Assembly (NCBI RefSeq): GCF_900111935.1
Contig: NZ_FOYN01000003.1
Location: 429,800 to 493,799, forward strand
Length of the DNA stretch: 64,000 nucleotides
DNA from: Halorubrum sodomense
GTDB lineage: Archaea; Halobacteriota; Halobacteria; Halobacteriales; Haloferacaceae
Direction: 5' to 3'
Below are positions 1 through 64,000 of the stretch, in pieces. The notes under the pieces are model-generated. The model did no database searches. It was not told where the DNA came from and saw only the letters and a list, made by a program, of their open reading frames with translations. Made by a program: the position numbers and the translations under genes. Position 1 is the stretch's first letter, and each line of letters opens with the position of its first letter.

Positions 1-168
1 CGAGGTGCGGTCGCCGTAGGTCCAGACGCCGCTCGCCTCGTCGTACTCGATGTTGCTCTTCGTCCGCGTGGGAAGCGTCATCTCCGGGATGTCGCCGGCC
101 GCGAACTGGTCGTAGAAGTCTGCCGCCAGGTCGATCAGCTCGTCTCGTGCGTCGCTTTCGGTCGTCAT
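1..168 (-). CDS. top6A: DNA topoisomerase VI subunit A, N-terminal fragment
   Basis: Only the first 56 codons are present; the gene runs off the window at base 1. Subunit A is the Spo11-like DNA-cleaving subunit of the type IIB topoisomerase, which relaxes and decatenates DNA with ATP hydrolysed by subunit B. The ATG at 168 directly abuts the TAA stop of top6B (169-171), so the two are co-transcribed and probably translationally coupled. The visible N-terminus is an acidic helical segment followed by MTLPTRTKSNIEYD, typical of haloarchaeal Top6A. The assignment rests mainly on operon position and this short match; the catalytic tyrosine region lies outside the window. Confidence 0.85.
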   Translation of the reverse strand, partial: MTTESDARDELIDLAADFYDQFAAGDIPEMTLPTRTKSNIEYDEASGVWTYGDRTS

Positions 169-2634
169 TTAGGCGTTCACCGTGAGTTTCTCGGTCTCCA
201 CGCCGCCGACACTGACCTCGAACTCGGGGTCGCCGTCGACCGCGTACGTCAGTTCCCGCTCGTCGCCCGAGGGCACCTCGGGCTTCCACTGGACGAACCA
301 CTCGCCGTCCATGTCCACCACCGTGCCGTCCGACAGATCGGTCGGCTCCGTCGAGACGATGTCGGTGATCTCCAACGCCTCGTTCACGTCCGAGTGGTTC
401 TCGACGACGAGCGTCACCGACTCGCCGTTCACCTCGCGCTCGACGCTGACGTTGTTCATGATCCGCGCCAGGGCCCCGTCGATGTCCGGGCGCGGCCGGC
501 CCGTCACCTCCGAGACCTTGTCGGCCATCTCGGGGAGGATCTTGCCGAGCACGTCCTGCTTCTCCCGGCGCTGCTGCATCGAGCGCCGCTTGTTGAGGAA
601 CGACTTCAGCTCGCGGGCGGCCTCCCGCACCGCGAGCTCGATCTCGTCTTCGATCGCCGGGACGTTCGCGAGCGCGTCCTTCGACTCGCTCGTGAACGGG
701 ACGTTCGTGGAGGCGACGTGGATGCTGATGACGGCCGGGCCGTTGGGGAGCCCCGAGCCGCCGGGCTGATCGAGCCCGTAGTTGCGCCACCCGATCCGCT
801 TTATCACGTCCGTCGTCGCGCAGGCGCCGCGCTGGTAAACGAGCGGGACGCGGTTCGCGAACCGGAGCAGTTCCACGGACCCGTCCGCCGGAATCTCGCC
901 GCCGTACGCGATGCCGGCCTCGACGATGAACGGGTCGCCGCCGTGGACCTCGGCGTCGCGGGTCGCGGCCGCGTAGAAGTCGGCGTCGTACTCCTTCCGG
1001 AGCCCGGCCTCGACCAACTCGGCGGTGATCGGCGCGAGGCAGTCGGTCGGCGGCGCGAGGATGTCGGTCGTCCGCATCGCGTCGAGCAGGTCGGCGGCCG
1101 CGTCGCGGCTGCCCGCGATCGCCTTCACCTTCGGCGGGTCGTCGGGGACCCTTCGCGCCCGCGACCAGAACGCCTCGACGACGTTCTCGCGCGCGGTCTC
1201 GCCGAACGTCGCGTCGCGCTGCTCGGCGACGAACGACGCCGCGTCCGCGACGAGCCGTTCGAGGTCGTCGCGGGTGATCCGGAACGCGTCGCCGTCGAGG
1301 TTCTCGAACCGGCGCGCGAGCGCCTCGGCCATCGCCTGAACCGCGGCGTCGTCCTTGCGCGTCGACGTCGCCTCGTCGACGAGCGCGTAGGCGTCCGCGA
1401 CGAGCGGCGACTCGTCCGCGTCGTCACCGCTTTCGGTGTCCCCGCCCGAATCGGTGGCCTCGTCCGCGTCGCCGCCGAGCCCCGTCACCGCCCGCCACGC
1501 GGCGTCGACGGCGTTCTCGCGGACGGTGCCGCCGAACGTCTTGTCGGTGTCGTTCTCGACCGTCTCCGCGACGGTGTCCACGACCTCCGCGAGCTCGGAG
1601 CGGGTGATTCGGTCGCTGTTCCCAACCGTCTCCGCGACGCCCTCCGCGAAGGCGGTCGTCGCTTCCGCGCCCTTGTTCGCGACGGCCTCGCTCACCGCGC
1701 TCGCGACGTCGCGGTCGTCGCGGGCGCGCGGCGGCGACCAGGCGAGCTCGCGGCCGTAGTAGACGTCGCGGAAGTTGTCGATCACGCTGTCGGCGGTCTT
1801 CTTGCCGACCCGCGTGAACTCCTCCTGGAGGAACCCGGAGACGGAGTACGACTCGGTCGCCTCCAGCATCTTGATCAGCGCGCCGAGTTCGACGCCGTGC
1901 GGGTGCGGGCGGATCTCCTCCGTCTCCGCCGGCAGCTCGTCGGTCGCGCGCTCGAACTTCAGCGGCTCGTCGAGCCCGGGCTCGCGGAGCTCGATCCGCG
2001 CGTGGGGGTTGACGACCGCGGTGTGTTTCACGTAGTCGTGGAGCTGCTGGCGGGCGCGCATGTTCGCCTCCATCTCCAGCTCGATCCGGGTGCCGTGCGG
2101 GCGGTCCCACGTCGTCTCCTCGTCTGCCTTGATCTCCGGCTCGTTCGTGTCGGTGTCGATGATGAGTTCGAAGTACTGCGCCCGCGACTGCCCCTTCGGG
2201 CGCGAGGTGATCTTCGCCGGCTGGCCGGAGGTGAGCTGGGAGTACAGGACGGCCGCCGAGATCCCGATCCCCTGTTGACCGCGATTTTGTTCACGAGTGT
2301 GAAACCTTGAACCATACAAGAGCTTCCCGAAAACTTTCGGCAGCTGCTCTTTTGTGATGCCCGGCCCGTTGTCCTCGATGACGACCCGGTAGTAGTCGCC
2401 CACCTCCTCGATCTCGATGTAGATGTCGGGGAGGTACCCGGCCTCCTCGGTCGCGTCGAGGGCGTTGTCGACCGCCTCCTTGACGGCGGTGACGAGCCCG
2501 CGGGCGCCCGAGTCGAACCCGAGCATGTGTTTGTTCTTCTCGAAGAACTCGGCGATGGAGATCTCGCGCTGGCCCTCGGCCAGCTCCTCCGCGATCCCCT
2601 CCTCGTCGCCGATCGTCGACTGGAAGGACGTCAT
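169..2634 (-). CDS. top6B: DNA topoisomerase VI subunit B
   Basis: 821-residue ATPase subunit of topoisomerase VI. The GHKL (Bergerat) fold is visible: N box EAVDNALDA at 53-61, G1 box EDNGPGI at 87-93, and GQQGIG at 119-124. The H2TH region and transducer follow, then a beta-rich C-terminal domain. The protein is much longer than crenarchaeal Top6B (about 530 aa). Much of the excess is an acidic insertion at roughly 310-500 that contains two similar ~44-residue segments (about 340-383 and 450-493). The start ATG at 2634 has a GGAGG Shine-Dalgarno sequence just upstream. Top6A follows with no gap. Function is certain; the role of the insertion is unknown. Confidence 0.97.
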
Positions 2635-2640
2635 TCGGTA

Positions 2641-2652
2641 CTCCCTCCTTTC
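2641..2652 (-). promoter_or_regulatory. Shine-Dalgarno site of top6B
   Basis: Read on the minus strand, a purine run GAAAGGAGGGAG lies about 7-18 bases before the top6B ATG at 2634. This is one of the few clear ribosome binding sites in the window; a TTTTTAGG element about 20 bases further upstream (near 2663-2670) could be the TATA box. It supports the start at 2634. Confidence 0.6.
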
Positions 2653-2804
2653 ACCGAGGCACCTAAAAACGCACCGCCGGCGCGGTGAAAGTGGATCCCG
2701 GCGTCAGACGGCGTCTCGTCGCCCCGATAGAGAACTTCTCTCACGAGCGGGTAACGTCCGATCCGGCCGACAGGTTTCTCCCCCTGACGCCCCTTCGGTA
2801 CCTC

Positions 2805-3764
2805 ATGGCAGACTGGACGACCGACGAGATGCCGCGATTGGACGGGAAGACGGTGGTCGTCACGGGGGCGAACAGCGGGCTCGGCTACGCGGGGACCCGC
2901 GCGTTCGCCGCCCGGGGTGCGACCGTCGTGATGGCGTGTCGGAGCGTCGACCGCGGCGAGGCGGCGGCCCGCGAGATCCGCGCCGACGCGGGGGGCGAGG
3001 TTGGCGGCGACCTCGACGTCCGCGAGTGCGACCTCGCCTCGCTCGACTCGGTCGAGGCGTTCGCTGACGGCCTCGCCGCCGACTACGACGCCGTCGACGT
3101 CTGCTGTAACAACGCCGGCGTGATGGCGATTCCCCGCAGCGAGACCGAGGACGGGTTCGAGACGCAGTTCGGCGTCAACCATCTCGGGCATTTCGCGCTC
3201 ACCGGGCGGTTGTTCCCGCTGCTCGAAGCGGCCGACGGCGTCGGCGGCGACGCCCGCGTCGTCACCCAGTCGTCGGGGGCCCACGAGCAGGGAGAGATGG
3301 ACTTCGCCGACCTCAACTGGGAGGAGTCGTACGGCAAGTGGAAGGCGTACGGCCGCAGCAAGCTCGCGAACCTGCTGTTCGCCTACGAGCTCCAGCGCCG
3401 CCTCGACGCGGCGAGCGACGGGGGCGAGGACCCGGGGGTCCGCAGCGTCGCCTGCCACCCCGGCTACACGGACACGAACCTCCAGATGCGGACCGCCGAG
3501 GAGAGCGGCAACCCCCTCATGAAGGTCGGGATGAAGGCCGCGAACGCGCTGCTCGGACAGGACGCGGACATCGGCGTCGAGCCGATGCTGTACGCCGCGA
3601 CGGGCGACGTCGACGGCGGCGCCTACGTCGAGCCCGGCGGCCTGATGAACATGCGCGGCCACCCGACCGTCGGTCGGTCGAACGACGCCTCCTACGACCG
3701 CGATGACGCCCGGCGGCTCTGGGAGTACTCGACGGAGGCGACCGGCGTCGAGTACCCGGTGTAG
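2805..3764 (+). CDS. SDR-family NAD(P)-dependent oxidoreductase
   Basis: 319-residue short-chain dehydrogenase of the retinol dehydrogenase / protochlorophyllide reductase-like type. The cofactor motif TGANSGLG lies near the N-terminus, followed by NNAG, a catalytic serine in QSSGAHE and the YGRSK (YxxxK) active-site pair. The frame is open further upstream, but the ATG at 2805 is chosen because it starts the usual family N-terminus about 15 residues before the Rossmann strand. The gene stands alone, divergent from top6B. Substrate is unknown; this subfamily is commonly mis-assigned beyond 'oxidoreductase'. Confidence 0.9.
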   Translation: MADWTTDEMPRLDGKTVVVTGANSGLGYAGTRAFAARGATVVMACRSVDRGEAAAREIRADAGGEVGGDLDVRECDLASLDSVEAFADGLAADYDAVDVCCNNAGVMAIPRSETEDGFETQFGVNHLGHFALTGRLFPLLEAADGVGGDARVVTQSSGAHEQGEMDFADLNWEESYGKWKAYGRSKLANLLFAYELQRRLDAASDGGEDPGVRSVACHPGYTDTNLQMRTAEESGNPLMKVGMKAANALLGQDADIGVEPMLYAATGDVDGGAYVEPGGLMNMRGHPTVGRSNDASYDRDDARRLWEYSTEATGVEYPV

Positions 3765-3824
3765 GCGGTCGCGGCCCGGCGCGACCCGGCGCGGTCCGGC
3801 CTCCGCGACTCCGCGGCACGCCGC

Positions 3825-4364
3825 TCAGTGGAGCGTCCCGTCCCGAACGTGCGCGTCGTACGCGAACAGCGCGTAGCCCACGTCGACCGCGCGGTAGCCG
3901 GTCTCGGCGGCGATCTCGCGGATCGGCCCGATCATCGTCACGTAGTCGGCGGCGTCAAACGACTCTTTGCGGCCGTCAAGGTAGCCGAGCCGCTCCAGCG
4001 ACGCCCAGACGCGCGTGTCGACGACGGCGTGGCGGTCGCCGTCGAGCGCGGCGACCACGCACGACGCCGTCGGCGCCTTGAATCCGGAGAGCCCGGTTAT
4101 CAGGTGGATCGCGGAGAAGTCGCCGTCGACGGCGCGGGCGTTGCGCGTCACCTCCCGACACCGAGACTCGGGGTTCTTCTCGACGTGGTAGGCGCTCCGC
4201 GTCGACGACTCGTAGGCGATCTCGTACAGCTGGTCGCGCGTCAGGTGTCCCTGCGAGCGGTACGCCTCGCCGAACTCGTCGAGCCGTTCGGGAAGGACGC
4301 CCTGCGTCTCGGCGTAGCGGTCGAGGTTCTCGTCGACGAACGCGTCGAGGTCGGCGGCCTCCAT
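3825..4364 (-). CDS. HhH-GPD-like protein, possible DNA glycosylase relative
   Basis: 179 residues, acidic and mostly helical. The central segment GLSGFKAPTASCVVAAL followed by AVVDTRVW resembles the helix-hairpin-helix plus catalytic Asp of HhH-GPD DNA glycosylases (Ogg/Nth/AlkA), where a GxGxKTA hairpin is followed by a VDxHV(W/R) motif. The spacing between hairpin and Asp fits. There is no FeS cysteine cluster, and the protein is shorter than known glycosylases (200-300 aa). An in-frame TTG at 4391 is possible, but the ATG at 4364 is the more usual start. It is a single gene, convergent with the SDR. Base-excision activity is inference; a non-catalytic fold relative is equally possible. 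Confidence 0.6.
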   Translation of the reverse strand: MEAADLDAFVDENLDRYAETQGVLPERLDEFGEAYRSQGHLTRDQLYEIAYESSTRSAYHVEKNPESRCREVTRNARAVDGDFSAIHLITGLSGFKAPTASCVVAALDGDRHAVVDTRVWASLERLGYLDGRKESFDAADYVTMIGPIREIAAETGYRAVDVGYALFAYDAHVRDGTLH

Positions 4365-4482
4365 GCGCGCCGTTTCCGGCTCGGCGACCAAAACGGCGGC
4401 GCCGCCGCTTGGGGTGATAATATACGCGGAACGCGTTTCGAGAGCTGTCCGAGTTCGCCGGTAGCGGATGCCGCCGGACGGG

Positions 4483-4677
4483 TTACAGCCGAGTGAGGTT
4501 CGTCGCGCGCGGACCCTTGTCCGCCTCCTCGATCTCGAACTCTACCTCCTGTCCCTCCTCGAGGTCCGGGCCGCCGACGTCTTCCATGTGGAAGAACACG
4601 TCCTCGTCAGCGTCGTCAGTCTCGATGAATCCGTAGCCGCCGGTGTCGTTGAAGAAGTCGACCTTACCTGTCGCCAT
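4483..4677 (-). CDS. cspA: CspA-family cold-shock protein
   Basis: 64-residue single cold-shock (OB-fold) domain. It carries RNP1-like YGFIE and RNP2-like VFFHM motifs and the usual KVDFFNDTGGYGFIE opening. The length matches bacterial/haloarchaeal CspA. The ATG at 4677 is chosen because the open frame upstream encodes nothing domain-like. It probably binds single-stranded RNA/DNA as a chaperone. It is divergent from the copper ATPase gene, sharing a 180-base intergenic region. Confidence 0.95.
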   Translation of the reverse strand: MATGKVDFFNDTGGYGFIETDDADEDVFFHMEDVGGPDLEEGQEVEFEIEEADKGPRATNLTRL

Positions 4678-4772
4678 CGCATCCAAACCGTCTCCCGACG
4701 TGGTGATAAGTGTTGCGTGCCGCGCTCGCGGCGGAGAACTCGACACGATTTCGACGCAAACCCGGAATGAGG

Positions 4773-4785
4773 TTTCGATCCGAAA
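4773..4785. promoter_or_regulatory. Inverted repeat upstream of copA/cspA
   Basis: TTTCG-ATC-CGAAA, perfect 5-base arms with a 3-base spacer, overlapped on its right by the 8-base palindrome GAAATTTC (4782-4789). It lies in the divergent cspA-copA intergenic region. Possible operator; which gene it serves is unknown. Confidence 0.35.
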
Positions 4786-4826
4786 TTTCATCCTCGTTCA
4801 GACTTTGGTTTCGAATGGGAAAGCGC

Positions 4827-4847
4827 ACTAAGGGAGTAGCCCCTAGT
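4827..4847. promoter_or_regulatory. Candidate copper operator at the copA promoter
   Basis: Near-perfect inverted repeat ACTAAGGG-(5)-CCCCTAGT, with one mismatch between arms. It ends 10 bases before the copA ATG, at the expected core promoter of a leaderless transcript. Position and symmetry suggest a metal-responsive repressor or activator site; the regulator is not encoded nearby. Confidence 0.4.
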
Positions 4848-4857
4848 ACCAACCAAG

Positions 4858-7533
4858 ATGAGTACCAGAACCACCCACCTCGACGTCACGGGAATGAGCT
4901 GTGCCAACTGCTCGGCGACCGTCGGTGACGCCGTGGGGTCGCTCGACGGCGTCACGCGGGCGGACGCGAACTACGCGACCGACGAGGCGACCGTCGAGTA
5001 CGACCCGGAAGCGACGTCGCTCGCGGCGATCTACGACGCGATCGAGGGCGCGGGCTACGGAGCGGTCTCCGAGACGGCGACCGTGGCGATCACCGACATG
5101 TCGTGCGCGAACTGCGCGGACGCCAACCGCGAGGCGCTCGAGTCCGTGCCCGGCGTCGTCGACGCCGACGTGAACTACGCGACCGACGAGGCGCAGGTCC
5201 GGTACAACCCCGCCGACACGTCGCTTTCGGCGCTGTACGACGCCGTCGAGGACGCGGGCTACTCGCCGGTCCGCGAGGACGGCGACGGCGCCGGTGAGTC
5301 CGACGGGGACGGCGACGGATCGGGCGAGAGCGCGCGCGACGCGGCCCGGAACGCCGAGATCCGCAAACAGCGTCGGCTGACGCTGTTCGGCGCCGCGCTG
5401 GCCGCGCCGCTCCTCTTCCTCCTCGTCGACAACCTCCTCCTCGGGGGCCGCATCGCCCCGGACCGGGTCTTCGGCGTCGGGATCCACTGGGTCGCGTTCG
5501 CGCTCGCGACGCCCGTCCAAGTCGTGCTCGGCCGGCCGTTCTACGTGAACTCCTACAAGGCGCTCGTCACGAACGGTCGCGCCAACATGGACGTGCTGAT
5601 CGCGCTGGGATCGACGACGGCGTACGTCTACTCCGTCGCCGTCCTCCTCGACGCGGTCGCCGGGAGCGTCTACTTCGACACGGCGGCGCTCATCCTCGTC
5701 TTCATCACCCTCGGCAACTACCTCGAGGCCCGCTCGAAGGGACAGGCGGGGGAGGCGCTCCGGAAGCTGCTGGAGATGGAGGCCGACACCGCCACGCTCG
5801 TCGACGAGGACGGGACCGAACGGGAGGTCCCGATCGACGAGGTCGAGGTCGGCGACCGGATGAAGGTCCGGCCCGGCGAGCGGATCCCGACCGACGGCGT
5901 CGTCGTCGAGGGACAGTCCGCCGTCGACGAGTCGATGGTGACCGGCGAGTCCGTTCCGGTCGAGAAGACCGAGGGCGACGAGGTCGTCGGGTCCACCGTC
6001 AACGAGAACGGCCTCCTCGTCGTCGAGGCGACGAAGGTCGGTGCGGACACCGCCTTACAGCAGATCGTCCAGACGGTGAAGGAGGCGCAGTCCCGCCAGC
6101 CCGACATCCAGAACCTCGCGGACCGAATCTCCGCGTACTTCGTGCCCGCGGTCATCGCGAACGCGGTGTTCTGGGGCGTCGTCTGGTTCGCGTTCCCCCA
6201 GACGCTCGCCGCGTTCGTCGACTGGCTCCCGCTGTGGGGCCAGGTCGCGGGCGGCCCCGCAGTGGTCGGTGGAACCGTCTCGACATTCGAGTTCGCGGTC
6301 GTCGTCTTCGCCTCGTCGGTCCTGATCGCCTGCCCGTGTGCCCTCGGGCTCGCGACGCCGGCGGCGACGATGGTCGGAACCACCATCGGCGCGCAACACG
6401 GCGTCCTGTTCAAGGGCGGCGACGTCCTCGAGCGCGCGAAGGACGTCGACACCGTCGTCTTCGACAAGACGGGGACGCTCACGAGAGGCGAGATGGAGCT
6501 CACGGACGTGGTCGCGGTCGGCGAGCTCCCCGACGGCGGCGCGGTCGCCGAGCGCGGCGACGCGGCGACCGACGACGGTTCTGCGGGGACCGGCGACGGC
6601 GCCGCGACCGGCGCGCTGGCCGACGAGGACGAGGTCCTCCGGCTCGCCGCGAGCGCGGAGCGCGGCAGCGAACACCCCCTCGCCCGCGCCATCGTCGACG
6701 GCGCCGAGGCGCGCGGCCTCGAACTCGGTGACCCCGCCGACTTCGAGAACGTCCCCGGTCACGGGGTGAGGGCCACCGTCGAGGGCGACGAGGTGCTGGT
6801 CGGCAACCGGAAGCTGCTGCGCGACGCGGGGATCGACCCCTCGCCCGCCGCCGAGACGATGGAACGCTTAGAGAGCGAGGGGAAGACGGCGATGCTCGTC
6901 GCCCGGATCCGGGCCGGCGCGGACGACGGGGAGCTCCTCGGCGTCGTCGCCGACGCGGACACGGTGAAGCCGAGCGCGGAGACGGCGGTGAGCCAGCTCC
7001 GCGAGCGCGGCGTCGACGTGATGCTGATCACGGGCGACAACGAGCGCACGGCCCGTGCGGTCGCAGAGCAGGTCGGCATCGACCCCGACGACGTCCGCGC
7101 CGGCGTCCTCCCGGAGGACAAGTCCGACGCGGTCGAGGCGATCCAGGCCGACGGCCGCCGGGCGATGATGGTGGGCGACGGCGTCAACGACGCCCCGGCG
7201 CTCGCGGTCGCGTACGTCGGCACCGCCATCGGCTCCGGGACCGACGTGGCCATCGAGGCCGCCGACGTGACGCTGATGCGCGACGACCCGCTCGACGTGG
7301 TGAAGGCGATCCGCGTCTCCGACGCCACCCTCCAGAAGATCAGACAGAACCTCGTGTGGGCGCTCGGCTACAACACCGCGATGATCCCGCTCGCCTCGCT
7401 CGGGCTGCTCCAGCCCGTCCTCGCGGCCGGGGCGATGGCGGTCTCCTCCGTCTCCGTCCTCACCAACAGCCTCCTGTTCCGCCGGTACGACCCCGACGGC
7501 GACTACGCGCTCCTCGGGTTTCTCCGGCGCTGA
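4858..7533 (+). CDS. copA: Copper-exporting P1B-type ATPase (CopA)
   Basis: 891-residue heavy-metal ATPase. Two N-terminal HMA domains each carry an MSCANC site (about residues 13-18 and 81-86). A Gly/Asp linker follows, then the membrane domain with the CPC metal site (492-494, in [10 protein letters not shown]), the phosphatase TGES, the phosphorylated Asp in DKTGTLT (D536), the SEHPLA motif and the hinge [12 protein letters not shown] plus double CxxC indicates Cu(I), pumped out of the cytoplasm. A Gly/Asp-rich insertion sits between the phosphorylation site and the SEHP motif. No chaperone or copper regulator gene is adjacent; inverted repeats upstream may serve regulation. Confidence 0.95.
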
Positions 7534-7614
7534 TCGGCCGTCGACCGACCGCGGGTTTCCCCGTCCTGACGGCGCTCCCGAAGCCCCAAGACGGCGCGGG
7601 GCGTACGACGGCAT

Positions 7615-8271
7615 ATGTCGACCCTCCTCGTCGTCGGCGGTAGCGGCTTCATCGGACGCGGCGTCTGTCGGTTCGCGGTCCGCGACGACCACGAGGTCCG
7701 CAGCGTCTCGCGGGGCGGCCGCCCCGACGTCGACGCCGAGTGGGCGGACGCCGTCTCGTGGACGAGCGCCGACCTGTTCCGCCCGAACGCGTGGCGCGAC
7801 CGACTCGACGGCGTCGACGCCGTCGTCCACTCGGTCGGGACGCTCACCGAGTCGCCGAGCGACGGGGTCACCTTCGAGCGCGTCAACGGCGACGCGGCCG
7901 TGCTCACGGCGCTGGAGGCGGAACGCGCCGGCGTCGACGCCTTCGTCTTCCTCTCCGCCGCGGCGAAGCCGCCCGGCGTCCGGAACGCCTATCTGACGGC
8001 CAAGCGCCGCGCAGAGACCTCCGTCGCCGACCTCGACCTCGACGCCGTCATCCTCCGGCCGGGACCGGTGTACGGCGAGGGCCAACCGCACCTCCCCGGG
8101 GTCGCGGACCGGTTCCTCCGGTTCGTCGCGAGCGCGCCGCCGATCGCGTCCCGGCTCGGCGAGTCGCGACCGCTCTCCGTCGACACCGTCGCGAGGGCGA
8201 CGTATCGGGCCGCGCTGAATCCGGACGCACGGCTGCTCGACGTCTCGGACATCCGAGAGCTCGCTCGGTGA
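7615..8271 (+). CDS. Atypical SDR / NAD-dependent epimerase-like protein
   Basis: 218 residues with a Rossmann nucleotide-binding motif VGGSGFIG at the N-terminus, an atypical-SDR HSVG segment and a YLTAK (YxxxK) pair. It resembles the NDUFA9-like / NmrA-like atypical SDR group, which binds NAD(P) and may act in quinone or redox metabolism or only as a sensor. It lies 81 bases downstream of copA in the same direction and could be read from the same transcript. Substrate is not predictable. Confidence 0.85.
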   Translation: MSTLLVVGGSGFIGRGVCRFAVRDDHEVRSVSRGGRPDVDAEWADAVSWTSADLFRPNAWRDRLDGVDAVVHSVGTLTESPSDGVTFERVNGDAAVLTALEAERAGVDAFVFLSAAAKPPGVRNAYLTAKRRAETSVADLDLDAVILRPGPVYGEGQPHLPGVADRFLRFVASAPPIASRLGESRPLSVDTVARATYRAALNPDARLLDVSDIRELAR

Positions 8272-8298
8272 CCGACCGACCGGAAGCGGGGTGCCGAC

Positions 8299-8574
8299 TC
8301 AGCGCGCGCCGCGCTCCCTCGCGATCTCCAGCGAGATGAAGAAGCCGAAGTACGCCGGGATCCCGGCGAGCATGAACATGTACAGCACCCACTGCGGAGC
8401 CGCGGAGAAGGCGAAGTCGTACAGCAGCGACACGAGCCCCACCCACGCGAACGCGAACAGCAGGTCCTGGACCATTCCGGTGCCGTTCTCGCTGAGCACG
8501 TTCCGGGCGCGGTCAGCGACGCTGGGGTCGGGTGAGGCGTCGTCCGGCGTCTCCGCGGCGTCCGTGTCGGGCAT
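8299..8574 (-). CDS. Small membrane protein downstream of the symporter operon
   Basis: 91 residues. An acidic N-terminal half (about 1-30) is followed by two hydrophobic segments (about 38-57 and 63-82) and a short basic tail. No enzymatic motif. It is the last gene in the minus-strand run that includes UspA, the SSS symporter and its DUF4212 partner, 72 bases after uspA, so it may belong to the same transport unit. Function not recognised. Confidence 0.75.
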   Translation of the reverse strand: MPDTDAAETPDDASPDPSVADRARNVLSENGTGMVQDLLFAFAWVGLVSLLYDFAFSAAPQWVLYMFMLAGIPAYFGFFISLEIARERGAR

Positions 8575-8646
8575 GAGGTGAGTGTGTGAGAGGGGGTACG
8601 TCGGTGTTGCGGAATCGCGCGGGGTCGGCCGCGCGATCGAGGACGT

Positions 8647-9108
8647 TCAGTCCTCGTCGAGGTAGTCGACGACGAGGACGGGGACGTGCGTCGAGCGCAG
8701 GGTGCGCTCCGTGACGCTGCCCAAGAGCGCGCGCCTGACGCCGGCCCGGCCGTGGCTCCCCATCACGATGAGGTCGATCCCGTTGTCCTCCGCGTAGTCG
8801 GCGATCACTTTGTGCGGCCGGCCGCCGGAGACGTGTTCGACGACGTCGACGCCACGCTCGGCGCCGTGGTCGGCGACCACGCCGGTCGCCTCGTCCGCCT
8901 GGTCTTTCAGCTCGCCCATCTCGTCGAACCGACCCTGCTTGAGCCGGTCGACCTGCTCGGTCCCGAGGCTGAAGTTCACCGAGTCGATGTCGACCACGTA
9001 CAGCGCGTGGACCTCGGCGTCGTACCGCTCCGCGAGGTCGAGCGCGTGGTCGACGGCGGCCTCCGCGACGTCGCTTCCGTCGGTGGGAACGAGGATGCGT
9101 TCGTACAT
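8647..9108 (-). CDS. Universal stress protein, UspA family
   Basis: 153-residue single Usp domain. It opens with the family's ILVPTDGS strand and contains the ATP-binding signature Gx2Gx9G(S/T) as GSHGRAGVRRALLGS, so it is probably an ATP-binding Usp. The ATG at 9108 overlaps the TAA stop of the symporter gene by one base (TAATG), so the two are translationally coupled. Usp proteins fused to or next to transporters often modulate them; that role is inferred here from coupling. Confidence 0.93.
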   Translation of the reverse strand: MYERILVPTDGSDVAEAAVDHALDLAERYDAEVHALYVVDIDSVNFSLGTEQVDRLKQGRFDEMGELKDQADEATGVVADHGAERGVDVVEHVSGGRPHKVIADYAEDNGIDLIVMGSHGRAGVRRALLGSVTERTLRSTHVPVLVVDYLDED

Positions 9109-10904
9109 TACCGCTCCGCCTCCGTGGAGTCGTCGTCAGCGCGGTCGCTCTCGGCGGCCGCGTCGTCAACTGCGGGGCCGCCGTCTGCGGCCGCGTCGTC
9201 AACTGCGCGGCCGCCGTCGGTCGCCACGTCCTCGCCGCCGTCCGCGGCGACGACGTCCTCGGCGGTCTCCTGTTGACTCATCGGCTCGGGGCTGTGACAC
9301 TGCCGGACGATGCGCTTCGTCTCCAGCGACGGTTCGTCGGTCGCCATCGAGACGACGATGGTGACGACGAACACGATCGGGAGCGTGATGAGCGCCGAGC
9401 CGATGGCGGGCATCCACGTCGCGAGCCCGGTCGACAGCGGCGCCTCGAGCGAGCCGATGTACGTCGGGACGATCTGGTTGATCATCGGGATCGACCAGAG
9501 CGTCAGCCCGGTGGTCATGCCGGCCAGCGCCCCCTGTCGGTTGGCGTTCTCCCACCACATGCCGAGGAAGAACATCGGGAACAGCACGGAGCCGGCGAGC
9601 GAGAACGCGTATCCCACGAGCGCCGCGATCGAGGACGCGGGATTCAGCGCGGCCAGCGTCGTCAGCGCGCCCAGCGCGACGATCGAGAGGCGGCCGACGA
9701 GGATCTGCTGGCGCTGCGTCGCGTCCTCGTTGATGATGTTGGTGTAGATGTCGTGGCTGATCGCCGACGAGCCGGCGATGAACAGCCCGGCGACCGTCGC
9801 GATGGCCGCGGCGATACCGCCCGCCGCGACGATGCCGACGAACCAGTCCGGGAGGCCGGACAGCTGCGCCGCCAGCACGACGATGACCTCGCTGGCCGCG
9901 CTCGTCATGCCGGGGTCGCCGTACGTCGCGCCGACGTTCTGCGAGTAGAGGTCGGTGCCGAACGCCGCGAACGCCGGGGCGCTCCAGTAGAGGATACAGA
10001 TGAAGAACAGCCCCCAGACCGTCGACCAGCGAGCCGTCCGCTCGCTCTCGACCGTGTAGAACCGGACGAGGACGTGCGGAAGCCCGCAGGTGCCGACGAT
10101 GAGCGAGAACGTCGTGGCGACCCAGAGGTAGTAGCTCGAACCCGCGAACGGCTCGGAGAACTCGCTGCCGAGCTGGCTGATCAGCGCGCCGTACTCGAGC
10201 TGCGGCAGCACCGTGGAGTAGCCGTTGGTGTAGCCGACGACGAACAGTCCGACGACGAACGCGAGGATGAGGATGACGTACTGGACCGCCTGGTTCTTCG
10301 TGGCGCCCAGCATGCCGGACAGCGTCAGGTAGCCGACGGTGACGACCATCATCGCGACGACCATCACCTGGTACCCGTCTAAGCCGGGGATGAGGCCGCC
10401 GTAGTTACCGAAGATGTACAGGCCGACCAAGGCCATCCCCTTCGCCTGTCCGATGGCGTAGACGAAGCCGATGAGGAACGTCGTCACCGCCGCGATGGCG
10501 CGCGCGGTGTCGGAGTTGAACCGGTCGCCGACGAAGTCCGGCGCCGTGTACTTCCCGAACCGGCGCAGCTGCGCGGCGAGGAAGATGAGCAGGATGAAGT
10601 AGCCCGTCGTCCAGCCGACGACGAACACCAGCCCGTAGAAGCCGGCCAGCGCGATCGACGCCGCCATCCCGAGATACGACGCCGCGGACATCCAGTTCGC
10701 GCCGATCGCCATCCCGTTCTCGACGTTCCCGATGGACCGGCCGGCGACCCACATGTCGTCGGTGTCGGCCACGCGGAAGACGAACCCGATCGTCAGGAAC
10801 AGGCCCAGCATTCCGATCACGAGCAGCGCCGGCCCGATCTTGAACGAGATGTCGAGGGCCTCCGGGAGGAGTTCGCTCTGGAGGAGCAGCGAACGTCCCG
10901 TCAT
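9108..10904 (-). CDS. Sodium:solute symporter (SSS family, acetate-type), large subunit
   Basis: 598 residues with about 13 membrane segments, matching the SSS family members that pair with a DUF4212 small subunit (VC_2705 type) and are related to acetate permease ActP. Its start overlaps the DUF4212 stop by 4 bases and its stop overlaps uspA by one. Location directly downstream of acetyl-CoA synthetase suggests uptake of acetate, propionate or another short organic acid. The cytoplasmic C-terminus is an unusual Asp/Ala/Gly repeat tail of roughly 50 residues with units like DDAAADGG, also found at the N-terminus of its partner. Substrate is inference; family is firm. Confidence 0.92.
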   Translation of the reverse strand: MTGRSLLLQSELLPEALDISFKIGPALLVIGMLGLFLTIGFVFRVADTDDMWVAGRSIGNVENGMAIGANWMSAASYLGMAASIALAGFYGLVFVVGWTTGYFILLIFLAAQLRRFGKYTAPDFVGDRFNSDTARAIAAVTTFLIGFVYAIGQAKGMALVGLYIFGNYGGLIPGLDGYQVMVVAMMVVTVGYLTLSGMLGATKNQAVQYVILILAFVVGLFVVGYTNGYSTVLPQLEYGALISQLGSEFSEPFAGSSYYLWVATTFSLIVGTCGLPHVLVRFYTVESERTARWSTVWGLFFICILYWSAPAFAAFGTDLYSQNVGATYGDPGMTSAASEVIVVLAAQLSGLPDWFVGIVAAGGIAAAIATVAGLFIAGSSAISHDIYTNIINEDATQRQQILVGRLSIVALGALTTLAALNPASSIAALVGYAFSLAGSVLFPMFFLGMWWENANRQGALAGMTTGLTLWSIPMINQIVPTYIGSLEAPLSTGLATWMPAIGSALITLPIVFVVTIVVSMATDEPSLETKRIVRQCHSPEPMSQQETAEDVVAADGGEDVATDGGRAVDDAAADGGPAVDDAAAESDRADDDSTEAER

Positions 10905-11347
10905 TCGTCGGTCCCTCCGTCGGTCGCGGCGACGTCAGTGTGCTCGATCCCGTACTTCTCGTCGAGCGCGTCCCGCTTGCGCGAGTACCAGAACGCCAAG
11001 ATCAGCGCGCTGGTCGGCGCGCCGAACGCGACGAGGAAGTAGTGGAGCGGGAACTGTAAGATCGGCATCGTCTGCGTCATCGCCTCGGGCGCGAGCCGAG
11101 TCAGGGTCACCGGCCCCCATACCGCGAGGACCCAGATCGCGAACCCCGTCCAGACGATGCGGAGGTGATCGCGCATGTACGGCGTGCTCGGGTTCAGGAT
11201 GTTCACCTCCGCTCCGAGGTAATCGGTATCCTTGTGCGTCTGTGCGGCTCCCGCGGAAGCGACGCCGCCATCAGTGGCCACGTCATCGGTTGCGCGGCCA
11301 CCGTCGGCCGCCGCGTCGTCCGAACTTCGTGAGTTATCGTTTGTCAT
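10901..11347 (-). CDS. DUF4212 symporter small subunit
   Basis: 148 residues. A low-complexity acidic N-terminus (about 1-40, units such as DDAAADGG and DDVATDGG) precedes the DUF4212 core with two membrane helices (about 65-90 and 100-125) and a short cytoplasmic tail. This family is the obligate partner of VC_2705-type sodium:solute symporters. It overlaps the large-subunit start by 4 bases (ATGA). The shared N-/C-terminal repeat with the large subunit is odd and may mediate assembly. Its upstream region holds two CGTGAT..TCGT direct repeats. Confidence 0.9.
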   Translation of the reverse strand: MTNDNSRSSDDAAADGGRATDDVATDGGVASAGAAQTHKDTDYLGAEVNILNPSTPYMRDHLRIVWTGFAIWVLAVWGPVTLTRLAPEAMTQTMPILQFPLHYFLVAFGAPTSALILAFWYSRKRDALDEKYGIEHTDVAATDGGTDE

Positions 11348-11366
11348 GTGTTGTGGTGTGTATCAT

Positions 11367-11402
11367 CGTGATTCGTTTGTGCGATTTTATCGTGATATTC
11401 GT
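11367..11402. repeat. Direct repeat upstream of the DUF4212-symporter operon
   Basis: CGTGATTCGT (11367-11376) recurs as CGTGATATTCGT (11391-11402), a two-base insertion apart, 24 bases start to start. It sits 20-55 bases before the DUF4212 start, so it could be a tandem regulator site. No convincing TATA box was seen here. Confidence 0.3.
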
Positions 11403-11458
11403 GCGCCGTGCCGTGCGCTCCGTCCGTGTTGGTCGCCTCAAAAACGGGCCGCCGAGCG

Positions 11459-13453
11459 CTACTCGGCGTCGGCCTTCTGTTGGATCTCCTCGACGATCTC
11501 GGGGTTCCGGAGCGTGCTCGTGTTCCCGAGCTCCTCGCCGTCCGCGATGTTCTCGAGCAGGCGACGCATGATCTTCCCGGACCGGGTCTTCGGCAGGTCC
11601 GGCGTGAACACGACCTGCTCGGGGCGGGCGATCGGCCCGATGGCGTCCTCGACGCCCCCGACGATCGCCTCGCGGAGTTCGTCGGTGCCCTCGTAGCCGT
11701 CCTCGGTGGTGACGTAGGCGTACACCGCCTCGCCTTTGATCTCGTGGTTCCCGCCGACGACGGCGGCCTCCGCGACGCCTTCCACGCCGACGATCGCCGA
11801 CTCGATCTCCATCGTCCCCAGCCGGTGGCCGGAGACGTTGAGCACGTCGTCGACGCGTCCGAGAACGGTGATGTACCCGTCGTCGTCGATCTTCGCGCCG
11901 TCCTCCGGGAAGTACACCCAGTCGTCGGGATCGTCGCTGTCGGTGTCGGAGTACTCCGCCCAGTACTCCTCGATGTAGCGCTCGTCGTTGTTGTACAGCG
12001 TCCGGAGCATGCCGGGCCACGGCTTCTGTACCGTGAGGTATCCGGCCTTTCCGGGCTCTACCTCGTCGCCGAGCGTGTCGAGGATCTGGACGTCCAGCCC
12101 CGGCAGCGGCGGCCCCGCGGCGCCGGGCTTCATGTCCTTGACGCCGGGGAGCGTCGTCACCATCATCCCGCCGGTCTCGGTCTGCCACCACGTGTCCACG
12201 ATCGGGCACTCCTCGTTCCCGATGTGCTGGTAGTACCACTTCCACGCCCGCGGGTTGATCGGCTCGCCGACCGTGCCGAGCAGCCGCAGCGAGGAGAGGT
12301 CGTGGCGGTCGGGGAACTCCGAACCCCACTTCATGAACGCGCGGATCGCGGTCGGCGCGGTGTACAGCTGGGTCGCGTCGTGTTCCTCGACGATCTCCCA
12401 GAGCCGGTCGCGCTCCGGGTGGTCCGGCGTCCCCTCGTACATCATCGTCGTCGTGCCGAGCGAGAGCGGCCCGTAGACGATGTACGAGTGGCCGGTGATC
12501 CAGCCGATGTCGGCCGAACAGAAGTAGGTGTCATCGGGCTTGATGTCGAGGACCGACTGCGAGGTCCACGACACCCACGACATGTAGCCGCCGGTCGTGT
12601 GTTTCACGCCCTTCGGCTTGCCGGTCGTCCCCGAGGTGTACATCAGGAACAGCATGTCCTCGGCGTCGCGGGTGACCGGCTCGACCTCGGCGCCCTCGTG
12701 GGCCGCGACGAGGTCGTCGTAATCGATCTGGTCGTCGCCGAGGTCGTGGCCGAAGTCGTCGCCGTTCGGACCGAGCCGGTCGACGACGACCGTTGTCGTC
12801 TCGTGGTCGACGCCCGCGAGCCCCTCGTTCGCCTTGTCGAGGTGGTCGAGCGGGTCGCCGCGACGGTAGTAGCCGTCGCAGGTGACGAGGTACTCCGACT
12901 CCGCGGCGTTCATCCGCGTCGCGAGCGCGTCGGCCGAGAACCCGGCGAACACGACGCTGTGGGGCGCGCCGATGCGCGCGCACGCCAACATCGCGATCGG
13001 CAGTTCCGGGATCATCGGCATGTACATCGTGACCACGTCGTCCTCCTCGACGCCCTGCTCCCGAAGGGCGGCCGCGAACTCGTTCACCTCGCGGTGGAGT
13101 TCCTCGTAGGTGTACGTGCGGTCGTCCTCGTCGACGGGTTCACCGACCCACTCGATGGCGGCCTCGTCGCCGCGCTCGTCGAGGTGTCGGTCGAGGCAGT
13201 TCGCCGACGCGTTCAGTTCACCGCCCGTGAACCACTCGTAGAAGGGCGGGTTGCCGTCGTCGAGCACCTGGTCGTAGTCGGTTTCCCACTCCAGCAGGTC
13301 GGCGGCCGCCTCCCAACACTCGGGCCAGTTCTCGTCGAACTCCTCGTAGATTTCCGGGTCGGAGACGTTCGCCTGCTCGACGAACGACTCCGACGGCTCG
13401 AATACTTCCTGTTCCGCTAATCTCGCTTCCAGTTGGCCGTCTCCCTCTGTCAT
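11459..13453 (-). CDS. acs: Acetyl-CoA synthetase (AMP-forming), copy 1
   Basis: 664-residue ANL-superfamily enzyme that makes acetyl-CoA from acetate, CoA and ATP through acetyl-AMP. Visible motifs: P-loop-like YTSGTTGKPKGV, the acetate-pocket stretch DTWWQTETGG, and the C-terminal PKTRSGKIMRR with the acetylatable catalytic lysine. Length matches bacterial Acs (about 650). The ATG at 13453 is preferred over one at 13483 because the latter lies inside the TATA box. Order acs2-regulator-acs1-symporter suggests a C2-acid assimilation locus. Propionate or other short acids cannot be excluded. Confidence 0.94.
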   Translation of the reverse strand: MTEGDGQLEARLAEQEVFEPSESFVEQANVSDPEIYEEFDENWPECWEAAADLLEWETDYDQVLDDGNPPFYEWFTGGELNASANCLDRHLDERGDEAAIEWVGEPVDEDDRTYTYEELHREVNEFAAALREQGVEEDDVVTMYMPMIPELPIAMLACARIGAPHSVVFAGFSADALATRMNAAESEYLVTCDGYYRRGDPLDHLDKANEGLAGVDHETTTVVVDRLGPNGDDFGHDLGDDQIDYDDLVAAHEGAEVEPVTRDAEDMLFLMYTSGTTGKPKGVKHTTGGYMSWVSWTSQSVLDIKPDDTYFCSADIGWITGHSYIVYGPLSLGTTTMMYEGTPDHPERDRLWEIVEEHDATQLYTAPTAIRAFMKWGSEFPDRHDLSSLRLLGTVGEPINPRAWKWYYQHIGNEECPIVDTWWQTETGGMMVTTLPGVKDMKPGAAGPPLPGLDVQILDTLGDEVEPGKAGYLTVQKPWPGMLRTLYNNDERYIEEYWAEYSDTDSDDPDDWVYFPEDGAKIDDDGYITVLGRVDDVLNVSGHRLGTMEIESAIVGVEGVAEAAVVGGNHEIKGEAVYAYVTTEDGYEGTDELREAIVGGVEDAIGPIARPEQVVFTPDLPKTRSGKIMRRLLENIADGEELGNTSTLRNPEIVEEIQQKADAE

Positions 13454-13481
13454 GGTACGGTCGTACTCAACCAATATCGCC

Positions 13482-13488
13482 ATATAAA
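13482..13488 (-). promoter_or_regulatory. TATA box of acs1
   Basis: On the minus strand TTTATAT, centred 32 bases before the ATG at 13453, consistent with a leaderless or very short-leader transcript. It overlaps an alternative upstream ATG, which argues against that start. Confidence 0.6.
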
Positions 13489-13549
13489 CGCTGACGCTAA
13501 ATACGAAAAATCGTGACAGACTGGTGCCGATCTGTCCGGGTCGCCGGGC

Positions 13550-15328
13550 TCACCCGTTGCGGACCGCGCGCTCGTCGCCGTCCCGGACCGATCGCTCCGT
13601 ACCGTCCTCGAAGACGCCGTCGAGCAGGGCGCGCTGGGCCTTCCGGAGGTGGTTGTGGAACGTCGGCGACGAGACGTCCATGGCGTCTGCGACCTCCTCG
13701 GCGGTGCTGCCGCGCGGCCAGTCGAAGTAGCCGCCGTGGTACGCCGCGGACAGCGCGGCCCACTGGCGGTCGGTGAACCTGTCGGCGATCCCGTCTCGCA
13801 GCGACGACTCCGTGCGCGGCGAGCGCGCGACCGACTCCTTGCTGGCGAGTCGAACGTCCGCGAAGCGGTCGCGGAGACCGTCCGCGACGGGCCTCACGTT
13901 CGTGCCCTCGGGGAAATCTGCGGCGACGCGGACGCGGCCGTCGGCGGCGGACGCCTCGCGGACCGTCGCGCCGCGGTCGACGAGCGCCCGGACCAGCGAT
14001 CCGGCGGCGAGGCGCACCGACGCCGAGCAGCCGTCCTCGCGGGTCTCGATCACTCGGAAGTCGGAGACGCCCGGCGCCGCCTCGACGGCGGCCGCGAAGT
14101 CCTGCGGGCGCGCCCCGTCGACGGAGAGGTACGCCCGGGAGACCTCGTCGTCGACGTCGACGGTCGACGCCAACTGGATCCGGCAGTCGAGTCGCTCGCT
14201 CGCCCGCGCGAGGAACGCGGCGTCGTCCCTCGTGTGGAATTCGACCTCGGTGACCGCGTCCGAGTGGAGCAGCTCCCGCCATCGGTCCGCGGTGATCGCC
14301 CGACCGAGACACCGTCCGAGGACGGCGAGCGCCCGGCGCTCGGTCCCGCCGACGGGATCGTCGTCGGCCGCGACGACGCAGAGCGCCCCGTGAACGACGC
14401 CCTCGTAGGCCGCCGGGACCGCGACCGCGGGCCGGCCCCTCGTTCCCTGGTGACCGTCGGTCGCGGTCGGCGTGCGGTCCGCTATCGCGTCCGACCACGG
14501 TCCCTCGGCGGTCGCGCCCCGGTCCGCGAGCGTCTCTCGGTCGACGCCCGCGGTCGCGGCCACGTCGGCCGGCTCGCCCCCGACCGCCCGACGGACGACC
14601 CAGGCCTCGGCCCAGCGATCGCTCTCGAGGACGCCCGCGGGGACGGCCGCGACGGGATCTCCCGATTCGGGGTCCGCGAGCGCCTCGAACCCCGCCAAGG
14701 CGGTCGTTCCGGTCCGCTCCGCCGCGGCGGCGTCCTCCTCGCCGGCTATCGCGGCCGCGAGCGCCTCGCCGTCGAGCGGATCGAGGTACGGGTCGAGCGT
14801 GCCGAGCGACTCCCAACCGCCGGCGTCGCGGACCGCCCGCGGGTCGACGTCGCGCTCGACGAGTAACCGCCGAGCGAACGTCTTCCGAAGGGCGCTCGGG
14901 GTGACCCGCTCGTCGGGCGCGGCGTCGGTGCGGTCGGCGGCCCGCGCGGCGGTCTCGCTCACGATCATCTGGACGCGACGCGGCGAGACGCCGACGTACG
15001 GGTCGTCGTCGTCGAGTCCCTCGCTCGTCGCGTACCGATCGAGGTCGGCGGCCAGCGAGGCCGAAACGACGGTCTCGCGGTCGATCGGGTCGTCTCCGGG
15101 TCCCGTCGACTCCGCGGCGTCTCCCTCGTCGCCGCCGATCGCGGGCACCGCGAGGATTCGGACGCCCGCGACCGACTCCGCCTCGCGGAGGTGCCGGGGG
15201 GCGACGCGGGGTATCTCTCCGGTGCGGAGCCCCGCCTCGCCGGCCAGCCTGACGACGAGCGCCGCGCGATACGTCTCCGCGGCGGTGACGAGCGCGCCGT
15301 AGGCGTCCGCGTCGAGGGCGTCGACCAT
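13550..15328 (-). CDS. HTH_10 (Bat-type) regulator with N-terminal tyrosine-recombinase-like domain
   Basis: 592 residues in three parts. Residues 1-185 look like a tyrosine recombinase catalytic domain: R35 in GLRTGE, R148 in TPSALR, W172 and Y181 in PYL; the R148-W172 and W172-Y181 spacings match XerD-type enzymes, but the HxxR histidine is Ser145. A GAF/bacterio-opsin-activator region follows (about 200-520). The C-terminus (about 535-592) is an HTH_10 DNA-binding domain. The frame is open to 15403; ATG 15328 fits the domain start. It lies between two acs genes and probably regulates them. Whether the recombinase fold still cuts DNA is unknown; more likely it binds DNA. Confidence 0.85.
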   Translation of the reverse strand: MVDALDADAYGALVTAAETYRAALVVRLAGEAGLRTGEIPRVAPRHLREAESVAGVRILAVPAIGGDEGDAAESTGPGDDPIDRETVVSASLAADLDRYATSEGLDDDDPYVGVSPRRVQMIVSETAARAADRTDAAPDERVTPSALRKTFARRLLVERDVDPRAVRDAGGWESLGTLDPYLDPLDGEALAAAIAGEEDAAAAERTGTTALAGFEALADPESGDPVAAVPAGVLESDRWAEAWVVRRAVGGEPADVAATAGVDRETLADRGATAEGPWSDAIADRTPTATDGHQGTRGRPAVAVPAAYEGVVHGALCVVAADDDPVGGTERRALAVLGRCLGRAITADRWRELLHSDAVTEVEFHTRDDAAFLARASERLDCRIQLASTVDVDDEVSRAYLSVDGARPQDFAAAVEAAPGVSDFRVIETREDGCSASVRLAAGSLVRALVDRGATVREASAADGRVRVAADFPEGTNVRPVADGLRDRFADVRLASKESVARSPRTESSLRDGIADRFTDRQWAALSAAYHGGYFDWPRGSTAEEVADAMDVSSPTFHNHLRKAQRALLDGVFEDGTERSVRDGDERAVRNG

Positions 15329-15330
15329 TC

Positions 15331-15358
15331 GTTTCGGATAGCAATAAGCAGACGAAAC
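15331..15358. promoter_or_regulatory. Inverted repeat GTTTCG-N16-CGAAAC, copy 1
   Basis: Perfect 6-base arms with a 16-base spacer, beginning two bases before the start of the HTH_10 regulator gene. Same arms and spacer as the copy at 15446-15473. Placement over the regulator's promoter suggests an autoregulatory operator. Confidence 0.5.
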
Positions 15359-15445
15359 TAAACTGTTCCGGAAGTTCGCTCCTCGCCGCGGTCGTTCGGA
15401 CACGCGCGGCGAGACGCCGTCGTCGGGCGTATCATCCGGGTACTC

Positions 15446-15473
15446 GTTTCGTTATCTCATCAGATCCCGAAAC
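15446..15473. promoter_or_regulatory. Inverted repeat GTTTCG-N16-CGAAAC, copy 2
   Basis: Identical arms and spacing to the copy at 15331-15358, 115 bases upstream of it with respect to the regulator; the arms extend to 7 bases here (CGTTTCG/CGAAACG). It lies between the acs2 stop and the regulator start. Confidence 0.5.
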
Positions 15474-15530
15474 GGTCGCGGTCCGGCGTCGAGACGCTCC
15501 GACGGGAGGAGACCGAATCCCGCGAGACCG

Positions 15531-17492
15531 TCAGTCGTCCCCCCTTCGGACGGTCGACTCGATTTCGCCCACGACCTCCGGGTTACGGAGCGCGCTCACG
15601 TCTCCGAACTCCTCGCCGCGGGCGATGTCCTCCAGCAGTCGTCGCATGATCTTCCCCGAGCGCGTCTTCGGGAGTTCCGGGGTGAACACGATCCGATCCG
15701 GGCGAGCCACGTCTCCCACCGCGCTCGCGAGTCGGTCCGCGATGGCGTCGCGGAGCCCCTCGTCCGGCTCCACGTCGCCTTTCGTCGTCACGTACGCCAC
15801 GATCTGGCCGTCGTCGTCACCGACGACCGCGGCCTCGGTCACTCCCTCGGCGTCGACGATGGCCGCCTCCAGCTCGCCGGTGTTGAAACGCTGTGCCCGG
15901 ACGTTGATCACGTCGTCGACGCGGCCGAGGATCGCGACGTAGCCGTCCTCGTCGACGGCCGCGCCGTCGCCGGTCCGGTAGCGCCAGCCGTCCTCGCCGT
16001 TCAGCCAGTACTCCCGCAGGTAGCGCTCGTCGCCCTCGCGCAGCCCGCGGAGCATCCCGGGCCACGGGGACGCCAGCGTGAGGTACCCCGACTCGCCGGG
16101 GTCGACCGGCTCCCCGTCCTCGTCGACGACGCGGGCGTCGATACCCGGGAGCGGCGGGCCGACCTTCCCCGGTTTCATCGGGGTGATCCCGGGGAGCGTG
16201 GCGAGCGCGATGGCCCCGGTCTCGGTCTGCCACCACGTGTCGACGACGGGGGCGTCGCCCCCGCCGACGTGCTCGCGGTACCAGCGCCACGCCTTCGGCG
16301 TGATCGACTCGCCGACGGTCCCCAACAGCCGGATCGACGAGAGGTCGTGCGACTCGGGGTACTCCGCGCCCCACTTCATGAACGACCGGATCGCGGTCGG
16401 GGAGGTGTAAAAGACGGTGACCGCGTTGCGCTCGATCAGGTCCCAGACGCGGTCGCGGTCGGGGTAGTCGGGCGACCCCTCGTACAGCACGGTCGTCGTG
16501 CCGGTCGCGAGCGGGCCGTACACCCCGTAGGAGTGACCGGTGATCCAGCCGATGTCGGCGGCGCACCAGTAGGTGTCGTCGGGCCGCACGTCGAGGACGT
16601 TCCGCGTCGTCCACGCGACGTGCGCGAGGTAGCCGCCCGTGGCGTGTTCGACGCCCTTCGGTCGCCCGGTCGTCCCCGAGGTGTACATCACGAACAGCAG
16701 GTCGGTCGCGTCGCGCGCGACCGGTTCGACCGTCTCGCCGTCGTGCGCGTCGACGAGCGCGCCGTACTCGTGTTCGTCGTCGCCCAGCGAGACGGCGAGC
16801 TCGTCGCCGAGCCGGTCGACGACGACCGCGGCCGACAGCTCCCCCTCGGCGCGGATCCGAGCGTTGTCCGCCTTCGACTTCTGGTTGAACGCGTCCTCCC
16901 GGCGGTAGTAGCCGTCGCAGGTGATCAGGTACTCGGAGTCGGCCGCGTCGATCCGGGTCGCGAGCGCCTCCGCGGACAGGCCCGCGAAGACGACGTTGTG
17001 CGGCGCGCCGATGCGCGCGCACGCCAGCATCGCGATCGGCAGCTCCGGGATCATCGGCAGGTACAGCGTGACCACGTCGTCCTCCTCGACGCCGAGGTCG
17101 CGGAGCCCGGCCGCGACCGCGTTCACCTCCCGGTGGAGGTCGAGGTACGTGTACGACCGGCGCTCGCCGCGCTTCCCGAACCACCGGATCGCGAGCTGGT
17201 TCCGGCGGTCGTCGAGGTGGCGGTCGACGCAGTTCGCCGCCGCGTTGAGCCGCCCGTCGGGGAACCACTCGTAGAAGGGGGGCTCGGAGTCGTCGAGGAC
17301 GGTCTCGTACTCCCGGTCCCACGTCAGCAGGTCGGCGGCCGCGCCCCACGCCTCCGGCCCCTCCCGGTCGAACCGCTCGTACACCGCGGGGTCGCTCGCG
17401 GCGGCCCGACCGCGAAATTCCGCCGGCGGCTCGACGGCGTCGCCGTCAGCACCCCCGAACGCTCGCCACCCGTCGACTCCGACGTCGTCCAT
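15531..17492 (-). CDS. acs: Acetyl-CoA synthetase (AMP-forming), copy 2
   Basis: 653-residue paralogue of the acs1 product, with the same nucleotide motif (YTSGTTGRPKGV), DTWWQTETG pocket segment and PKTRSGKIMRR C-terminal lysine motif. The frame is open to 17699, but ATG 17492 is chosen because it has a TATA element 26-35 bases upstream and matches the family length. Adjacent paralogues flanking a regulator suggest different substrates (acetate versus propionate) or different expression; the sequence alone does not decide. Confidence 0.93.
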   Translation of the reverse strand: MDDVGVDGWRAFGGADGDAVEPPAEFRGRAAASDPAVYERFDREGPEAWGAAADLLTWDREYETVLDDSEPPFYEWFPDGRLNAAANCVDRHLDDRRNQLAIRWFGKRGERRSYTYLDLHREVNAVAAGLRDLGVEEDDVVTLYLPMIPELPIAMLACARIGAPHNVVFAGLSAEALATRIDAADSEYLITCDGYYRREDAFNQKSKADNARIRAEGELSAAVVVDRLGDELAVSLGDDEHEYGALVDAHDGETVEPVARDATDLLFVMYTSGTTGRPKGVEHATGGYLAHVAWTTRNVLDVRPDDTYWCAADIGWITGHSYGVYGPLATGTTTVLYEGSPDYPDRDRVWDLIERNAVTVFYTSPTAIRSFMKWGAEYPESHDLSSIRLLGTVGESITPKAWRWYREHVGGGDAPVVDTWWQTETGAIALATLPGITPMKPGKVGPPLPGIDARVVDEDGEPVDPGESGYLTLASPWPGMLRGLREGDERYLREYWLNGEDGWRYRTGDGAAVDEDGYVAILGRVDDVINVRAQRFNTGELEAAIVDAEGVTEAAVVGDDDGQIVAYVTTKGDVEPDEGLRDAIADRLASAVGDVARPDRIVFTPELPKTRSGKIMRRLLEDIARGEEFGDVSALRNPEVVGEIESTVRRGDD

Positions 17493-17517
17493 GATACCAG
17501 TTCGCAATCCAAGGGAT

Positions 17518-17527
17518 GTATACTTTG
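17518..17527 (-). promoter_or_regulatory. TATA box of acs2
   Basis: Minus-strand CAAAGTATAC, 26-35 bases before the ATG at 17492; consistent with a leaderless transcript and with the chosen start. Confidence 0.5.
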
Positions 17528-17773
17528 TCCGGATCCCCGCCGGCTGAGGGTGACCCGCCCCCCACCAGTAGGGGGCGATTGAGCCCCTGCCCCATGGAAG
17601 TGATCGGCTCCCTGCCGAGTGGAACGGTCGGGGCGCCGATGCGGACCGGCCGGCGGCGGCGTCCCGTTCGTCCCGCGGATCCGAGAGAGCGTCAACCATT
17701 GCCGTCTCCGGGGAGCAACGCCATGACTCGCCACTACGGGGCCTCTTACCCGTGAACCGACCGGACGAGGGGT

Positions 17774-18922
17774 ATGGACACGGAGTTCGCCTACTGGGTA
17801 CCGAACGTCAGCGGCGGGCTGGTCGTCTCCGACTGGGAGATGGACACCGACTGGACGTACGAGTACAACCTCGACCTGGCGCGGACGGCGGAGGACGTCG
17901 GCTTCGACTACGCGCTCGCGCAGGCCCGGTTCTTCGGGAGCTACGGCGCCGACCGCCAGTTGGAGGCGCTGTCGACCGCGAACGCGCTGGCGGCGCAGAC
18001 CGAGACCCTCCACGTCATCGGCGCCGTCCACCCCGGGCTGTGGGAGCCCGGCCCGCTGGCGAACTTCATCGCCACCGCCGACCGCATCAGCGACGGCCGC
18101 TTCTCGATCAACGTCGTCTCCGGGTGGTTCAAAGGCGAGTTCACCGGGTTCGGCCGGTCGTGGCTCGCCCACGACGAGCGGTACGCCCGCTCCGAGGAGT
18201 TCATCGAGGCGATGAAGGCGCTGTGGACGGAGGAGCGCGCCACCTACGACGGCCGGTTCTACACGATCGGCCGCGACATCGACGGCTTCGAGGGCGCGCC
18301 GCTGGAGCCGAAACCGGTCCAGGAGCCGTACCCGCAGGTGTTCCAGGGCGGCAACTCGCAGGCGGCCCGGAAGATGGCCGCGCGCAACGCCGACGTGCTG
18401 TTCATCAACGGCGGGAGCCTTCAGGAGATCCGCGCCGTGATCGAGGACGTCGAGGAGTACGCCGCGGAGTTTGACACGGAGCCGCCGCGGTTCGCGGCGA
18501 ACGCCTTCGTCATCCAGCGCGACACCGAGGCCGCGGCGAAGGAGACGCTGCAGGGAATCATCGAGAACGCGACCGACGAGGCGGTCGAGGCGTTCCAGGA
18601 ACAGGTGAAACAGGCCGGGCAGTCGTCCACCGAAGGCGAGGGGATGTGGGCCGACTCCGACGTAGAGGACCTGGTCCAGTACAACGACGGGTTCAAGACC
18701 GGACTCATCGGGACCGACGATCAGATCGTCGAGCGGATCCGGAAGCTCGACGCGATCGGGATCGACGTCGTGCTCGCCGGGTTCCTCCACTACGACGAGG
18801 AACTGGAGCGGTTCGGCGAGACGATCATCCCGCGGGTCGAGGAGGCCGACCCGCTCGATCTCGACGAGATCGAAGGGGGCGACGAGGTCGAAGAGATCGC
18901 CGGCGCGCAGGTGGCGCGGTGA
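17774..18922 (+). CDS. LLM-class flavin monooxygenase, SfnG/SsuD-like
   Basis: 382-residue bacterial-luciferase-like TIM-barrel monooxygenase. The N-terminal FAYWVPNVSGGLVVS stretch and the NVVSGWFKGEF segment resemble dimethylsulfone monooxygenase SfnG and alkanesulfonate monooxygenase SsuD, which use reduced FMN and oxygen to cleave C-S bonds. The next gene, overlapping by 4 bases (GTGA), encodes an FMN reductase, the expected partner. The C-terminal 20 residues are strongly acidic. A sulfone/sulfonate sulfur-scavenging role is inferred; the substrate is not certain. Confidence 0.88.
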   Translation: MDTEFAYWVPNVSGGLVVSDWEMDTDWTYEYNLDLARTAEDVGFDYALAQARFFGSYGADRQLEALSTANALAAQTETLHVIGAVHPGLWEPGPLANFIATADRISDGRFSINVVSGWFKGEFTGFGRSWLAHDERYARSEEFIEAMKALWTEERATYDGRFYTIGRDIDGFEGAPLEPKPVQEPYPQVFQGGNSQAARKMAARNADVLFINGGSLQEIRAVIEDVEEYAAEFDTEPPRFAANAFVIQRDTEAAAKETLQGIIENATDEAVEAFQEQVKQAGQSSTEGEGMWADSDVEDLVQYNDGFKTGLIGTDDQIVERIRKLDAIGIDVVLAGFLHYDEELERFGETIIPRVEEADPLDLDEIEGGDEVEEIAGAQVAR

Positions 18923-19518
18923 CCGACGCGACCGGCGTCCTCGGGATCGCGGGCAGCGTCTCGACCGAGTCGAAGACCCGCAGCGCGGTCGAGACCGCGC
19001 TCGAGGCGGCCGATTCGGCCGGCGACGGGGTCGAGACGGAGGTGCTCCACCTCGCGGAGTACGACCTCGTCACCGCGGACGGACGCGGGCTCGACGAGTA
19101 CGAAGGCGACACCGCGGCCGCGCTCGAACGGATCGTCGCGGCCGACGCCTACGTCGTCGGTACGCCGGTCTACCGCGGCTCCTACTCCGGGGCGCTGAAG
19201 AACCTGCTCGACATGGTCCCGCGCGGCATGTGGCAGGCCGACGTCGCGCCGTTCGAGGACGCCGCGGTCGGGCTCGTCGCCACCGGCGCGACGGATCACC
19301 ACTACCTCGCGGTCGATCAGGAGCTCCGACCCGTCTTCGCCTTCTTCGGCGCCCACGTCGTCGACGGCGTGTACGCGAGCGACGACGACTTCGAGTCCCG
19401 CGAGGTGGCGGACGACGCCGTCCGAGAGCGGCTGGAAACCCTCGGGGCCGCGACCGTCGACCTCTCGCGGGCGATAGAGGAGAGCGACGCGCTCGGGTCG
19501 CTCGGTCCGCAGTTCTGA
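18919..19518 (+). CDS. NADPH-dependent FMN reductase (SsuE/MsuE-like)
   Basis: 199-residue flavodoxin-fold reductase. The FMN phosphate loop GSVSTESKT is near the N-terminus, and the TPVYRGSYSGALKNLLD segment is the classic family signature. It supplies reduced FMN to the preceding monooxygenase. GTG start at 18919 overlaps the upstream TGA (GTGA), so the pair is translationally coupled. The later loop GATDHHYLAVDQELRP is also typical of SsuE/MsuE. Confidence 0.9.
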   Translation: MTDATGVLGIAGSVSTESKTRSAVETALEAADSAGDGVETEVLHLAEYDLVTADGRGLDEYEGDTAAALERIVAADAYVVGTPVYRGSYSGALKNLLDMVPRGMWQADVAPFEDAAVGLVATGATDHHYLAVDQELRPVFAFFGAHVVDGVYASDDDFESREVADDAVRERLETLGAATVDLSRAIEESDALGSLGPQF

Positions 19519-19579
19519 GCCGGAGCCGTCCCACCGGCCCGCAGCGAACCGGACCCGGTCGCGTCGTCGAGGCGACCCC

Positions 19580-20929
19580 TCACGCCGACTCGGCGGGCGC
19601 GATTTCGGCCGCCTTCGCGCGGGCCCGAGAGACGATGGAGGGCTTCGCCTCGAAGTCCACCGTCACCTGGTCGCCCGCGTACGTCTCCTCCGCGACGTAC
19701 CCGTGGTCGTGGACCCACGAGACGAGGCTCATCGCGTCGTCCGAGACGGGGAGGACGAGTCGCTCGCGCTCCCAGTCGGGGAGCTCGCCCTCGACGCGGT
19801 CACGGAGTTCGGCCACCCCGGCCCCGGTCTTCGCCGAGACCGCGATCGGATCGGGCGCGACGCCCGAGAGGGCGGCGCGCTTGTCCGCGAGTTCGCCGGG
19901 TTCCAGCCGGTCGATTTTGTTGAACACCGTGACGACGGGCGCCTCGTTGCGCTCGTAGAGGGTGTCGTGGCTCGTGACGAGCTTCTCGCGCATCTCCGCG
20001 ACCGGCTCGCTGGCGTCGACGACGAGCAGCACGAGGTCGGCCCGGTAGACGGAGTCGAGCGTCGACTCGAACGACTCTACGAGCCAGTGCGGGAGGTCCG
20101 AGATGAACCCCACCGTGTCGGTGAGGAGGACGTCGCGCTTCTCCATCTCCGCCCGGCGCGTCGTGGTGCCGAGCGTCGTGAACAGCATGTCCTGCGACTC
20201 GGCGGTGGTGTCGAGGTCGCGGTGGCGGTCGGCGTTCTCGTCGACCGCCAGCTCGTCCGCGAGCCGGCGCATCAGCGTCGACTTCCCGGCGTTGGTGTAG
20301 CCGGCGAGGGCGACCAGGTCGAAGCCGGACTCGCGGCGCTGCTCGCGGCGCGCCTCCTCCTTCTCCGCGATCGACTCCAGCTCGTCGCGGATCTCGGATA
20401 TCTGGCGTTTGATGTCGCGCTCGACGCTCTCGTCGTACTCGCCCAGCCCCATGAATCCGGGGCGCTCGTCGCGCTTCGCGAGGCTCGCCTTCGCCTCCGC
20501 TCGGGGGAGCTCGTACCGCAGCTCCGCGAGCTCGACCTGGAGCTGCGCCTTCCGCGTGTTCGCGCGCTGCCCGAAGATCTCGAGGATGAGCGTGAAGCGG
20601 TCGACCACCTCGACGCCCTCCGGGAGCTTCCCGCCGACGTTGAACGTCTGGTACGGGCCCACGTCGTTGTCGACGATCACCGCCTCGGCGCCGGTCCGGC
20701 GGACCAGGTCGCGGAGCTCCGCGACCTTCCCCTCGCCGAACATGAAGGCGGCGTCCTCAGTGCGGGTCTGCGTGAGTTCGTCGACCACCTCGTAGCCGGC
20801 GGCGGCCGCGAGCTGCCGGATCTCGGATAGGTCGGCCTCGCCGGAATCGACGCGCTTGGCGACGACCGCTCGGCGCATTCCGGTGATCGGTTCCCCGTCG
20901 CTACCCGGCTCCCCGGCACCGCCGCTCAT
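19580..20929 (-). CDS. hflX: GTPase HflX
   Basis: 449-residue HflX. An N-terminal glycine-rich HflX domain is followed by a coiled segment with AKASLAKRDERPG, then the G domain: P-loop GYTNAGKST, G3 DTVGFISDLP, G4 NKID. HflX binds the large ribosomal subunit and splits stalled or stress-inactivated ribosomes. The ATG at 20929 is taken; an internal ATG at 20878 starts the domain proper and is a plausible alternative. A TATTTAAAAT promoter element lies about 76-85 bases upstream, implying a leader of about 50 nt. Confidence 0.95.
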   Translation of the reverse strand: MSGGAGEPGSDGEPITGMRRAVVAKRVDSGEADLSEIRQLAAAAGYEVVDELTQTRTEDAAFMFGEGKVAELRDLVRRTGAEAVIVDNDVGPYQTFNVGGKLPEGVEVVDRFTLILEIFGQRANTRKAQLQVELAELRYELPRAEAKASLAKRDERPGFMGLGEYDESVERDIKRQISEIRDELESIAEKEEARREQRRESGFDLVALAGYTNAGKSTLMRRLADELAVDENADRHRDLDTTAESQDMLFTTLGTTTRRAEMEKRDVLLTDTVGFISDLPHWLVESFESTLDSVYRADLVLLVVDASEPVAEMREKLVTSHDTLYERNEAPVVTVFNKIDRLEPGELADKRAALSGVAPDPIAVSAKTGAGVAELRDRVEGELPDWERERLVLPVSDDAMSLVSWVHDHGYVAEETYAGDQVTVDFEAKPSIVSRARAKAAEIAPAESA

Positions 20930-21004
20930 GGAAGGGGATCGCGGGCGGCGTTCGCGGCGTGATGTGCTGCCTGCACTGTTTCGGCCCCGTCTACGCCCTC
21001 GACG

Positions 21005-21014
21005 TATTTAAAAT
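21005..21014 (-). promoter_or_regulatory. Putative TATA box of hflX
   Basis: Minus strand ATTTTAAATA. The distance to the ATG at 20929 is about 80 bases, so the mRNA would carry a leader of about 50 nt, unlike most genes here. Confidence 0.45.
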
Positions 21015-21048
21015 CGGGCTGGAGGGCGCGTTCGCCGCGGGTCGAGGC

Positions 21049-21070
21049 CCGCGGGGTCGGCGACCCGCGG
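21049..21070. repeat. GC-rich hairpin between hflX and ltaE
   Basis: CCGCGGGGTCG followed almost directly by CGACCCGCGG, a near-perfect inverted repeat with one bulged base. Flanked by further GCGGG/CCCGC stretches up to about 21092. It lies downstream of ltaE (minus strand) and upstream of hflX, so it may act as a terminator for ltaE. Confidence 0.3.
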
Positions 21071-21130
21071 CTTCAGTCGCGGGCTCGCCGGTGAGCGCCG
21101 CCCGTCTCCGCCACCGACCGAACCGTCGAG

Positions 21131-22174
21131 TCAGTCTCGCAGGCCCTCCACGACGGCCGCGATCCGGTCGATCGCGGCGTCGACGTCGGCCTCGTCGACG
21201 TCGAGGTGCGTGGTGAACCGCGTCGTGTAGTCGTCGAATTCGACACAGCCGACGCCGGCCTCCTTACACGCCGCGTAGAGCGACTCGGCCGGGATGCCGG
21301 CGTCCTCGGTGTGGGCCACGACGATGTTGGTGTCGGGCGCGGGCGCGTCGACGCCGTCGAGCGCGTCGAGACCGGCCGCGAGCCGCTCGGCGTTGGCGTG
21401 GTCCTCGGCGAGGCGGTCGACGTTCTCCAGCGCGCGGAGCCCGGGCGCCGCGATGATGCCCGCCTGGCGCATCCCGCCGCCGAACAGCTTGCGGACGCGG
21501 CGCGCATCCTGGATAAACGACTCGTCTCCGGCGAGGATCGAGCCCACGGGCGCGCCGAGCCCCTTCGAGAGGCAGAAGGTGACGCTGTCGACGGGGGCGA
21601 CGATCTCGCTCGCGTCGACGCCGAGCGCGACCGCGGCGTTGAACACGCGCGCGCCGTCGAGGTGAATCGGCACGTCGGCGTCGCGTGCGGCCTCGGCCGC
21701 GGCCGCGATCCGATCGACGGGGATCGCCTTGCCGCCGCGGTAGTTGTGCGTATTCTCCAGGCTGAGGAGCCCGGTACCGGGGCGGTGGAGGTCCTCGTCG
21801 ACGAGCCCCTCGCGGACGGCGTCGGGCGTCGGGACGCAGCGCTCGCCGGCGTCTATCGTCCGCGTCTGGACGCCGGAGAGCTTGGCCGCGCCCGCCAGCT
21901 CCCACCGGTAGATGTGCGACTCGCGCTCTAAGAGGAGCTCCTGACCCGGTTCCGTGTGGGCGTGGACCGCGATCTGGTTCGCCATCGTTCCCGAGGGGAC
22001 GTACAGCGCGGCCTCGGTGCCGACCGCCTCGGCGGCGCGCCGCTCCAGCTCGTTGACGGTCGGGTCGTCGCGGTACACGTCGTCGCCGACCTCGGCGGTC
22101 GCGGCCGCCTCGCGCATCTCCGCCGAGGGCGCCGTGACGGTGTCGGACCGCAGGTCGATGAAGTCGTCGGACAT
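21131..22174 (-). CDS. ltaE: Low-specificity threonine aldolase
   Basis: 347-residue PLP enzyme of the beta-eliminating lyase/threonine aldolase family, splitting threonine or allo-threonine to glycine and acetaldehyde. It opens with the family's DLRSDTVTAP, has HLDGARVFNAA, and the PLP lysine lies in FCLSKGLGAPVGS. Length matches LtaE. The ATG at 22174 has an ATATAT element 30-35 bases upstream. In haloarchaea this enzyme can serve glycine synthesis or threonine catabolism. Confidence 0.94.
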   Translation of the reverse strand: MSDDFIDLRSDTVTAPSAEMREAAATAEVGDDVYRDDPTVNELERRAAEAVGTEAALYVPSGTMANQIAVHAHTEPGQELLLERESHIYRWELAGAAKLSGVQTRTIDAGERCVPTPDAVREGLVDEDLHRPGTGLLSLENTHNYRGGKAIPVDRIAAAAEAARDADVPIHLDGARVFNAAVALGVDASEIVAPVDSVTFCLSKGLGAPVGSILAGDESFIQDARRVRKLFGGGMRQAGIIAAPGLRALENVDRLAEDHANAERLAAGLDALDGVDAPAPDTNIVVAHTEDAGIPAESLYAACKEAGVGCVEFDDYTTRFTTHLDVDEADVDAAIDRIAAVVEGLRD

Positions 22175-22203
22175 CCGTTACGGGTCGTTCCGCGGCGGCG
22201 GAC

Positions 22204-22209
22204 ATATAT
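22204..22209 (-). promoter_or_regulatory. TATA box of ltaE
   Basis: ATATAT centred 32 bases before the ltaE ATG at 22174; fits a leaderless transcript. Confidence 0.5.
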
Positions 22210-22250
22210 CTCGCGCTCGACGAACGGCCGCGGCGACGGGGAGAGTTCGG

Positions 22251-22310
22251 CGGTTCCGCGTCCGGTCCCGGCGGTTCCGCGCGAGTCGGCCCGGTTCCGC
22301 GTCCGGTCCC
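22251..22310. repeat. 19-base direct repeat between ltaE and the M32 peptidase gene
   Basis: CGGTTCCGCGTCCGGTCCC occurs exactly at 22251-22269 and 22292-22310, with a partial copy CGGTTCCGCG at 22272-22281. It lies in the 166-base divergent promoter region; the second copy abuts the TTCTTAAC element (22311-22318) that is the likely TATA box of the peptidase gene. Confidence 0.6.
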
Positions 22311-22340
22311 TTCTTAACGGCCGGGATCGATCCGTCGCGT

Positions 22341-23867
22341 ATGGCAACGGAAGCCGCGCCAGACGACGCAGCCGACGCACCGGACGCCTACGACGCCCTC
22401 CTCGACCGGGTCCAGCGGTGGAACGCGGTCGGCAGCGCCTCCGGCGTCCTCGGCTGGGACCAGCAGGTGATGATGCCCGAGGGCGGCACGCCCGCCCGGT
22501 CGAAGCAGCTCTCGGCGCTCTCCTCCGTCCACCACGACATGGTCACCGCCGACGAGACGGGCGAGCTGCTCGACGAGCTCGACGACGCCGACCTCACCGA
22601 CGAGCAGGCGGCGGTCGTCCGCGAGGTCCGCCGCGAGTACGAGCGCGCCGATGCCGTCCCGGTCGAGCTCGTCGAGGAGATCTCCGAGACGGGTTCCGAG
22701 GCGCTCCAGGCGTGGGAGGAGGCGAAGGCCGAAGACGAGTTCGAGACGTTCGCGCCCTACCTGGAGAAGCACGTCGAGCTGAAGCGCGAGTACGCCGAGC
22801 ACATCGACCCCGACCGCGACCCCTACGAGGTCCTCTTCGAGGAGTTCGAGCCGTGCCTGTCGATGGAGCGCGCCGAGTCGATCCTCACCGAGCTCCGGGA
22901 GGCGCTCGTCCCGATGATAGAGGCGATCCGCGAGTCGGACGTCGACCTCGCGGTCGACACCTTCGAGGGGACGTTCCCCGAGGAGACGCAGGAAGCGCTC
23001 TCCCGTGACGCGCTGGAGCTCGTCGGCTACGACTTCGACCGCGGCCGCCTCGACGTCTCCTCGCACCCGTTCACCTCCGGCAACCAGTTCGACTGCCGCG
23101 TGACGACCCGGTTCGACGAGGAGGACCCGCTCGGCGCCGTCGGCTCGACGATCCACGAGTTCGGTCACGCGCAGTACAACCTCGGGCTCCCGCAGGAGCA
23201 CTTCGGCACCCCGCTCGGGGAGTCCCGCGACCTCTCGGTCCACGAGTCGCAGTCGCGCCTCTGGGAGAACCACGTCGGCCGCAGCGAGGCGTTCTGGGAG
23301 CGGTTCCTCCCCGTGTTCCAAGAGCACTTCCCGCAGACGGAGGATGCGACGGTCCGTGACGCCTACGAGGCGTTCAACCAGGTGTACGAGGACAACTTCA
23401 TCCGCGTCGAGGCCGACGAGCTCACCTACCACCTCCACATCGTCATCCGGTTCGAGATCGAGCGCGACCTGATCCGCGGCGACCTCGACGTCGAGGACGT
23501 GCCCGAGGTGTGGAACGACAAGTACGAGGAGTACCTCGGTATCCGCCCCGACACCGACAGCGAGGGGTGCCTCCAGGACATCCACTGGAGCCACGGCAAC
23601 TTCGGCTACTTCCCCACCTACTCGCTCGGCTCCGTGATGGCCGCCCAGCTGTTCGACGCCGCCGAGGCCGACATCGACGACCTCGACGGGAAGATCGCCG
23701 AGGGCGAGTTCGACGACCTCCAAGACTGGCTCGGCGAGAACGTCCATCGACACGGCTCCCGCTACGAGACGAACGAGCTCGTGAAGCGGGCGACCGGCGA
23801 GGACTTCTCGGCGGACGCCTTCCTCGACTACGTCGACGAGAAGTACGGCGAACTCTACGGGATCTGA
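22341..23867 (+). CDS. Carboxypeptidase Taq-type metallopeptidase (M32)
   Basis: 508-residue M32 metallocarboxypeptidase, removing C-terminal residues from peptides in the cytoplasm. The zinc site HEFGH is at 272-276, within STIHEFGHAQYN. The family's LGWDQQVMMPEGG motif lies near residue 37 and DCRVTTRF near 251; the length matches Thermus Taq and Pyrococcus enzymes (about 500). The frame is open far upstream, but ATG 22341 is the family start and has TTCTTAAC about 26 bases upstream. Confidence 0.96.
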   Translation: MATEAAPDDAADAPDAYDALLDRVQRWNAVGSASGVLGWDQQVMMPEGGTPARSKQLSALSSVHHDMVTADETGELLDELDDADLTDEQAAVVREVRREYERADAVPVELVEEISETGSEALQAWEEAKAEDEFETFAPYLEKHVELKREYAEHIDPDRDPYEVLFEEFEPCLSMERAESILTELREALVPMIEAIRESDVDLAVDTFEGTFPEETQEALSRDALELVGYDFDRGRLDVSSHPFTSGNQFDCRVTTRFDEEDPLGAVGSTIHEFGHAQYNLGLPQEHFGTPLGESRDLSVHESQSRLWENHVGRSEAFWERFLPVFQEHFPQTEDATVRDAYEAFNQVYEDNFIRVEADELTYHLHIVIRFEIERDLIRGDLDVEDVPEVWNDKYEEYLGIRPDTDSEGCLQDIHWSHGNFGYFPTYSLGSVMAAQLFDAAEADIDDLDGKIAEGEFDDLQDWLGENVHRHGSRYETNELVKRATGEDFSADAFLDYVDEKYGELYGI

Positions 23868-23893
23868 GTCGCTCCGTTCCCGCGACGTTTCAT

Positions 23894-24511
23894 TTATATT
23901 CCCAGTCGGAACCCCGTCATCAACACGATGAGCGCGAGCATCACGGCGCCCTCGAACAGGCCGACGACGAGGTTCTGCTTCTCGATCGATTCGAGCCGCG
24001 AGGAATCCGGATCCGGCGACAGCGTCTCGTAGTACGCGCTGAGCTGGAGCCGGTGGGGAACCGCCAGCCCGAACGCGAACAGCCCCCAGCCGACGCCGAG
24101 CGCGAGCCCCGACCACGTCCCGCCGAAGCCGTAGCCGAGCCCGAGGTCGGGCGTGAGGAGGACCGTCCCGGACAGCACCGTCGTCAGCGAGAAGCCGACG
24201 AGGAAGAAGACGGCCTTCGGAATCAGCGTCCTGTTCACCGCGGCCGACGCCTCCTCGTCGAGGCCGCCGAGCGTCGGACCGATGAGGGCCGGGAAGATGA
24301 CCGCGAAGCCGAACCAGACCGCGCCGGCGGCGACGTGCGTGTAGAAGAGCAGTTCGGTGCTCGCGAGCGCGAGGCTCGCGGCGAAGAACGCCAGCGGCAC
24401 GAGGAAGCTCCCGGCCGCGAACGCCGGGTTCGCGGCGTCTGCGAGGTGACGAACCCGGTCGACGAATCCCGACTCAGCGACGTGACGGCTACCTTCGTCA
24501 GCGACTGCCAT
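23894..24511 (-). CDS. Multi-pass membrane protein, CopD/DUF2269-like
   Basis: 205 residues with five or six hydrophobic helices from about residue 30 onward and a short acidic N-terminus. The arrangement FYTHVAAGAVWFG followed by a second FLVGFSLTTVLSG helix recalls small CopD/DUF2269-type integral membrane proteins, whose function is mostly unknown. The ATG at 24511 is preferred to one at 24556 because the extra residues are not conserved-looking. Convergent with the M32 gene, 26 bases away. No ligand residues could be assigned with confidence. Confidence 0.75.
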   Translation of the reverse strand: MAVADEGSRHVAESGFVDRVRHLADAANPAFAAGSFLVPLAFFAASLALASTELLFYTHVAAGAVWFGFAVIFPALIGPTLGGLDEEASAAVNRTLIPKAVFFLVGFSLTTVLSGTVLLTPDLGLGYGFGGTWSGLALGVGWGLFAFGLAVPHRLQLSAYYETLSPDPDSSRLESIEKQNLVVGLFEGAVMLALIVLMTGFRLGI

Positions 24512-24620
24512 GGACACCGGATCCGGAGTCTCCGTGAAATGCGTTCGGGTCGACACGATCCGGGCCGGTTCTCCGCGCCCCGAGCGCGATCGGAGTCGCG
24601 GCCGCGCGACCGCGACCGCC

Positions 24621-25793
24621 TCACTTCTCGATGATGCTCTCCTCGACGGCCTCGCCGAAGTGACGCGCGACGTCCTCGTAGAACACGAGCGCCTCGTCGC
24701 CGGGCTCGACGTCGGTGACGGCCTTGCGCCCCTCGCTCGTGGCGATCTTCACGGTCTCGGCGTTCTGGATGAGCGTCTCGATCCGGTCGGTGCCGTCGTC
24801 GGTCTCGATCTCCGCCTGGATCCGGAACATCGGGCGCTTCTCGATCTTCACCCGCCCCACCACCGCCTCGCGGGTGTGGCCGTCGGTGTCGACGACCTGG
24901 ACCTCGTCGCCGCTCGACAGCTCCGCGAGGTAGTTGGTGCCGCCCTCGGGGTTGCGGACGTACGCGTGGACCGCGCCCGCGTTCACGCGGAACGGGCGCG
25001 ACTCGACGTACGGCGACTCCGCGGTCTCGGCGTGGACGAAGAAGAGCCCGCGCGACATCGAACCGACGAGCATCCCCTCGCTGTCGTCCATCAGCGATCC
25101 CGTGTCGATGCAGACGCGGTCCGCCATCCCGGTCTGTTCGATCTCCGTCACCTCGGCGCGGCGGAGGTCCAGCGTCTCGCGGTCGGCCGCGTCGCGGGCC
25201 TCGACCGCGCCGCGGATCTCGTCGGGCGAGTCGGAATCGAGGAGGACGCCGTCGGCGCCGATCTCCAGCGTCTCGAACGCGGTCCGGGCCTCGGCGGCGG
25301 TCGTCGCGCCCGCGACGAGGTGCGTCTCCTCGCCGACGCGGGCGATGAGGTTCTCGAGCGGGATGATCGACCAGTCCTCGCCGACGACCACGGTGAAGTC
25401 GGCGTCTTCGGCCGCCGCCTCGGCGAAGCGCTCGTACTCGGTGCCGAGGACGCGGACGTACGCCCCCTGTGCGCGGTCGTCGCGACGGCGCAGCGTTGTC
25501 AGGTCCGCCGACCCGGAGAAGTCCTCGGGCATCGATATCGTCCCGTCGCCCTCCCCGCCCTTCCCGACGAAGTACGCGTCGGCCTCGACGTCGGTCTCGG
25601 CGTCGTCGATCACGTCGGCGTCGGAGCGGAACGCCGCCACGTTCACGTCGCCCAGCTCCCGGACGCGACCCACGTCGTCCTCGTCGACGAGCACCCAGTC
25701 CGCGCCGGCCTCGATCGCGGTCGTGACCCGTCGCTTGCGCGCCTTCCAGTCGCCGACGTCGCCGTCGGCCTTGACCCAGACCGTGCGTGTCAT
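24621..25793 (-). CDS. aroB': 3-dehydroquinate synthase II
   Basis: 390-residue archaeal DHQ synthase II, which oxidatively deaminates and cyclises 2-amino-3,7-dideoxy-D-threo-hept-6-ulosonate to 3-dehydroquinate with NAD, replacing bacterial AroB. It opens with VWVKADGDVGDW and ends with YEDVARHFGEAVEESIIEK, the conserved C-terminus. It lies about 90 bases downstream of the ADTH synthase gene, giving the two steps of the alternative entry into the shikimate pathway. Assignment is firm from overall family resemblance and this pairing. Confidence 0.95.
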   Translation of the reverse strand: MTRTVWVKADGDVGDWKARKRRVTTAIEAGADWVLVDEDDVGRVRELGDVNVAAFRSDADVIDDAETDVEADAYFVGKGGEGDGTISMPEDFSGSADLTTLRRRDDRAQGAYVRVLGTEYERFAEAAAEDADFTVVVGEDWSIIPLENLIARVGEETHLVAGATTAAEARTAFETLEIGADGVLLDSDSPDEIRGAVEARDAADRETLDLRRAEVTEIEQTGMADRVCIDTGSLMDDSEGMLVGSMSRGLFFVHAETAESPYVESRPFRVNAGAVHAYVRNPEGGTNYLAELSSGDEVQVVDTDGHTREAVVGRVKIEKRPMFRIQAEIETDDGTDRIETLIQNAETVKIATSEGRKAVTDVEPGDEALVFYEDVARHFGEAVEESIIEK

Positions 25794-25885
25794 TACCGGA
25801 ACCTCACGGCGCGACGGCTTGAAAACTGCGAAAGGAACAGCGGACCGGGCCGAACCGCGGCCCCGCGGTCAAGCCCCGCCCGACC

Positions 25886-26677
25886 TCACGCCTCGACGAA
25901 CCCGCCCGCCCGGAGCGCCTCCTCGACGCCGGCGTCGTCGTGGACGACGGCGGAGACCGCCCGAGCGATCCCCTCGGGGTCGTCGTGCTGGAAGATCGAC
26001 CGCCCCATCGACACGCCGGCGGCGTCGCCGTCCATCGCGCCGCGGACCATCTCCACCGTCTCGCGGTCGGTCCCCTTGGAGCCGCCGGCGATGACCACCG
26101 GCAGGCGGGTCGACTCCGTGACGCGTTCGAAGGAGTCGCCGTCGCCGGAGTAGCCCGTCTTCACCACGTCCGCCCCGAGCTCCTCGGCGAGCCGGACGGC
26201 GTGCCCGAGGGCCTCGGGATCGGACTCGTCGACGCCCGGGCCGCGCGCGTACGCCATCGCGAGGACGGGGAGCCCGAGGCGCTCGGCGTCGGCGGTCAGC
26301 TCCGCGAGCTCCTCGATCTGGTTCGGCTCGTACTCCGAGCCGACGTTGATGTGGAAGGAGACGGCGTCGGCGCCGGCGCGGACCGCGTCCTCGGCGGTGC
26401 CGGTGACGCGCTTGTCGCTCTCGTCGGGCCCGATCGTCGTCGACCCGTTGAGGTGGACGATGTAGCCCGCGTCGTTCTTGTTCTCGTGGACGCGGGGCGC
26501 GATCCCACGCTGGGTGAGCACCGCGTCCGCCCCGCCGCCGGTGACGCCGTCGATCGTCGACTCGATGTCGACGAGTCCCTCGACGGCGCCCATCGTGATC
26601 CCGTGGTCCATCGGGACGATGAGGTATCGGTCGTTCGTGGAGATGCGGTCGAGTCGTGCCGAGAGTCCTGCTGTCAT
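25886..26677 (-). CDS. aroA': 2-amino-3,7-dideoxy-D-threo-hept-6-ulosonate (ADTH) synthase
   Basis: 263-residue class I aldolase-fold enzyme that condenses a deoxyhexulose phosphate with L-aspartate semialdehyde at the start of the archaeal shikimate route. Family features: PMDHGITMG near residue 22, Schiff-base strand VVKTGYSGD, and VVIAGGSKG phosphate loop. It is often annotated fructose-bisphosphate aldolase. ATG 26677 gives the family's usual start. Neighbouring trpCBA and DHQ synthase II support the aromatic role over glycolysis. Confidence 0.92.
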   Translation of the reverse strand: MTAGLSARLDRISTNDRYLIVPMDHGITMGAVEGLVDIESTIDGVTGGGADAVLTQRGIAPRVHENKNDAGYIVHLNGSTTIGPDESDKRVTGTAEDAVRAGADAVSFHINVGSEYEPNQIEELAELTADAERLGLPVLAMAYARGPGVDESDPEALGHAVRLAEELGADVVKTGYSGDGDSFERVTESTRLPVVIAGGSKGTDRETVEMVRGAMDGDAAGVSMGRSIFQHDDPEGIARAVSAVVHDDAGVEEALRAGGFVEA

Positions 26678-26778
26678 GGTGTGGTGGGTCGTTGTGTGAG
26701 AGTGTGGCAATCGGAGGTAAGTCGGTTTCGTTCGGGGACGTATTGTGTCGTTTCGGTCCGCGGGCGTCCCGGTCCGAC

Positions 26779-27675
26779 TCAGGCGGACTCGACGGCCTCG
26801 GTCCGCGAGCGGTAGCCGCGCTCGGCGCCCGCCTTCAGCTCTCGCGAGAGCGCCTCCAGACGGTCGGCCACCTCTTCGGTCGACAGGTCCTCCGCGACGC
26901 CCTCGGCGACCACGTCGACGAGCGCCGAACCGACGATGATCCCGTCGGCGCCGCCCGCGACGATGCGCTCGGCGTGCTCGCCGGTCGAGATGCCGAACCC
27001 GACCGCCTTCGGCACGTCGTACTCGCGGAGCCGGTCGAGGCTCTCCGTGGTCTGGTCGGAGACGTCGTCGCGGGCGCCGGTGGTCCCGAGCCGTGCCTGG
27101 ACGTACACGTACCCCGACACGCGCTCCATCAGCCGGTCGAGGCGGTCCGCGCGGGTCGTCGGCGCGACGATGAAGACGAGGTCGAGCCCGAACTCGTCGC
27201 ACGCCTCGCGCAGCGGGTCCGCCTCCTCGGCCGGGAGGTCGGGGACGACGAGCCCCTGAATCCCCGCGGCCGCCGCCCGCTCGACGAACGGCCGGGGACC
27301 GGTGCTCGCGGCTTCGCCGCTCGCGTTCGAGGCGCTTCGCGCCTCGCCGTCACCGTACTGGTAAATCAGGTTGTAGTAGGTCATACAGACGAGCGCGGCG
27401 TCGACCTCCACCTCCTCCGCGAACGCGAAGAACCGCTCCGGCGTCATCCCCGCGTCGAGCGAGCGGACGAGCGCCTCCTGGATCGTCGACCCCTCCGCGA
27501 TCGGCTCGGAGAACGGGAGGCCGAGCTCGATCACGTCGGCGCCGCCGCGGTCGAGCGCCTCGACGTACGCCTTCGACGACTCGTAGTCCGGGTCGCCCAC
27601 GACGAGGTACGGGACGTAGGCGGGGCCGTCCGCGAACGCGGCGGCGACGGCGTCGGAGTTGCCCGTCTCCCCCAT
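26779..27675 (-). CDS. trpA: Tryptophan synthase alpha subunit
   Basis: 298-residue TIM barrel that cleaves indole-3-glycerol phosphate and channels indole to TrpB. The catalytic Glu (E50 in [11 protein letters not shown]) is present. The second catalytic acid, Asp60 in E. coli (in PLADG), is Glu61 here (PIAEG), a conservative change. The ATG at 27675 abuts the TrpB stop at 27676. The stretch around residues 108-125 is a variable Ser/Ala/Gly loop. Third gene of trpCBA. Confidence 0.96.
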
Positions 27676-28980
27676 TCAGATCCCCCCCGTGAACATCGAC
27701 ATGTCCGGCGCGTTCGGCACGTCGCGCCGGTCTGTCTCCTCGATGGCGGCGTCGAGGTCCTTGTCGCCGCGCCCGGAGACGTTGACGACGACGCGGTCGC
27801 CGAGGTCCTCGTGGTGCTCTTCGAGGTAGCCGAACGCGTGGGCCGTCTCAAGTGCGGGGATGATCCCCTCGGTGTTCGAGAGCCGGTGGAACCCCTCCAG
27901 CGCGGCGTCGTCGTCGACCGCGACCGGTTCGACGCGCCCCTCGTCGACGAGGTACGCGAGCTCGGGGCCGACCCCGGCGTAGTCGAGCCCGGAGGAGACG
28001 GAGTGGCTCTCCATGATCTGCCCGTCGGAGTCCTGGAGGAGCTTCGTCCGCGCGCCGTGGAGGACGCCCTCCTCGCCGGCGTACAGCGACGCGGAGTTGG
28101 GCGCGACGCCCGCCTCCTCGTCGACTTCGAGCGTGGAGCCGCCCGCCTCGACGGCGCGGAGCGCGACGGACTCGTCGTCGACGAACTCGGCGAAGGTCCC
28201 CATCGTGTTCGAGCCGCCGCCCGCGCAGGCGACCACGTCGGTCGGAAGCCCGCCCGTCTTCTCGATCGCCTGCTCGCGGGCCTCCTCGGAGATGACCGCC
28301 TGGAAGTCGCGGACCATCACCGGGAACGGGTGCGGCCCGACGATGGACCCGATCACGTAGTGGGTGTCCTCGACGGTCGCCGCCCAGTCCCGCATCGTCT
28401 CGGAGATGGCCTCCTTGAGCGTGCCGCGCCCCGTCGTCACCGGCTTCACCTCCGAGCCGTTGAGCTTCATCCGGAACACGTTGGGGCGCTGGCGGTTGAT
28501 GTCGCGCTCGCCCATGTAGATCGTACAGGGCATGTCGAGGTGCGCGGCCGCCATCGCGGTCGCGGTGCCGTGCTGCCCGGCGCCGGTCTCCGCGATGATG
28601 CGCTCCTTGCCCATGTACTTCGCGAGCAGCACCTGCCCGAGCGCGTTGTTCAGCTTGTGTGCGCCGCCGTGGAGGAGGTCCTCCCGCTTGAGGTACACCT
28701 CCGTGTCGTAGCGCTCCGAGAGCCGGCCGGCGCGCTGGAGCGGCGTCGGCCGCCCGCCGAAGTCGGCGAGGCGCTCGCGGAACTCGTCCATGAACCCGTC
28801 CTCGTTGTTCAGGACGTAGCGCTCGTAGGCGTCGGTCAGCTCCTCGATGGCGGGCATCAGCGCCTCCGGAACGTACTGGCCGCCGTAGCGGCCGAACTTC
28901 CCGTCGTCGCGGCCGCGCTCGCGGCCGGGGCGCCGCGCCCGCTCCGTTTCCTCCGTCGTCCGCGTGTCGGTCTCGCTCAT
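27676..28980 (-). CDS. trpB: Tryptophan synthase beta subunit
   Basis: 434-residue PLP enzyme joining indole and serine. Opens after an acidic/Arg-rich extension with [16 protein letters not shown]; the PLP lysine lies in [13 protein letters not shown]; phosphate loop [10 protein letters not shown]. It is the TrpB1 type that pairs with TrpA. Starts 4 bases inside trpC and is followed by trpA without a gap. Confidence 0.97.
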
Positions 28981-29828
28981 GTGGGGGTCTCCGTGGTGTC
29001 TCGGGTGTCGCTCACGTCCTCCTCGTCCGCGACCGCGCCGCCCTCCGCGGCGCCGTCACCGTCCGCCTCCGCCCGCACCAACTCGCGCGTGTTCGCCTCC
29101 ACGTCGCCGTCCATTATCGCGCTGCCGACGAGCAGCGCGTCGGCGCCCGCCGCCCGCATCCGGCGGACGTCCGCGGGCGATCCGATGCCGCTCTCGGCGA
29201 TCAGCGCCACGTCGTCCGGGACGCCGGGCGCCACGGACTCGAAGGTTTCGAGGTCGACGACGAGCTCCGCGAGGTCGCGGTTGTTCACGCCGACCGTCGT
29301 CGCGCCCGCGTCGAGCGCGCGTTCCAGTTCCCCGCGGTCGTGGACCTCGACGAGGACCTGAAAGCCGCGGTCGCGGGCGGCCGCGAGCAGGTCCGGGAGG
29401 TCGTCGCCGACGAAGCGAGCGATCAGGAGGACGACGTCGCTCTCGACGGCGTCCAACTGTCCCTCGTCGACGACGAAGTCCTTCCGGAGGACCGGCACGT
29501 CGACGGCGTCGCGCACGCGTTCGAGCGTGTCGACGCTCCCGCCGAAGTGCTCCGGCTCGGTGAGCACGCTCAGCGCCGCCGCCCCGCCGGCGACCATCCC
29601 CTCCGCGAGCGCGACCGGGTCGTCGTCGCGAGCGCCATCGGTCGTCGGGCTCGTCGGCTTCACCTCGGCGATCACCGGGACGCGCCCGTCGGTCTCGGCC
29701 CGCTCGAACGCGGCCGAGAGGTCGCGGGAAGCGACCGAGACGCTCTCTCCCGAGCCCGCGTCGGCGCGCTCCCGAGCGGCGGACAGGATCGATCTGACCG
29801 CCGGCGCCAGCTCGTCTGGATCGTCCAT
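28977..29828 (-). CDS. trpC: Indole-3-glycerol phosphate synthase
   Basis: 283-residue TIM barrel making indole-3-glycerol phosphate from CdRP. Motifs: IAEVKPTSP (family IAEIKxxSPS), VLRKDFVVD with catalytic Lys, GVNNRDL, and AESGIGS phosphate loop. The C-terminal 20 residues are low-complexity acidic. First gene of trpCBA; promoter TTCATAAGG on the opposite strand lies 30 bases before the ATG. No attenuator-like Trp-rich leader peptide was seen. Confidence 0.96.
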
Positions 29829-29853
29829 TACTATACACTAATGTACGTATCTG

Positions 29854-29862
29854 TTCATAAGG
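29854..29862 (-). promoter_or_regulatory. TATA box of trpCBA
   Basis: Minus strand CCTTATGAA, centred 30 bases before the trpC ATG at 29828. Leaderless transcript expected. Confidence 0.5.
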
Positions 29863-29950
29863 CTTGCGGGCCTCGCCGATCGACTCGGAATCGACGCGGG
29901 GCCGGGTCGGGGACCCGCGCCTGCGATCCAAACTCGGTCTCGCGGCCGGT

Positions 29951-29958
29951 AATTTAAG
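29951..29958 (+). promoter_or_regulatory. TATA box of the alkyltransferase-like gene
   Basis: AATTTAAG, 25-32 bases before ATG 29983. Confidence 0.5.
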
Positions 29959-29982
29959 TGTTCGACCCTTCCAATGGAGGGT

Positions 29983-30453
29983 ATGAGTATGTCGGGCACG
30001 TCCGGCGTTTTCGCCCGGGAGTTCGACGAGATCGGTCGGACCGTACAGGTCGGGTTCGCCGGCGGGCGCGTCATCTCGGTGTCGTTCCCCGCCGATCCGC
30101 CGGCGGACGCAGAGACCGATCACGAGTTACTGGACCGGATCGACGCGTACCTCGACGGCGAGCGCGACGAGTTCCACGAGGTCGCGCTCGGACTGACGGT
30201 TCCCACCGAGCAGCGGGAGGTATTGGAGTCGCTTCGGAGCGTGCCCTACGGCGAGGACGTCTCCGTGAGTCGGCTCGCGCGGCTCGCCGGGTTCGACCCC
30301 GACGACGCCGACGACTTGGAAATCGTGACCGACGCGCTCACCGACAATCCGATACCCGTCCTGCTCCCGGACCACCGAGTGGGCGGCGGACCGCACGCGA
30401 CGCCGAGCGACGTCCGGAGCGCGTTCCGGCGCGTCGAGGGCCTCTCTCAGTGA
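29983..30453 (+). CDS. Alkyltransferase-like (MGMT-fold) protein lacking the reactive cysteine
   Basis: 156 residues. The C-terminal half matches the DNA-binding domain of O6-methylguanine-DNA methyltransferase: VPYGEDVSVSRLA, then NPIPVLLPDHRV where active MGMT has NPIPxLxPCHRV. The acceptor Cys is Asp (about residue 130), so it cannot accept an alkyl group; it resembles Atl proteins, which flip damaged bases and hand them to nucleotide excision repair. Three ATGs are possible (29974, 29983, 29989); 29983 fits best to the TATA-like AATTTAAG at 29951-29958. Divergent from trpC. Function as Atl is inference. Confidence 0.8.
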   Translation: MSMSGTSGVFAREFDEIGRTVQVGFAGGRVISVSFPADPPADAETDHELLDRIDAYLDGERDEFHEVALGLTVPTEQREVLESLRSVPYGEDVSVSRLARLAGFDPDDADDLEIVTDALTDNPIPVLLPDHRVGGGPHATPSDVRSAFRRVEGLSQ

Positions 30454-30609
30454 CGGTGCCCCGCGTCGGCGTGCGAGACCGGAGAGCCTCGCATGAGAAC
30501 TCTCTGTGATCGTTCGGTATCGGCGGCGACGAGGCGTTGCGACTCGACGCTCGGTCGCCCGCTGAACGACGGCAGACACCGGGCCGTCAAGTCCGCTGCG
30601 CTCGCGGAC

Positions 30610-31224
30610 TCAGATCTCGAAGTCGGGGGTGTCGAACGCGCCCTCGTCGGCGTCGACGTCGTACCCCTTGATGCCGGTGAGCGCCAGGTCCAGCGTCGCC
30701 TCGGCGTCCCACCGGCCCGTGTTGACCACGAGGTCGTAGATGGAGCGGTCGCTCAGGTCGATCCCGTAGTATGACTTGTAGCGCTGCTCCTCGATGACCT
30801 CGCGGACCTGCATCTCGGAGGTCATCTCCTCGCGCTCCGCCGTGCGGTCCGCGCGGACCTCGTCGGGCGCGTCGAGCCAGATCCGAATGTCTGCGCGGTT
30901 ACCGGCGATCCAGCCCGCGAGCCGCGACTCCAGCACGAACGCCTTGTTCGCGGCACCCCACTTCTCGGCGATCCGGCGGAGCCGGCGGTCGAGCGCGCGG
31001 TCGATCTCCTCGGACTCGCCGGTCTCGGCGATGAGCTGCGAGAGGCTCATGTCCCGCTCGGCCGCGATCTCGCGGAACAGCTCGCCGCCGGAGACGTAGC
31101 CGCAGTCGAGCGCCTCGGCGATCCCCTCGACGAGCGTCGTGGCCCCGCAGCCCGGCGGGCCGGAGACGGTGACGAACAGGTTCCGGTCGATCCGTCGGTC
31201 GGGCTCCGGCGAGGTGCCGCTCAT
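30610..31224 (-). CDS. Cytidylate kinase-like P-loop protein
   Basis: 204 residues resembling archaeal cytidylate kinase: VTVSGPPGCGATT P-loop, YVSGGELFRE, ALDRRLRRIAEKWG, FVLESRLAGWIAG and a C-terminal SIYDLVVNT segment. The Walker A lysine position is Ala28 (GPPGCGAT), so it may be a divergent or regulatory paralogue rather than the housekeeping CMP kinase; some archaeal Cmk proteins also lack this lysine. ATG 31224 fits the domain. A duplicated 40-base segment carrying its TATA box lies just upstream. Convergent with the alkyltransferase-like gene. Confidence 0.8.
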   Translation of the reverse strand: MSGTSPEPDRRIDRNLFVTVSGPPGCGATTLVEGIAEALDCGYVSGGELFREIAAERDMSLSQLIAETGESEEIDRALDRRLRRIAEKWGAANKAFVLESRLAGWIAGNRADIRIWLDAPDEVRADRTAEREEMTSEMQVREVIEEQRYKSYYGIDLSDRSIYDLVVNTGRWDAEATLDLALTGIKGYDVDADEGAFDTPDFEI

Positions 31225-31243
31225 GCGTGTGGCGCCACGGATG

Positions 31244-31323
31244 GCCGCCGGATAAACGGGTCGGTTCCGCGAACGTCCGCGGAGCCGCCGGATAAACGGG
31301 TCGGTTCCGCGAACGTCCGCGGA
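31244..31323. repeat. Exact 40-base tandem duplication covering the cmk-like promoter
   Basis: Two head-to-tail copies (31244-31283 and 31284-31323) with no difference seen. Each holds, on the minus strand, a GTTTATCC TATA-like element and the palindrome TCCGCGGA. The copy nearer the kinase puts its TATA 26-33 bases before ATG 31224. The region also precedes the lhr gene on the plus strand. Confidence 0.85.
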
Positions 31324-31356
31324 GCCGACGCAACCGATTTCCCTTCCCGAGCCCTC

Positions 31357-34320
31357 GTGAACGTCGTGAGCGAGACTACGGATCGCGGCGACGAGGCCGC
31401 CGCTCGGGCGCTCCTTAGCGACGCCGTCTCTCGCGGCGCTATCCCGGATCCGAACTTCGATCCGGAAACGGTCACGATCGGTGACGCCGACGTGCTCGCT
31501 CGGCTCTCGCCGCCGGTCCGTCGCTGGTGGGTCGAGCGGTTCGGCGGGTACGTCGCCGAGAACGGCGGCTTCTTCACGCCGCCGCAGCGCGAGGCGATCC
31601 CCCACGTTGACGCCGGCCGGAACTGCCTCGTCGCCGCGCCGACGGGCAGCGGGAAGACGCTCGCCTCCTTCCTCGCGGTCCTCGACGACCTCTTCGCGCG
31701 CGACCGCGCCGGCGAGCTGGAGAACTCCGTCTACTGCCTGTACGTCTCGCCGCTGAAGTCGCTCGCGAACGACATCGAGCGCAACTTGGAGGCGCCCTTG
31801 GCGGGGATCGGCGAGGCCGTCGCCGCGGCGGAGGCGGACGGAGACGGTACGGACGCGACCCGGGAAGCCGCTCTCGACGACGCCGGAGACCCTTACGAGC
31901 CCGGCGTCAGGCAGGCGATCCGGCACGGCGACACCTCGAAGGCGGACCGGCAGGCGATGCTCTCGGAGACGCCGCACGTCCTCAACACCACGCCCGAGAC
32001 GCTTTCGATCCTGCTCAACTCGCCGAAGTTCAAGGAGAAGCTCCGCACCGTCGAGTACGTGATCGTCGACGAGATCCACTCGCTGGCCGCGAACAAGCGC
32101 GGCACCCACCTCTCGGTGTCGCTGGAGCGGCTGACCGAGCTCGCGCGGAACGGCGAGGGGGAAAGAGAGACCGCGATCACTCGGATCGGCTGCTCTGCGA
32201 CCGTCGAACCGCTCGACGGGATCGCCTCGTTCCTCGTCGGGCGCGAGCGCGTCGCGGGCGAGGCGGGCGACGTCGACGGGTTCGAGACGCGCCCCTGCGA
32301 GGTGGTCGACGCGCGGTTCGCCCGCGAGTTCGACCTCGAGCTCCGGACGCCCGCCGCCGATCTGATCCACACGCCGCGGTCGGCGGTCACCGACCGCTTC
32401 TACGAGTCGCTGCGCGAGCTGATCGACTCGCACGAGAACACGCTGGTGTTCACGAACTCCCGGTCGGGCGCCGAGCGCACGCTCCAGGAGCTCCGCCAGC
32501 GGTTCGACTACGACGAGTCGGACTCGGGCTGTCACCACGGGAGCCTCGGGGAGGCCCAGCGCACCCGGGTCGAGGAGGGGCTGAAGTCGGGCGAGCTCGA
32601 CGTGGTCACCACCTCGACGAGCCTCGAGCTCGGCATCGACATGCCGCACCTCGATTTGGTCGTTCAGGTCGGCTCCCCGAAGTCGGTCGCGGCGCTGCTC
32701 CAGCGCGTCGGCCGCGCGGGCCACAGCCCGGGCGAGACCGTCGAGGGGCGGGTGTTCGCGCTCGACCGCGACGAGCTGATCGAGTGCGCGACGCTGCTCG
32801 CGCGCGCCGAGGACGGGTTCGTCGACCGGGTGTTCCCGCCCGAGGGAGCCTACGACGTCGCCGCCCAGCACGTCTACGGGATGGCCATAAACCGGATCCG
32901 ACCGGACCGGGAGGTCCGCGAGGTCCTCCGTCGCGCGCACCCGTACCGCGACTTCGACGGCGGGGCGTACGGGCGGCTCATGCGGTATCTGACGGGGGAT
33001 TACGACGGGCTCGAAGCGAAGAACGTCTACCCGAAGGTGTGGCGCGACGCCAACGACCCGCCCGACGGCGAACACCACCATCCCGAGTACCCCGTCGGTG
33101 AGACGCTGGTCGGGAAGCGCGGGCGGCTCGCGCGGGTCATCTACATGACGAACGTGGGGACGATCCCCGACTCGTTCACCTGTGACGTGTTCACTCGCGA
33201 CGACCGGTGGGTCGGCACCCTCGACGAGTCGTACCTCGACACGCTGGAGTCGGGCGACGTGTTCGCCCTCGGCGGCGAGCGGTTCGCGTTCCGCTACCGC
33301 CGCGGCTCGAAGGTGTACGTCGACCGGACGAGCGAGCGCCCGACGGTCCCGTCGTGGTTCGCGGAGCGCCTCCCCCTGTCCGCCGACCTCGCGCGGGAGG
33401 TCCTCGAGTTCCAGGCCGAACTCCTCGATCGGCTGGCCGGCGACGGCCCGAACGCGGGCCCGGCCGCGGTCCGCGCGTGGCTCCGCGAGTTCCCCCTCGA
33501 CGGGAACTCGGTCCGCGCGCTCGCCCGGATGTACGACGAGCAGGTCCGGTACGCCGGACCGGAGGCCGTCTCGACGCCCGACCGCCTCGTCGTCGAGGAG
33601 GAGCTCGACCGCAACGAGTACAAGCGCCGGTTCTACGTCCACTCCGTCTACGGCCGGCGGTTCAACGACGGGCTCTCTCGGCTCGTCGCGGCCGCGGTCG
33701 CGGACCGGACCGACGCCAACGTCGCCGTCGCGGTCGCGGACCGCGGCTTCAGCCTCGCGCTCCCGCTGAACCGAAAGGTCGACGTGGCACGGATTCTGGC
33801 CGATCTCGACCCGGAGACGGTCCGCGAGGACCTCCGCGAGGCGGTTCAGGGAACGGACCTGCTTCAGCGCTACTTCCGGATCGACGCGGGGCGATCGCTG
33901 ATGATCCTGAAACGGTACAAGGGGTACGAGAAGTCGGCCGCCGAACAGCAGGTGTCCGCCGAGATGCTGCTGTCGTTCGCGGCCGACTTGGAGGAGTTCG
34001 CCGTGCTGGAGGAGACGTACCGCGAACTGCTGGAAGACCGGCTCGACGTCGAGGGGATCCGCGAGATCGTCGGGCGGGTTTCGGCCGGCGACCTCGCGGT
34101 CGAACACCGCGTCGTCGACTCGCCCAGCCCCCTCGCGTTCGGCCTCGCGACCCTCGTCGACTCCGACACCGTCATCGCCGACGACGAGTCGGCCGTACTC
34201 CGCGAATTCCACGCCCGCGTGATGGAGGAGATAGGCGAGGCGCCGCCGGGCGCCGACGGCGGTGCCGGTGACGAGGGGGACCGCGACGCCGAACCGCCCG
34301 CGGACCGCGGACCAGACTGA
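31357..34320 (+). CDS. lhr: Lhr-type DEAD/DEAH-box DNA helicase
   Basis: 987-residue superfamily 2 helicase of the Lhr-Core type. Motif I APTGSGKTLAS, Ia-like YVSPLKSLANDIE, II DEIH (VIVDEIHSLAANKRG), III CSATV, IV-VI region with VFTNSRSGAERTLQ, STSLELGIDMPHLD and QRVGRAGHSPG. A winged-helix and beta-barrel C-terminal region follow. Lhr proteins unwind forked DNA and RNA:DNA hybrids 3'-5' in repair. GTG at 31357 is used; GTG at 31366 is equally possible. The next gene starts one base after its stop. Confidence 0.93.
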   Translation: MNVVSETTDRGDEAAARALLSDAVSRGAIPDPNFDPETVTIGDADVLARLSPPVRRWWVERFGGYVAENGGFFTPPQREAIPHVDAGRNCLVAAPTGSGKTLASFLAVLDDLFARDRAGELENSVYCLYVSPLKSLANDIERNLEAPLAGIGEAVAAAEADGDGTDATREAALDDAGDPYEPGVRQAIRHGDTSKADRQAMLSETPHVLNTTPETLSILLNSPKFKEKLRTVEYVIVDEIHSLAANKRGTHLSVSLERLTELARNGEGERETAITRIGCSATVEPLDGIASFLVGRERVAGEAGDVDGFETRPCEVVDARFAREFDLELRTPAADLIHTPRSAVTDRFYESLRELIDSHENTLVFTNSRSGAERTLQELRQRFDYDESDSGCHHGSLGEAQRTRVEEGLKSGELDVVTTSTSLELGIDMPHLDLVVQVGSPKSVAALLQRVGRAGHSPGETVEGRVFALDRDELIECATLLARAEDGFVDRVFPPEGAYDVAAQHVYGMAINRIRPDREVREVLRRAHPYRDFDGGAYGRLMRYLTGDYDGLEAKNVYPKVWRDANDPPDGEHHHPEYPVGETLVGKRGRLARVIYMTNVGTIPDSFTCDVFTRDDRWVGTLDESYLDTLESGDVFALGGERFAFRYRRGSKVYVDRTSERPTVPSWFAERLPLSADLAREVLEFQAELLDRLAGDGPNAGPAAVRAWLREFPLDGNSVRALARMYDEQVRYAGPEAVSTPDRLVVEEELDRNEYKRRFYVHSVYGRRFNDGLSRLVAAAVADRTDANVAVAVADRGFSLALPLNRKVDVARILADLDPETVREDLREAVQGTDLLQRYFRIDAGRSLMILKRYKGYEKSAAEQQVSAEMLLSFAADLEEFAVLEETYRELLEDRLDVEGIREIVGRVSAGDLAVEHRVVDSPSPLAFGLATLVDSDTVIADDESAVLREFHARVMEEIGEAPPGADGGAGDEGDRDAEPPADRGPD

Positions 34321-34321
34321 C

Positions 34322-35116
34322 ATGTCCGGTCCCGAGTCGCCTCCGGCCGCGTCCGCGCCGCCTCGGCTCCGTCTGCGGTTCGCCGGGAGGGTCGCGCTCG
34401 GCGCCCTCGGACTCGCCGTGCTGCGGGGCCCGCTCGGGACCGCGTGGGTCCTCGCCGCGGCCGTCCCCGGCGCGTACCTCGCCGCGTACGCGCGGACCAA
34501 CCTCGACGCGAACCGCTCGCCGGACGGCGGGGAGCCGTTCGCGCGGCTCGGCACGGCGAACGGGATCACCCTGTTCCGCGGCTGGCTCGCGGCGGTCCTG
34601 GCCGGCGCGCTGGTCGCGTCCCCGCCGGACCCGCGGATCCCCGTCGCGCTCTTCGCCGGCGCGGTCGGCCTCGACGCGGTCGACGGCGCGGTCGCCCGAC
34701 GCACCCGCGAGACGGTCCTCGGCGCGCGGCTCGACGGCGCGACCGACGCGCTGGCCGTCCTCGTCGGCGCCGCGGTCGCCGTCGCGCTCGGGTCACTCCC
34801 GGCGTGGTACCTCCTCGCGGGCGCGGTCTGGTACGCCTACGCCGGGTCGCTGTGGCGGCGACGGCGGAACGGGGAACCGGTGTACGATCTCCCCCCGAGC
34901 CGGATCCGCCCGTTCGTCGGCACCGCGCAGTTCGCCGTCGTCGCGCTCGCGCTCCTCCCGAGCGTCGGCGGCGCGGGCGGAACCCCCCGGCTCACCGCGC
35001 TCGCGGGGGTCGCGCTCGCGGCGCTGTTGGGGAGCTTCGCGCGCGACTGGGCGGCCGCGACGGGGCGGCTCGGCCGCGACGACCCGCCGCTCCCGTCCGG
35101 ACGGGGCGGCGACTGA
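34322..35116 (+). CDS. CDP-alcohol phosphatidyltransferase
   Basis: 264-residue membrane enzyme moving a phosphatidyl-type group from a CDP-lipid (archaetidyl in archaea) to an alcohol, releasing CMP. Active site: D118, D121-G122, A125-R126, then G134, D138, D142, the DxxDGxxAR..GxxxDxxxD signature, with the AR-G spacer one residue shorter than usual. Several membrane helices. ATG one base after the lhr stop. The product (archaetidylserine, -inositol or -glycerol) cannot be told from the motif. Confidence 0.88.
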   Translation: MSGPESPPAASAPPRLRLRFAGRVALGALGLAVLRGPLGTAWVLAAAVPGAYLAAYARTNLDANRSPDGGEPFARLGTANGITLFRGWLAAVLAGALVASPPDPRIPVALFAGAVGLDAVDGAVARRTRETVLGARLDGATDALAVLVGAAVAVALGSLPAWYLLAGAVWYAYAGSLWRRRRNGEPVYDLPPSRIRPFVGTAQFAVVALALLPSVGGAGGTPRLTALAGVALAALLGSFARDWAAATGRLGRDDPPLPSGRGGD

Positions 35117-35154
35117 ACGGGGCGGTGACGGACTGGGCGCGGAGTCGGCCGAGT

Positions 35155-35535
35155 CTACGATTCTCTCGACAACAGGACCGCGAGGACGCCGATCAGCAGG
35201 ATCTGCGCGACCTTGTCGACGGCGCCGTAGATTCCGATGTCGGCCGGGAACGAGTACGTCCCGGCGACGAAGTTGATGACGTACCACAGGACGATCTGTC
35301 CGGCGGTGAACGGGATTCCGAGCGCGTACGTCAGCCGCCGCCGGTAGCCGGCGATGATCGCCGTCACGCCCGCGCCGAAGCCCAGGGTCGCGACGAAGAA
35401 GGAGATCCCCAGCGCCCCTCCGACCTGAACCCCGAGCACGGCGTGTACGACCCCGGACACGGTCGCGGCGAGGATTCCGATCCAGTGGAGGGGAGTCAGC
35501 GATTCGACGTCGACGCCGGCGTCGGAGCGTGCCAT
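35155..35535 (-). CDS. Small haloarchaeal membrane protein
   Basis: 126 residues with four hydrophobic helices (about 15-35, 40-65, 68-90, 100-122) and a short acidic N-terminus. Convergent with the phosphatidyltransferase gene, 38 bases apart. No motif recognised; function unknown. ATG 35535 preferred over a start at 35583 because the extra residues are not hydrophobic or conserved-looking. Confidence 0.7.
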   Translation of the reverse strand: MARSDAGVDVESLTPLHWIGILAATVSGVVHAVLGVQVGGALGISFFVATLGFGAGVTAIIAGYRRRLTYALGIPFTAGQIVLWYVINFVAGTYSFPADIGIYGAVDKVAQILLIGVLAVLLSRES

Positions 35536-35625
35536 GGACACGTGGAACACGGACTCGGACGGCTTATGTCTACTCCTCGTCACCGCGGTCGACGGACGGG
35601 ATTCCCGTCCCCGTTACTGCCGTGG

Positions 35626-35633
35626 GTTTATGC
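35626..35633 (+). promoter_or_regulatory. TATA box of the MDR-PTPS operon
   Basis: GTTTATGC, centred about 28 bases before ATG 35657. This points to a transcript beginning at the small leader ORF, not at the GTG of the oxidoreductase. Confidence 0.5.
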
Positions 35634-35656
35634 CGGATCGGTCCGTGTAATCGCTA

Positions 35657-35704
35657 ATGACACACCGTCTCGGTCGTCGGTCGCGGACGGGTGAGTCCGC
35701 GTGA
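35657..35704 (+). CDS. 15-codon leader ORF overlapping the MDR start
   Basis: ATG at 35657, 15 sense codons (MTHRLGRRSRTGESA) and TGA at 35702-35704, overlapping the GTG start of the next gene by 4 bases (GTGA). A TATA-like GTTTATGC is placed for a leaderless transcript from this ATG. If real, the transcript's first codon is this ORF and the oxidoreductase is read by termination-reinitiation. Not previously recognised to my knowledge; it is short and arginine-rich, so chance cannot be excluded. Confidence 0.45.
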   Translation: MTHRLGRRSRTGESA

Positions 35705-36750
35705 GCGACGGCGACGCGGAACGAGCGGTGGAGTTCACCGGGCCGGAGCGCGTCGAGGTCGTCCCGATCGACGACCCCGTCCCCGATCCCGACGAGGTGG
35801 TCGTCGAGGCGTCGGTGTCGGCGGTCAGCGCGGGCTCCGAACTGCTCGCGTATCGCGGGGAACTCGACCCCGAGACGGTCGCGGACGAGGAGCTGTCCTC
35901 GCTCGACGGCGACCTCTCGTACCCGCTCCGGTACGGCTACGCGGTCGTCGGTCGGGTGACGGCGGTCGGCGACGCCGTCGACCCGTCGTGGCGCGACCGG
36001 ACCGTCTTCGCGTTCAACCCCCACGAGAGCCGGTTCGCCGTCTCCCCCGACGCGCTCCGCACGGTCCCGGACGGGATCGACCCGGAGACCGCGACGCTGT
36101 TCGCGAACGCGGAGACGGCGGTCACCCTGACGCTCGACGCCGCTCCCCGGATCGGCGAGCGCGTCGCGGTGTTCGGCCAGGGCGTCGTGGGCCTGCTCAC
36201 GACCGCGCTGCTCGCGCGGAGCGGCGCCGAGACCGTCGTCGCGGTCGAGCCGAAGGACCGCCGGCGGGAGTTGGCGGCCGAGTTCGGCGCCGACGCCGTC
36301 GTCGACCCGAGCCGGTACGACGGGCGCGAGGGCGTCGTCGACGCGGTCCGCGAGCGGGCCGGCGACGGCGTCGACCTCGCCGTAGAGGTCTCAGGGCGAC
36401 CCGAGACCCTCGAAACGGCCGTCGAGACCACGCGGTTCGACGGCCGAGTAATCGTGGGCTCGTGGTACGGGACCAAGCGAGCCGACCTCGGCTTCGGCGA
36501 CCACTTCCACCGGGGGCGAGTCACCGTCCGGAGCAGTCAGGTCACCACCATCGCGCCCGAGCTCCGCGGGCGCTGGGACAGCGAGCGGCGCCGCGAGACG
36601 GCCTGGCGCGAGCTCCGACAGCTCGACGCCGACCTCGACGTGGCCGACCGGCTCGTCACCGACCGCGTCCCAGTCGTGGGCGCACCGACCGCGTACCGAC
36701 GGCTCGCGGACGAGGCCGAACCGACCCTCCAGGTCCTGTTCACCTACTAA
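35701..36750 (+). CDS. Medium-chain dehydrogenase/reductase without zinc ligands
   Basis: 349-residue MDR protein with an N-terminal GroES-like domain and a Rossmann domain (VFGQGVVGLL near residue 158). The usual zinc Cys is replaced in SAVSAGSELLAYRG (about 40-53), as in BchC-like members, and the four-Cys structural lobe is absent, so it is likely a zinc-independent NAD(P)H reductase. GTG start overlaps the leader ORF's TGA; its TAA overlaps the next ATG (TAATG). It probably acts with the PTPS-like enzyme, perhaps reducing a ketone or side chain in the same pathway. Substrate unknown. Confidence 0.85.
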   Translation: MSDGDAERAVEFTGPERVEVVPIDDPVPDPDEVVVEASVSAVSAGSELLAYRGELDPETVADEELSSLDGDLSYPLRYGYAVVGRVTAVGDAVDPSWRDRTVFAFNPHESRFAVSPDALRTVPDGIDPETATLFANAETAVTLTLDAAPRIGERVAVFGQGVVGLLTTALLARSGAETVVAVEPKDRRRELAAEFGADAVVDPSRYDGREGVVDAVRERAGDGVDLAVEVSGRPETLETAVETTRFDGRVIVGSWYGTKRADLGFGDHFHRGRVTVRSSQVTTIAPELRGRWDSERRRETAWRELRQLDADLDVADRLVTDRVPVVGAPTAYRRLADEAEPTLQVLFTY

Positions 36751-37121
36751 TGTACGAACTGACCGTCAGCGAGTCGTTCGTCGCACAGCACTACCTCACC
36801 GTCCCGAACCCGCCGGCCGACGAGGCGGAGCTCCACTCGCACACGTTCGAGGCGGAGGCGACGTTCCGCGGCCCGGAGCTCGGCGAGCACGGCTACCTGC
36901 TCGACATCGACCTCGCGCTGGAAGCGATCGCGGACGCGGCCGACCGCTACCGCGACGAGACGCTCAACGATCACTTGGAGGGGAACCCGAGCGCCGAGCG
37001 GCTGGCGCGGGCCCTGTTCGACGCGCTCGCGGACGTGGACGCCCCGGCCGCGACGGAGCTGACCGTATCGGTTCGGGAGGACGACGCCGCGAGCGTCTCG
37101 TACACCGGCGAGCTGCGGTGA
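36750..37121 (+). CDS. PTPS/QueD-like protein without cysteine
   Basis: 123-residue tunnelling-fold protein of the 6-pyruvoyl-tetrahydropterin synthase/QueD family. Zinc ligand pattern: H14 plus HSH (H29, H31). The catalytic Cys of PTPS/QueD is missing; the whole protein has no cysteine. The later LNDH..NPSAE segment is conserved. It is therefore unlikely to be a standard queuosine enzyme, and an altered reaction on a pterin triphosphate-like substrate is inferred. ATG overlaps the MDR stop. Confidence 0.85.
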   Translation: MYELTVSESFVAQHYLTVPNPPADEAELHSHTFEAEATFRGPELGEHGYLLDIDLALEAIADAADRYRDETLNDHLEGNPSAERLARALFDALADVDAPAATELTVSVREDDAASVSYTGELR

Positions 37122-37128
37122 CCGCGGG

Positions 37129-38295
37129 ATGCGCGTCGCGCTCGTCCTCGCCGGCGACATCGAGTCCGAGTCGGGCGGCTTCTACTACGACCGGCGGCTT
37201 CGCGACCGGCTCCGCGAGCGCGGCCACGCGGTCGAGGTCGTCTCGCTGCCGCGAGGGTCGTACCGGGAGCGCCTCGCGCCGAACCTCCGCGCCCGCGGGC
37301 TCGCCGACCGGCTCTCCGGTTTCGACGTCATCGTCGAGGACGGGTTAGCGCACCCCTCTCTGCTGTGCGCCAACCGGCGGCTCGACACGCCGACCGTCGC
37401 GCTCGTTCACATGATCGCTTGGCGTGCGCGTACGGCGGAGGCGGCGGCCCGGGCGGGGGGGACCGGACTCGGCGGGCGCCTGCGCGCCGAACTCGGGCGC
37501 CGCGGCGTCGCGGCCGTCGAGCGCTGGTTCCTCCGCGGGGTCGACGCCGCGGTGTACAACGCCGAGACGACGCGGCGCGACGCGGCCGGGCTCGGCGGGC
37601 CCGACCGCAACACCGTCGCGCCCCCGGCCGGCGATCGGTTCGACCCCGTGACCGCGGCGTCAGAGATCCGCGAGCGGGCGGAGACCGGCCCGCTCGAGGT
37701 GACCTTCCTCGGCAACGTCGTCCCCCGGAAGGGGCTCGACGCGCTCGTCGAGGGCGTCGCACGGCTGGACGGGACCGGCGTGGACTGGCGGCTGACGGTC
37801 GTGGGCGACCGGAGCGTCGATCCGGGCCACGCCGAGTCGGTCGCGAAGGCGGCCGACGCGGCCGGGATCGGCGACCGGGTCGACTTCGTCGGCCGGCTCG
37901 GCGACGAGGCGGTCGCGGCTCGGCTCCGCGAGAGCCACGTTCTGGCGGTTCCCTCCCGCTACGAGCCGTTCGGCATGGTGTACCTGGAGGCGATGGGGTT
38001 CGGCTGCGTCCCGGTGGCGACGACCGCGGGCGGGGCGGGCGAGTTCGTCCGCGACGGCGAGTCGGGGGTCCTCGTTTCCCCCGACGACCCTCGGGCCGTC
38101 GCCCGGGCGCTCCGGGACCTCGACGACCGCGACCGGTTGGCGGCGATGGGGACCGCCGCGCGTCGCGACTACGAGGCGCGGCCGGGGTGGCCCGAGACGC
38201 TCGACCGCGTCGTCGTGTTCCTCGAAGCCGAGGCGGCGCGCGGGGCGGACGACCGGGCGGCCGGCGAGCGAGGGGAGCGAGGTGAGCGCGCGTGA
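37129..38295 (+). CDS. GT4-family glycosyltransferase
   Basis: 388-residue GT-B retaining glycosyltransferase. N-terminal Rossmann half begins MRVALVLAGD; the C-terminal half has VTFLGNVVPRKGLDALV, VGDRS and the nucleotide-sugar EX7E region PSRYEPFGMVYLEAMGFG. It starts 7 bases after the PTPS-like stop and its end overlaps the methyltransferase by 4 bases (GTGA), so all four genes form one operon. Acceptor unknown; given the neighbours, a pterin-like small molecule or a lipid is possible. Confidence 0.9.
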   Translation: MRVALVLAGDIESESGGFYYDRRLRDRLRERGHAVEVVSLPRGSYRERLAPNLRARGLADRLSGFDVIVEDGLAHPSLLCANRRLDTPTVALVHMIAWRARTAEAAARAGGTGLGGRLRAELGRRGVAAVERWFLRGVDAAVYNAETTRRDAAGLGGPDRNTVAPPAGDRFDPVTAASEIRERAETGPLEVTFLGNVVPRKGLDALVEGVARLDGTGVDWRLTVVGDRSVDPGHAESVAKAADAAGIGDRVDFVGRLGDEAVAARLRESHVLAVPSRYEPFGMVYLEAMGFGCVPVATTAGGAGEFVRDGESGVLVSPDDPRAVARALRDLDDRDRLAAMGTAARRDYEARPGWPETLDRVVVFLEAEAARGADDRAAGERGERGERA

Positions 38296-39065
38296 CCGAC
38301 CACGCGGCGTACCTCGACGCGAAGCGCGCGCTCGACGACCGGTCGCTGAACCGCGACGTCCTCGACCGGTTCGCGGCCGAACTCCCGCCCGAGCCGGAGG
38401 TCCTCGAAGTCGGCGCGGGCACGGCGACGATGGTCGAGCGGCTCGTTGACTGGGGCGTGATCGAGGGGGGTCGGTGGGTTGCGGTCGACGCCCACGAGGA
38501 GGCCCTCGCGGCGGGCGAGGCCCGGATCGGCGACGCGGTCGGCAATGTCGCGGTCGAGTTCCGCGCGGCCGACGCCTTCGAGTTCGCGGCGGAGGCCGCG
38601 GGCGCCGGCCGGCGGTTCGACGCGGTCGTCGGCTGCGCGTTCTTCGACGTGGTCGACGCGGCGCCCGCGGTCGACGCCCTCGGCGAGGTGACCCCCGTCG
38701 CGTACGCGCCGATCACCTACGACGGCGAGACGCGCTTCGCGCCGCCGGATCCCGACGACGACGCCGTCCTCGACCGCTACCACCGTCACATGCGGGAGTT
38801 CCGGCCCGGGGGTCCGGACGGGGCGGCGGCGCTGGCCCGGGAGGCGACCGTGATAGCGGAGGGCCCCTCGCCGTGGCGGATCGAACCGCCGTACGAGTCG
38901 GGCGAACGGACGGTCCTCGCGCACCTGCTCGACACCGTCGAGGAGGCCGTCGGGGAGACCGGCTACGACGCGAGCGACTGGGCGGACGGGCGGCGGGAGG
39001 CGCTCGGTGACGGCCGGCTGCGCTACGAGGCGGCGAACCGGGACCTGCTGGTCCGGCTGGAGTGA
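38292..39065 (+). CDS. Class I SAM-dependent methyltransferase
   Basis: 257 residues. SAM-binding motif I VLEVGAGTATMVERL lies at about 37-51, with an acidic VAVDAHEE motif II and a GCAFFDVVDA strand. It resembles small-molecule methyltransferases. GTG start overlaps the glycosyltransferase TGA (GTGA). Last gene of the operon. Substrate unknown. Confidence 0.88.
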   Translation: MTDHAAYLDAKRALDDRSLNRDVLDRFAAELPPEPEVLEVGAGTATMVERLVDWGVIEGGRWVAVDAHEEALAAGEARIGDAVGNVAVEFRAADAFEFAAEAAGAGRRFDAVVGCAFFDVVDAAPAVDALGEVTPVAYAPITYDGETRFAPPDPDDDAVLDRYHRHMREFRPGGPDGAAALAREATVIAEGPSPWRIEPPYESGERTVLAHLLDTVEEAVGETGYDASDWADGRREALGDGRLRYEAANRDLLVRLE

Positions 39066-39099
39066 GACGCGACCGGGAGCGATCGTGGGCGTCCGTCGG

Positions 39100-39288
39100 C
39101 TACGGCCGGGGCGGCACGTCCGGTATCGGGTCCGGGAGCCCCTCCAGTAGCAGCGTCGTGTAGTAGAGGAAGACCGCGAGCGCCGCGAGCGACAGCAACA
39201 GCAGGAACAGCAGGATCAGTCGCTCGTCGCTGCGGACGACCGCGGCCGTGTCGGCGAGGAACCGCCCCCAGGCGCCGCGCTGAGTCAT
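39100..39288 (-). CDS. Small single-pass membrane protein
   Basis: 62 residues: a basic/acidic N-terminal 25 residues, one hydrophobic helix (about 25-47) and a Pro-rich tail (PDPIPDVPPRP). Convergent with the methyltransferase gene, 34 bases away. No known family recognised; kept because of its clean ATG and membrane helix, but it may be non-coding. Confidence 0.5.
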   Translation of the reverse strand: MTQRGAWGRFLADTAAVVRSDERLILLFLLLLSLAALAVFLYYTTLLLEGLPDPIPDVPPRP

Positions 39289-39439
39289 GGACCCGTCGTT
39301 GCGGCCGCGTCCGCTTAAAACTGGGAGGCGAGGCGGCCGGGTCCGTCGAACCGGTCCGGCCCGCTGGCTCGAACTCGGCTTGTCGGGTCGACCTCGGTCC
39401 GTAAACTCGACCCGATCCGCCGCCGGCGACCGTGCGCTG

Positions 39440-40420
39440 TCAGTCGTCGGAGGGGGACACGGGAGAGCGACCGAGGGGCTCGCCGTCGACGGGCTCGTCG
39501 GGGTTCGCGTCGATAGCGGCGTCGGAGAGGCCGAACTGCGCGTCGACGTCGGCCTCCTCGCGGACGTGGACGGTGCCGCGGTGGACCGCGATGGCGTCCG
39601 CGAGGTGGAGCCGGACCGCGTCGATCAGCACGTCGGCCTCGAGGGGCTGCCCGCGGCGCTTGATGGCCTCGACGTCGGCGCCCGGCGGCACGTCGAAGGC
39701 GCGCTGGGCGATGACCGGGCCCTGGTCGAGGTCGGTCGTGACGTAGTGGGCGGTGACGCCCGCGATCCGGACGCCCGCGTCCTTCGCCTGCCGGTACGCC
39801 TCCGCGCCGGGGAACGCCGGCAGCAGCGAGGGGTGGACGTTGATGATCCGCCCCTCGTACCGGAAGACGACCTCCGGCGAGAGGATGCGCATGTAGCGGG
39901 CCAGCGCGATGAGGTCGACGTCGTACTCCGCCAGGAGGTCGAGGAGGCGCCCCTCGTCGGTGTTGCCGTTGCCGTCGCCCACGTCGTAGAACGGCTTGTC
40001 GTAGCGCTCCGCGAGCGACCGGAGGTCGCCGCGGTTGCCGATGACGACCGGAATTTCCGCCTCCGCGCCGTCGTCGGCCAGCTCGTCGTTGGCCTCGGCC
40101 TCCAGGAGGGCCTCGGGCGCGTGCGTCTCCTTCGTGACGAGGATCGCGACCCGGCGGGCGTCGCGGTCGCTCGGGAAGCGGACTTGGATGTCCACGTCGA
40201 GCTCGCGGCCGAGCTCGGCGAGCGCGCGGCGCAGTTCGCCGCGGGAGGTGTCCATCTCCGAGGTGTCGACCCGGGTCGTCATCCGGAAGACGCCCTCCCG
40301 GACCGCCTGGTCGAGGTCCTCGATGTTGATTCCCCGCTCGAACAGCAGGGAGGTGACCCGCGCGATGAGTCCGGTCTTGTCTCCTCCGACGACCGTGATC
40401 TCGGTCAGTTCGCGGGTCAT
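39440..40420 (-). CDS. purU: Formyltetrahydrofolate deformylase
   Basis: 326 residues: an N-terminal ACT domain (about 1-90) and a C-terminal formyltransferase domain with INVHPSLLPAFPG (catalytic Asn and His) and TTDLDQGP (catalytic Asp). PurU releases formate from 10-formyl-THF; in haloarchaea it accompanies purine synthesis. The C-terminus has an acidic tail. ATG 40420 excludes a long spurious upstream extension. Divergent from purS and purQ. Confidence 0.95.
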   Translation of the reverse strand: MTRELTEITVVGGDKTGLIARVTSLLFERGINIEDLDQAVREGVFRMTTRVDTSEMDTSRGELRRALAELGRELDVDIQVRFPSDRDARRVAILVTKETHAPEALLEAEANDELADDGAEAEIPVVIGNRGDLRSLAERYDKPFYDVGDGNGNTDEGRLLDLLAEYDVDLIALARYMRILSPEVVFRYEGRIINVHPSLLPAFPGAEAYRQAKDAGVRIAGVTAHYVTTDLDQGPVIAQRAFDVPPGADVEAIKRRGQPLEADVLIDAVRLHLADAIAVHRGTVHVREEADVDAQFGLSDAAIDANPDEPVDGEPLGRSPVSPSDD

Positions 40421-40570
40421 GCGACGATCACCTCCGCGGGTTCGAGCGGCTGCATACAGGTCACCCAGCAGTCGGAGGGTTTTGCCCCTTTCGTTCCGTG
40501 CGCTCTCTGCCTCCCGCACGAACGACCGGCGTATATCCACAAACGTGCCCATAAACGCCGTTCCAAAACG

Positions 40571-40580
40571 GTTTTTACAC
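40571..40580 (+). promoter_or_regulatory. TATA box of purSQ
   Basis: GTTTTTACAC, 21-30 bases before ATG 40601; also a T-run that could end transcripts coming from the left. Confidence 0.5.
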
Positions 40581-40600
40581 ACGACTCCGCACCGATAGGT

Positions 40601-40852
40601 ATGACCGCGTACACGGCGACGGTGACGGTCCGGCTGAAGCGGGGCGTCCTCGACCCGGAGGCCGAGACGACCCAGCAGGCCCTCGAACGGCTCGGGTTCG
40701 ACCTGTCGGATCTCCGCTCGGCGGACCGGTTCGAGGTGGACCTCGACGCCGCCGACGCCGACGAGGCCGCCGACCGCGCCGGCGAGATGGCCGAGCGGCT
40801 GCTCGCGAACCCGACGATCCACGACTACGACGTCGCGGTCGCGGAGCGATGA
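40601..40852 (+). CDS. purS: FGAM synthase subunit PurS
   Basis: 83-residue PurS, the small subunit of the three-part FGAR amidotransferase. Characteristic VTVRLKRGVLDPEAET opening and LGFDLSDLRSADRFEVDL core. Encoded just before purQ (26 bases), as usual. The large PurL subunit is not in the window. Confidence 0.95.
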   Translation: MTAYTATVTVRLKRGVLDPEAETTQQALERLGFDLSDLRSADRFEVDLDAADADEAADRAGEMAERLLANPTIHDYDVAVAER

Positions 40853-40877
40853 CGGTGGCCAACGCGGGGTGGGCGGC

Positions 40878-41555
40878 GTGACCGTCGCCGTCGTCCAGTT
40901 CGGCGGCTCGAACTGCGACCGCGACGCCGTCCGCGCGCTGGACCACCTCGGCGTCGACGCCGAGCGCGTCTGGCACGGGGACGGCCTCCCCGACGACGCT
41001 GAGGGAATCGTCCTCCCCGGCGGTTTCTCCTACGGCGACTACCTGCGCGCCGGCGCGATGGCCGCCCGCGCCCCGATCATGGAGGAGGTCCGCGCCGCGG
41101 CCGACGACGGCGTCCCCGTGCTCGGCGTCTGTAACGGCGCGCAGATCGGCTCGGAGTCCGGGCTGACGCCCGGCGCGTTCACCACGAACGCCTCCGCGCG
41201 CTTCCAGTGCGAGCCGGTCCACCTGCGCGTCGAGCGCGCCGACACGCCGTGGACCGCGGCCTACGACGAGGGCGACGTGATCGAGGTCCCCATCGCGCAC
41301 GGCGAGGGGCGCTTCGAAATAAGCGAGCCCGCCCACGCCGACCTCGTCGACGACGACCGCGTCCTCTTCCGCTACTGCGACCCGGACGGGAACGTGACCG
41401 AGGAGGCTAATCCGAACGGCTCGACCGACAGCGTCGCCGGCGTCCTCGGCGAGCGCGAGACGGTCGCCGTGCTGATGCCCCACCCCGAGCGCGCCACCCT
41501 CCCGGACCTCGGTCGCAGCACCGACGGTGCGGGGATCCTGCGGGCGTTCGCGTAG
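40878..41555 (+). CDS. purQ: FGAM synthase subunit PurQ (glutaminase)
   Basis: 225-residue class I glutamine amidotransferase supplying ammonia for FGAM synthesis. Nucleophile Cys in LGVCNGAQIGSESG, catalytic His and Glu in MPHPERA, and oxyanion GGFSYGDYLR. GTG at 40878 gives VTVAVVQFGGSNCD, the family start; a GTG three codons earlier is possible. Together with purS it forms a short operon. Confidence 0.96.
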   Translation: MTVAVVQFGGSNCDRDAVRALDHLGVDAERVWHGDGLPDDAEGIVLPGGFSYGDYLRAGAMAARAPIMEEVRAAADDGVPVLGVCNGAQIGSESGLTPGAFTTNASARFQCEPVHLRVERADTPWTAAYDEGDVIEVPIAHGEGRFEISEPAHADLVDDDRVLFRYCDPDGNVTEEANPNGSTDSVAGVLGERETVAVLMPHPERATLPDLGRSTDGAGILRAFA

Positions 41556-41598
41556 CCGTCGCCCTCGGGCCGTCGGCGTCGCCGGGTTCGGCGTCGGA

Positions 41599-42690
41599 TC
41601 AGAACTCCCCGGCGAACTCCTTATTCGTGAGGACCCGCGGATGATTCGGATGCGATCCGAGGACGCCCGGGTCACCGGCGACCCCTCGGTATTTCTCGTA
41701 GGCGTCGAACGCTTTTCCGTCTACCTCGGCCGTCACGGTCCCGCGATCCCCGCCGAAGACAGCCCAGTCGGTCCGCTTGTCGGTGTTGAACCAGCACGCC
41801 ATCTGGACGCCGTGCTCCTCGAAGTACTCGAAGACGTCGCGTATCCACCGACCCTTTCGCTCGGGGTCGTGTCCGTCGCCGTCCTCCGACGAACACGCGA
41901 ACTCCGTCACTCCGATCGGCTTCTCCGCGATGGACCTGAGCGTGGCCAGCGCCCGACCGTAACACCCTTTCGGCGACCGCCACCCGCCCCAGTTGGACCA
42001 GTTGTACCCGTGGATTCCCGTCCAGTCCACGTACTCGTCGCCGGGATAGCAGTCGCTGACGTCCACGCCCTTCGTGGTCGTGTCGATCGCCCAGATCCAC
42101 CGGACGTGGTCGCGGTCGAGGCCGGCGTCCATCACGGTATCGTGGACGTGTCGCCACATGTCGACGAAGTCGGCCTCGGTCCCCGCGCCCACGACCGGAC
42201 TCCACGGGCTCCAGTCGCCGTTCATCTCCGGGGCGAGGTTCAGATACAGTCGCCGGTCCGGCGTCGCGGGACCGCGATCGATCCACTCGGCGAGGGTGGA
42301 CGCCCACTCCTCGATGGCCGCGTCGTGGTCACCGGCCGCGATCTCGCGGTTGATCTCAGTCGATGTCTCCTCCCCAGAGCCGAAGTGGGGTTGCCAGACG
42401 AGCTGCGGCACGGACCGCCGGTGCCAGATCGACTCGAGCTGTCCGTGGACTATCGAACGGATGTCCGCCGCCGCCGCGCCCATGTCGGCGTATCGGAGCG
42501 TCACCGCGTGGTCGGCGCCCAGCCACCGTTCGAACCGGTCGAGCTGCTGGAGCGACGCGGACGCTGGCGTCACTCCCAACAGGAGCCACCCATCGCGCGT
42601 TCTGTCGTCCCGGACGAACGATCGATACGTGCCGTAGCCGGTGACCGTCACGGCCGTCCCGGTAGCGGCGAGGAGCCCTCGTCGGTTCAT
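41599..42690 (-). CDS. Exported GH26-like glycoside hydrolase
   Basis: 363 residues. The N-terminus MNRRGLLAATGTAVTVTG is a Tat-type signal (twin Arg then hydrophobic). The mature part looks like a (beta/alpha)8 GH26-type endoglycosidase: acid/base Glu155 in NLAPEMNGDWSPW (compare HEMNGxWxPW in mannanases) and probable nucleophile Glu263 in IGVTEFAC. Probably cleaves beta-1,4-type polysaccharide outside the cell. Divergent promoter with the polysaccharide synthase operon, so it may trim or release that polymer. Substrate not determinable. Confidence 0.75.
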   Translation of the reverse strand: MNRRGLLAATGTAVTVTGYGTYRSFVRDDRTRDGWLLLGVTPASASLQQLDRFERWLGADHAVTLRYADMGAAAADIRSIVHGQLESIWHRRSVPQLVWQPHFGSGEETSTEINREIAAGDHDAAIEEWASTLAEWIDRGPATPDRRLYLNLAPEMNGDWSPWSPVVGAGTEADFVDMWRHVHDTVMDAGLDRDHVRWIWAIDTTTKGVDVSDCYPGDEYVDWTGIHGYNWSNWGGWRSPKGCYGRALATLRSIAEKPIGVTEFACSSEDGDGHDPERKGRWIRDVFEYFEEHGVQMACWFNTDKRTDWAVFGGDRGTVTAEVDGKAFDAYEKYRGVAGDPGVLGSHPNHPRVLTNKEFAGEF

Positions 42691-42713
42691 GTCTGGCCGT
42701 GGTCCCGTCAGTT

Positions 42714-42721
42714 GATAGTAA
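42714..42721 (-). promoter_or_regulatory. TATA box of the GH26-like gene
   Basis: Minus strand TTACTATC, 24-31 bases before ATG 42690. Confidence 0.45.
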
Positions 42722-42789
42722 GCGATACCATACCGGGGCCGAGCGGCGAGACGGCTACCGAAGGCGCGGGCTGAGCCGAGGTAGCTCGC

Positions 42790-42799
42790 GTATACTAAT
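42790..42799 (+). promoter_or_regulatory. TATA box of the zinc protein-synthase operon
   Basis: GTATACTAAT, 26-35 bases before ATG 42825; leaderless transcript expected. Confidence 0.5.
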
Positions 42800-42824
42800 C
42801 GGGCTCTCGGGTGACCCGACCTCA

Positions 42825-43280
42825 ATGACTGACGCGAACGGAGACACCCAGTCACGGGAGACCGACGTGACGGCGTCTGCGGACGACAGGGCAGAGCCGG
42901 ACGGCGTTCGAACGGCCGCGAGGCGACTGGCCGAGGTACCGGGAACGCTCCTCTGGGTCACGGCCGACGGCGACCGCAGGGAGCTCGCGGGCGCCGACGC
43001 GCCGGCGACGAGCGACCCTGTCGCCGGGGCCATCGACGGCGGCGGTGGTCACTCACGTTGTCGGTGCGGCACCTCCGCGTGGGCGGCGGTCGTCGTCAGG
43101 GAACACGTCGAGTGCGGCCACGTGGCGGTCGACGGGTTCGTCCGCGGCGACGGGCTGTTCGCCTGTCCGAAGTGCGGTACCGAGACCGAGGCGATCGGAC
43201 GGTTCCCAGCTGTGGGGACGGTCACGGGGTGCCTCGCGTGCGGCGACCTGCTCGGTCACCGGTCCGAGGCGTCGGCGTGA
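42825..43280 (+). CDS. Cysteine-rich zinc-binding-like protein
   Basis: 151 residues: an acidic N-terminal 45, a mixed middle part, and a C-terminal Cys-rich region with CRC, CGH, CPKCG and CLACG pairs, which should form one or two zinc ribbons. No known family recognised. ATG 42825 is placed 26-35 bases after a TATA box. Its TGA overlaps the GTG of the polysaccharide synthase (GTGA), so it is made with the synthase and may regulate or activate it. Role is inferred only from context. Confidence 0.75.
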   Translation: MTDANGDTQSRETDVTASADDRAEPDGVRTAARRLAEVPGTLLWVTADGDRRELAGADAPATSDPVAGAIDGGGGHSRCRCGTSAWAAVVVREHVECGHVAVDGFVRGDGLFACPKCGTETEAIGRFPAVGTVTGCLACGDLLGHRSEASA

Positions 43281-44890
43281 GCGAACCAACTGGCGGAACA
43301 GGGCCGCGGGCAAGGAGCGACGCGAAGGCTCTCGCCGCGTTCACCCTCGTCAGCGTCGTCTTCGTCCTCGGCGGGTTGCTCGTGCCGTGGTGGTACATCG
43401 GCGTCTGTCTGGCCGTCGTCGGCGCGGTCGGAGCGACGCTGCTCACGGCTCCCCACTGGCCCGAGCCGCTCTCTCGGTTGCTCGGCCGTCGGGTCCCGAT
43501 ACGGCGGTGGCTCGGTGCGGGAGCGTTCGCCGCGGTCGTCGGTATCGTCGCGCTCATCGGCGCTCGGCCGGTCACCGTCACCAGCGCGGCGTGGACGGCG
43601 CTGCTGTGTCTGAGTTGCGCCGCGGTCGCGAGAGCACTCGCGCCGTCGGTGCTCGGTGGAACGTCGCGGTGTCCGGTCTGGCTGCTCGCCGTGACGGGCT
43701 CGGCGGCGGCCGGACTCCTGTTCGCGGCGCGGGAGCTACGTCCGGGGCCCGCACTGCTCCTCGCGGTGTTCGTCGCCCTCGCTCTGTTCCTCTGGATCGT
43801 CCTCCCGCTCGGGCTCTACCAGCGGCGGCGAGAGGAGCAGCCGACGCTCTCGACGCCGGCCCCTCGTGTGAGCGTAGTGATACCGGCATACAACGAGTCC
43901 GGATACATCGGCGACTGTATCGAGTCGATCCTCGCCTCCTCGTATCCGGCGGAGCGACTGGAGGTCGTGGTCGTCGACGACGGGAGCGAGGATTCCACGG
44001 CCGCCGAGGCCGAAGCCTACCGGGAGCAAGGAATAACCGTTCTCCGACGCGAGAACGGCGGGAAACACGCGGCGATTAACCTCGGACTACTCTGTTCGAC
44101 CGGGGAGTACGTTGTCGCCGTGGACGCCGACAGTCGGGTCGGCCCCGACGCGATCGCGACCCTGGCCTCGCGGCTTCAGGCGGAACCCGACCTCGGCGGG
44201 ATCGGCGGGACGGTCCGCGTGACCAACGACGGCACGCTCGCGCGCGTCCAGGCGCTCGAATACGCGCTCGGGATCCATTCGATGCGACGGGCGTACTCGG
44301 TGTTCGGCGCGGTCCCGGTCCTCCCGGGATGCCTCACGGCGTTCCGCCGCGAGGCGCTGGAGGAGGTCGGGGGGTTCGACCCCGACACGGCGACCGAGGA
44401 CTTCGACATCACCATTCAGCTACTGAAACACGGGTGGAAGACGCGCCACAGCTCCGCGCTCGTCTCGACGAGCGCCCCGACGACGTGGTCGGGGCTCCGA
44501 CGACAGCGGCTCCGCTGGCACCGCGGGGGCGCCGAGACGATGTGGAAACACTGGGACGCGTTGACCGATTCCCAGTACGGCTACCTCCACTGGATCGTGT
44601 TACCGGTTCAGGTCGTCTCCAGGCTACTGATACCCCCCGTGAGCTTCGCCGTCCTCGCATTGGTGGCGTTCCACTTCCTCGATAACCTGACAGGCCACAT
44701 GCTGGCCCTCTTGGCCTACTTCGTGCTGGTGACGGCGCTGATCACGGCGGTCACGTTGGTCATGGACGAAGGGGACTGGCGCCTGCTGGTGTACGCTCCG
44801 CTGTTGCTCGTCGGGTACAGGCACTTCGTCGAGTACACGGTCGCGGCTGGGATGGTCCAGTCCGCGTCGAACCGGAACTACGACTGGTGA
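43277..44890 (+). CDS. Processive family 2 glycosyltransferase (exopolysaccharide synthase type)
   Basis: 537 residues. About six N-terminal membrane helices (to about residue 180), a cytoplasmic GT2 domain, and three to four C-terminal helices. The GT-A motifs are those of processive synthases: VDDGS (233-237), DAD (283-285), TEDFD (373-377) and QRLRW (410-414), as in hyaluronan, PNAG and cellulose synthases. It probably polymerises and exports a beta-linked glycan. GTG start overlaps the zinc protein's TGA. A glycosidase gene lies divergently upstream. Polymer identity unknown. Confidence 0.88.
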   Translation: MSEPTGGTGPRARSDAKALAAFTLVSVVFVLGGLLVPWWYIGVCLAVVGAVGATLLTAPHWPEPLSRLLGRRVPIRRWLGAGAFAAVVGIVALIGARPVTVTSAAWTALLCLSCAAVARALAPSVLGGTSRCPVWLLAVTGSAAAGLLFAARELRPGPALLLAVFVALALFLWIVLPLGLYQRRREEQPTLSTPAPRVSVVIPAYNESGYIGDCIESILASSYPAERLEVVVVDDGSEDSTAAEAEAYREQGITVLRRENGGKHAAINLGLLCSTGEYVVAVDADSRVGPDAIATLASRLQAEPDLGGIGGTVRVTNDGTLARVQALEYALGIHSMRRAYSVFGAVPVLPGCLTAFRREALEEVGGFDPDTATEDFDITIQLLKHGWKTRHSSALVSTSAPTTWSGLRRQRLRWHRGGAETMWKHWDALTDSQYGYLHWIVLPVQVVSRLLIPPVSFAVLALVAFHFLDNLTGHMLALLAYFVLVTALITAVTLVMDEGDWRLLVYAPLLLVGYRHFVEYTVAAGMVQSASNRNYDW

Positions 44891-44968
44891 TCCCGAGGCG
44901 GTCAGGTTCTCGGCCGACACGGACAGACGTGCCTAACGGTTTTTTCGCCGGCCGCCGAATCGGCTCCC

Positions 44969-45361
44969 ATGCGAGCGCGACACATCGACCACGTCAACCT
45001 CCGAATCCCGGGCGACGGCGCCGACGACGCCCGCGAGTTCTACGGCGAGAAGCTCGGATTTGGCATCGAGGACGCGCTGTACGCGGCCGACGAGAAGCCG
45101 TTCCTCGACGTGCGGCTCTCGGCGACCGCCGTGATCCACCTCTGGCCGACCGACGAGTTCGAGCGGCCGACGAAGACGAACTACGACCACGTCGCGGTGG
45201 TCGTCGAAGAGTCGGTCGAGGAGATCGAGCGCGAACTCGAAGACGCGGGCGTCGCAGTCGAGAAGACGCTCGACTCGCCGCTCGGCGCGACCGGCGAGGC
45301 GGGCGCGGTGTACGTCCGCGACCCGTTCGGCTACCGGGTGGAACTGAAAGCGCGGGTGTGA
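44969..45361 (+). CDS. VOC-family (glyoxalase/dioxygenase fold) protein
   Basis: 130 residues with two beta-alpha-beta-beta-beta modules: HIDHVNLRIP at the start and FGYRVELKARV at the end. VOC proteins bind metal and act as glyoxalases, dioxygenases or resistance proteins; the metal-ligand positions include an N-terminal His and a C-terminal Glu, but substrate is unknown. 78 bases after the synthase, past a T-run (GGTTTTTTCG) that probably ends that operon. Confidence 0.85.
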   Translation: MRARHIDHVNLRIPGDGADDAREFYGEKLGFGIEDALYAADEKPFLDVRLSATAVIHLWPTDEFERPTKTNYDHVAVVVEESVEEIERELEDAGVAVEKTLDSPLGATGEAGAVYVRDPFGYRVELKARV

Positions 45362-45389
45362 ACGGAGCGACGGCGGGTTGCGATCGCCG

Positions 45390-46142
45390 TCAGTCGTCGG
45401 CGGCGTCGCTCCCCGTCACCGCCTGTTCCTCGTCGGCGCGCAGCAGGCGTTCAGCTCGGTCTCGGTCCTCGGGGTAGCCGACGTCGACCCGCCAGCCATC
45501 CATCGGGATCGCGTCGATGCTCCGGCCGGACTCAAGCAGGAGGTCGATCGTGTCTGGGAGTTCGTACTCGCCGCGGTCGGAGGCTTGGACGAGGTGACAG
45601 GCGTGGAATATCGCCGGAGAGAAGGTGTAGAACCCGGTCATCACCAGGTTCGACGGCGGGTCGTCCGGCTTCTCGACCACTTCGACGATCTCGCCGTCCT
45701 CGGTGGTCTCACAGACGCCGTACCGGGAGGCCTCCTCGATCGGGACCTCTTCGACCAGGAAGGCCGCGTCCACGTCCCCGCGGCGCTGACGGTCGATCAC
45801 GTCTCCCAGGTTGGCGTCGAAGACGTTGTCGCCGAGCATCAGCGCGAACTCCTCGTCGACGTACGGCTTGGCCTGTAAGAGCGCGTGAGCGAGGCCGAGC
45901 TGCTCGCGCTGGTGGGCGTACGTGATCGGCACGCCCCGGAAGCTGTCGCCGTACCGGTCGATGATCTGGCTCTTCCGGTAGCCGACGACCACGACGAACT
46001 CCGAGATCCCCACCTCGACGAGCTGCTCGAAGACGTGCTCCAGCAGCGGTCGGCCGTCCACCTCGACGAGGGCCTTGGGCTGATCGTCGGTCAGCGGCTT
46101 GAGTCGCGTGCCTTTCCCCGCCGCGAGGATGACTGCCTTCAT
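45390..46142 (-). CDS. aglF: UTP-glucose-1-phosphate uridylyltransferase, AglF-like
   Basis: 250-residue sugar-1-phosphate nucleotidyltransferase: AAGKGTRLKPLTDDQPKAL signature, ALMLGDNVFDANLGD, EKPDDPPSNLVMTGFY and GWRVDVGYPED. It closely resembles the H. volcanii AglF of the N-glycosylation pathway, which makes UDP-glucose. ATG 46142 is the family start. It is the first recognisable N-glycan/glycan precursor gene of the downstream sugar cluster. Confidence 0.88.
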   Translation of the reverse strand: MKAVILAAGKGTRLKPLTDDQPKALVEVDGRPLLEHVFEQLVEVGISEFVVVVGYRKSQIIDRYGDSFRGVPITYAHQREQLGLAHALLQAKPYVDEEFALMLGDNVFDANLGDVIDRQRRGDVDAAFLVEEVPIEEASRYGVCETTEDGEIVEVVEKPDDPPSNLVMTGFYTFSPAIFHACHLVQASDRGEYELPDTIDLLLESGRSIDAIPMDGWRVDVGYPEDRDRAERLLRADEEQAVTGSDAADD

Positions 46143-46285
46143 ACACGCCCCTGGCCGGAACACGACCTAAAGTATGAGCGGCCTTATTCGGTCGGTAGCG
46201 GCAGTACGAAGCCGTTCGAACCGAAACGGTGCGCCCGCGACGACACCCTGAACCCGTTCCCCGGCCGTCGGCGCCTCGGTTCCGC

Positions 46286-47038
46286 TTAGTCGGTCGGACC
46301 CGCATCCTGCCGACGCATTCCCCGGACGCGGCCGGCAGCGCCGGCCAGCGTCCCGGCGCCGTGAATCAGGCCCGATCGCAGCGGCAGCCCGATGTAGTTC
46401 GTGGGCGTGACCGCGTCGGCGAGGATCATCAACCACTGCTCTCGCTCGCTCCGCCCCTGTTTGGCCCACAGGCACGGTCGCTCGACCTCCTGACGATACG
46501 TCTTCGTGAGGTAGTCCGACACCGAGTCCGCGTATACGTGATCGACCACCAGGTCCGGGTCGTAGTATATGGGCGAGACCCTGAGGACCCGCTCCGCGAG
46601 CTCGAGCTCCTCGTGTCCCCACGGGATCTCCTCGTCCCACCCGCCGACCTCGTCGAACACCGCTCGCCTGACCCCCATGTTACAGCCCCAGAAGCGCGTG
46701 ACGTAGCGCGGCTCGTCGCCGAAGTCGTAGTGTTTGGTGAGATTCCCGGCGAAGATGTCGTCGCGGGGGTGGACCGTCCTCCCAGCGACGGCCGTCTCCG
46801 TTTCGAACAGCTCGGACATCCGAGCGAGGTACCCCTCGCGCGGCCGGGAGTCGTCGTCGAGGAACACCAGTTTGTCCGACTCCGCGCGCTCGATGCCCGC
46901 GTTCCGGGCAGACGTCGCCGTGGGCTCGCTCTGGAGGCAGACCTCGTAGTCGGAAAACGAGTTGGACTCCAAGTGGTCGATACACTCGACCTCGTCTCGA
47001 GGCTTCAGCGTGGGGATAATGACACTGATGTCCGTCAT
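46286..47038 (-). CDS. Family 2 glycosyltransferase
   Basis: 250 residues, soluble GT-A type: ISVIIPTLKP start, ATSARNAGIERA, FLDDDSRP (DxD-like acidic motif) and WGHEELELAERV near residue 150 carrying the general base. It lacks the QxxRW motif, so it is non-processive. ATG 47038 has a GTTATAGATT element about 30-39 bases upstream (minus strand). Acceptor unknown. Confidence 0.88.
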   Translation of the reverse strand: MTDISVIIPTLKPRDEVECIDHLESNSFSDYEVCLQSEPTATSARNAGIERAESDKLVFLDDDSRPREGYLARMSELFETETAVAGRTVHPRDDIFAGNLTKHYDFGDEPRYVTRFWGCNMGVRRAVFDEVGGWDEEIPWGHEELELAERVLRVSPIYYDPDLVVDHVYADSVSDYLTKTYRQEVERPCLWAKQGRSEREQWLMILADAVTPTNYIGLPLRSGLIHGAGTLAGAAGRVRGMRRQDAGPTD

Positions 47039-47344
47039 ACACCTTAGATCGGCGGTTCTCGCTTTCGTTATAGATTACTTACCAGTTGTTCGGACGGTCC
47101 CGCGGTCCTCCCGCTCCGAAATGGGCCGAGCCGTTTGGCCAGCGTTGACGCGTCGACGGCGCTCGCGGTCTCGTCTCGCACCGGTAACGATACGTTACTC
47201 TAGGGTACGAAGATCGTAACTAGGCCGCGGAACCGTGACGACCGAGTATGACCGTTGTGCGTGTCGCCCGGGGTCGGACCGAGACAACTGTAACTGAGCG
47301 ACGCCGCGGGTCCGGCGAGACTGACCGACCCGGCGCGAACTGAC
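47039..47344. other. 306-base divergent intergenic region
   Basis: No gene found. It holds the minus-strand TATA element (47068-47077) of the GT2 gene and, further right, a perfect inverted repeat GTAACG-ATA-CGTTAC (47184-47198) with a further CGTAAC at 47215-47220. No convincing TATA box for the gene at 47345 was seen, so it may have a leader. Confidence 0.6.
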
Positions 47345-48163
47345 ATGCCGTTCGAACCGCTGTCGGACGCGAGCCGGGCCGCGAACCTGGTCAAACACCA
47401 GGCTCTCAAGCGGCTCAACCGGCGACGGAGCACGTCTGCGGTCCCGCCCGCTCGGTTCGAAGAGCTGCTCGACTACCACGGCGACGGGCACTCGAAAGCG
47501 TTCGTTCACGTCGGGCTGAGCGACGTGAAACAGGCGTTCGGGACCGACCCGTACGCGTTCCTCCGGTCGACGCTGAGCGACCGCTTCCGGAGCGTGCTCG
47601 CGCCGGGGTTCACGGACTACTTCGCCACGTCCGGGGTGTATCACAAGGAGTACTCCCGGCCGAAACACGGGACCTTCGGGCCGCTGTTCCTCCGGGACGC
47701 GGACTACCGGACCGACGACGCGATGAAGTCGATCCTGGTCGAGGGGCCGTACCGCTTCGACGGCTGCCGCCACTCGGACAGCTACCACGAGGACGGCTGC
47801 TTCGCCCGTCTCGTCGAGGAGGACACCCTGATACTGGACGTCGGGACGCCGTGGCTTACCTGCTCTCACCTCCACCACTTCGAGAGCCGGCTCGACCTCG
47901 ACTACGTCGCCGAGGAGACCTTCGAGGGGGTGCGATGCTCCGAGGAGGACGGCTGCGTGCCGGTCGAGCAGACCTGCGGGGTCCGGACTTCGCCGTTCTA
48001 CTCGTGGAACAAGCCGAAGCTGACCAGGCGCCTAGAGCGCGACGGCGTGCTCCACAGGTACGACCTGAACGGGCTCAAAGTCCTCTTCTTCACCCTCGGC
48101 GACCTGGAGTCGTCCCTCGTTCCGCGTCTGAAAGCGGACCCGCAGTACCTGGTGACGCTATGA
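47345..48163 (+). CDS. AAC(3)-fold acyltransferase-like protein
   Basis: 272 residues resembling the aminoglycoside 3-N-acetyltransferase (AAC(3)/YokD) fold: FVHVGLSDVK near residue 52, HGTFGPLF, then the SDSYHEDGCFARLVEEDTLIL stretch and LTCSHLHHFESRLDL, the last comparable to the substrate/CoA-binding end of the family. It is probably an acetyltransferase acting on a sugar rather than on antibiotics, given the glycan neighbourhood. Six cysteines are present, unusual in this window. Confidence 0.6.
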   Translation: MPFEPLSDASRAANLVKHQALKRLNRRRSTSAVPPARFEELLDYHGDGHSKAFVHVGLSDVKQAFGTDPYAFLRSTLSDRFRSVLAPGFTDYFATSGVYHKEYSRPKHGTFGPLFLRDADYRTDDAMKSILVEGPYRFDGCRHSDSYHEDGCFARLVEEDTLILDVGTPWLTCSHLHHFESRLDLDYVAEETFEGVRCSEEDGCVPVEQTCGVRTSPFYSWNKPKLTRRLERDGVLHRYDLNGLKVLFFTLGDLESSLVPRLKADPQYLVTL

Positions 48164-48437
48164 CCGTGATCCCCCGACATTCAGACGACACCAGGGTAGG
48201 TGAGACGGTGCGGGCCGCGCCGCCGGACCCGCTGGGAGCCCCTCGCAGCGCCGTCGTCGGTAGTCGACGGATAACAAAACTGATCTCCGTGGAGGGGGCT
48301 GACATGAACGGCGAATCCCCGCCCGGTCGGCCGCTCATCGGGCCGTGCGGTGCGGACGAGGGCGGCGGTCGACAGTTTGACGGCGCGCCCGAGGAGGAGA
48401 CCGCGCGGAGGCGGTCGGTGTGCGGACGGAGGGCGAG

Positions 48438-49610
48438 ATGAGCCTCGTCGACGGGGCGGACGCCGACGCCGCCGACGGCGAGTCGGTCTCGGCGTCGGCC
48501 GCGTCCGCGGTCCCGACGTCGACGGCGGTGCTCGTCGTCGGCCCGGCGGGGTACCGTACCGAGGGTACCGGAGGGATCGGCCAGTACATCGCCGAACAGC
48601 GGCGGCATCTCGAGGACCGCGTGTCGCTAAACGTCGTCGACACCGCCGTGCGGACTCCAGAGCGACCGATCGAGTACCTCCGGACCGTAGTGACCGTCCT
48701 CCTCGTGTGGCTCGGATTCCTCGCGCGCCGGCGACCCGACATCGTCCACGTCCACACCTCCCACTCGTTCTCGTTTTTCCTCTCGGCCCCGTACGTACTC
48801 GTCGCCGGGCTGTTGTGGCGGCGGCCGGTAATACTCCACGTCCACGGCTCCGCGTTCGACGAGTTCCTTGAGGACGCCTCGGCGGTGGCCGCTCGCTTCC
48901 AACAGGCGGTGTTCGACGCCTGTACCGCGGTCGTCGCCCTCTCGGACCACTGGCGCGAGGTCCTCGCTGCTCGCGTCCCGTCGGAACGCATCGTCGTGAT
49001 CCCCAACGCCGTCAACCCGGACGAGTACGACCCGGACCCCGGAGCCGACCCGCCGCATCTCGTGTTCGTCTCTAACCACATCGAGCGGAAGGGGATAGTA
49101 GAGGTGACGAGGGCCATCGACGAGCTCAGAGACGCCGGGGTCCGGTTCCGGGCGACAATCGCCGGAAGCGGCCCGCTGTCCGACCACGCTGAGGCCGTCG
49201 CCGACGCGCACGACGGTGTGGAATACGTCGGCTTCGTGTCCGAAGAGCGGAAGCGCGACCTCCTCGGTGAGGGGAGCGTCTACGTCCTCCCCACGAGGGC
49301 CGAGGGGCTGCCGATCGCCGTCCTCGAGGCGATGGCCGGAGCGAACGCGATCGTCTCGACCGACGTCGGGGGGATCCCTTCCCTCGTCGACGAGGCGAAC
49401 GGTGCGCTCGTCGTTCCCGGGGACGGTCGGGCTCTAACAGACGCCCTCGAGGAGGTGCTCGCGGATCCGGAGGCGACCGAACGGATGGGCCGAGTCAGTC
49501 GCCGCCGCATCGAGGAGTCCTATGCGTGGCCCGACGTGGTCGAAGAACTGCTCTCGCTGTACGCTCGCGCGCTGGACGACGACGCTGCGACCACCCTCCC
49601 CGAGGAGTGA
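48438..49610 (+). CDS. GT4-family glycosyltransferase
   Basis: 390 residues of the GT-B type. N-terminal GTGGIGQYIAEQ, middle HVHTSHSFSFF and VILHVHGSAFD; C-terminal FVSNHIERKGI, GSGPL and the EX7E region PTRAEGLPIAVLEAMA. GTG at 48420 gives 6 more residues; ATG 48438 is taken. The 274-base upstream gap holds a GATAACAAAACT promoter-like stretch near 48265-48276. Confidence 0.9.
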   Translation: MSLVDGADADAADGESVSASAASAVPTSTAVLVVGPAGYRTEGTGGIGQYIAEQRRHLEDRVSLNVVDTAVRTPERPIEYLRTVVTVLLVWLGFLARRRPDIVHVHTSHSFSFFLSAPYVLVAGLLWRRPVILHVHGSAFDEFLEDASAVAARFQQAVFDACTAVVALSDHWREVLAARVPSERIVVIPNAVNPDEYDPDPGADPPHLVFVSNHIERKGIVEVTRAIDELRDAGVRFRATIAGSGPLSDHAEAVADAHDGVEYVGFVSEERKRDLLGEGSVYVLPTRAEGLPIAVLEAMAGANAIVSTDVGGIPSLVDEANGALVVPGDGRALTDALEEVLADPEATERMGRVSRRRIEESYAWPDVVEELLSLYARALDDDAATTLPEE

Positions 49611-49684
49611 ACCGGTCCTCCCCGCGGCCGCTGCGTCCGGTGGACCTCGGTCAGAAGGCTGTACCTGTGCCGAGGTATGAGCCG

Positions 49685-49691
49685 TATAATA
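49685..49691 (+). promoter_or_regulatory. TATA box of the NUDIX gene
   Basis: TATAATA, 29-35 bases before ATG 49720. One of the clearest AT-rich promoters in the window. Confidence 0.6.
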
Positions 49692-49719
49692 ATCAACACG
49701 GGTCCTGTCGGTAGGGAGT

Positions 49720-50223
49720 ATGCGAAATCACCCTTCCGAAGGCGTCGTCCGGTGGGTACGCGATGAGCGAGGGGCTCCGTCCCCTCCGAACGTGTCGGAG
49801 GGTGAACCCGAGCGCCGGAAGCTCCGGTTCGGAGCGAAAGCCCTCGTCACGAACGACGACGGGGTCCTGCTCGTCAGGGAGCGCCACGACGACGGCTCGC
49901 CGTTCTGGACGCTCCCGGGCGGCGGCGTCGAGCCCGGGGAATCCCTCTCGGAGTGTCTCAGCCGGGAGATCGCCGAGGAGATCCGGTGCCGCGCCGCCGT
50001 CGGCAAGCGGGTCGGCCGCCTTGTTTACCGGCACACGAGTCGCCCCGCGACGACCGTCTACACGATATTCGACGCGACGCTCGAGTCGGAGCCAGCGCCG
50101 AACCCGTCGGAGCGAATCCTCGACTACGACTGGCTGAAGCCCACTGAGCTGCTGTCGACGACTCTCGAACCCGTCGAGCGCTTCATCGAGCGGTCGGTGG
50201 CGGAACCGGACGGAGAGCGGTGA
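49720..50223 (+). CDS. NUDIX hydrolase
   Basis: 167 residues with a Nudix box: GGGVEPGESLSECLSREIAEEI, matching GX5EX7REUXEEXG. Hydrolyses a nucleoside diphosphate-linked substrate (possibly a nucleotide sugar, given the cluster). The N-terminal 30 residues are polar and the catalytic domain starts at about 35. TGA overlaps a possible GTG of the next gene. Confidence 0.92.
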   Translation: MRNHPSEGVVRWVRDERGAPSPPNVSEGEPERRKLRFGAKALVTNDDGVLLVRERHDDGSPFWTLPGGGVEPGESLSECLSREIAEEIRCRAAVGKRVGRLVYRHTSRPATTVYTIFDATLESEPAPNPSERILDYDWLKPTELLSTTLEPVERFIERSVAEPDGER

Positions 50224-50243
50224 CACCGCCACCGAGCCACACG

Positions 50244-50774
50244 ATGACGGAAACTCAGGAAAACGGACTGAATCAGGACGAGCTGTTCAGCCTCCTCAGC
50301 AATCCGCGACGGCGGTTCATCCTTCAGTACCTGAATAAGAACCCGGGTGGGATCCGACTACAGGACCTCGCGACCGAGGTCGCGGCGTGGGAAAACGAGA
50401 CGGACCCCGAGGAGCTGACCGACAAAGAGGAGAAGCGGCTCTACGTCTCCCTCCATCAGACGCACATTCCGAAGCTCGAAGCGGCCGGGATCGTCGAACA
50501 CGACAGCGACACGGGCGAGATACGGCTCACTGACCGCGGCACCGACGTCAACCGCTACCTCGACGCGGACGCCCCCGACGGCGACGACTCGCGACCGTGG
50601 GGACGCTACTACCTCCTGATCGCCCTGTTCGGTGTCGCGGTGTACGGCCTGGTCACGCTCAGCGGCGGATCGGTCGACCAGACCGAGGTCGTGGCGATCG
50701 GTGTCGCCTGGGCTCTGCTCGTCGCGATCGCGCTGTTCCAATATATCGAGACCGAACGGGGCGGTCGGGACTGA
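50244..50774 (+). CDS. Haloarchaeal winged-helix regulator with membrane anchor
   Basis: 176 residues. N-terminal helix-turn-helix of the type often annotated DUF7344: LFSLLSNPRRRFILQYL and a LHQTHIPKLEAAGIVEHD recognition region (about 10-80). Two C-terminal hydrophobic helices (about 120-140 and 148-170) make it a membrane-anchored regulator. ATG 50244 is preferred; GTG 50220 overlaps the NUDIX stop. Possibly senses envelope state and controls the glycan genes (inference). Confidence 0.8.
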   Translation: MTETQENGLNQDELFSLLSNPRRRFILQYLNKNPGGIRLQDLATEVAAWENETDPEELTDKEEKRLYVSLHQTHIPKLEAAGIVEHDSDTGEIRLTDRGTDVNRYLDADAPDGDDSRPWGRYYLLIALFGVAVYGLVTLSGGSVDQTEVVAIGVAWALLVAIALFQYIETERGGRD

Positions 50775-50800
50775 GCCGCACCGTCGGGGGGACCCGTCCG

Positions 50801-51376
50801 TCACTTCGAGCGCCAGACCGACCGCGGCAGGGCGAAACCCGGTTTTCCGTCGCGGAGCCAGAGAGCCGCGGTCCCGCAGAGGAAGAGCCCCTGTGCCAGG
50901 AAGTACGTCCGACCTACTTCGCCGCCGAGGAGAGCCCGGCTGTCCAGCAGCAGCTGTAGCGTCTTCGCGCCGAGCCCCGGCGGGGCGGAGGCGGACACGG
51001 GGGGTGCGTAGACCGGCCAGAGGAACGAGGGGAGGACCGGCGGCCGACCGAACAGGCCGGCGAAGAGGATGTCTCCCAACACGTGGATCACGTGGCCGAT
51101 CGCGACCGCGGCGCCGAACTCGGCCTGGCCCCTGAACCGGAGGCCGACGGCGACGGCGAGCGCGACGGGAACGCCGACGATCAGGGAGTGCGCGGCGCCG
51201 ACGCCGTTGCTCAGCAGTCCGAACTGCCAGGCCAGTGGCTTGTCGATGAGGTCCGGAAGTTGGGTGGCGACCGCGAGGACGACCGCGGCCCGGTCGCTCG
51301 GCCGACGCCGTAACGCGATCCGGACGAACGCCGAGAACGCGACGTACCCGACCGCCAGGTGACTCCACGGCCACAT
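50801..51376 (-). CDS. YdjM-like metal-dependent hydrolase-family membrane protein
   Basis: 191 residues. Opens with MWPWSHLAVGYV, the LexA-regulated/YdjM-type membrane hydrolase signature, then QLPDLIDKPLAW, GAAHSLIVG and HVIHVLGDILF, which give His/Asp candidates for a metal site within membrane helices. Four or five helices. Starts 3 bases after the DUF1616 gene ends, so co-transcribed with it. Enzymatic activity is not proven for this family. Confidence 0.85.
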   Translation of the reverse strand: MWPWSHLAVGYVAFSAFVRIALRRRPSDRAAVVLAVATQLPDLIDKPLAWQFGLLSNGVGAAHSLIVGVPVALAVAVGLRFRGQAEFGAAVAIGHVIHVLGDILFAGLFGRPPVLPSFLWPVYAPPVSASAPPGLGAKTLQLLLDSRALLGGEVGRTYFLAQGLFLCGTAALWLRDGKPGFALPRSVWRSK

Positions 51377-51379
51377 CGC

Positions 51380-52339
51380 TTACTCACCGCTCGCCGCGGA
51401 CGGCTGGATGTCCAACCAAACGTAGGTGGTCCTGTACGCCGTGTCGGCCGTCGGGTTCTCGGGCGGATCCCCTCGGTAGAGATACGTCACGAAGCGCACG
51501 TTCTCACCGGCGAGCGACGCCCGGAACTCCTCGGACTCGCGCCAGCTCTCACCCTGCGCCAGCTCGAAGGCGTGTTGGTCTATCCGACGCTTGTCGGTGA
51601 CGACGACTGACCGCCCGCTGAGCTGAACTCGTTGAAGCTCAGTGACGACGGTGTACTCGACCGGCCGATGCTCGTCGTTGGTCACGCCGACGGTGATGGC
51701 AGCCGACTCGCCCTGGGTCAGCGCGTTCGGGTAGTCGTTCGCGACCAGCTGTCCCCCCTGTTCGGTCAGGAGGTGGAGGTCCGTCGCCGTCTCTCCGTCG
51801 GCTGGGACGGTCACCGCCGTGCCCAGCGTTCCGACCGCGAGGATCACGCTCACCGCGAGGATGACCGTGGAGGGAGTTAGACCGCCGGAGAGGAGGCCGG
51901 ATGACGATATCTCGGTCCCGGATCGCGCCGGTCCGGTCCGGTGACCGCCGCCTCCGGAGTGGCCGGTGCGACGGACGACCGTGGCGGCGGCGACGACGAC
52001 GACGTACCCGGAGACGAGCCCGACGAGCCCCCACGTGGTCAGCGCCCCGACCGCGAGGTAGACGATGATCGCGAGCAGGGGGAGTATCGCCAGACTGCCG
52101 CCGAGCGAGAGCGCGAACCGCTCGACGACGGTTGTGAACGTCCATGGCGCGCGCTCGCGCCCGGCGTACGCGAACGCCGCGGTCACGTACCCGGGGAGCA
52201 CGAGGAGCAGGAGGACGGCGGGCGGGAGTCGGGCCACACCAGTCGTACCGATCGCGATGGTCACGACCGAGACCGCGACCGACACCCCCACCGCCAGAAG
52301 GTCGCGGCTCTCGAAGAGCTCGTCGGCTATCGAACTCAT
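51380..52339 (-). CDS. DUF1616-domain membrane protein
   Basis: 319 residues. N-terminal half with four hydrophobic helices (LLLLVLPGYVTAAFAYAG is typical of DUF1616), then a helix near 150-175, and a large extracytoplasmic part with beta-rich ITVGVTNDEHRPVEYTVVTELQ. DUF1616 proteins occur in archaeal surface-glycan and S-layer clusters; activity is unknown. Confidence 0.88.
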   Translation of the reverse strand: MSSIADELFESRDLLAVGVSVAVSVVTIAIGTTGVARLPPAVLLLLVLPGYVTAAFAYAGRERAPWTFTTVVERFALSLGGSLAILPLLAIIVYLAVGALTTWGLVGLVSGYVVVVAAATVVRRTGHSGGGGHRTGPARSGTEISSSGLLSGGLTPSTVILAVSVILAVGTLGTAVTVPADGETATDLHLLTEQGGQLVANDYPNALTQGESAAITVGVTNDEHRPVEYTVVTELQRVQLSGRSVVVTDKRRIDQHAFELAQGESWRESEEFRASLAGENVRFVTYLYRGDPPENPTADTAYRTTYVWLDIQPSAASGE

Positions 52340-52697
52340 CGCCGTCCGGGGCGCGAGCGGTTGGGCCCGCTACGGCGGGTTCCTACGGCGACCGGGACTG
52401 GACGACGGTCACGCGGTGCGGGGTGACGCTCGCCGGACGAGGGGGCACGGCCGCGTGAGACGAGACGGCGGTCACTCATTCGGACATCTCTCCGTCGGGT
52501 CGCCATATCGTTATGGAGAACATATTCCGGTCCTCTGACGCGATGGCCGATCGCCCGCAGCCGGTAAGATTTCGTTACCGCCTGACTCCGCGCGGATCGC
52601 CGACAGCCGGACCGCGGGAACCGAGTCGTCGTCGCGGCGCTCGGGTCGTCGTAAACAATCTCCACGCCTTATGCCCGTACGGCAGGTAGGGAGCCCG
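52340..52697. other. 358-base divergent intergenic region
   Basis: No gene supported. Contains a 14-base palindrome CCATA-TCGT-TATGG (52503-52516), and at its right end the TATA element CCTTATGC (52667-52674) of the HTH gene at 52698. No clear DUF1616 promoter was identified. Confidence 0.6.
52667..52674 (+). promoter_or_regulatory. TATA box of the small HTH gene
   Basis: CCTTATGC, 24-31 bases before ATG 52698; an alternative upstream ATG at 52671 lies within it and is therefore unlikely. Confidence 0.5.
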
Positions 52698-52997
52698 ATG
52701 GAGAACGAGCGGAACGAAGACTCCACTGACTGGGATCAGATCGGGTTCATCATCAGCTCCAAGTACCGAACGGCGGTGCTCGAACAGCTCGTCGACGGCC
52801 CGTCGATCCCCTCGTCTATCGCGTCCCGAACTAGTCTCCCGATCACGCACGTCTCGCGGGCGCTGCGCTCCCTCCGGGAGCGCTCGCTCGTCGAACTGCT
52901 CGTCTCGAAAGAGAAGCGAAAGGGTCGCATCTACGGCGTCACCGAGGAAGGGAAGCGGCTCTGGGAACGGATCGAGGCCGAGGGGTTGGCCGACTGA
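52698..52997 (+). CDS. Small winged-helix transcriptional regulator
   Basis: 99 residues: a single winged-helix domain (FIISSKYRTAVLEQLV, then THVSRALRSLRERSLVELL and RIYGVTEEGKRLW), like the MarR/ArsR-type small regulators of haloarchaea. No sensor domain. Its 3' end overlaps the convergent membrane-protein gene by 59 bases. It probably regulates neighbouring glycan genes; target unknown. Confidence 0.85.
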   Translation: MENERNEDSTDWDQIGFIISSKYRTAVLEQLVDGPSIPSSIASRTSLPITHVSRALRSLRERSLVELLVSKEKRKGRIYGVTEEGKRLWERIEAEGLAD

Positions 52998-55119
52998 GCC
53001 TCGACGCGGCCGCGACGGGAACGCTCGGCGCCGTTCTCCGCGCTCTCCCGGAGGCGATCCGCTCGCGGTCGTCGACCGCGTTCGCGGACGGGTCCTCCTC
53101 GATGTCGACGAAGTAGACCGTCAACTCGCCGTTATCCCTGACTTTCCCGACGTTCGGCTGGGCAGCAACGGCCTCGAAGCTCTCCGCGGAGTACCGCAGT
53201 TCCCGGTACGCCTCGACCTCCCGCTGGCGGTCGGCCTCCGCGACCACGAAGTAGTGGTCACGCCTGACGACTTCCTCCGGGTGGTTCGCGTAAAACGTCG
53301 GCAACCCGTCCAACATCGCCTGCTCCGGGACCGGTGCGCTCTTTTTGACGGCCGGTTTCACCTGTCGGTCCCACGGCGCCCCCGCCGCGCCGTACAGCGC
53401 GATCTCGTAGCGATCGGACGTGTGACGCACTCCGCTGAACCACACCGGCGACCCGCTCGACTGGCTCGCGAACGCCCGCTCGTAACCGTCCATCTCGCCC
53501 TCCGGGACGTGCGAGCCAGACAGGTAGACGAACGGAGAGGGGAAAATCGTCGCCAGCGACAGCGACAGGACGAGCACGACGGCCGCGACCGTCGCGACTG
53601 TTCTGGCGTCGGGGAGCGACGCCGCGATCCGTCGCCCGGTCGACCGGCTCTCGGGCTCAGTCCACGGGTAATCGACGTCGCTCACGGACGATTCCTCGTC
53701 GAGCAGGTACCGGACGCCGACCGCCCCGAATATCGTGGCGAGCATCACGAGGAACCCGACGTGTCGGAAGAGGTACGTCGAGATGGACCCCACGAGGTGG
53801 GCCGCGAAGAACGGGAACAGCAGCAGACACCCGGCGAAAAACAACGCGGTGACGTCCCTGGCGGTGTCCGGCGTGGACCGCATCGATCCGGCCCCGGCCG
53901 GCGGGCCGAGGTAGCCGGTCAGTCGCCCCGCCACGACCCCCGCCGCGAGCAGCGAGTAGACCGCCGCGACCCCGAACAGCTTGACGAACAGCACCTGGAT
54001 GCTCGCCCCGACCGACGACGCGGACTCCCTCTGGCTCGCCACGCGGGGAGTCGCGCTACCGTCGCCGGTGACGAAGTCGCTCACCGACTGGATCATCGCC
54101 TCCGCCGTGTTGATGAACTGCCACTCGTGGGTGGCGATCCAGGCCGCGAACGCCACCGTGAGAAAGATCGTCTGAAGCGTGACCAGCCGGTACCCGGCGA
54201 TCGGGTCGTTCGGGCGGAACCATCGGAACGCGTGCTGTGCGACCGCCATCCCACCGAGCAGCAACATGACGTTCAACGCGACCTGAGGGTGAACCAGCAG
54301 GAGGGCGAACAGGACCGGCGGCAGGAGGTAGGTCGTCGGGGCCGGCCGCCGCAGTCCCACGTCGAACGCCGCACCGTCGTCGTACCCCAACCCGGCACGG
54401 TCGATCGCTCCCCGTCCGTCCGCGACCCGTTCGACGAGGCGCTCACGTCCGTCCCCGCCGATCAGGTGCGAGAACACGAGGTACAACACGAAGGGAACGA
54501 ACAGCATCCCGATCGAGTAGGTGTGGAAGTGGAGGTACGTGCTGACGTTGTTTACCGGGAGGAGGAGGAACGCGGAGAATGCCCCGACCCCGAGCGCCCG
54601 GCGGTCGGGGACCAGAAACCAGACGCAGAGCGCGACGCTCGCGAAGAACAGGAGCGTGTACGCCCACATGACGAGCATCATGGCCCGTGGGACGTCCACG
54701 GCCGCGACCTTCGCGAGCCCGGTCGCGATGAGGTGGCTCCCCGGATAAAACAGCTGGAGCGGGTCGTTTCCAATCTTTATCGACCGGACGAGTCCGAGGT
54801 GAACGAGCGAGTCGCTCCGGCCGTAGAAGTGGTAGCCCCGGATCAGCGGGAGCCCGGCGACCGACCCGGCCCCGAGCCCCCCGAGTAGCACCGCCGGTGC
54901 GAGGTACCGCTCGGCGGTGAGGAAGACGGCGACCGAGATCGCGGCTACGACGGCGAGCGCCGCCCACGTCGCCGTCGGCGTCGACGCGTATATCGACAGC
55001 TCGTAGCCCGTCGCCGGGGCGGTGTACGCGGCGCCGACCGCGGCCGCGAGGGCGAGGTAGCCGACCGCCAGTCCCGTTTCGACCACTTCCTCTCTGCCGA
55101 GTCTGACCGGCTTCCTCAC
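52939..55119 (-). CDS. Large multi-pass membrane protein, GT-C-like
   Basis: 726 residues with about 12 membrane helices up to residue 540, then a soluble extracytoplasmic part. The early loop YGRSDSLVHLGLVRSIK has acidic residues in the place where GT-C enzymes carry catalytic Asp, so a lipid-sugar-dependent glycosyltransferase or polymerase is suspected. GTG start at 55119. The C-terminal 45 residues (Arg/Pro/Ser-rich) read through the antisense of the HTH gene and look unlike the rest, so the true stop may once have been upstream. Family not recognised. Confidence 0.7.
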   Translation of the reverse strand: MRKPVRLGREEVVETGLAVGYLALAAAVGAAYTAPATGYELSIYASTPTATWAALAVVAAISVAVFLTAERYLAPAVLLGGLGAGSVAGLPLIRGYHFYGRSDSLVHLGLVRSIKIGNDPLQLFYPGSHLIATGLAKVAAVDVPRAMMLVMWAYTLLFFASVALCVWFLVPDRRALGVGAFSAFLLLPVNNVSTYLHFHTYSIGMLFVPFVLYLVFSHLIGGDGRERLVERVADGRGAIDRAGLGYDDGAAFDVGLRRPAPTTYLLPPVLFALLLVHPQVALNVMLLLGGMAVAQHAFRWFRPNDPIAGYRLVTLQTIFLTVAFAAWIATHEWQFINTAEAMIQSVSDFVTGDGSATPRVASQRESASSVGASIQVLFVKLFGVAAVYSLLAAGVVAGRLTGYLGPPAGAGSMRSTPDTARDVTALFFAGCLLLFPFFAAHLVGSISTYLFRHVGFLVMLATIFGAVGVRYLLDEESSVSDVDYPWTEPESRSTGRRIAASLPDARTVATVAAVVLVLSLSLATIFPSPFVYLSGSHVPEGEMDGYERAFASQSSGSPVWFSGVRHTSDRYEIALYGAAGAPWDRQVKPAVKKSAPVPEQAMLDGLPTFYANHPEEVVRRDHYFVVAEADRQREVEAYRELRYSAESFEAVAAQPNVGKVRDNGELTVYFVDIEEDPSANAVDDRERIASGRARRTAPSVPVAAASRLSRPTPRPRSVPRAASLPR

Positions 55120-55334
55120 GTCGTCTCACTCCGTGTTCGATCTCGCGGACCGCGACTCGTCCGCGTTGTCGCGGGCCTGACGCGCTGGTGAACGAGCACT
55201 ACCCTATCGAACCCGGTGGCGTGTTTTGTTATACATCGGTTACCGGCCCCGGAAGCCCCCCGTTTCCCCGCCCGCCGGGGGTCAGGGCGGTAAGCGAGCC
55301 ATTACAATTAGATCGGGTCTCCGAAATCGAGCAC

Positions 55335-56459
55335 ATGCGATTCGTCTTCTTCACGAACACGCCCGCCCACGTACATCTGTACAAACACGCCGTCGACCGA
55401 CTGGAGCGGGCCGGTCACGACGTGCTCGTCTTGGGCCGGGACTACGGCTGTACGGTCGCGCTGCTCGACCGGTACGACCTTCCCTATCGGATCTACGGCG
55501 CCTGCGGAACGACGAAGGAGTCGCTGTTCCGGAACCTCCCCTGGCACTACGCCCGCCTCGTTCCCGCGGTCCGGTCGTTCGCTCCCGACGTGATATTCGG
55601 GGTCGGCGCGTACGCTGCCCACGCCGGGTTGGTCAGCGGCGCCCCCGCGGTGTTGGTCCTCGACTCGGAGCCGACCTCTCTCGATCACGCCGTCTCCCGA
55701 CCGTTCGCCGCGGCGTTCCTCACGCCGCACACCTTCGGGAAGGATCTCGGGGAATCCCATTACCAGTTCCACGGCTTCTGCGAGACGGCGTACCTCCACC
55801 CGGACGCCTACCGGCCGAACCCGGAGATACGCGATGCCCTCGACCTCGCCGACGACGAGGCGTTCGTCCTCCTGCGGTTCAACGCGTTCGGGTCGCACCA
55901 CGACGTGGGGCACTCCGGATTCGCGCCGGAACAGCGCGAACGGCTGGTCGAGACGTTCGCGGACCACGCCGCGGTGTTCGTCTCCGACGAGGGCGGGACG
56001 CTGGACCTCGACTCGCTTCCCGCCCGCGAGTTCGACGTCCACCCCGCGCTACTTCACGACGCGCTGTCGGCGGCGCGGCTCGTCGTCACGGACACGCAGA
56101 CGGTCTGTACCGAGGCCGCGCTGCTCGGGACGCCGGTCGTCCGATCCAACTCCTTCGTCGGCGACGGCGACATGGGGAACTTCACAGAGCTGGAGCGACG
56201 GGGTCTAGTGGTCAACACTCCCGAGTTCGAGGAGGTCGTCTCTACGGGCGTCGACGTCCTGCGCGACGAATCGATCGGCGAGGACTGGCGGCGCCGACGC
56301 GACGAGTACGTCGGTGGACTCGTGGATCTCACGGACGTGATCGTCGCGGTCGCTGAAGCGGACGGCGGGACCGCGGTCCCGGGCCTCGAACGGTGGCGCG
56401 GCGGGACCGAGCGACACACACCCGACCGGTCGACGCCCCTCACGGAGGAGTCGACGTGA
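55335..56459 (+). CDS. DUF354-family glycosyltransferase-like protein
   Basis: 374 residues of the DUF354 type (GT-B fold related to UDP-GlcNAc 2-epimerases): MRFVFFTNTPAHVHLYK at the start, GVGAYAAHAGLVSG, PHTFGKDLG and the SAARLVVTDTQTVCTEAALLGTPVVRSNS nucleotide-sugar-binding end. The frame is open from 55188, but ATG 55335 fits the domain and a CATTACAATTAG element lies about 27 bases upstream. Its TGA overlaps the GTG of the next gene (GTGA). Confidence 0.85.
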   Translation: MRFVFFTNTPAHVHLYKHAVDRLERAGHDVLVLGRDYGCTVALLDRYDLPYRIYGACGTTKESLFRNLPWHYARLVPAVRSFAPDVIFGVGAYAAHAGLVSGAPAVLVLDSEPTSLDHAVSRPFAAAFLTPHTFGKDLGESHYQFHGFCETAYLHPDAYRPNPEIRDALDLADDEAFVLLRFNAFGSHHDVGHSGFAPEQRERLVETFADHAAVFVSDEGGTLDLDSLPAREFDVHPALLHDALSAARLVVTDTQTVCTEAALLGTPVVRSNSFVGDGDMGNFTELERRGLVVNTPEFEEVVSTGVDVLRDESIGEDWRRRRDEYVGGLVDLTDVIVAVAEADGGTAVPGLERWRGGTERHTPDRSTPLTEEST

Positions 56460-57829
56460 CGGCCTCCGACATCGGGGCGGCCGACGAAGACGGCGTGAAC
56501 CGCGCGGAGGGGGCCGGCGGTGAGCCGGGTCGGCCTCTCGCAGACCGCGGGACCGACGACGCTCTTCCCGCGCTCGAGACCGGCGGACACGACGACGCAC
56601 ACTGGGTCGCGGACGACGCCGTCGCGGAGATTCTGACGGAGACGCTCCGCTATGCGAGGGAGCGCGACTACACCGGCTGGGACTACTTCGACGGCATGAG
56701 CAGCCGCATCAGGCGGGCGCTGCCCTTCGAGACCAAGTGGACGAACATCCTGATACAAGAGGTCATAAAGCGGGCGCCGGTCAACGTCCGGCGGCTCATG
56801 TCGGTGGAACAGCGGCAGAGCTTCAAGGGGACCGCGCTGTTCGTGCTGGCAAATCGGCGGGCGTACGACCGCCTCGGCGACGCCTGCTACCGCCGCGAGG
56901 CCGACCGGCTGTCGACGTGGCTCGTCGAGAACCGGACGCGCGGCTACGGGGGGTTCTGTGGCGGGCACCAGCACGCGACGCAGGGGCTCGACAAGCGGTT
57001 GCCGGCGAAACACCCCGGCATCGTCTCGACCGGTTACGCGGTGCGAGCGCTGCTGTCCCAGAGCGACGGCACCGGAGATGTCGAGAACGACGCGGATCCC
57101 CTCGACGGAGCTGCCGGCGGAAGCCTCGCGGCGGTCGCCGAGTCCGCGCTCCCGTTCGTGTTCGAGGCGCTCAACTACCGGGAGTCGGACGGGACGGCCA
57201 GGATCGACTACCACGCCGGCGCCGAGGCGGGCGAGGCGACGGTCATCAACGCGAACGCGCTCGGCGCGCGGCTGCTCCTCGACCTCCACGATCGCCACCC
57301 TCGTCCCGAACTCCGCGAGCGAGCGGAGCGGATCTTAGACTACGTCGCGAGCCAGCAGGCCGACGTCGGCGGGTGGACGTACACCGACCCGCCGTCCGCC
57401 TCGCACCTCTCGATGGACAACCACCACAACGGGTTCGTCTTGGAGTCGCTCCTCCGGCATCGAGAGGTGACGGGGGCGACCCGGTACGACGACACGCTAG
57501 AGCGCGGGATCGAGTTCTACCGCCGGACGCTGTTCGAGCCCTCCGGGGCGCCCAACTGGGACGAGGAGAGCGCCTATCCGAAGGACGTCCACGCCGCGGC
57601 GGAGGGGATCGTGCTGTTCAGCGCGGCCGGCGACACGGCGTTCGCGTCCCGGATCATCGACTGGACGCTCTCGGAGCTGTACGCCGGCGACGGGCAGTTC
57701 TACTACCAGAAACGCCGGTTCTACACGAAGCGGTTCACGCTGATGCGCTGGTGTCAGGCGTGGATGGCTTTCGCCCTCGGCGAGTACCTGAACGCCCGTG
57801 AGCGAGGGCGCGAACGGAACGGGCAGTAG
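56456..57829 (+). CDS. Alpha/alpha-toroid-like protein of the glycan cluster
   Basis: 457 residues. After an acidic, poorly conserved first 60 residues comes a predicted all-helical toroid with repeated aromatic-rich turns: GWDYFDGMSSR, GGFCGGHQHATQG, QADVGGWTYTDPP and SMDNHHNGFVLESL. This resembles polysaccharide lyase/epimerase-type alpha/alpha folds; homologues are often given unrelated transporter names. GTG start overlaps the DUF354 stop, so the two are coupled and may act together on a surface glycan. No catalytic residues can be named with confidence. Confidence 0.7.
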   Translation: MTASDIGAADEDGVNRAEGAGGEPGRPLADRGTDDALPALETGGHDDAHWVADDAVAEILTETLRYARERDYTGWDYFDGMSSRIRRALPFETKWTNILIQEVIKRAPVNVRRLMSVEQRQSFKGTALFVLANRRAYDRLGDACYRREADRLSTWLVENRTRGYGGFCGGHQHATQGLDKRLPAKHPGIVSTGYAVRALLSQSDGTGDVENDADPLDGAAGGSLAAVAESALPFVFEALNYRESDGTARIDYHAGAEAGEATVINANALGARLLLDLHDRHPRPELRERAERILDYVASQQADVGGWTYTDPPSASHLSMDNHHNGFVLESLLRHREVTGATRYDDTLERGIEFYRRTLFEPSGAPNWDEESAYPKDVHAAAEGIVLFSAAGDTAFASRIIDWTLSELYAGDGQFYYQKRRFYTKRFTLMRWCQAWMAFALGEYLNARERGRERNGQ

Positions 57830-57861
57830 CGGTCGGCGGCGCGACCGCGCTTCTCCTCCGC

Positions 57862-58944
57862 TCAGTCGTCCGGCGCGTCGGCGAGCCTCGTCTCGATGGC
57901 CGAGACGGTCAGATCGGCCGCGTTGCCGCCGCCGTACAGCTCGGGTTTCGGCGGGAGCTCCGATCGGTCGAACAGCGCCCGGGAGATGCGGTCCGGGTCG
58001 CTCCCGACCAGCACGTTCCATCCCGCCTCGACGGTCTCGACCCACTCCGTCTCGTCGCGGAGCGTGACGCAGGGCGTGTCGAGGTAGAACGCCTCCTTCT
58101 GGACCCCGCCGGAGTCGGTGGCGACCTTCGACGCGTTCGCGAGCAGTTGAAGGAACTCGACGTAGCCGACCGGGTCGACGAGGCGGACCTTCGCAGCCGC
58201 GCGGTCGTACAGGCCGTGCTCCCGGAGCGCGTTCTCCGTCCGCGGGTGGAGCGGCAGGACGACCGGGATGTCGACCCCGGTCAAACCGTCGAGGATCCCT
58301 GCCAGTCGGTCCGGATCGTCGGTGTTCGACGCCCGGTGGACCGTCGCTAAAGCGTACGCGTCGGGGCGGAGCCCCGGAACCGGGAGGGGAGCGTCCCCGT
58401 CGAGCACCCGGTCGCGAACGGCGAGGACGGCGTCGTACATCACGTCGCCGGTCACGACCACGTCGCCCCTGATCCCGCCGTCGCGGAGATTCTCCGCGGC
58501 GTTCTCTCCGGGCGTCAACAGCAGGTCCGAGCAGTGGTCGGTGAGGACGCGGTTCACCTCCTCGGGCATCGACCACTTGCCGCTCCGGAGGCCGGCCTCG
58601 ACGTGCGCCAGGATCGGTTCCCGTTTCGCCGCGACCAGCGCGGCCGCGAGCGTCGAGTTCGTGTCGCCGTAGACGAGCACGGCGTCCGGCGACTCCGCCT
58701 CGATCACCTCGTCTATCAGGCGCATCATCTCGGCCGTCTGCGGGGCGTGATCCGCCGATCCCACGCCGAGGTTGTACTCCGGTTCCGGGATGTCGAGCTC
58801 CTCGAAGAAGACCCCGGACAGCGACTCGTCGTAGTGCTGTCCGGTGTGGATCAGGACCTCCTCGTGGTTCGCGCGCAGCCGCCGAGAGACCGGGAACGCC
58901 TTGACGAACTGGGGGCGCGCGCCGACCACCGAACAGATCCGCAC
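57862..58944 (-). CDS. Non-hydrolysing UDP-GlcNAc-type 2-epimerase (WecB/WbpI-like)
   Basis: 360 residues of the GT-B fold epimerase family: VGARPQFVKAFPV start, HTGQHYD, YGDTNSTLAAALVA, HVEAGLRSG, MPEEVNRVLTDH and LATVHRASNTD. Converts UDP-GlcNAc to UDP-ManNAc (WecB) or UDP-GlcNAc3NAcA to the mannuronic form (WbpI). The presence of WbpA/B/E/D-like genes upstream in the same operon favours the latter. Last gene of the operon. Confidence 0.9.
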   Translation of the reverse strand: MRICSVVGARPQFVKAFPVSRRLRANHEEVLIHTGQHYDESLSGVFFEELDIPEPEYNLGVGSADHAPQTAEMMRLIDEVIEAESPDAVLVYGDTNSTLAAALVAAKREPILAHVEAGLRSGKWSMPEEVNRVLTDHCSDLLLTPGENAAENLRDGGIRGDVVVTGDVMYDAVLAVRDRVLDGDAPLPVPGLRPDAYALATVHRASNTDDPDRLAGILDGLTGVDIPVVLPLHPRTENALREHGLYDRAAAKVRLVDPVGYVEFLQLLANASKVATDSGGVQKEAFYLDTPCVTLRDETEWVETVEAGWNVLVGSDPDRISRALFDRSELPPKPELYGGGNAADLTVSAIETRLADAPDD

Positions 58945-58947
58945 GGG

Positions 58948-60192
58948 TCAGTCCTCCCTCGCGGTCGACTCGTCCGTCGTCGGTGCGATCCCCGAGCGCT
59001 CGTCCCCGGTAGCCCCCTCGGACGCGGCGAAGTCGAACTCCCCGGAGAGGTCGCCGGGCTCGACGTGGACCTCGAGGCCCGCGTCGGCCCGCCGCTCGGC
59101 CGCGACGCCGGTGAGAAACGATGCGAGCCCGAACAGCCCGAAGACGCCGGTGGCGACGGTCGTTCCGCCCGCTCCGGTGAAGGCAGACCCGGCCGCGAGC
59201 GCGGCCCCGCCGACGAGCAGTCCCATCCCGAGCAGCTGTGCGACGGCGGTCGGCGACCCCATCCCGCGGTCGCCGTCGTCGAGCAGCCGACCGAGGTAGC
59301 TCCGAAACAGCAGCAGCGAGAGTCTCGGGACGAACGAAGCGTACCGGATATTGCTGGTCTCGTCGCCGTACACCGCCCGCATCGGCACGTCGGCGATCCG
59401 AAGCCCCTGTTTGTTCAAGCGGACGAGCAGGTGGTTACAGAACCCGTAGTCCTCGTAGAGCGACTCGAATTCGACGCGGTCGAGCGCCCGGCTGGAGATC
59501 GCGGTGTACCCGTTCTGGGGGTCCGCCATCCGCCAGTAGCCGCTGGCGATCCGGGTAAGCCCCGTCAGCAGCACGTTGCCGAACATCCGCCACGTCGACA
59601 TCTGCCGCCGGTACTCCGCGTGTCGCAGGCGGTTGCCCTTGGCGTAGTCGGCCTCGCCCCGGACGACGGGACCGATTATCCGGTCGAGTATCGCCGGGTC
59701 CATCTGGCCGTCGCCGCTCATCACCGCCACGACGTCGACGTCGGCGTCGGCGGCCATCGCGTTGCGGTAGCCCGTCTTGATGGCGCCGCCGACCCCAGCG
59801 TTCTCGCGGTGGCGGAGCGCGACGACGATGCGGTCAGGCAGCACCGTCCCGGTGCGCGCGTCGCGGGCAACGATCCGGTCGCGCCAGGCCGGCCCCGCCG
59901 CGACTTCGGTCCCGTCGGGACCGTTCGTCACCGATCCCGACCCGTCCGCCAGCGGTCCCGATCCCTCCGCGGGCGACTCGTCGGCGATCGGTCGCAGGCT
60001 ACCGCCGGGTCGCTCCGACCCTTCGAGCCCGGTGAGCGTCTCGCGTATCTCCGTCCACGTGCCGTCGGTCGAACAGTCGTCGACGACATACACGCGGTCG
60101 ACGAACCCGGGGACGGTCTCGATGACCTCGCCGACGAACCCCGCCTCGTTGTACGCTGGGATCACGACGGCGACGGTGGCGCCCCCGTACAT
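58948..60192 (-). CDS. Membrane-associated GT2, dolichyl-phosphate sugar transferase-like
   Basis: 414 residues. N-terminal GT-A domain like DPM1/AglJ: VVIPAYNEAGFVGEV, VVDDCSTDG, NAGVGGAIKTGYRNA, SGDGQMDP and DYGFCNHLLVRLN. Two hydrophobic helices (about 315-350) and an acidic tail follow. It has a Gly/Ser/Asp-rich insertion at about 65-100 not typical of the family. ATG 60192 overlaps the preceding TGA by one base (TGATG). Probably charges a polyprenyl-phosphate carrier with a sugar or starts glycan assembly. Confidence 0.88.
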   Translation of the reverse strand: MYGGATVAVVIPAYNEAGFVGEVIETVPGFVDRVYVVDDCSTDGTWTEIRETLTGLEGSERPGGSLRPIADESPAEGSGPLADGSGSVTNGPDGTEVAAGPAWRDRIVARDARTGTVLPDRIVVALRHRENAGVGGAIKTGYRNAMAADADVDVVAVMSGDGQMDPAILDRIIGPVVRGEADYAKGNRLRHAEYRRQMSTWRMFGNVLLTGLTRIASGYWRMADPQNGYTAISSRALDRVEFESLYEDYGFCNHLLVRLNKQGLRIADVPMRAVYGDETSNIRYASFVPRLSLLLFRSYLGRLLDDGDRGMGSPTAVAQLLGMGLLVGGAALAAGSAFTGAGGTTVATGVFGLFGLASFLTGVAAERRADAGLEVHVEPGDLSGEFDFAASEGATGDERSGIAPTTDESTARED

Positions 60193-61586
60193 CAGCGCCA
60201 CCCCCGTCCGACGGTGTAAACGCTGTGTGCCGTCTCCGAGAGGTCAAGCGCCTGTCGCCCGTCGACGACGGTGATGCCGCGCCGACCCCCCTCCGGTCCC
60301 TCGCGTTCGAAGGCGCGCCAGTCGACGTGCCCGAACTCCTCGTGAGCCGTGACGAGGGCGGCCGCGTCGACGTCGCGTTCCGTTATCTCGTCGATATCGA
60401 CGCGCTCGGCGGGCATTTCGGGCAGTTCGTCGAGGATCGGGTCCACCGCGAGGACGGTCGCACCCAGCCGGTCCAACCGGTGAGCGACGTCGATCGCGGG
60501 CGAAGCCCGCGCCTCGGGAACGCCCGCGCGGTAGGCCACGCCGAACAGCGCGACCGTCGCGCCCTCGACGGGGCCGTCGGTCGCCAGCCCGTCGACCAGC
60601 GTCTCGACGACGAACCCCGGCATCAGCTCGTTGACGGACCTCGCCGTCCGGATCAGCGGCGCGGGGTCCGCCACCCCGTCGAGCAGGAAGTACGGGTAGT
60701 ACGGGATGCAGTGCCCGCCGACGCCGGCGCCAGGGGTGAGGATATCACAGTACGGCTGCGTGTTCGCGGCCTCGATGGCCTCGATCACGTCGACGTCGAA
60801 GGCGTCGGTCAACGTCGCCAGCTCGTTGGCGAGCGCGATGTTGACGTCGCGGTAGACGCCCTCGAAAAGCTTGACGCACGCCGCCGTCCTCGCGCTGTCG
60901 GTCCTGACGACCTCGTTGTCGCTCACCTCGTCGTAGACCAGCGCCGCGACCCGCCCGCTCTCCGCGTCGACACCCCCGACGACCTTCGGATACGACCCGC
61001 GGATGTCGCGGAGCGCGCGGCCGCTGGCGGTTCGTTCGGGGGTGTGCGCGAGCCCGAACTCCCCCGGCTCTCGGTCGCCGGCGGTGAGGATCGGCTGGAT
61101 GACCTCCGCGCACGTCCCCGGCGGGACCGTCGATTCCACGAATACCGCGTCGCCCGGGTCGAGACCGGACCGCACGGTCTCTGTGACCGCCTCCAGCGCC
61201 CCGAGGTCCGGGTCGTCGTCGCCGTCGATCACGGTCGGCACGACGATCACGTGGACCCGAGCCGTCGCCGCCGCGGCCTCCCCGTCGGTCGTGGAGGTGA
61301 ACCGGCCGTCGGCGACCAGCTCCGACAGCAGCCCGGACACGCCCGGCTCGTGCTCGAAGGGGTTGTTCCCGTCCGCCAGCGCGGCGACGCGCTCGGGGTC
61401 GACGTCGACGCCGGTCACCGCACCGCTCGTCTCGCCGTACACCAGCGCCAGCGGCAGCCCGATCTTTCCCATCCCGTACACCGCGACGGGGGCGCGCCCC
61501 TCGCGGAGGGCCGCGCGCTGTTCGTCCGGAGACGCGTCGGCGCCGTACAGCCCGACGGTCTCCGTCGAGGGAGCGTTCGTCGTCAT
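60192..61586 (-). CDS. UDP-sugar 6-dehydrogenase (WbpA/WecC-like)
   Basis: 464 residues. NAD-binding VYGMGKIGLPLA (about 36-47), central FVESTVPPGTC, HTPERTASG and the catalytic cysteine C293 in GVGGHCIPYYP. Oxidises C6 of UDP-GlcNAc or UDP-ManNAc to the uronic acid in two steps. The operon context (B, E, D, I types) favours UDP-GlcNAc 6-dehydrogenase (WbpA role). Its start overlaps the Gfo/Idh gene's stop by 4 bases. Confidence 0.92.
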   Translation of the reverse strand: MTTNAPSTETVGLYGADASPDEQRAALREGRAPVAVYGMGKIGLPLALVYGETSGAVTGVDVDPERVAALADGNNPFEHEPGVSGLLSELVADGRFTSTTDGEAAAATARVHVIVVPTVIDGDDDPDLGALEAVTETVRSGLDPGDAVFVESTVPPGTCAEVIQPILTAGDREPGEFGLAHTPERTASGRALRDIRGSYPKVVGGVDAESGRVAALVYDEVSDNEVVRTDSARTAACVKLFEGVYRDVNIALANELATLTDAFDVDVIEAIEAANTQPYCDILTPGAGVGGHCIPYYPYFLLDGVADPAPLIRTARSVNELMPGFVVETLVDGLATDGPVEGATVALFGVAYRAGVPEARASPAIDVAHRLDRLGATVLAVDPILDELPEMPAERVDIDEITERDVDAAALVTAHEEFGHVDWRAFEREGPEGGRRGITVVDGRQALDLSETAHSVYTVGRGWR

Positions 61587-62569
61587 CGGCCACCCGACTT
61601 CGCGACCGGCGCTTCGGGACCGTCGAGCGCCTCGCTGATCTCGCGGATCAGCTCGATCACCCGGAGCCCGTCCTGCCCGGTGACCTCGGGGGCGGTCCCC
61701 TCGTTCACGGCCGAGACGAACGACGCGATCTCGCCGCGGAGGGGCTCGCCGTTTTTGACCTGCGGTCGCTCGACGACGCTCTCTGAGCGGTACCTGACGT
61801 CGCCGTTCGACTCGACGTAGCCGGGCAGCGAGTGCCGGTGGATCTTCACCGACTGGGTCAGGTAGTCTACCGTCACCCGACAGTCCCGACCGGTGACCGC
61901 GAGTTCGCGGACCTTCTGGTGGGTGATCCGACTCGCGGTCAGCGTGCCTAACACGCCGTTGTCGAGCCGGAGCGTCGCCGTGACGTGGGGGTCCGAGCGG
62001 ATCCCCGCCGCGAACGTCTCGTCGACCTCGGCGTCGAACAGCGACAGGAGGATGTCCAGGTCGTGGATCATCAGGTCCTCGACCACGCCGTCGGCGGTAT
62101 CGCGGTCTATCGGTGGCCCGAGCCGACGGGCGTCGACCGCGAGGACGTTCATCTCCGGAAGAACGTCTCCGAGGGCCCGCACCGCCGGGTTGAACCGCTC
62201 GATGTGGCCGACCTGCAGCCGGAGGTCCTTCCGGTCGGCGAGCGAGATCAGCTCCCGGCCGGTCGCAATGTCGTCGACGAACGGCTTCTCGACGAGGACG
62301 TGCGTGTCGGCCTCCAGCGCCTCCCGCACGACCGACGCGTGGAACTGCGTGGGCACGACCACCGAGACGGCGTCGACCGCCTGAAGCAGCGTCCCCCGAT
62401 TGAGCGCCCGCGTCCCGTGTTTCTCGGCGATCTCTTTCGCCCGGTCCCAGTCGTCATCGGCGACGCCGACCAGGTCGACCGCGGACGACCCGGCGTACAC
62501 GCGGGCGTGGTGGGCGCCCATGCTCCCGACGCCGATGACCCCGACGCGGAGCGGCGCGTCGTCAGTCAT
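61583..62569 (-). CDS. Gfo/Idh/MocA oxidoreductase (WbpB/WlbA-like)
   Basis: 328 residues. Rossmann motif VGVIGVGSMGAHH, then VLVEKPF with the catalytic lysine and a GHIERFNPAVRAL strand typical of the sugar-nucleotide 3-dehydrogenases. It would oxidise C3 of UDP-GlcNAcA to the 3-keto sugar, the substrate of the aminotransferase. Overlaps the neighbour genes on both sides (4 bases with the dehydrogenase; 8 bases with the aminotransferase). Confidence 0.9.
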   Translation of the reverse strand: MTDDAPLRVGVIGVGSMGAHHARVYAGSSAVDLVGVADDDWDRAKEIAEKHGTRALNRGTLLQAVDAVSVVVPTQFHASVVREALEADTHVLVEKPFVDDIATGRELISLADRKDLRLQVGHIERFNPAVRALGDVLPEMNVLAVDARRLGPPIDRDTADGVVEDLMIHDLDILLSLFDAEVDETFAAGIRSDPHVTATLRLDNGVLGTLTASRITHQKVRELAVTGRDCRVTVDYLTQSVKIHRHSLPGYVESNGDVRYRSESVVERPQVKNGEPLRGEIASFVSAVNEGTAPEVTGQDGLRVIELIREISEALDGPEAPVAKSGGR

Positions 62570-63689
62570 TCGCGATCACCTCCGCCTCCGGCAGGCCGTA
62601 GTGGTCGCGGACGGCGTCGGCGATCCGGGTGAGGTCCTCGTCGGTGACACCGGGGTGGACGGGCACCGACACGACCTCGTCGACGATCCGACTCGCCGTC
62701 GGAACCGACGCTTCGTACCCGTCGTACGCCGGCTGGTCCGGGATCAGCGTCGGGTAGTAGACGGCCGTGTCGACGCCGCGATCGTCGAGGTGCTCCCGGA
62801 GCGCCGCCCGGTCCGGACAGCGGATCGTGTACTGGTGGTAGACGTGACGGCGCTCCGGCGGCTCCACCGGCAGCGTCAGCGCCGAGACGTTCTCGAGCGC
62901 CGCCGAGAGCCCCGCCGCGTTCTCCCGGCGGCGCGCGTTGTACGCCGGGAGCTTCCGGAGCTGTTCCACCCCGATAGCGGCCGAGAGGCTCGTCAGTCGG
63001 AGGTTGTGCCCGACCGAGACGTGATCGTAGCCGCGGTCGGCGGAGTCCGACCGCCCGTGGTTGACGAAGCGGGCGGCGCGCTCGGCGACCCCCTGATCGT
63101 CGGTGACGACCATCCCGCCCTCGCCGGTCGTCATGTTCTTCGTGGGGTAAAACGAGAAGCAGGCGGCGTCACCGAACGTGCCGACGGCCGTCCCGTCGTA
63201 GGCAGCTCCGTGCGCCTGCGCCGCGTCCTCTATCAGCGCGACGTCGTGTTCCTCGGCGATGTCGGTCAGCCGGTCCATCTCCGCGGCCAGCCCGTACAGG
63301 TGGACCGGGAGAATCGCAGCGACGTCGTCGGTCGCCTCGACGACGGCCTCGACCGAATCGGGGTCAAGCGTGTACGTCGCCGGGTCGATGTCGGCGAACA
63401 CCGGGCGCGCGCCGCAGAGCCGGACGGCGTTCGCGCTCGCGACGAACGAGAAGGGCGTGGTGACGACCGCGTCGCCGTCGCCGATCCCGACGGCTTCGAG
63501 CGCGGTCTGTAAGGCGGCGGTCCCGTTGGCGACCGCGACCCCGTGGTCGGCGCCGCAGAAGTCAGCGAACTCGCGTTCGAACTCGCGGACGACGGGGCCG
63601 TCCGCCAGTCGGCCGCTCGCTAACACCTCGCGGACGCGCTCGAGTTCCCGTTCGCCGACGTCGGGGTCGGCGATGGCGACCCGGCTCAT
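62562..63689 (-). CDS. DegT/DnrJ/EryC1-type sugar aminotransferase (WbpE-like)
   Basis: 375 residues, PLP-dependent. K184 in FSFYPTKNMTTGEGG is the PLP lysine; IEDAAQAHGA and NGTAALQTALEA are also typical. It would transfer an amino group to C3 of the keto sugar made by the Gfo/Idh protein. Overlaps the acetyltransferase gene by 4 bases. Confidence 0.93.
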   Translation of the reverse strand: MSRVAIADPDVGERELERVREVLASGRLADGPVVREFEREFADFCGADHGVAVANGTAALQTALEAVGIGDGDAVVTTPFSFVASANAVRLCGARPVFADIDPATYTLDPDSVEAVVEATDDVAAILPVHLYGLAAEMDRLTDIAEEHDVALIEDAAQAHGAAYDGTAVGTFGDAACFSFYPTKNMTTGEGGMVVTDDQGVAERAARFVNHGRSDSADRGYDHVSVGHNLRLTSLSAAIGVEQLRKLPAYNARRRENAAGLSAALENVSALTLPVEPPERRHVYHQYTIRCPDRAALREHLDDRGVDTAVYYPTLIPDQPAYDGYEASVPTASRIVDEVVSVPVHPGVTDEDLTRIADAVRDHYGLPEAEVIAND

Positions 63690-64000
63690 GCTATCGTGTT
63701 GGAGTCGTCGAGCGGTTCCGGGAGGTCTCGGTGTTCGGCGGGGACGCCGGCGGCGAGCGTCTCGGGCGGCACGTCGTCGGTGACGACGGCGCCGGCGGCC
63801 ACGAACGCCCGTTCGCCGACGGAGACGCCGGGGAGGACGGTCGCGTTGGCGCCGATAGAGACCGAGTCGGCGAGCGTGGGCCCCTCGAGGTCGCCGTTCC
63901 GGCGGACGGGGTAGGGGTCGTTCGTCAGCACCGCGCCCGGTCCGACGAACACGCCGTCGCCTATCGCGGTCTCCCGGGGGACGTACACGTTCGTCTGGAG
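63686..64000 (-). CDS. Left-handed beta-helix N-acetyltransferase, C-terminal part (WbpD-like)
   Basis: About 104 codons at the window edge; the start lies beyond base 64000. Hexapeptide repeats: IGDGVFVGPGAVLTND, VSIGANATVLPGVSVG, AFVAAGAVVTDDVPP, the pattern of sugar N-acetyltransferases. It should acetylate the 3-amino group using acetyl-CoA. The internal ATG at 63988 is probably not the start, since the frame stays open and in register to the edge. Confidence 0.88.
   Translation of the reverse strand, partial: LQTNVYVPRETAIGDGVFVGPGAVLTNDPYPVRRNGDLEGPTLADSVSIGANATVLPGVSVGERAFVAAGAVVTDDVPPETLAAGVPAEHRDLPEPLDDSNTIA

Follow-up and report, generated by a model that had tools for sequence, protein, structure and literature searches.

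A putative synthase-dependent exopolysaccharide module with a TackOD1-type zinc protein in Halorubrum sodomense

Do three neighbouring genes of Halorubrum sodomense, encoding a membrane glycosyltransferase of family 2 (GT2), a small Cys-rich protein and a GH26-like glycosidase, together make and trim a surface polymer, and what would the Cys-rich protein contribute? A haloarchaeal module of this kind is relevant since archaeal biofilm polymer genes are poorly known. We analysed a 64,000-nucleotide stretch of contig NZ_FOYN01000003.1 (hereafter, the window), for which a sequence-only reading had proposed such a module, with the Cys-rich protein replacing control of the c-di-GMP type. We consider it probable that the cassette is a synthase-dependent exopolysaccharide module in which a TackOD1-type protein acts as the cytosolic assembly or regulatory partner of the synthase. 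What appears to be new here is the likely assignment of the zinc protein to the TackOD1 type and the role of synthase partner proposed for this domain of obscure function.

The cassette, its insertion site and its products

The gene boundaries proposed earlier were confirmed (Table 1). The GTG start codon of the synthase lies in a GTGA overlap of 4 nt with the end of the Cys-rich ORF, and the glycosidase gene starts divergently from the ATG of the latter. In eight congeners purQ is followed directly by a glyoxalase gene, 41-74 nt apart, and in the window the cassette sits exactly between these two genes (41556-44968), which marks it as a discrete unit that was probably acquired. The codon usage score of the cassette is below that of its neighbours; flanking repeats marking a mobile element were looked for around it and not found. 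Other congeners carry approximately 300-800 nt of different sequence at this site. The N-glycosylation gene AglF lies near the cassette but outside the inserted unit, and many glycosyltransferase and sugar-modifying genes occupy the window from 47345 to 64000, a stretch that reads, from its genes, as a surface-glycan island.

Table 1 Features of the cassette and of one nearby gene, in window coordinates
Feature	Coordinates	Strand	Basis
GH26 endo-beta-glycosidase, Lic26A-type, Tat-like N-terminus	41599..42690	-	Pfam, PDB match, residue alignment
Divergent intergenic region, 134 nt, presumably containing both promoters	42691..42824	.	Coordinates
Soluble zinc-ribbon protein, 151 aa, putative minimal TackOD1 core, no TM helix	42825..43280	+	Pfam (below cut-off), alignment, profile-profile
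Putative processive-type membrane GT2 synthase, 537 aa	43277..44890	+	Pfam GT2, NCBIfam, AF2, Foldseek
Second, soluble GT2-like protein, optional accessory outside the inserted unit	46286..47038	-	Homologues adjoin GH26 elsewhere

The synthase matches the Pfam GT2 family, and the motif set read earlier from its sequence (VDDGS, DAD, TEDFD and QRLRW) is invariant or nearly so among 28 relatives. Its best NCBIfam match is PgaC_IcaA, at 186 bits versus an equivalog cut-off of 422, which makes it a relative and not a member of that family; MftF (108 bits), NodC (100) and CelA (74) scored lower, the last against a cut-off of 699 for the CelA/BcsA model TIGR03030, so that with this score and no PilZ domain the protein falls outside the CelA/BcsA family. 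In the AF2 model (pLDDT 86.8) a GT-A domain is preceded by about six TM helices and followed by three, and the top Foldseek matches of this model are hyaluronan synthases (HAS) and BcsA. The defining features of the HAS/BcsA/PgaC class, namely D, D(x)D, TED and Q(x)xRW together with a C-terminal TM bundle, are all found in the protein, which clusters with polymerising enzymes both by profile and by predicted structure and may well be processive. The best single-sequence PDB match is PcManGT (6yv7), an archaeal mannosyltransferase of Pyrobaculum calidifontis that was also structurally close by Foldseek, and this proximity keeps alive the single-sugar alternative weighed below.

The glycosidase, previously called only GH26-like on the strength of two Glu residues, proved to be a true GH26 (PF02156, 24.4 bits versus a cut-off of 20.2). 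Its closest solved relative is the lichenase Lic26A of Clostridium thermocellum (2bv9), retrieved by a single-sequence PDB search with E=2e-20 over only part of the domain and by a profile search with E=1.6e-34. Residues E155 and E263 align with the catalytic E109 and E222 of Lic26A and are invariant in 13 haloarchaeal GH26 homologues; by this alignment, E155 would be the acid/base and E263 the nucleophile of an enzyme predicted to hydrolyse a beta-linked polysaccharide. The Tat signal attributed to this protein is plausible, but its N-terminus (MNRRGLL) is weaker than those of homologues (MNRRTFLG or MERRTFLG). These homologous starts, together with a lipobox-like Cys that we read in two homologues (SGCAG and AGCSE), support export of GH26 through Tat. 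No clear signal-peptidase site was seen in the N-terminus, so an uncleaved anchor is possible. At four other haloarchaeal loci (L060, L063, L064 and L071) GH26 genes adjoin a different type of GT2-like gene, encoding up to approximately 441 aa, which suggests a second synthase-GH26 pairing. Homologues of the soluble GT2-like protein of the window were found beside GH26 in two haloarchaea (55% identity) and near GH26 genes at L071.

The CxC, EHxxCG, CPxC and CxxC sites described in the Cys-rich protein are present, and their Cys and His residues are invariant in relatives. The Pfam TackOD1 model (PF18551) scored 18.3 bits over positions 94-155 of its 188, versus a cut-off of 32, and the protein is therefore not a formal member. 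When profiles were compared with hhalign, probabilities of 97.6 (E 3e-12) against a bacterial and archaeal TackOD1 set and 98.1 (E 1e-13) against a haloarchaeal set were obtained, indicating that the zinc core is homologous to TackOD1; a GT2-linked relative reached 100 bits with the Pfam model. On these profile comparisons we regard the Cys-rich protein as a minimal TackOD1-type zinc ribbon that retains the central part of the domain alone. Its structural model has a whole-chain pLDDT of 66.9, with mostly high values in the core (residues 80-140), and gave no significant Foldseek match in the PDB. Generic zinc fingers returned by a profile search of the PDB with the zinc domain were set aside as convergent Cys spacing. 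In the parts of the original report that concern it, TackOD1 (arCOG06883), named in 2018, is described as a domain with five CXXC motifs and one HXXC, defined as a response-regulator output domain in REC and REC-wHTH architectures, present also in some bacteria and of obscure function (PMC5847659); the passages of that report on TackOD1 or on glycosyltransferases state no link between the domain and a GT2 synthase.

Gene context in haloarchaea and in other phyla

With the three cassette proteins as queries, the divergent GH26/GT2 pair was found in ten haloarchaeal genomes, that of the window included, and the zinc gene accompanied it in eight of them, being missing in G247 and G250. The arrangement recurs in other haloarchaeal genera and is thus not due to chance; zinc and GH26 genes, looked for beside the synthase in related genomes, were indeed found there. 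A search profile for the zinc domain matched 73 of the 392 genomes of the order; as it derives from zinc proteins linked to a GT2, the sample leans towards that subfamily. Among 51 haloarchaeal loci inspected, 32 had a GT2 gene adjoining the zinc domain, and the remaining 19 were mostly full-length TackOD1 genes of approximately 330 or 670-735 aa. Since the glycosidase-synthase pair occurs without the zinc protein in two genomes, and TackOD1 without an adjoining GT2 at 19 loci, the two parts do not depend strictly on each other. At L122-L125, L128, L129 and L131-L141, TackOD1 is encoded in genes of 330 aa or placed midway in ORFs of 670-735 aa, with no GT2 neighbour.

Of the 32 GT2-linked loci, 22 encode, next to this same GT2, a fusion of the zinc domain with a DUF2334 deacetylase. 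In the five fusions examined a single predicted TM helix separates the two, which would place the zinc domain in the cytosol if the deacetylase lies outside. All four parts occur together in G112 and G071, although the GT2 of G071 runs off the contig end. At least 16 haloarchaeal loci show gene overlaps of 4 nt; Halorussus halophilus has a run of three overlapping genes, for the zinc protein, DUF2334 and GT2. One genome carries a second, nearly identical but truncated zinc-domain copy (L102, 7931-8239) without GT2 or deacetylase. A DUF2334 deacetylase is part of most haloarchaeal versions of the module, and in many of them it is tethered to the zinc domain. The three genes of the sequence-only reading do belong together, and conserved linkage and the grouping of the GT2 support its proposal of a surface polymer produced and trimmed by a synthase module; it had overlooked the deacetylase usual in relatives and the spread of the pairing to bacteria. 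In the H. sodomense genome (99.8% complete) no deacetylase was matched by a DUF2334 homologue query (used in place of the PF10096 model) or by Pfam Polysacc_deac_1, a model that was positive in 11 of 14 known genomes used as a control. The polymer of this host is accordingly probably not modified by a DUF2334-class deacetylase.

Outside the haloarchaea, TackOD1 loci were detected with the Pfam model and a GT2 gene within about 1.5 kb was counted as a neighbour. A PgaC-like GT2 accompanied TackOD1 in 18/18 loci of Bacteroidia, 4/5 of Alphaproteobacteria and 13/30 of Nitrososphaeria, the independent counts for the first two being 17/17 and 3/4 because the centre genomes (L231 and L230) had been chosen for their GT2; none of nine sub-threshold control loci had such a neighbour. 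Bacterial plasmid matches to a TackOD1 protein query had a GT2 neighbour in 15 of 15 cases. The TackOD1 and GT2 genes overlap by 4 nt in the five alphaproteobacterial plasmid loci examined closely, an overlap found in six bacterial loci, and HlyD lies downstream of the plasmid pair in Phyllobacterium and Aminobacter. Among the matches listed in searches of GT2 flanks, TackOD1 was beside the synthase in Brockarchaeota and in an unclassified archaeon, there with a histidine kinase and a REC-TackOD1 protein; the listed pairs of Emcibacter and Chryseobacterium showed, respectively, a 4-nt overlap and neighbouring HlyD-like and weak outer-membrane efflux matches. Other TackOD1-linked GT2s tested, bacterial ones included, also had PgaC/IcaA as their top match (154-196 bits). 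REC or degenerate GGDEF domains are present in TackOD1 proteins adjoining GT2s in these phyla, and three bacterial TackOD1 proteins lack the GG[DE]EF motif, some of them (plasmid matches, and for example L227, 5605-6987) being annotated as diguanylate cyclases. Gene context is consistent across archaea and bacteria with a role of TackOD1 as partner of GT2 synthases. Given these fused domains and the TackOD1-type ribbon of the cassette, the earlier idea that the zinc protein regulates the synthase is a reasonable one.

Alternative readings and a proposed mechanism

Which polymer would be made is the point on which a variant of our reading fares best. The product could be a neutral beta-glucan (cellulose or mixed-linkage), with GH26 as a lichenase-type enzyme dedicated to editing it, in the manner of BcsZ and cellulose. 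The kinship of the glycosidase with Lic26A, the presence of BcsA among the top structural matches of the synthase, a nearby UDP-glucose supply (AglF) and the lack of a detectable Polysacc_deac_1 or DUF2334-type deacetylase in the genome all suit it. Moreover, neutral beta-glucans, mannans and xylans are the substrates of characterised GH26 enzymes, an awkward fit to a PNAG-like polymer. However, PgaC/IcaA scored well above CelA, the match to Lic26A in the single-sequence search was partial, and the deacetylase of sister modules points to N-acetylhexosamine units. We consider a beta-glucan possible, with the balance tilting against it.

The zinc protein might instead bind DNA or RNA and regulate the locus without contacting the synthase. 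Zinc ribbons often bind nucleic acid, this one is soluble and lacks a TM helix, and TackOD1 was defined as a response-regulator output domain in the passages cited above (PMC5847659). Nevertheless, no significant fold match was found in the PDB, and the domain forms, in 22 haloarchaeal loci, the N-terminal part of a membrane protein whose deacetylase presumably faces outward, an arrangement that suits the cytosolic face of the synthase better than DNA; we regard this alternative as unlikely.

Slightly more doubtful is a non-polymerising GT2 that adds one sugar onto a lipid or dolichol carrier for N-glycosylation or a glycolipid, with GH26 and the zinc protein acting on the glycoconjugate. While the match to PcManGT and the vicinity of AglF would agree with such a role, AglF is not part of the inserted unit, the full QxxRW motif, the C-terminal TM bundle and the structural matches to HAS and BcsA speak for a synthase, and the conserved partners, an endo-glycosidase and a polysaccharide deacetylase, imply a polymer. 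Finally, that GH26 is a secreted scavenging enzyme lying beside the synthase by accident seems very improbable: several haloarchaea do have multiple GH26 copies away from cassette-type GT2s, but the GH26s closest to that of the window are divergently linked to the cassette GT2 in ten genomes of several families.

In the module that we favour, the membrane GT2 would polymerise a nucleotide-sugar and extrude a beta-linked chain, while the translationally coupled zinc ribbon would bind the synthase on its cytosolic face as an assembly or regulatory subunit, taking the place of the PgaD or PilZ domains of bacterial systems. The exported GH26 might then cut the emerging chain for trimming, for release or to clear misdirected chains. 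As to TackOD1 in general, we lean cautiously towards a zinc-binding domain that is widespread in archaea and bacteria and regulates or assembles PgaC-like GT2 exopolysaccharide synthases, where it would replace PilZ and PgaD. In bacteria, fused REC or degenerate GGDEF domains would provide its signal input; in haloarchaea it would be coupled through the membrane to a deacetylase. Gene context over several archaeal and bacterial phyla would thus point a domain of obscure function to one role, that of membrane polysaccharide synthase partner. If true, this would provide a compact synthase-dependent exopolysaccharide system for archaea, where c-di-GMP signalling is almost absent.

Comparison with known systems

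In the part of the literature searched, no description was found of DUF2334 in connection with exopolysaccharide or of haloarchaeal GT2 synthase modules. The closest parallel is with the PNAG systems PgaABCD and IcaADBC, PgaC/IcaA being the best NCBIfam match of the cassette GT2 and of other TackOD1-linked GT2s. The PgaB/IcaB deacetylase corresponds to DUF2334, the PgaB hydrolase to GH26 and PgaD to the small partner. The cassette differs in that its GT2 is below the equivalog cut-off, in having GH26 for the PgaB hydrolase and a zinc ribbon for PgaD, in lacking an outer-membrane porin and in that the host genome lacks the detectable partner deacetylase that PNAG-type systems have and most relatives carry.

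With bacterial cellulose (BcsA and BcsZ) and the mixed-linkage synthase BgsA, the cassette shares a membrane GT2 with D,D,D,QxxRW; like the former, it has an endoglucanase-type partner (GH26) and BcsA is among its top structural matches, but it contains neither PilZ nor a known c-di-GMP domain and its CelA score is low. Kinship with BgsA was set aside given this score and the fact that no HlyD partner was seen in haloarchaea.

Two archaeal precedents are also informative. The REC-GT2 fusion MTH_548 of Methanobacteriaceae likewise joins a signalling domain to a BcsA-like GT2, whereas the passages describing it report no zinc ribbon or hydrolase (PMC5847659). HAH_1662 and HAH_1667, shown by knock-out to be glycosyltransferases for the acidic exopolysaccharide of Haloarcula hispanica, resemble the cassette GT2 as haloarchaeal exopolysaccharide glycosyltransferases, but they are GT-B, PimA-like enzymes of a multi-glycosyltransferase cluster and not a membrane GT2 synthase (PMC5467301).
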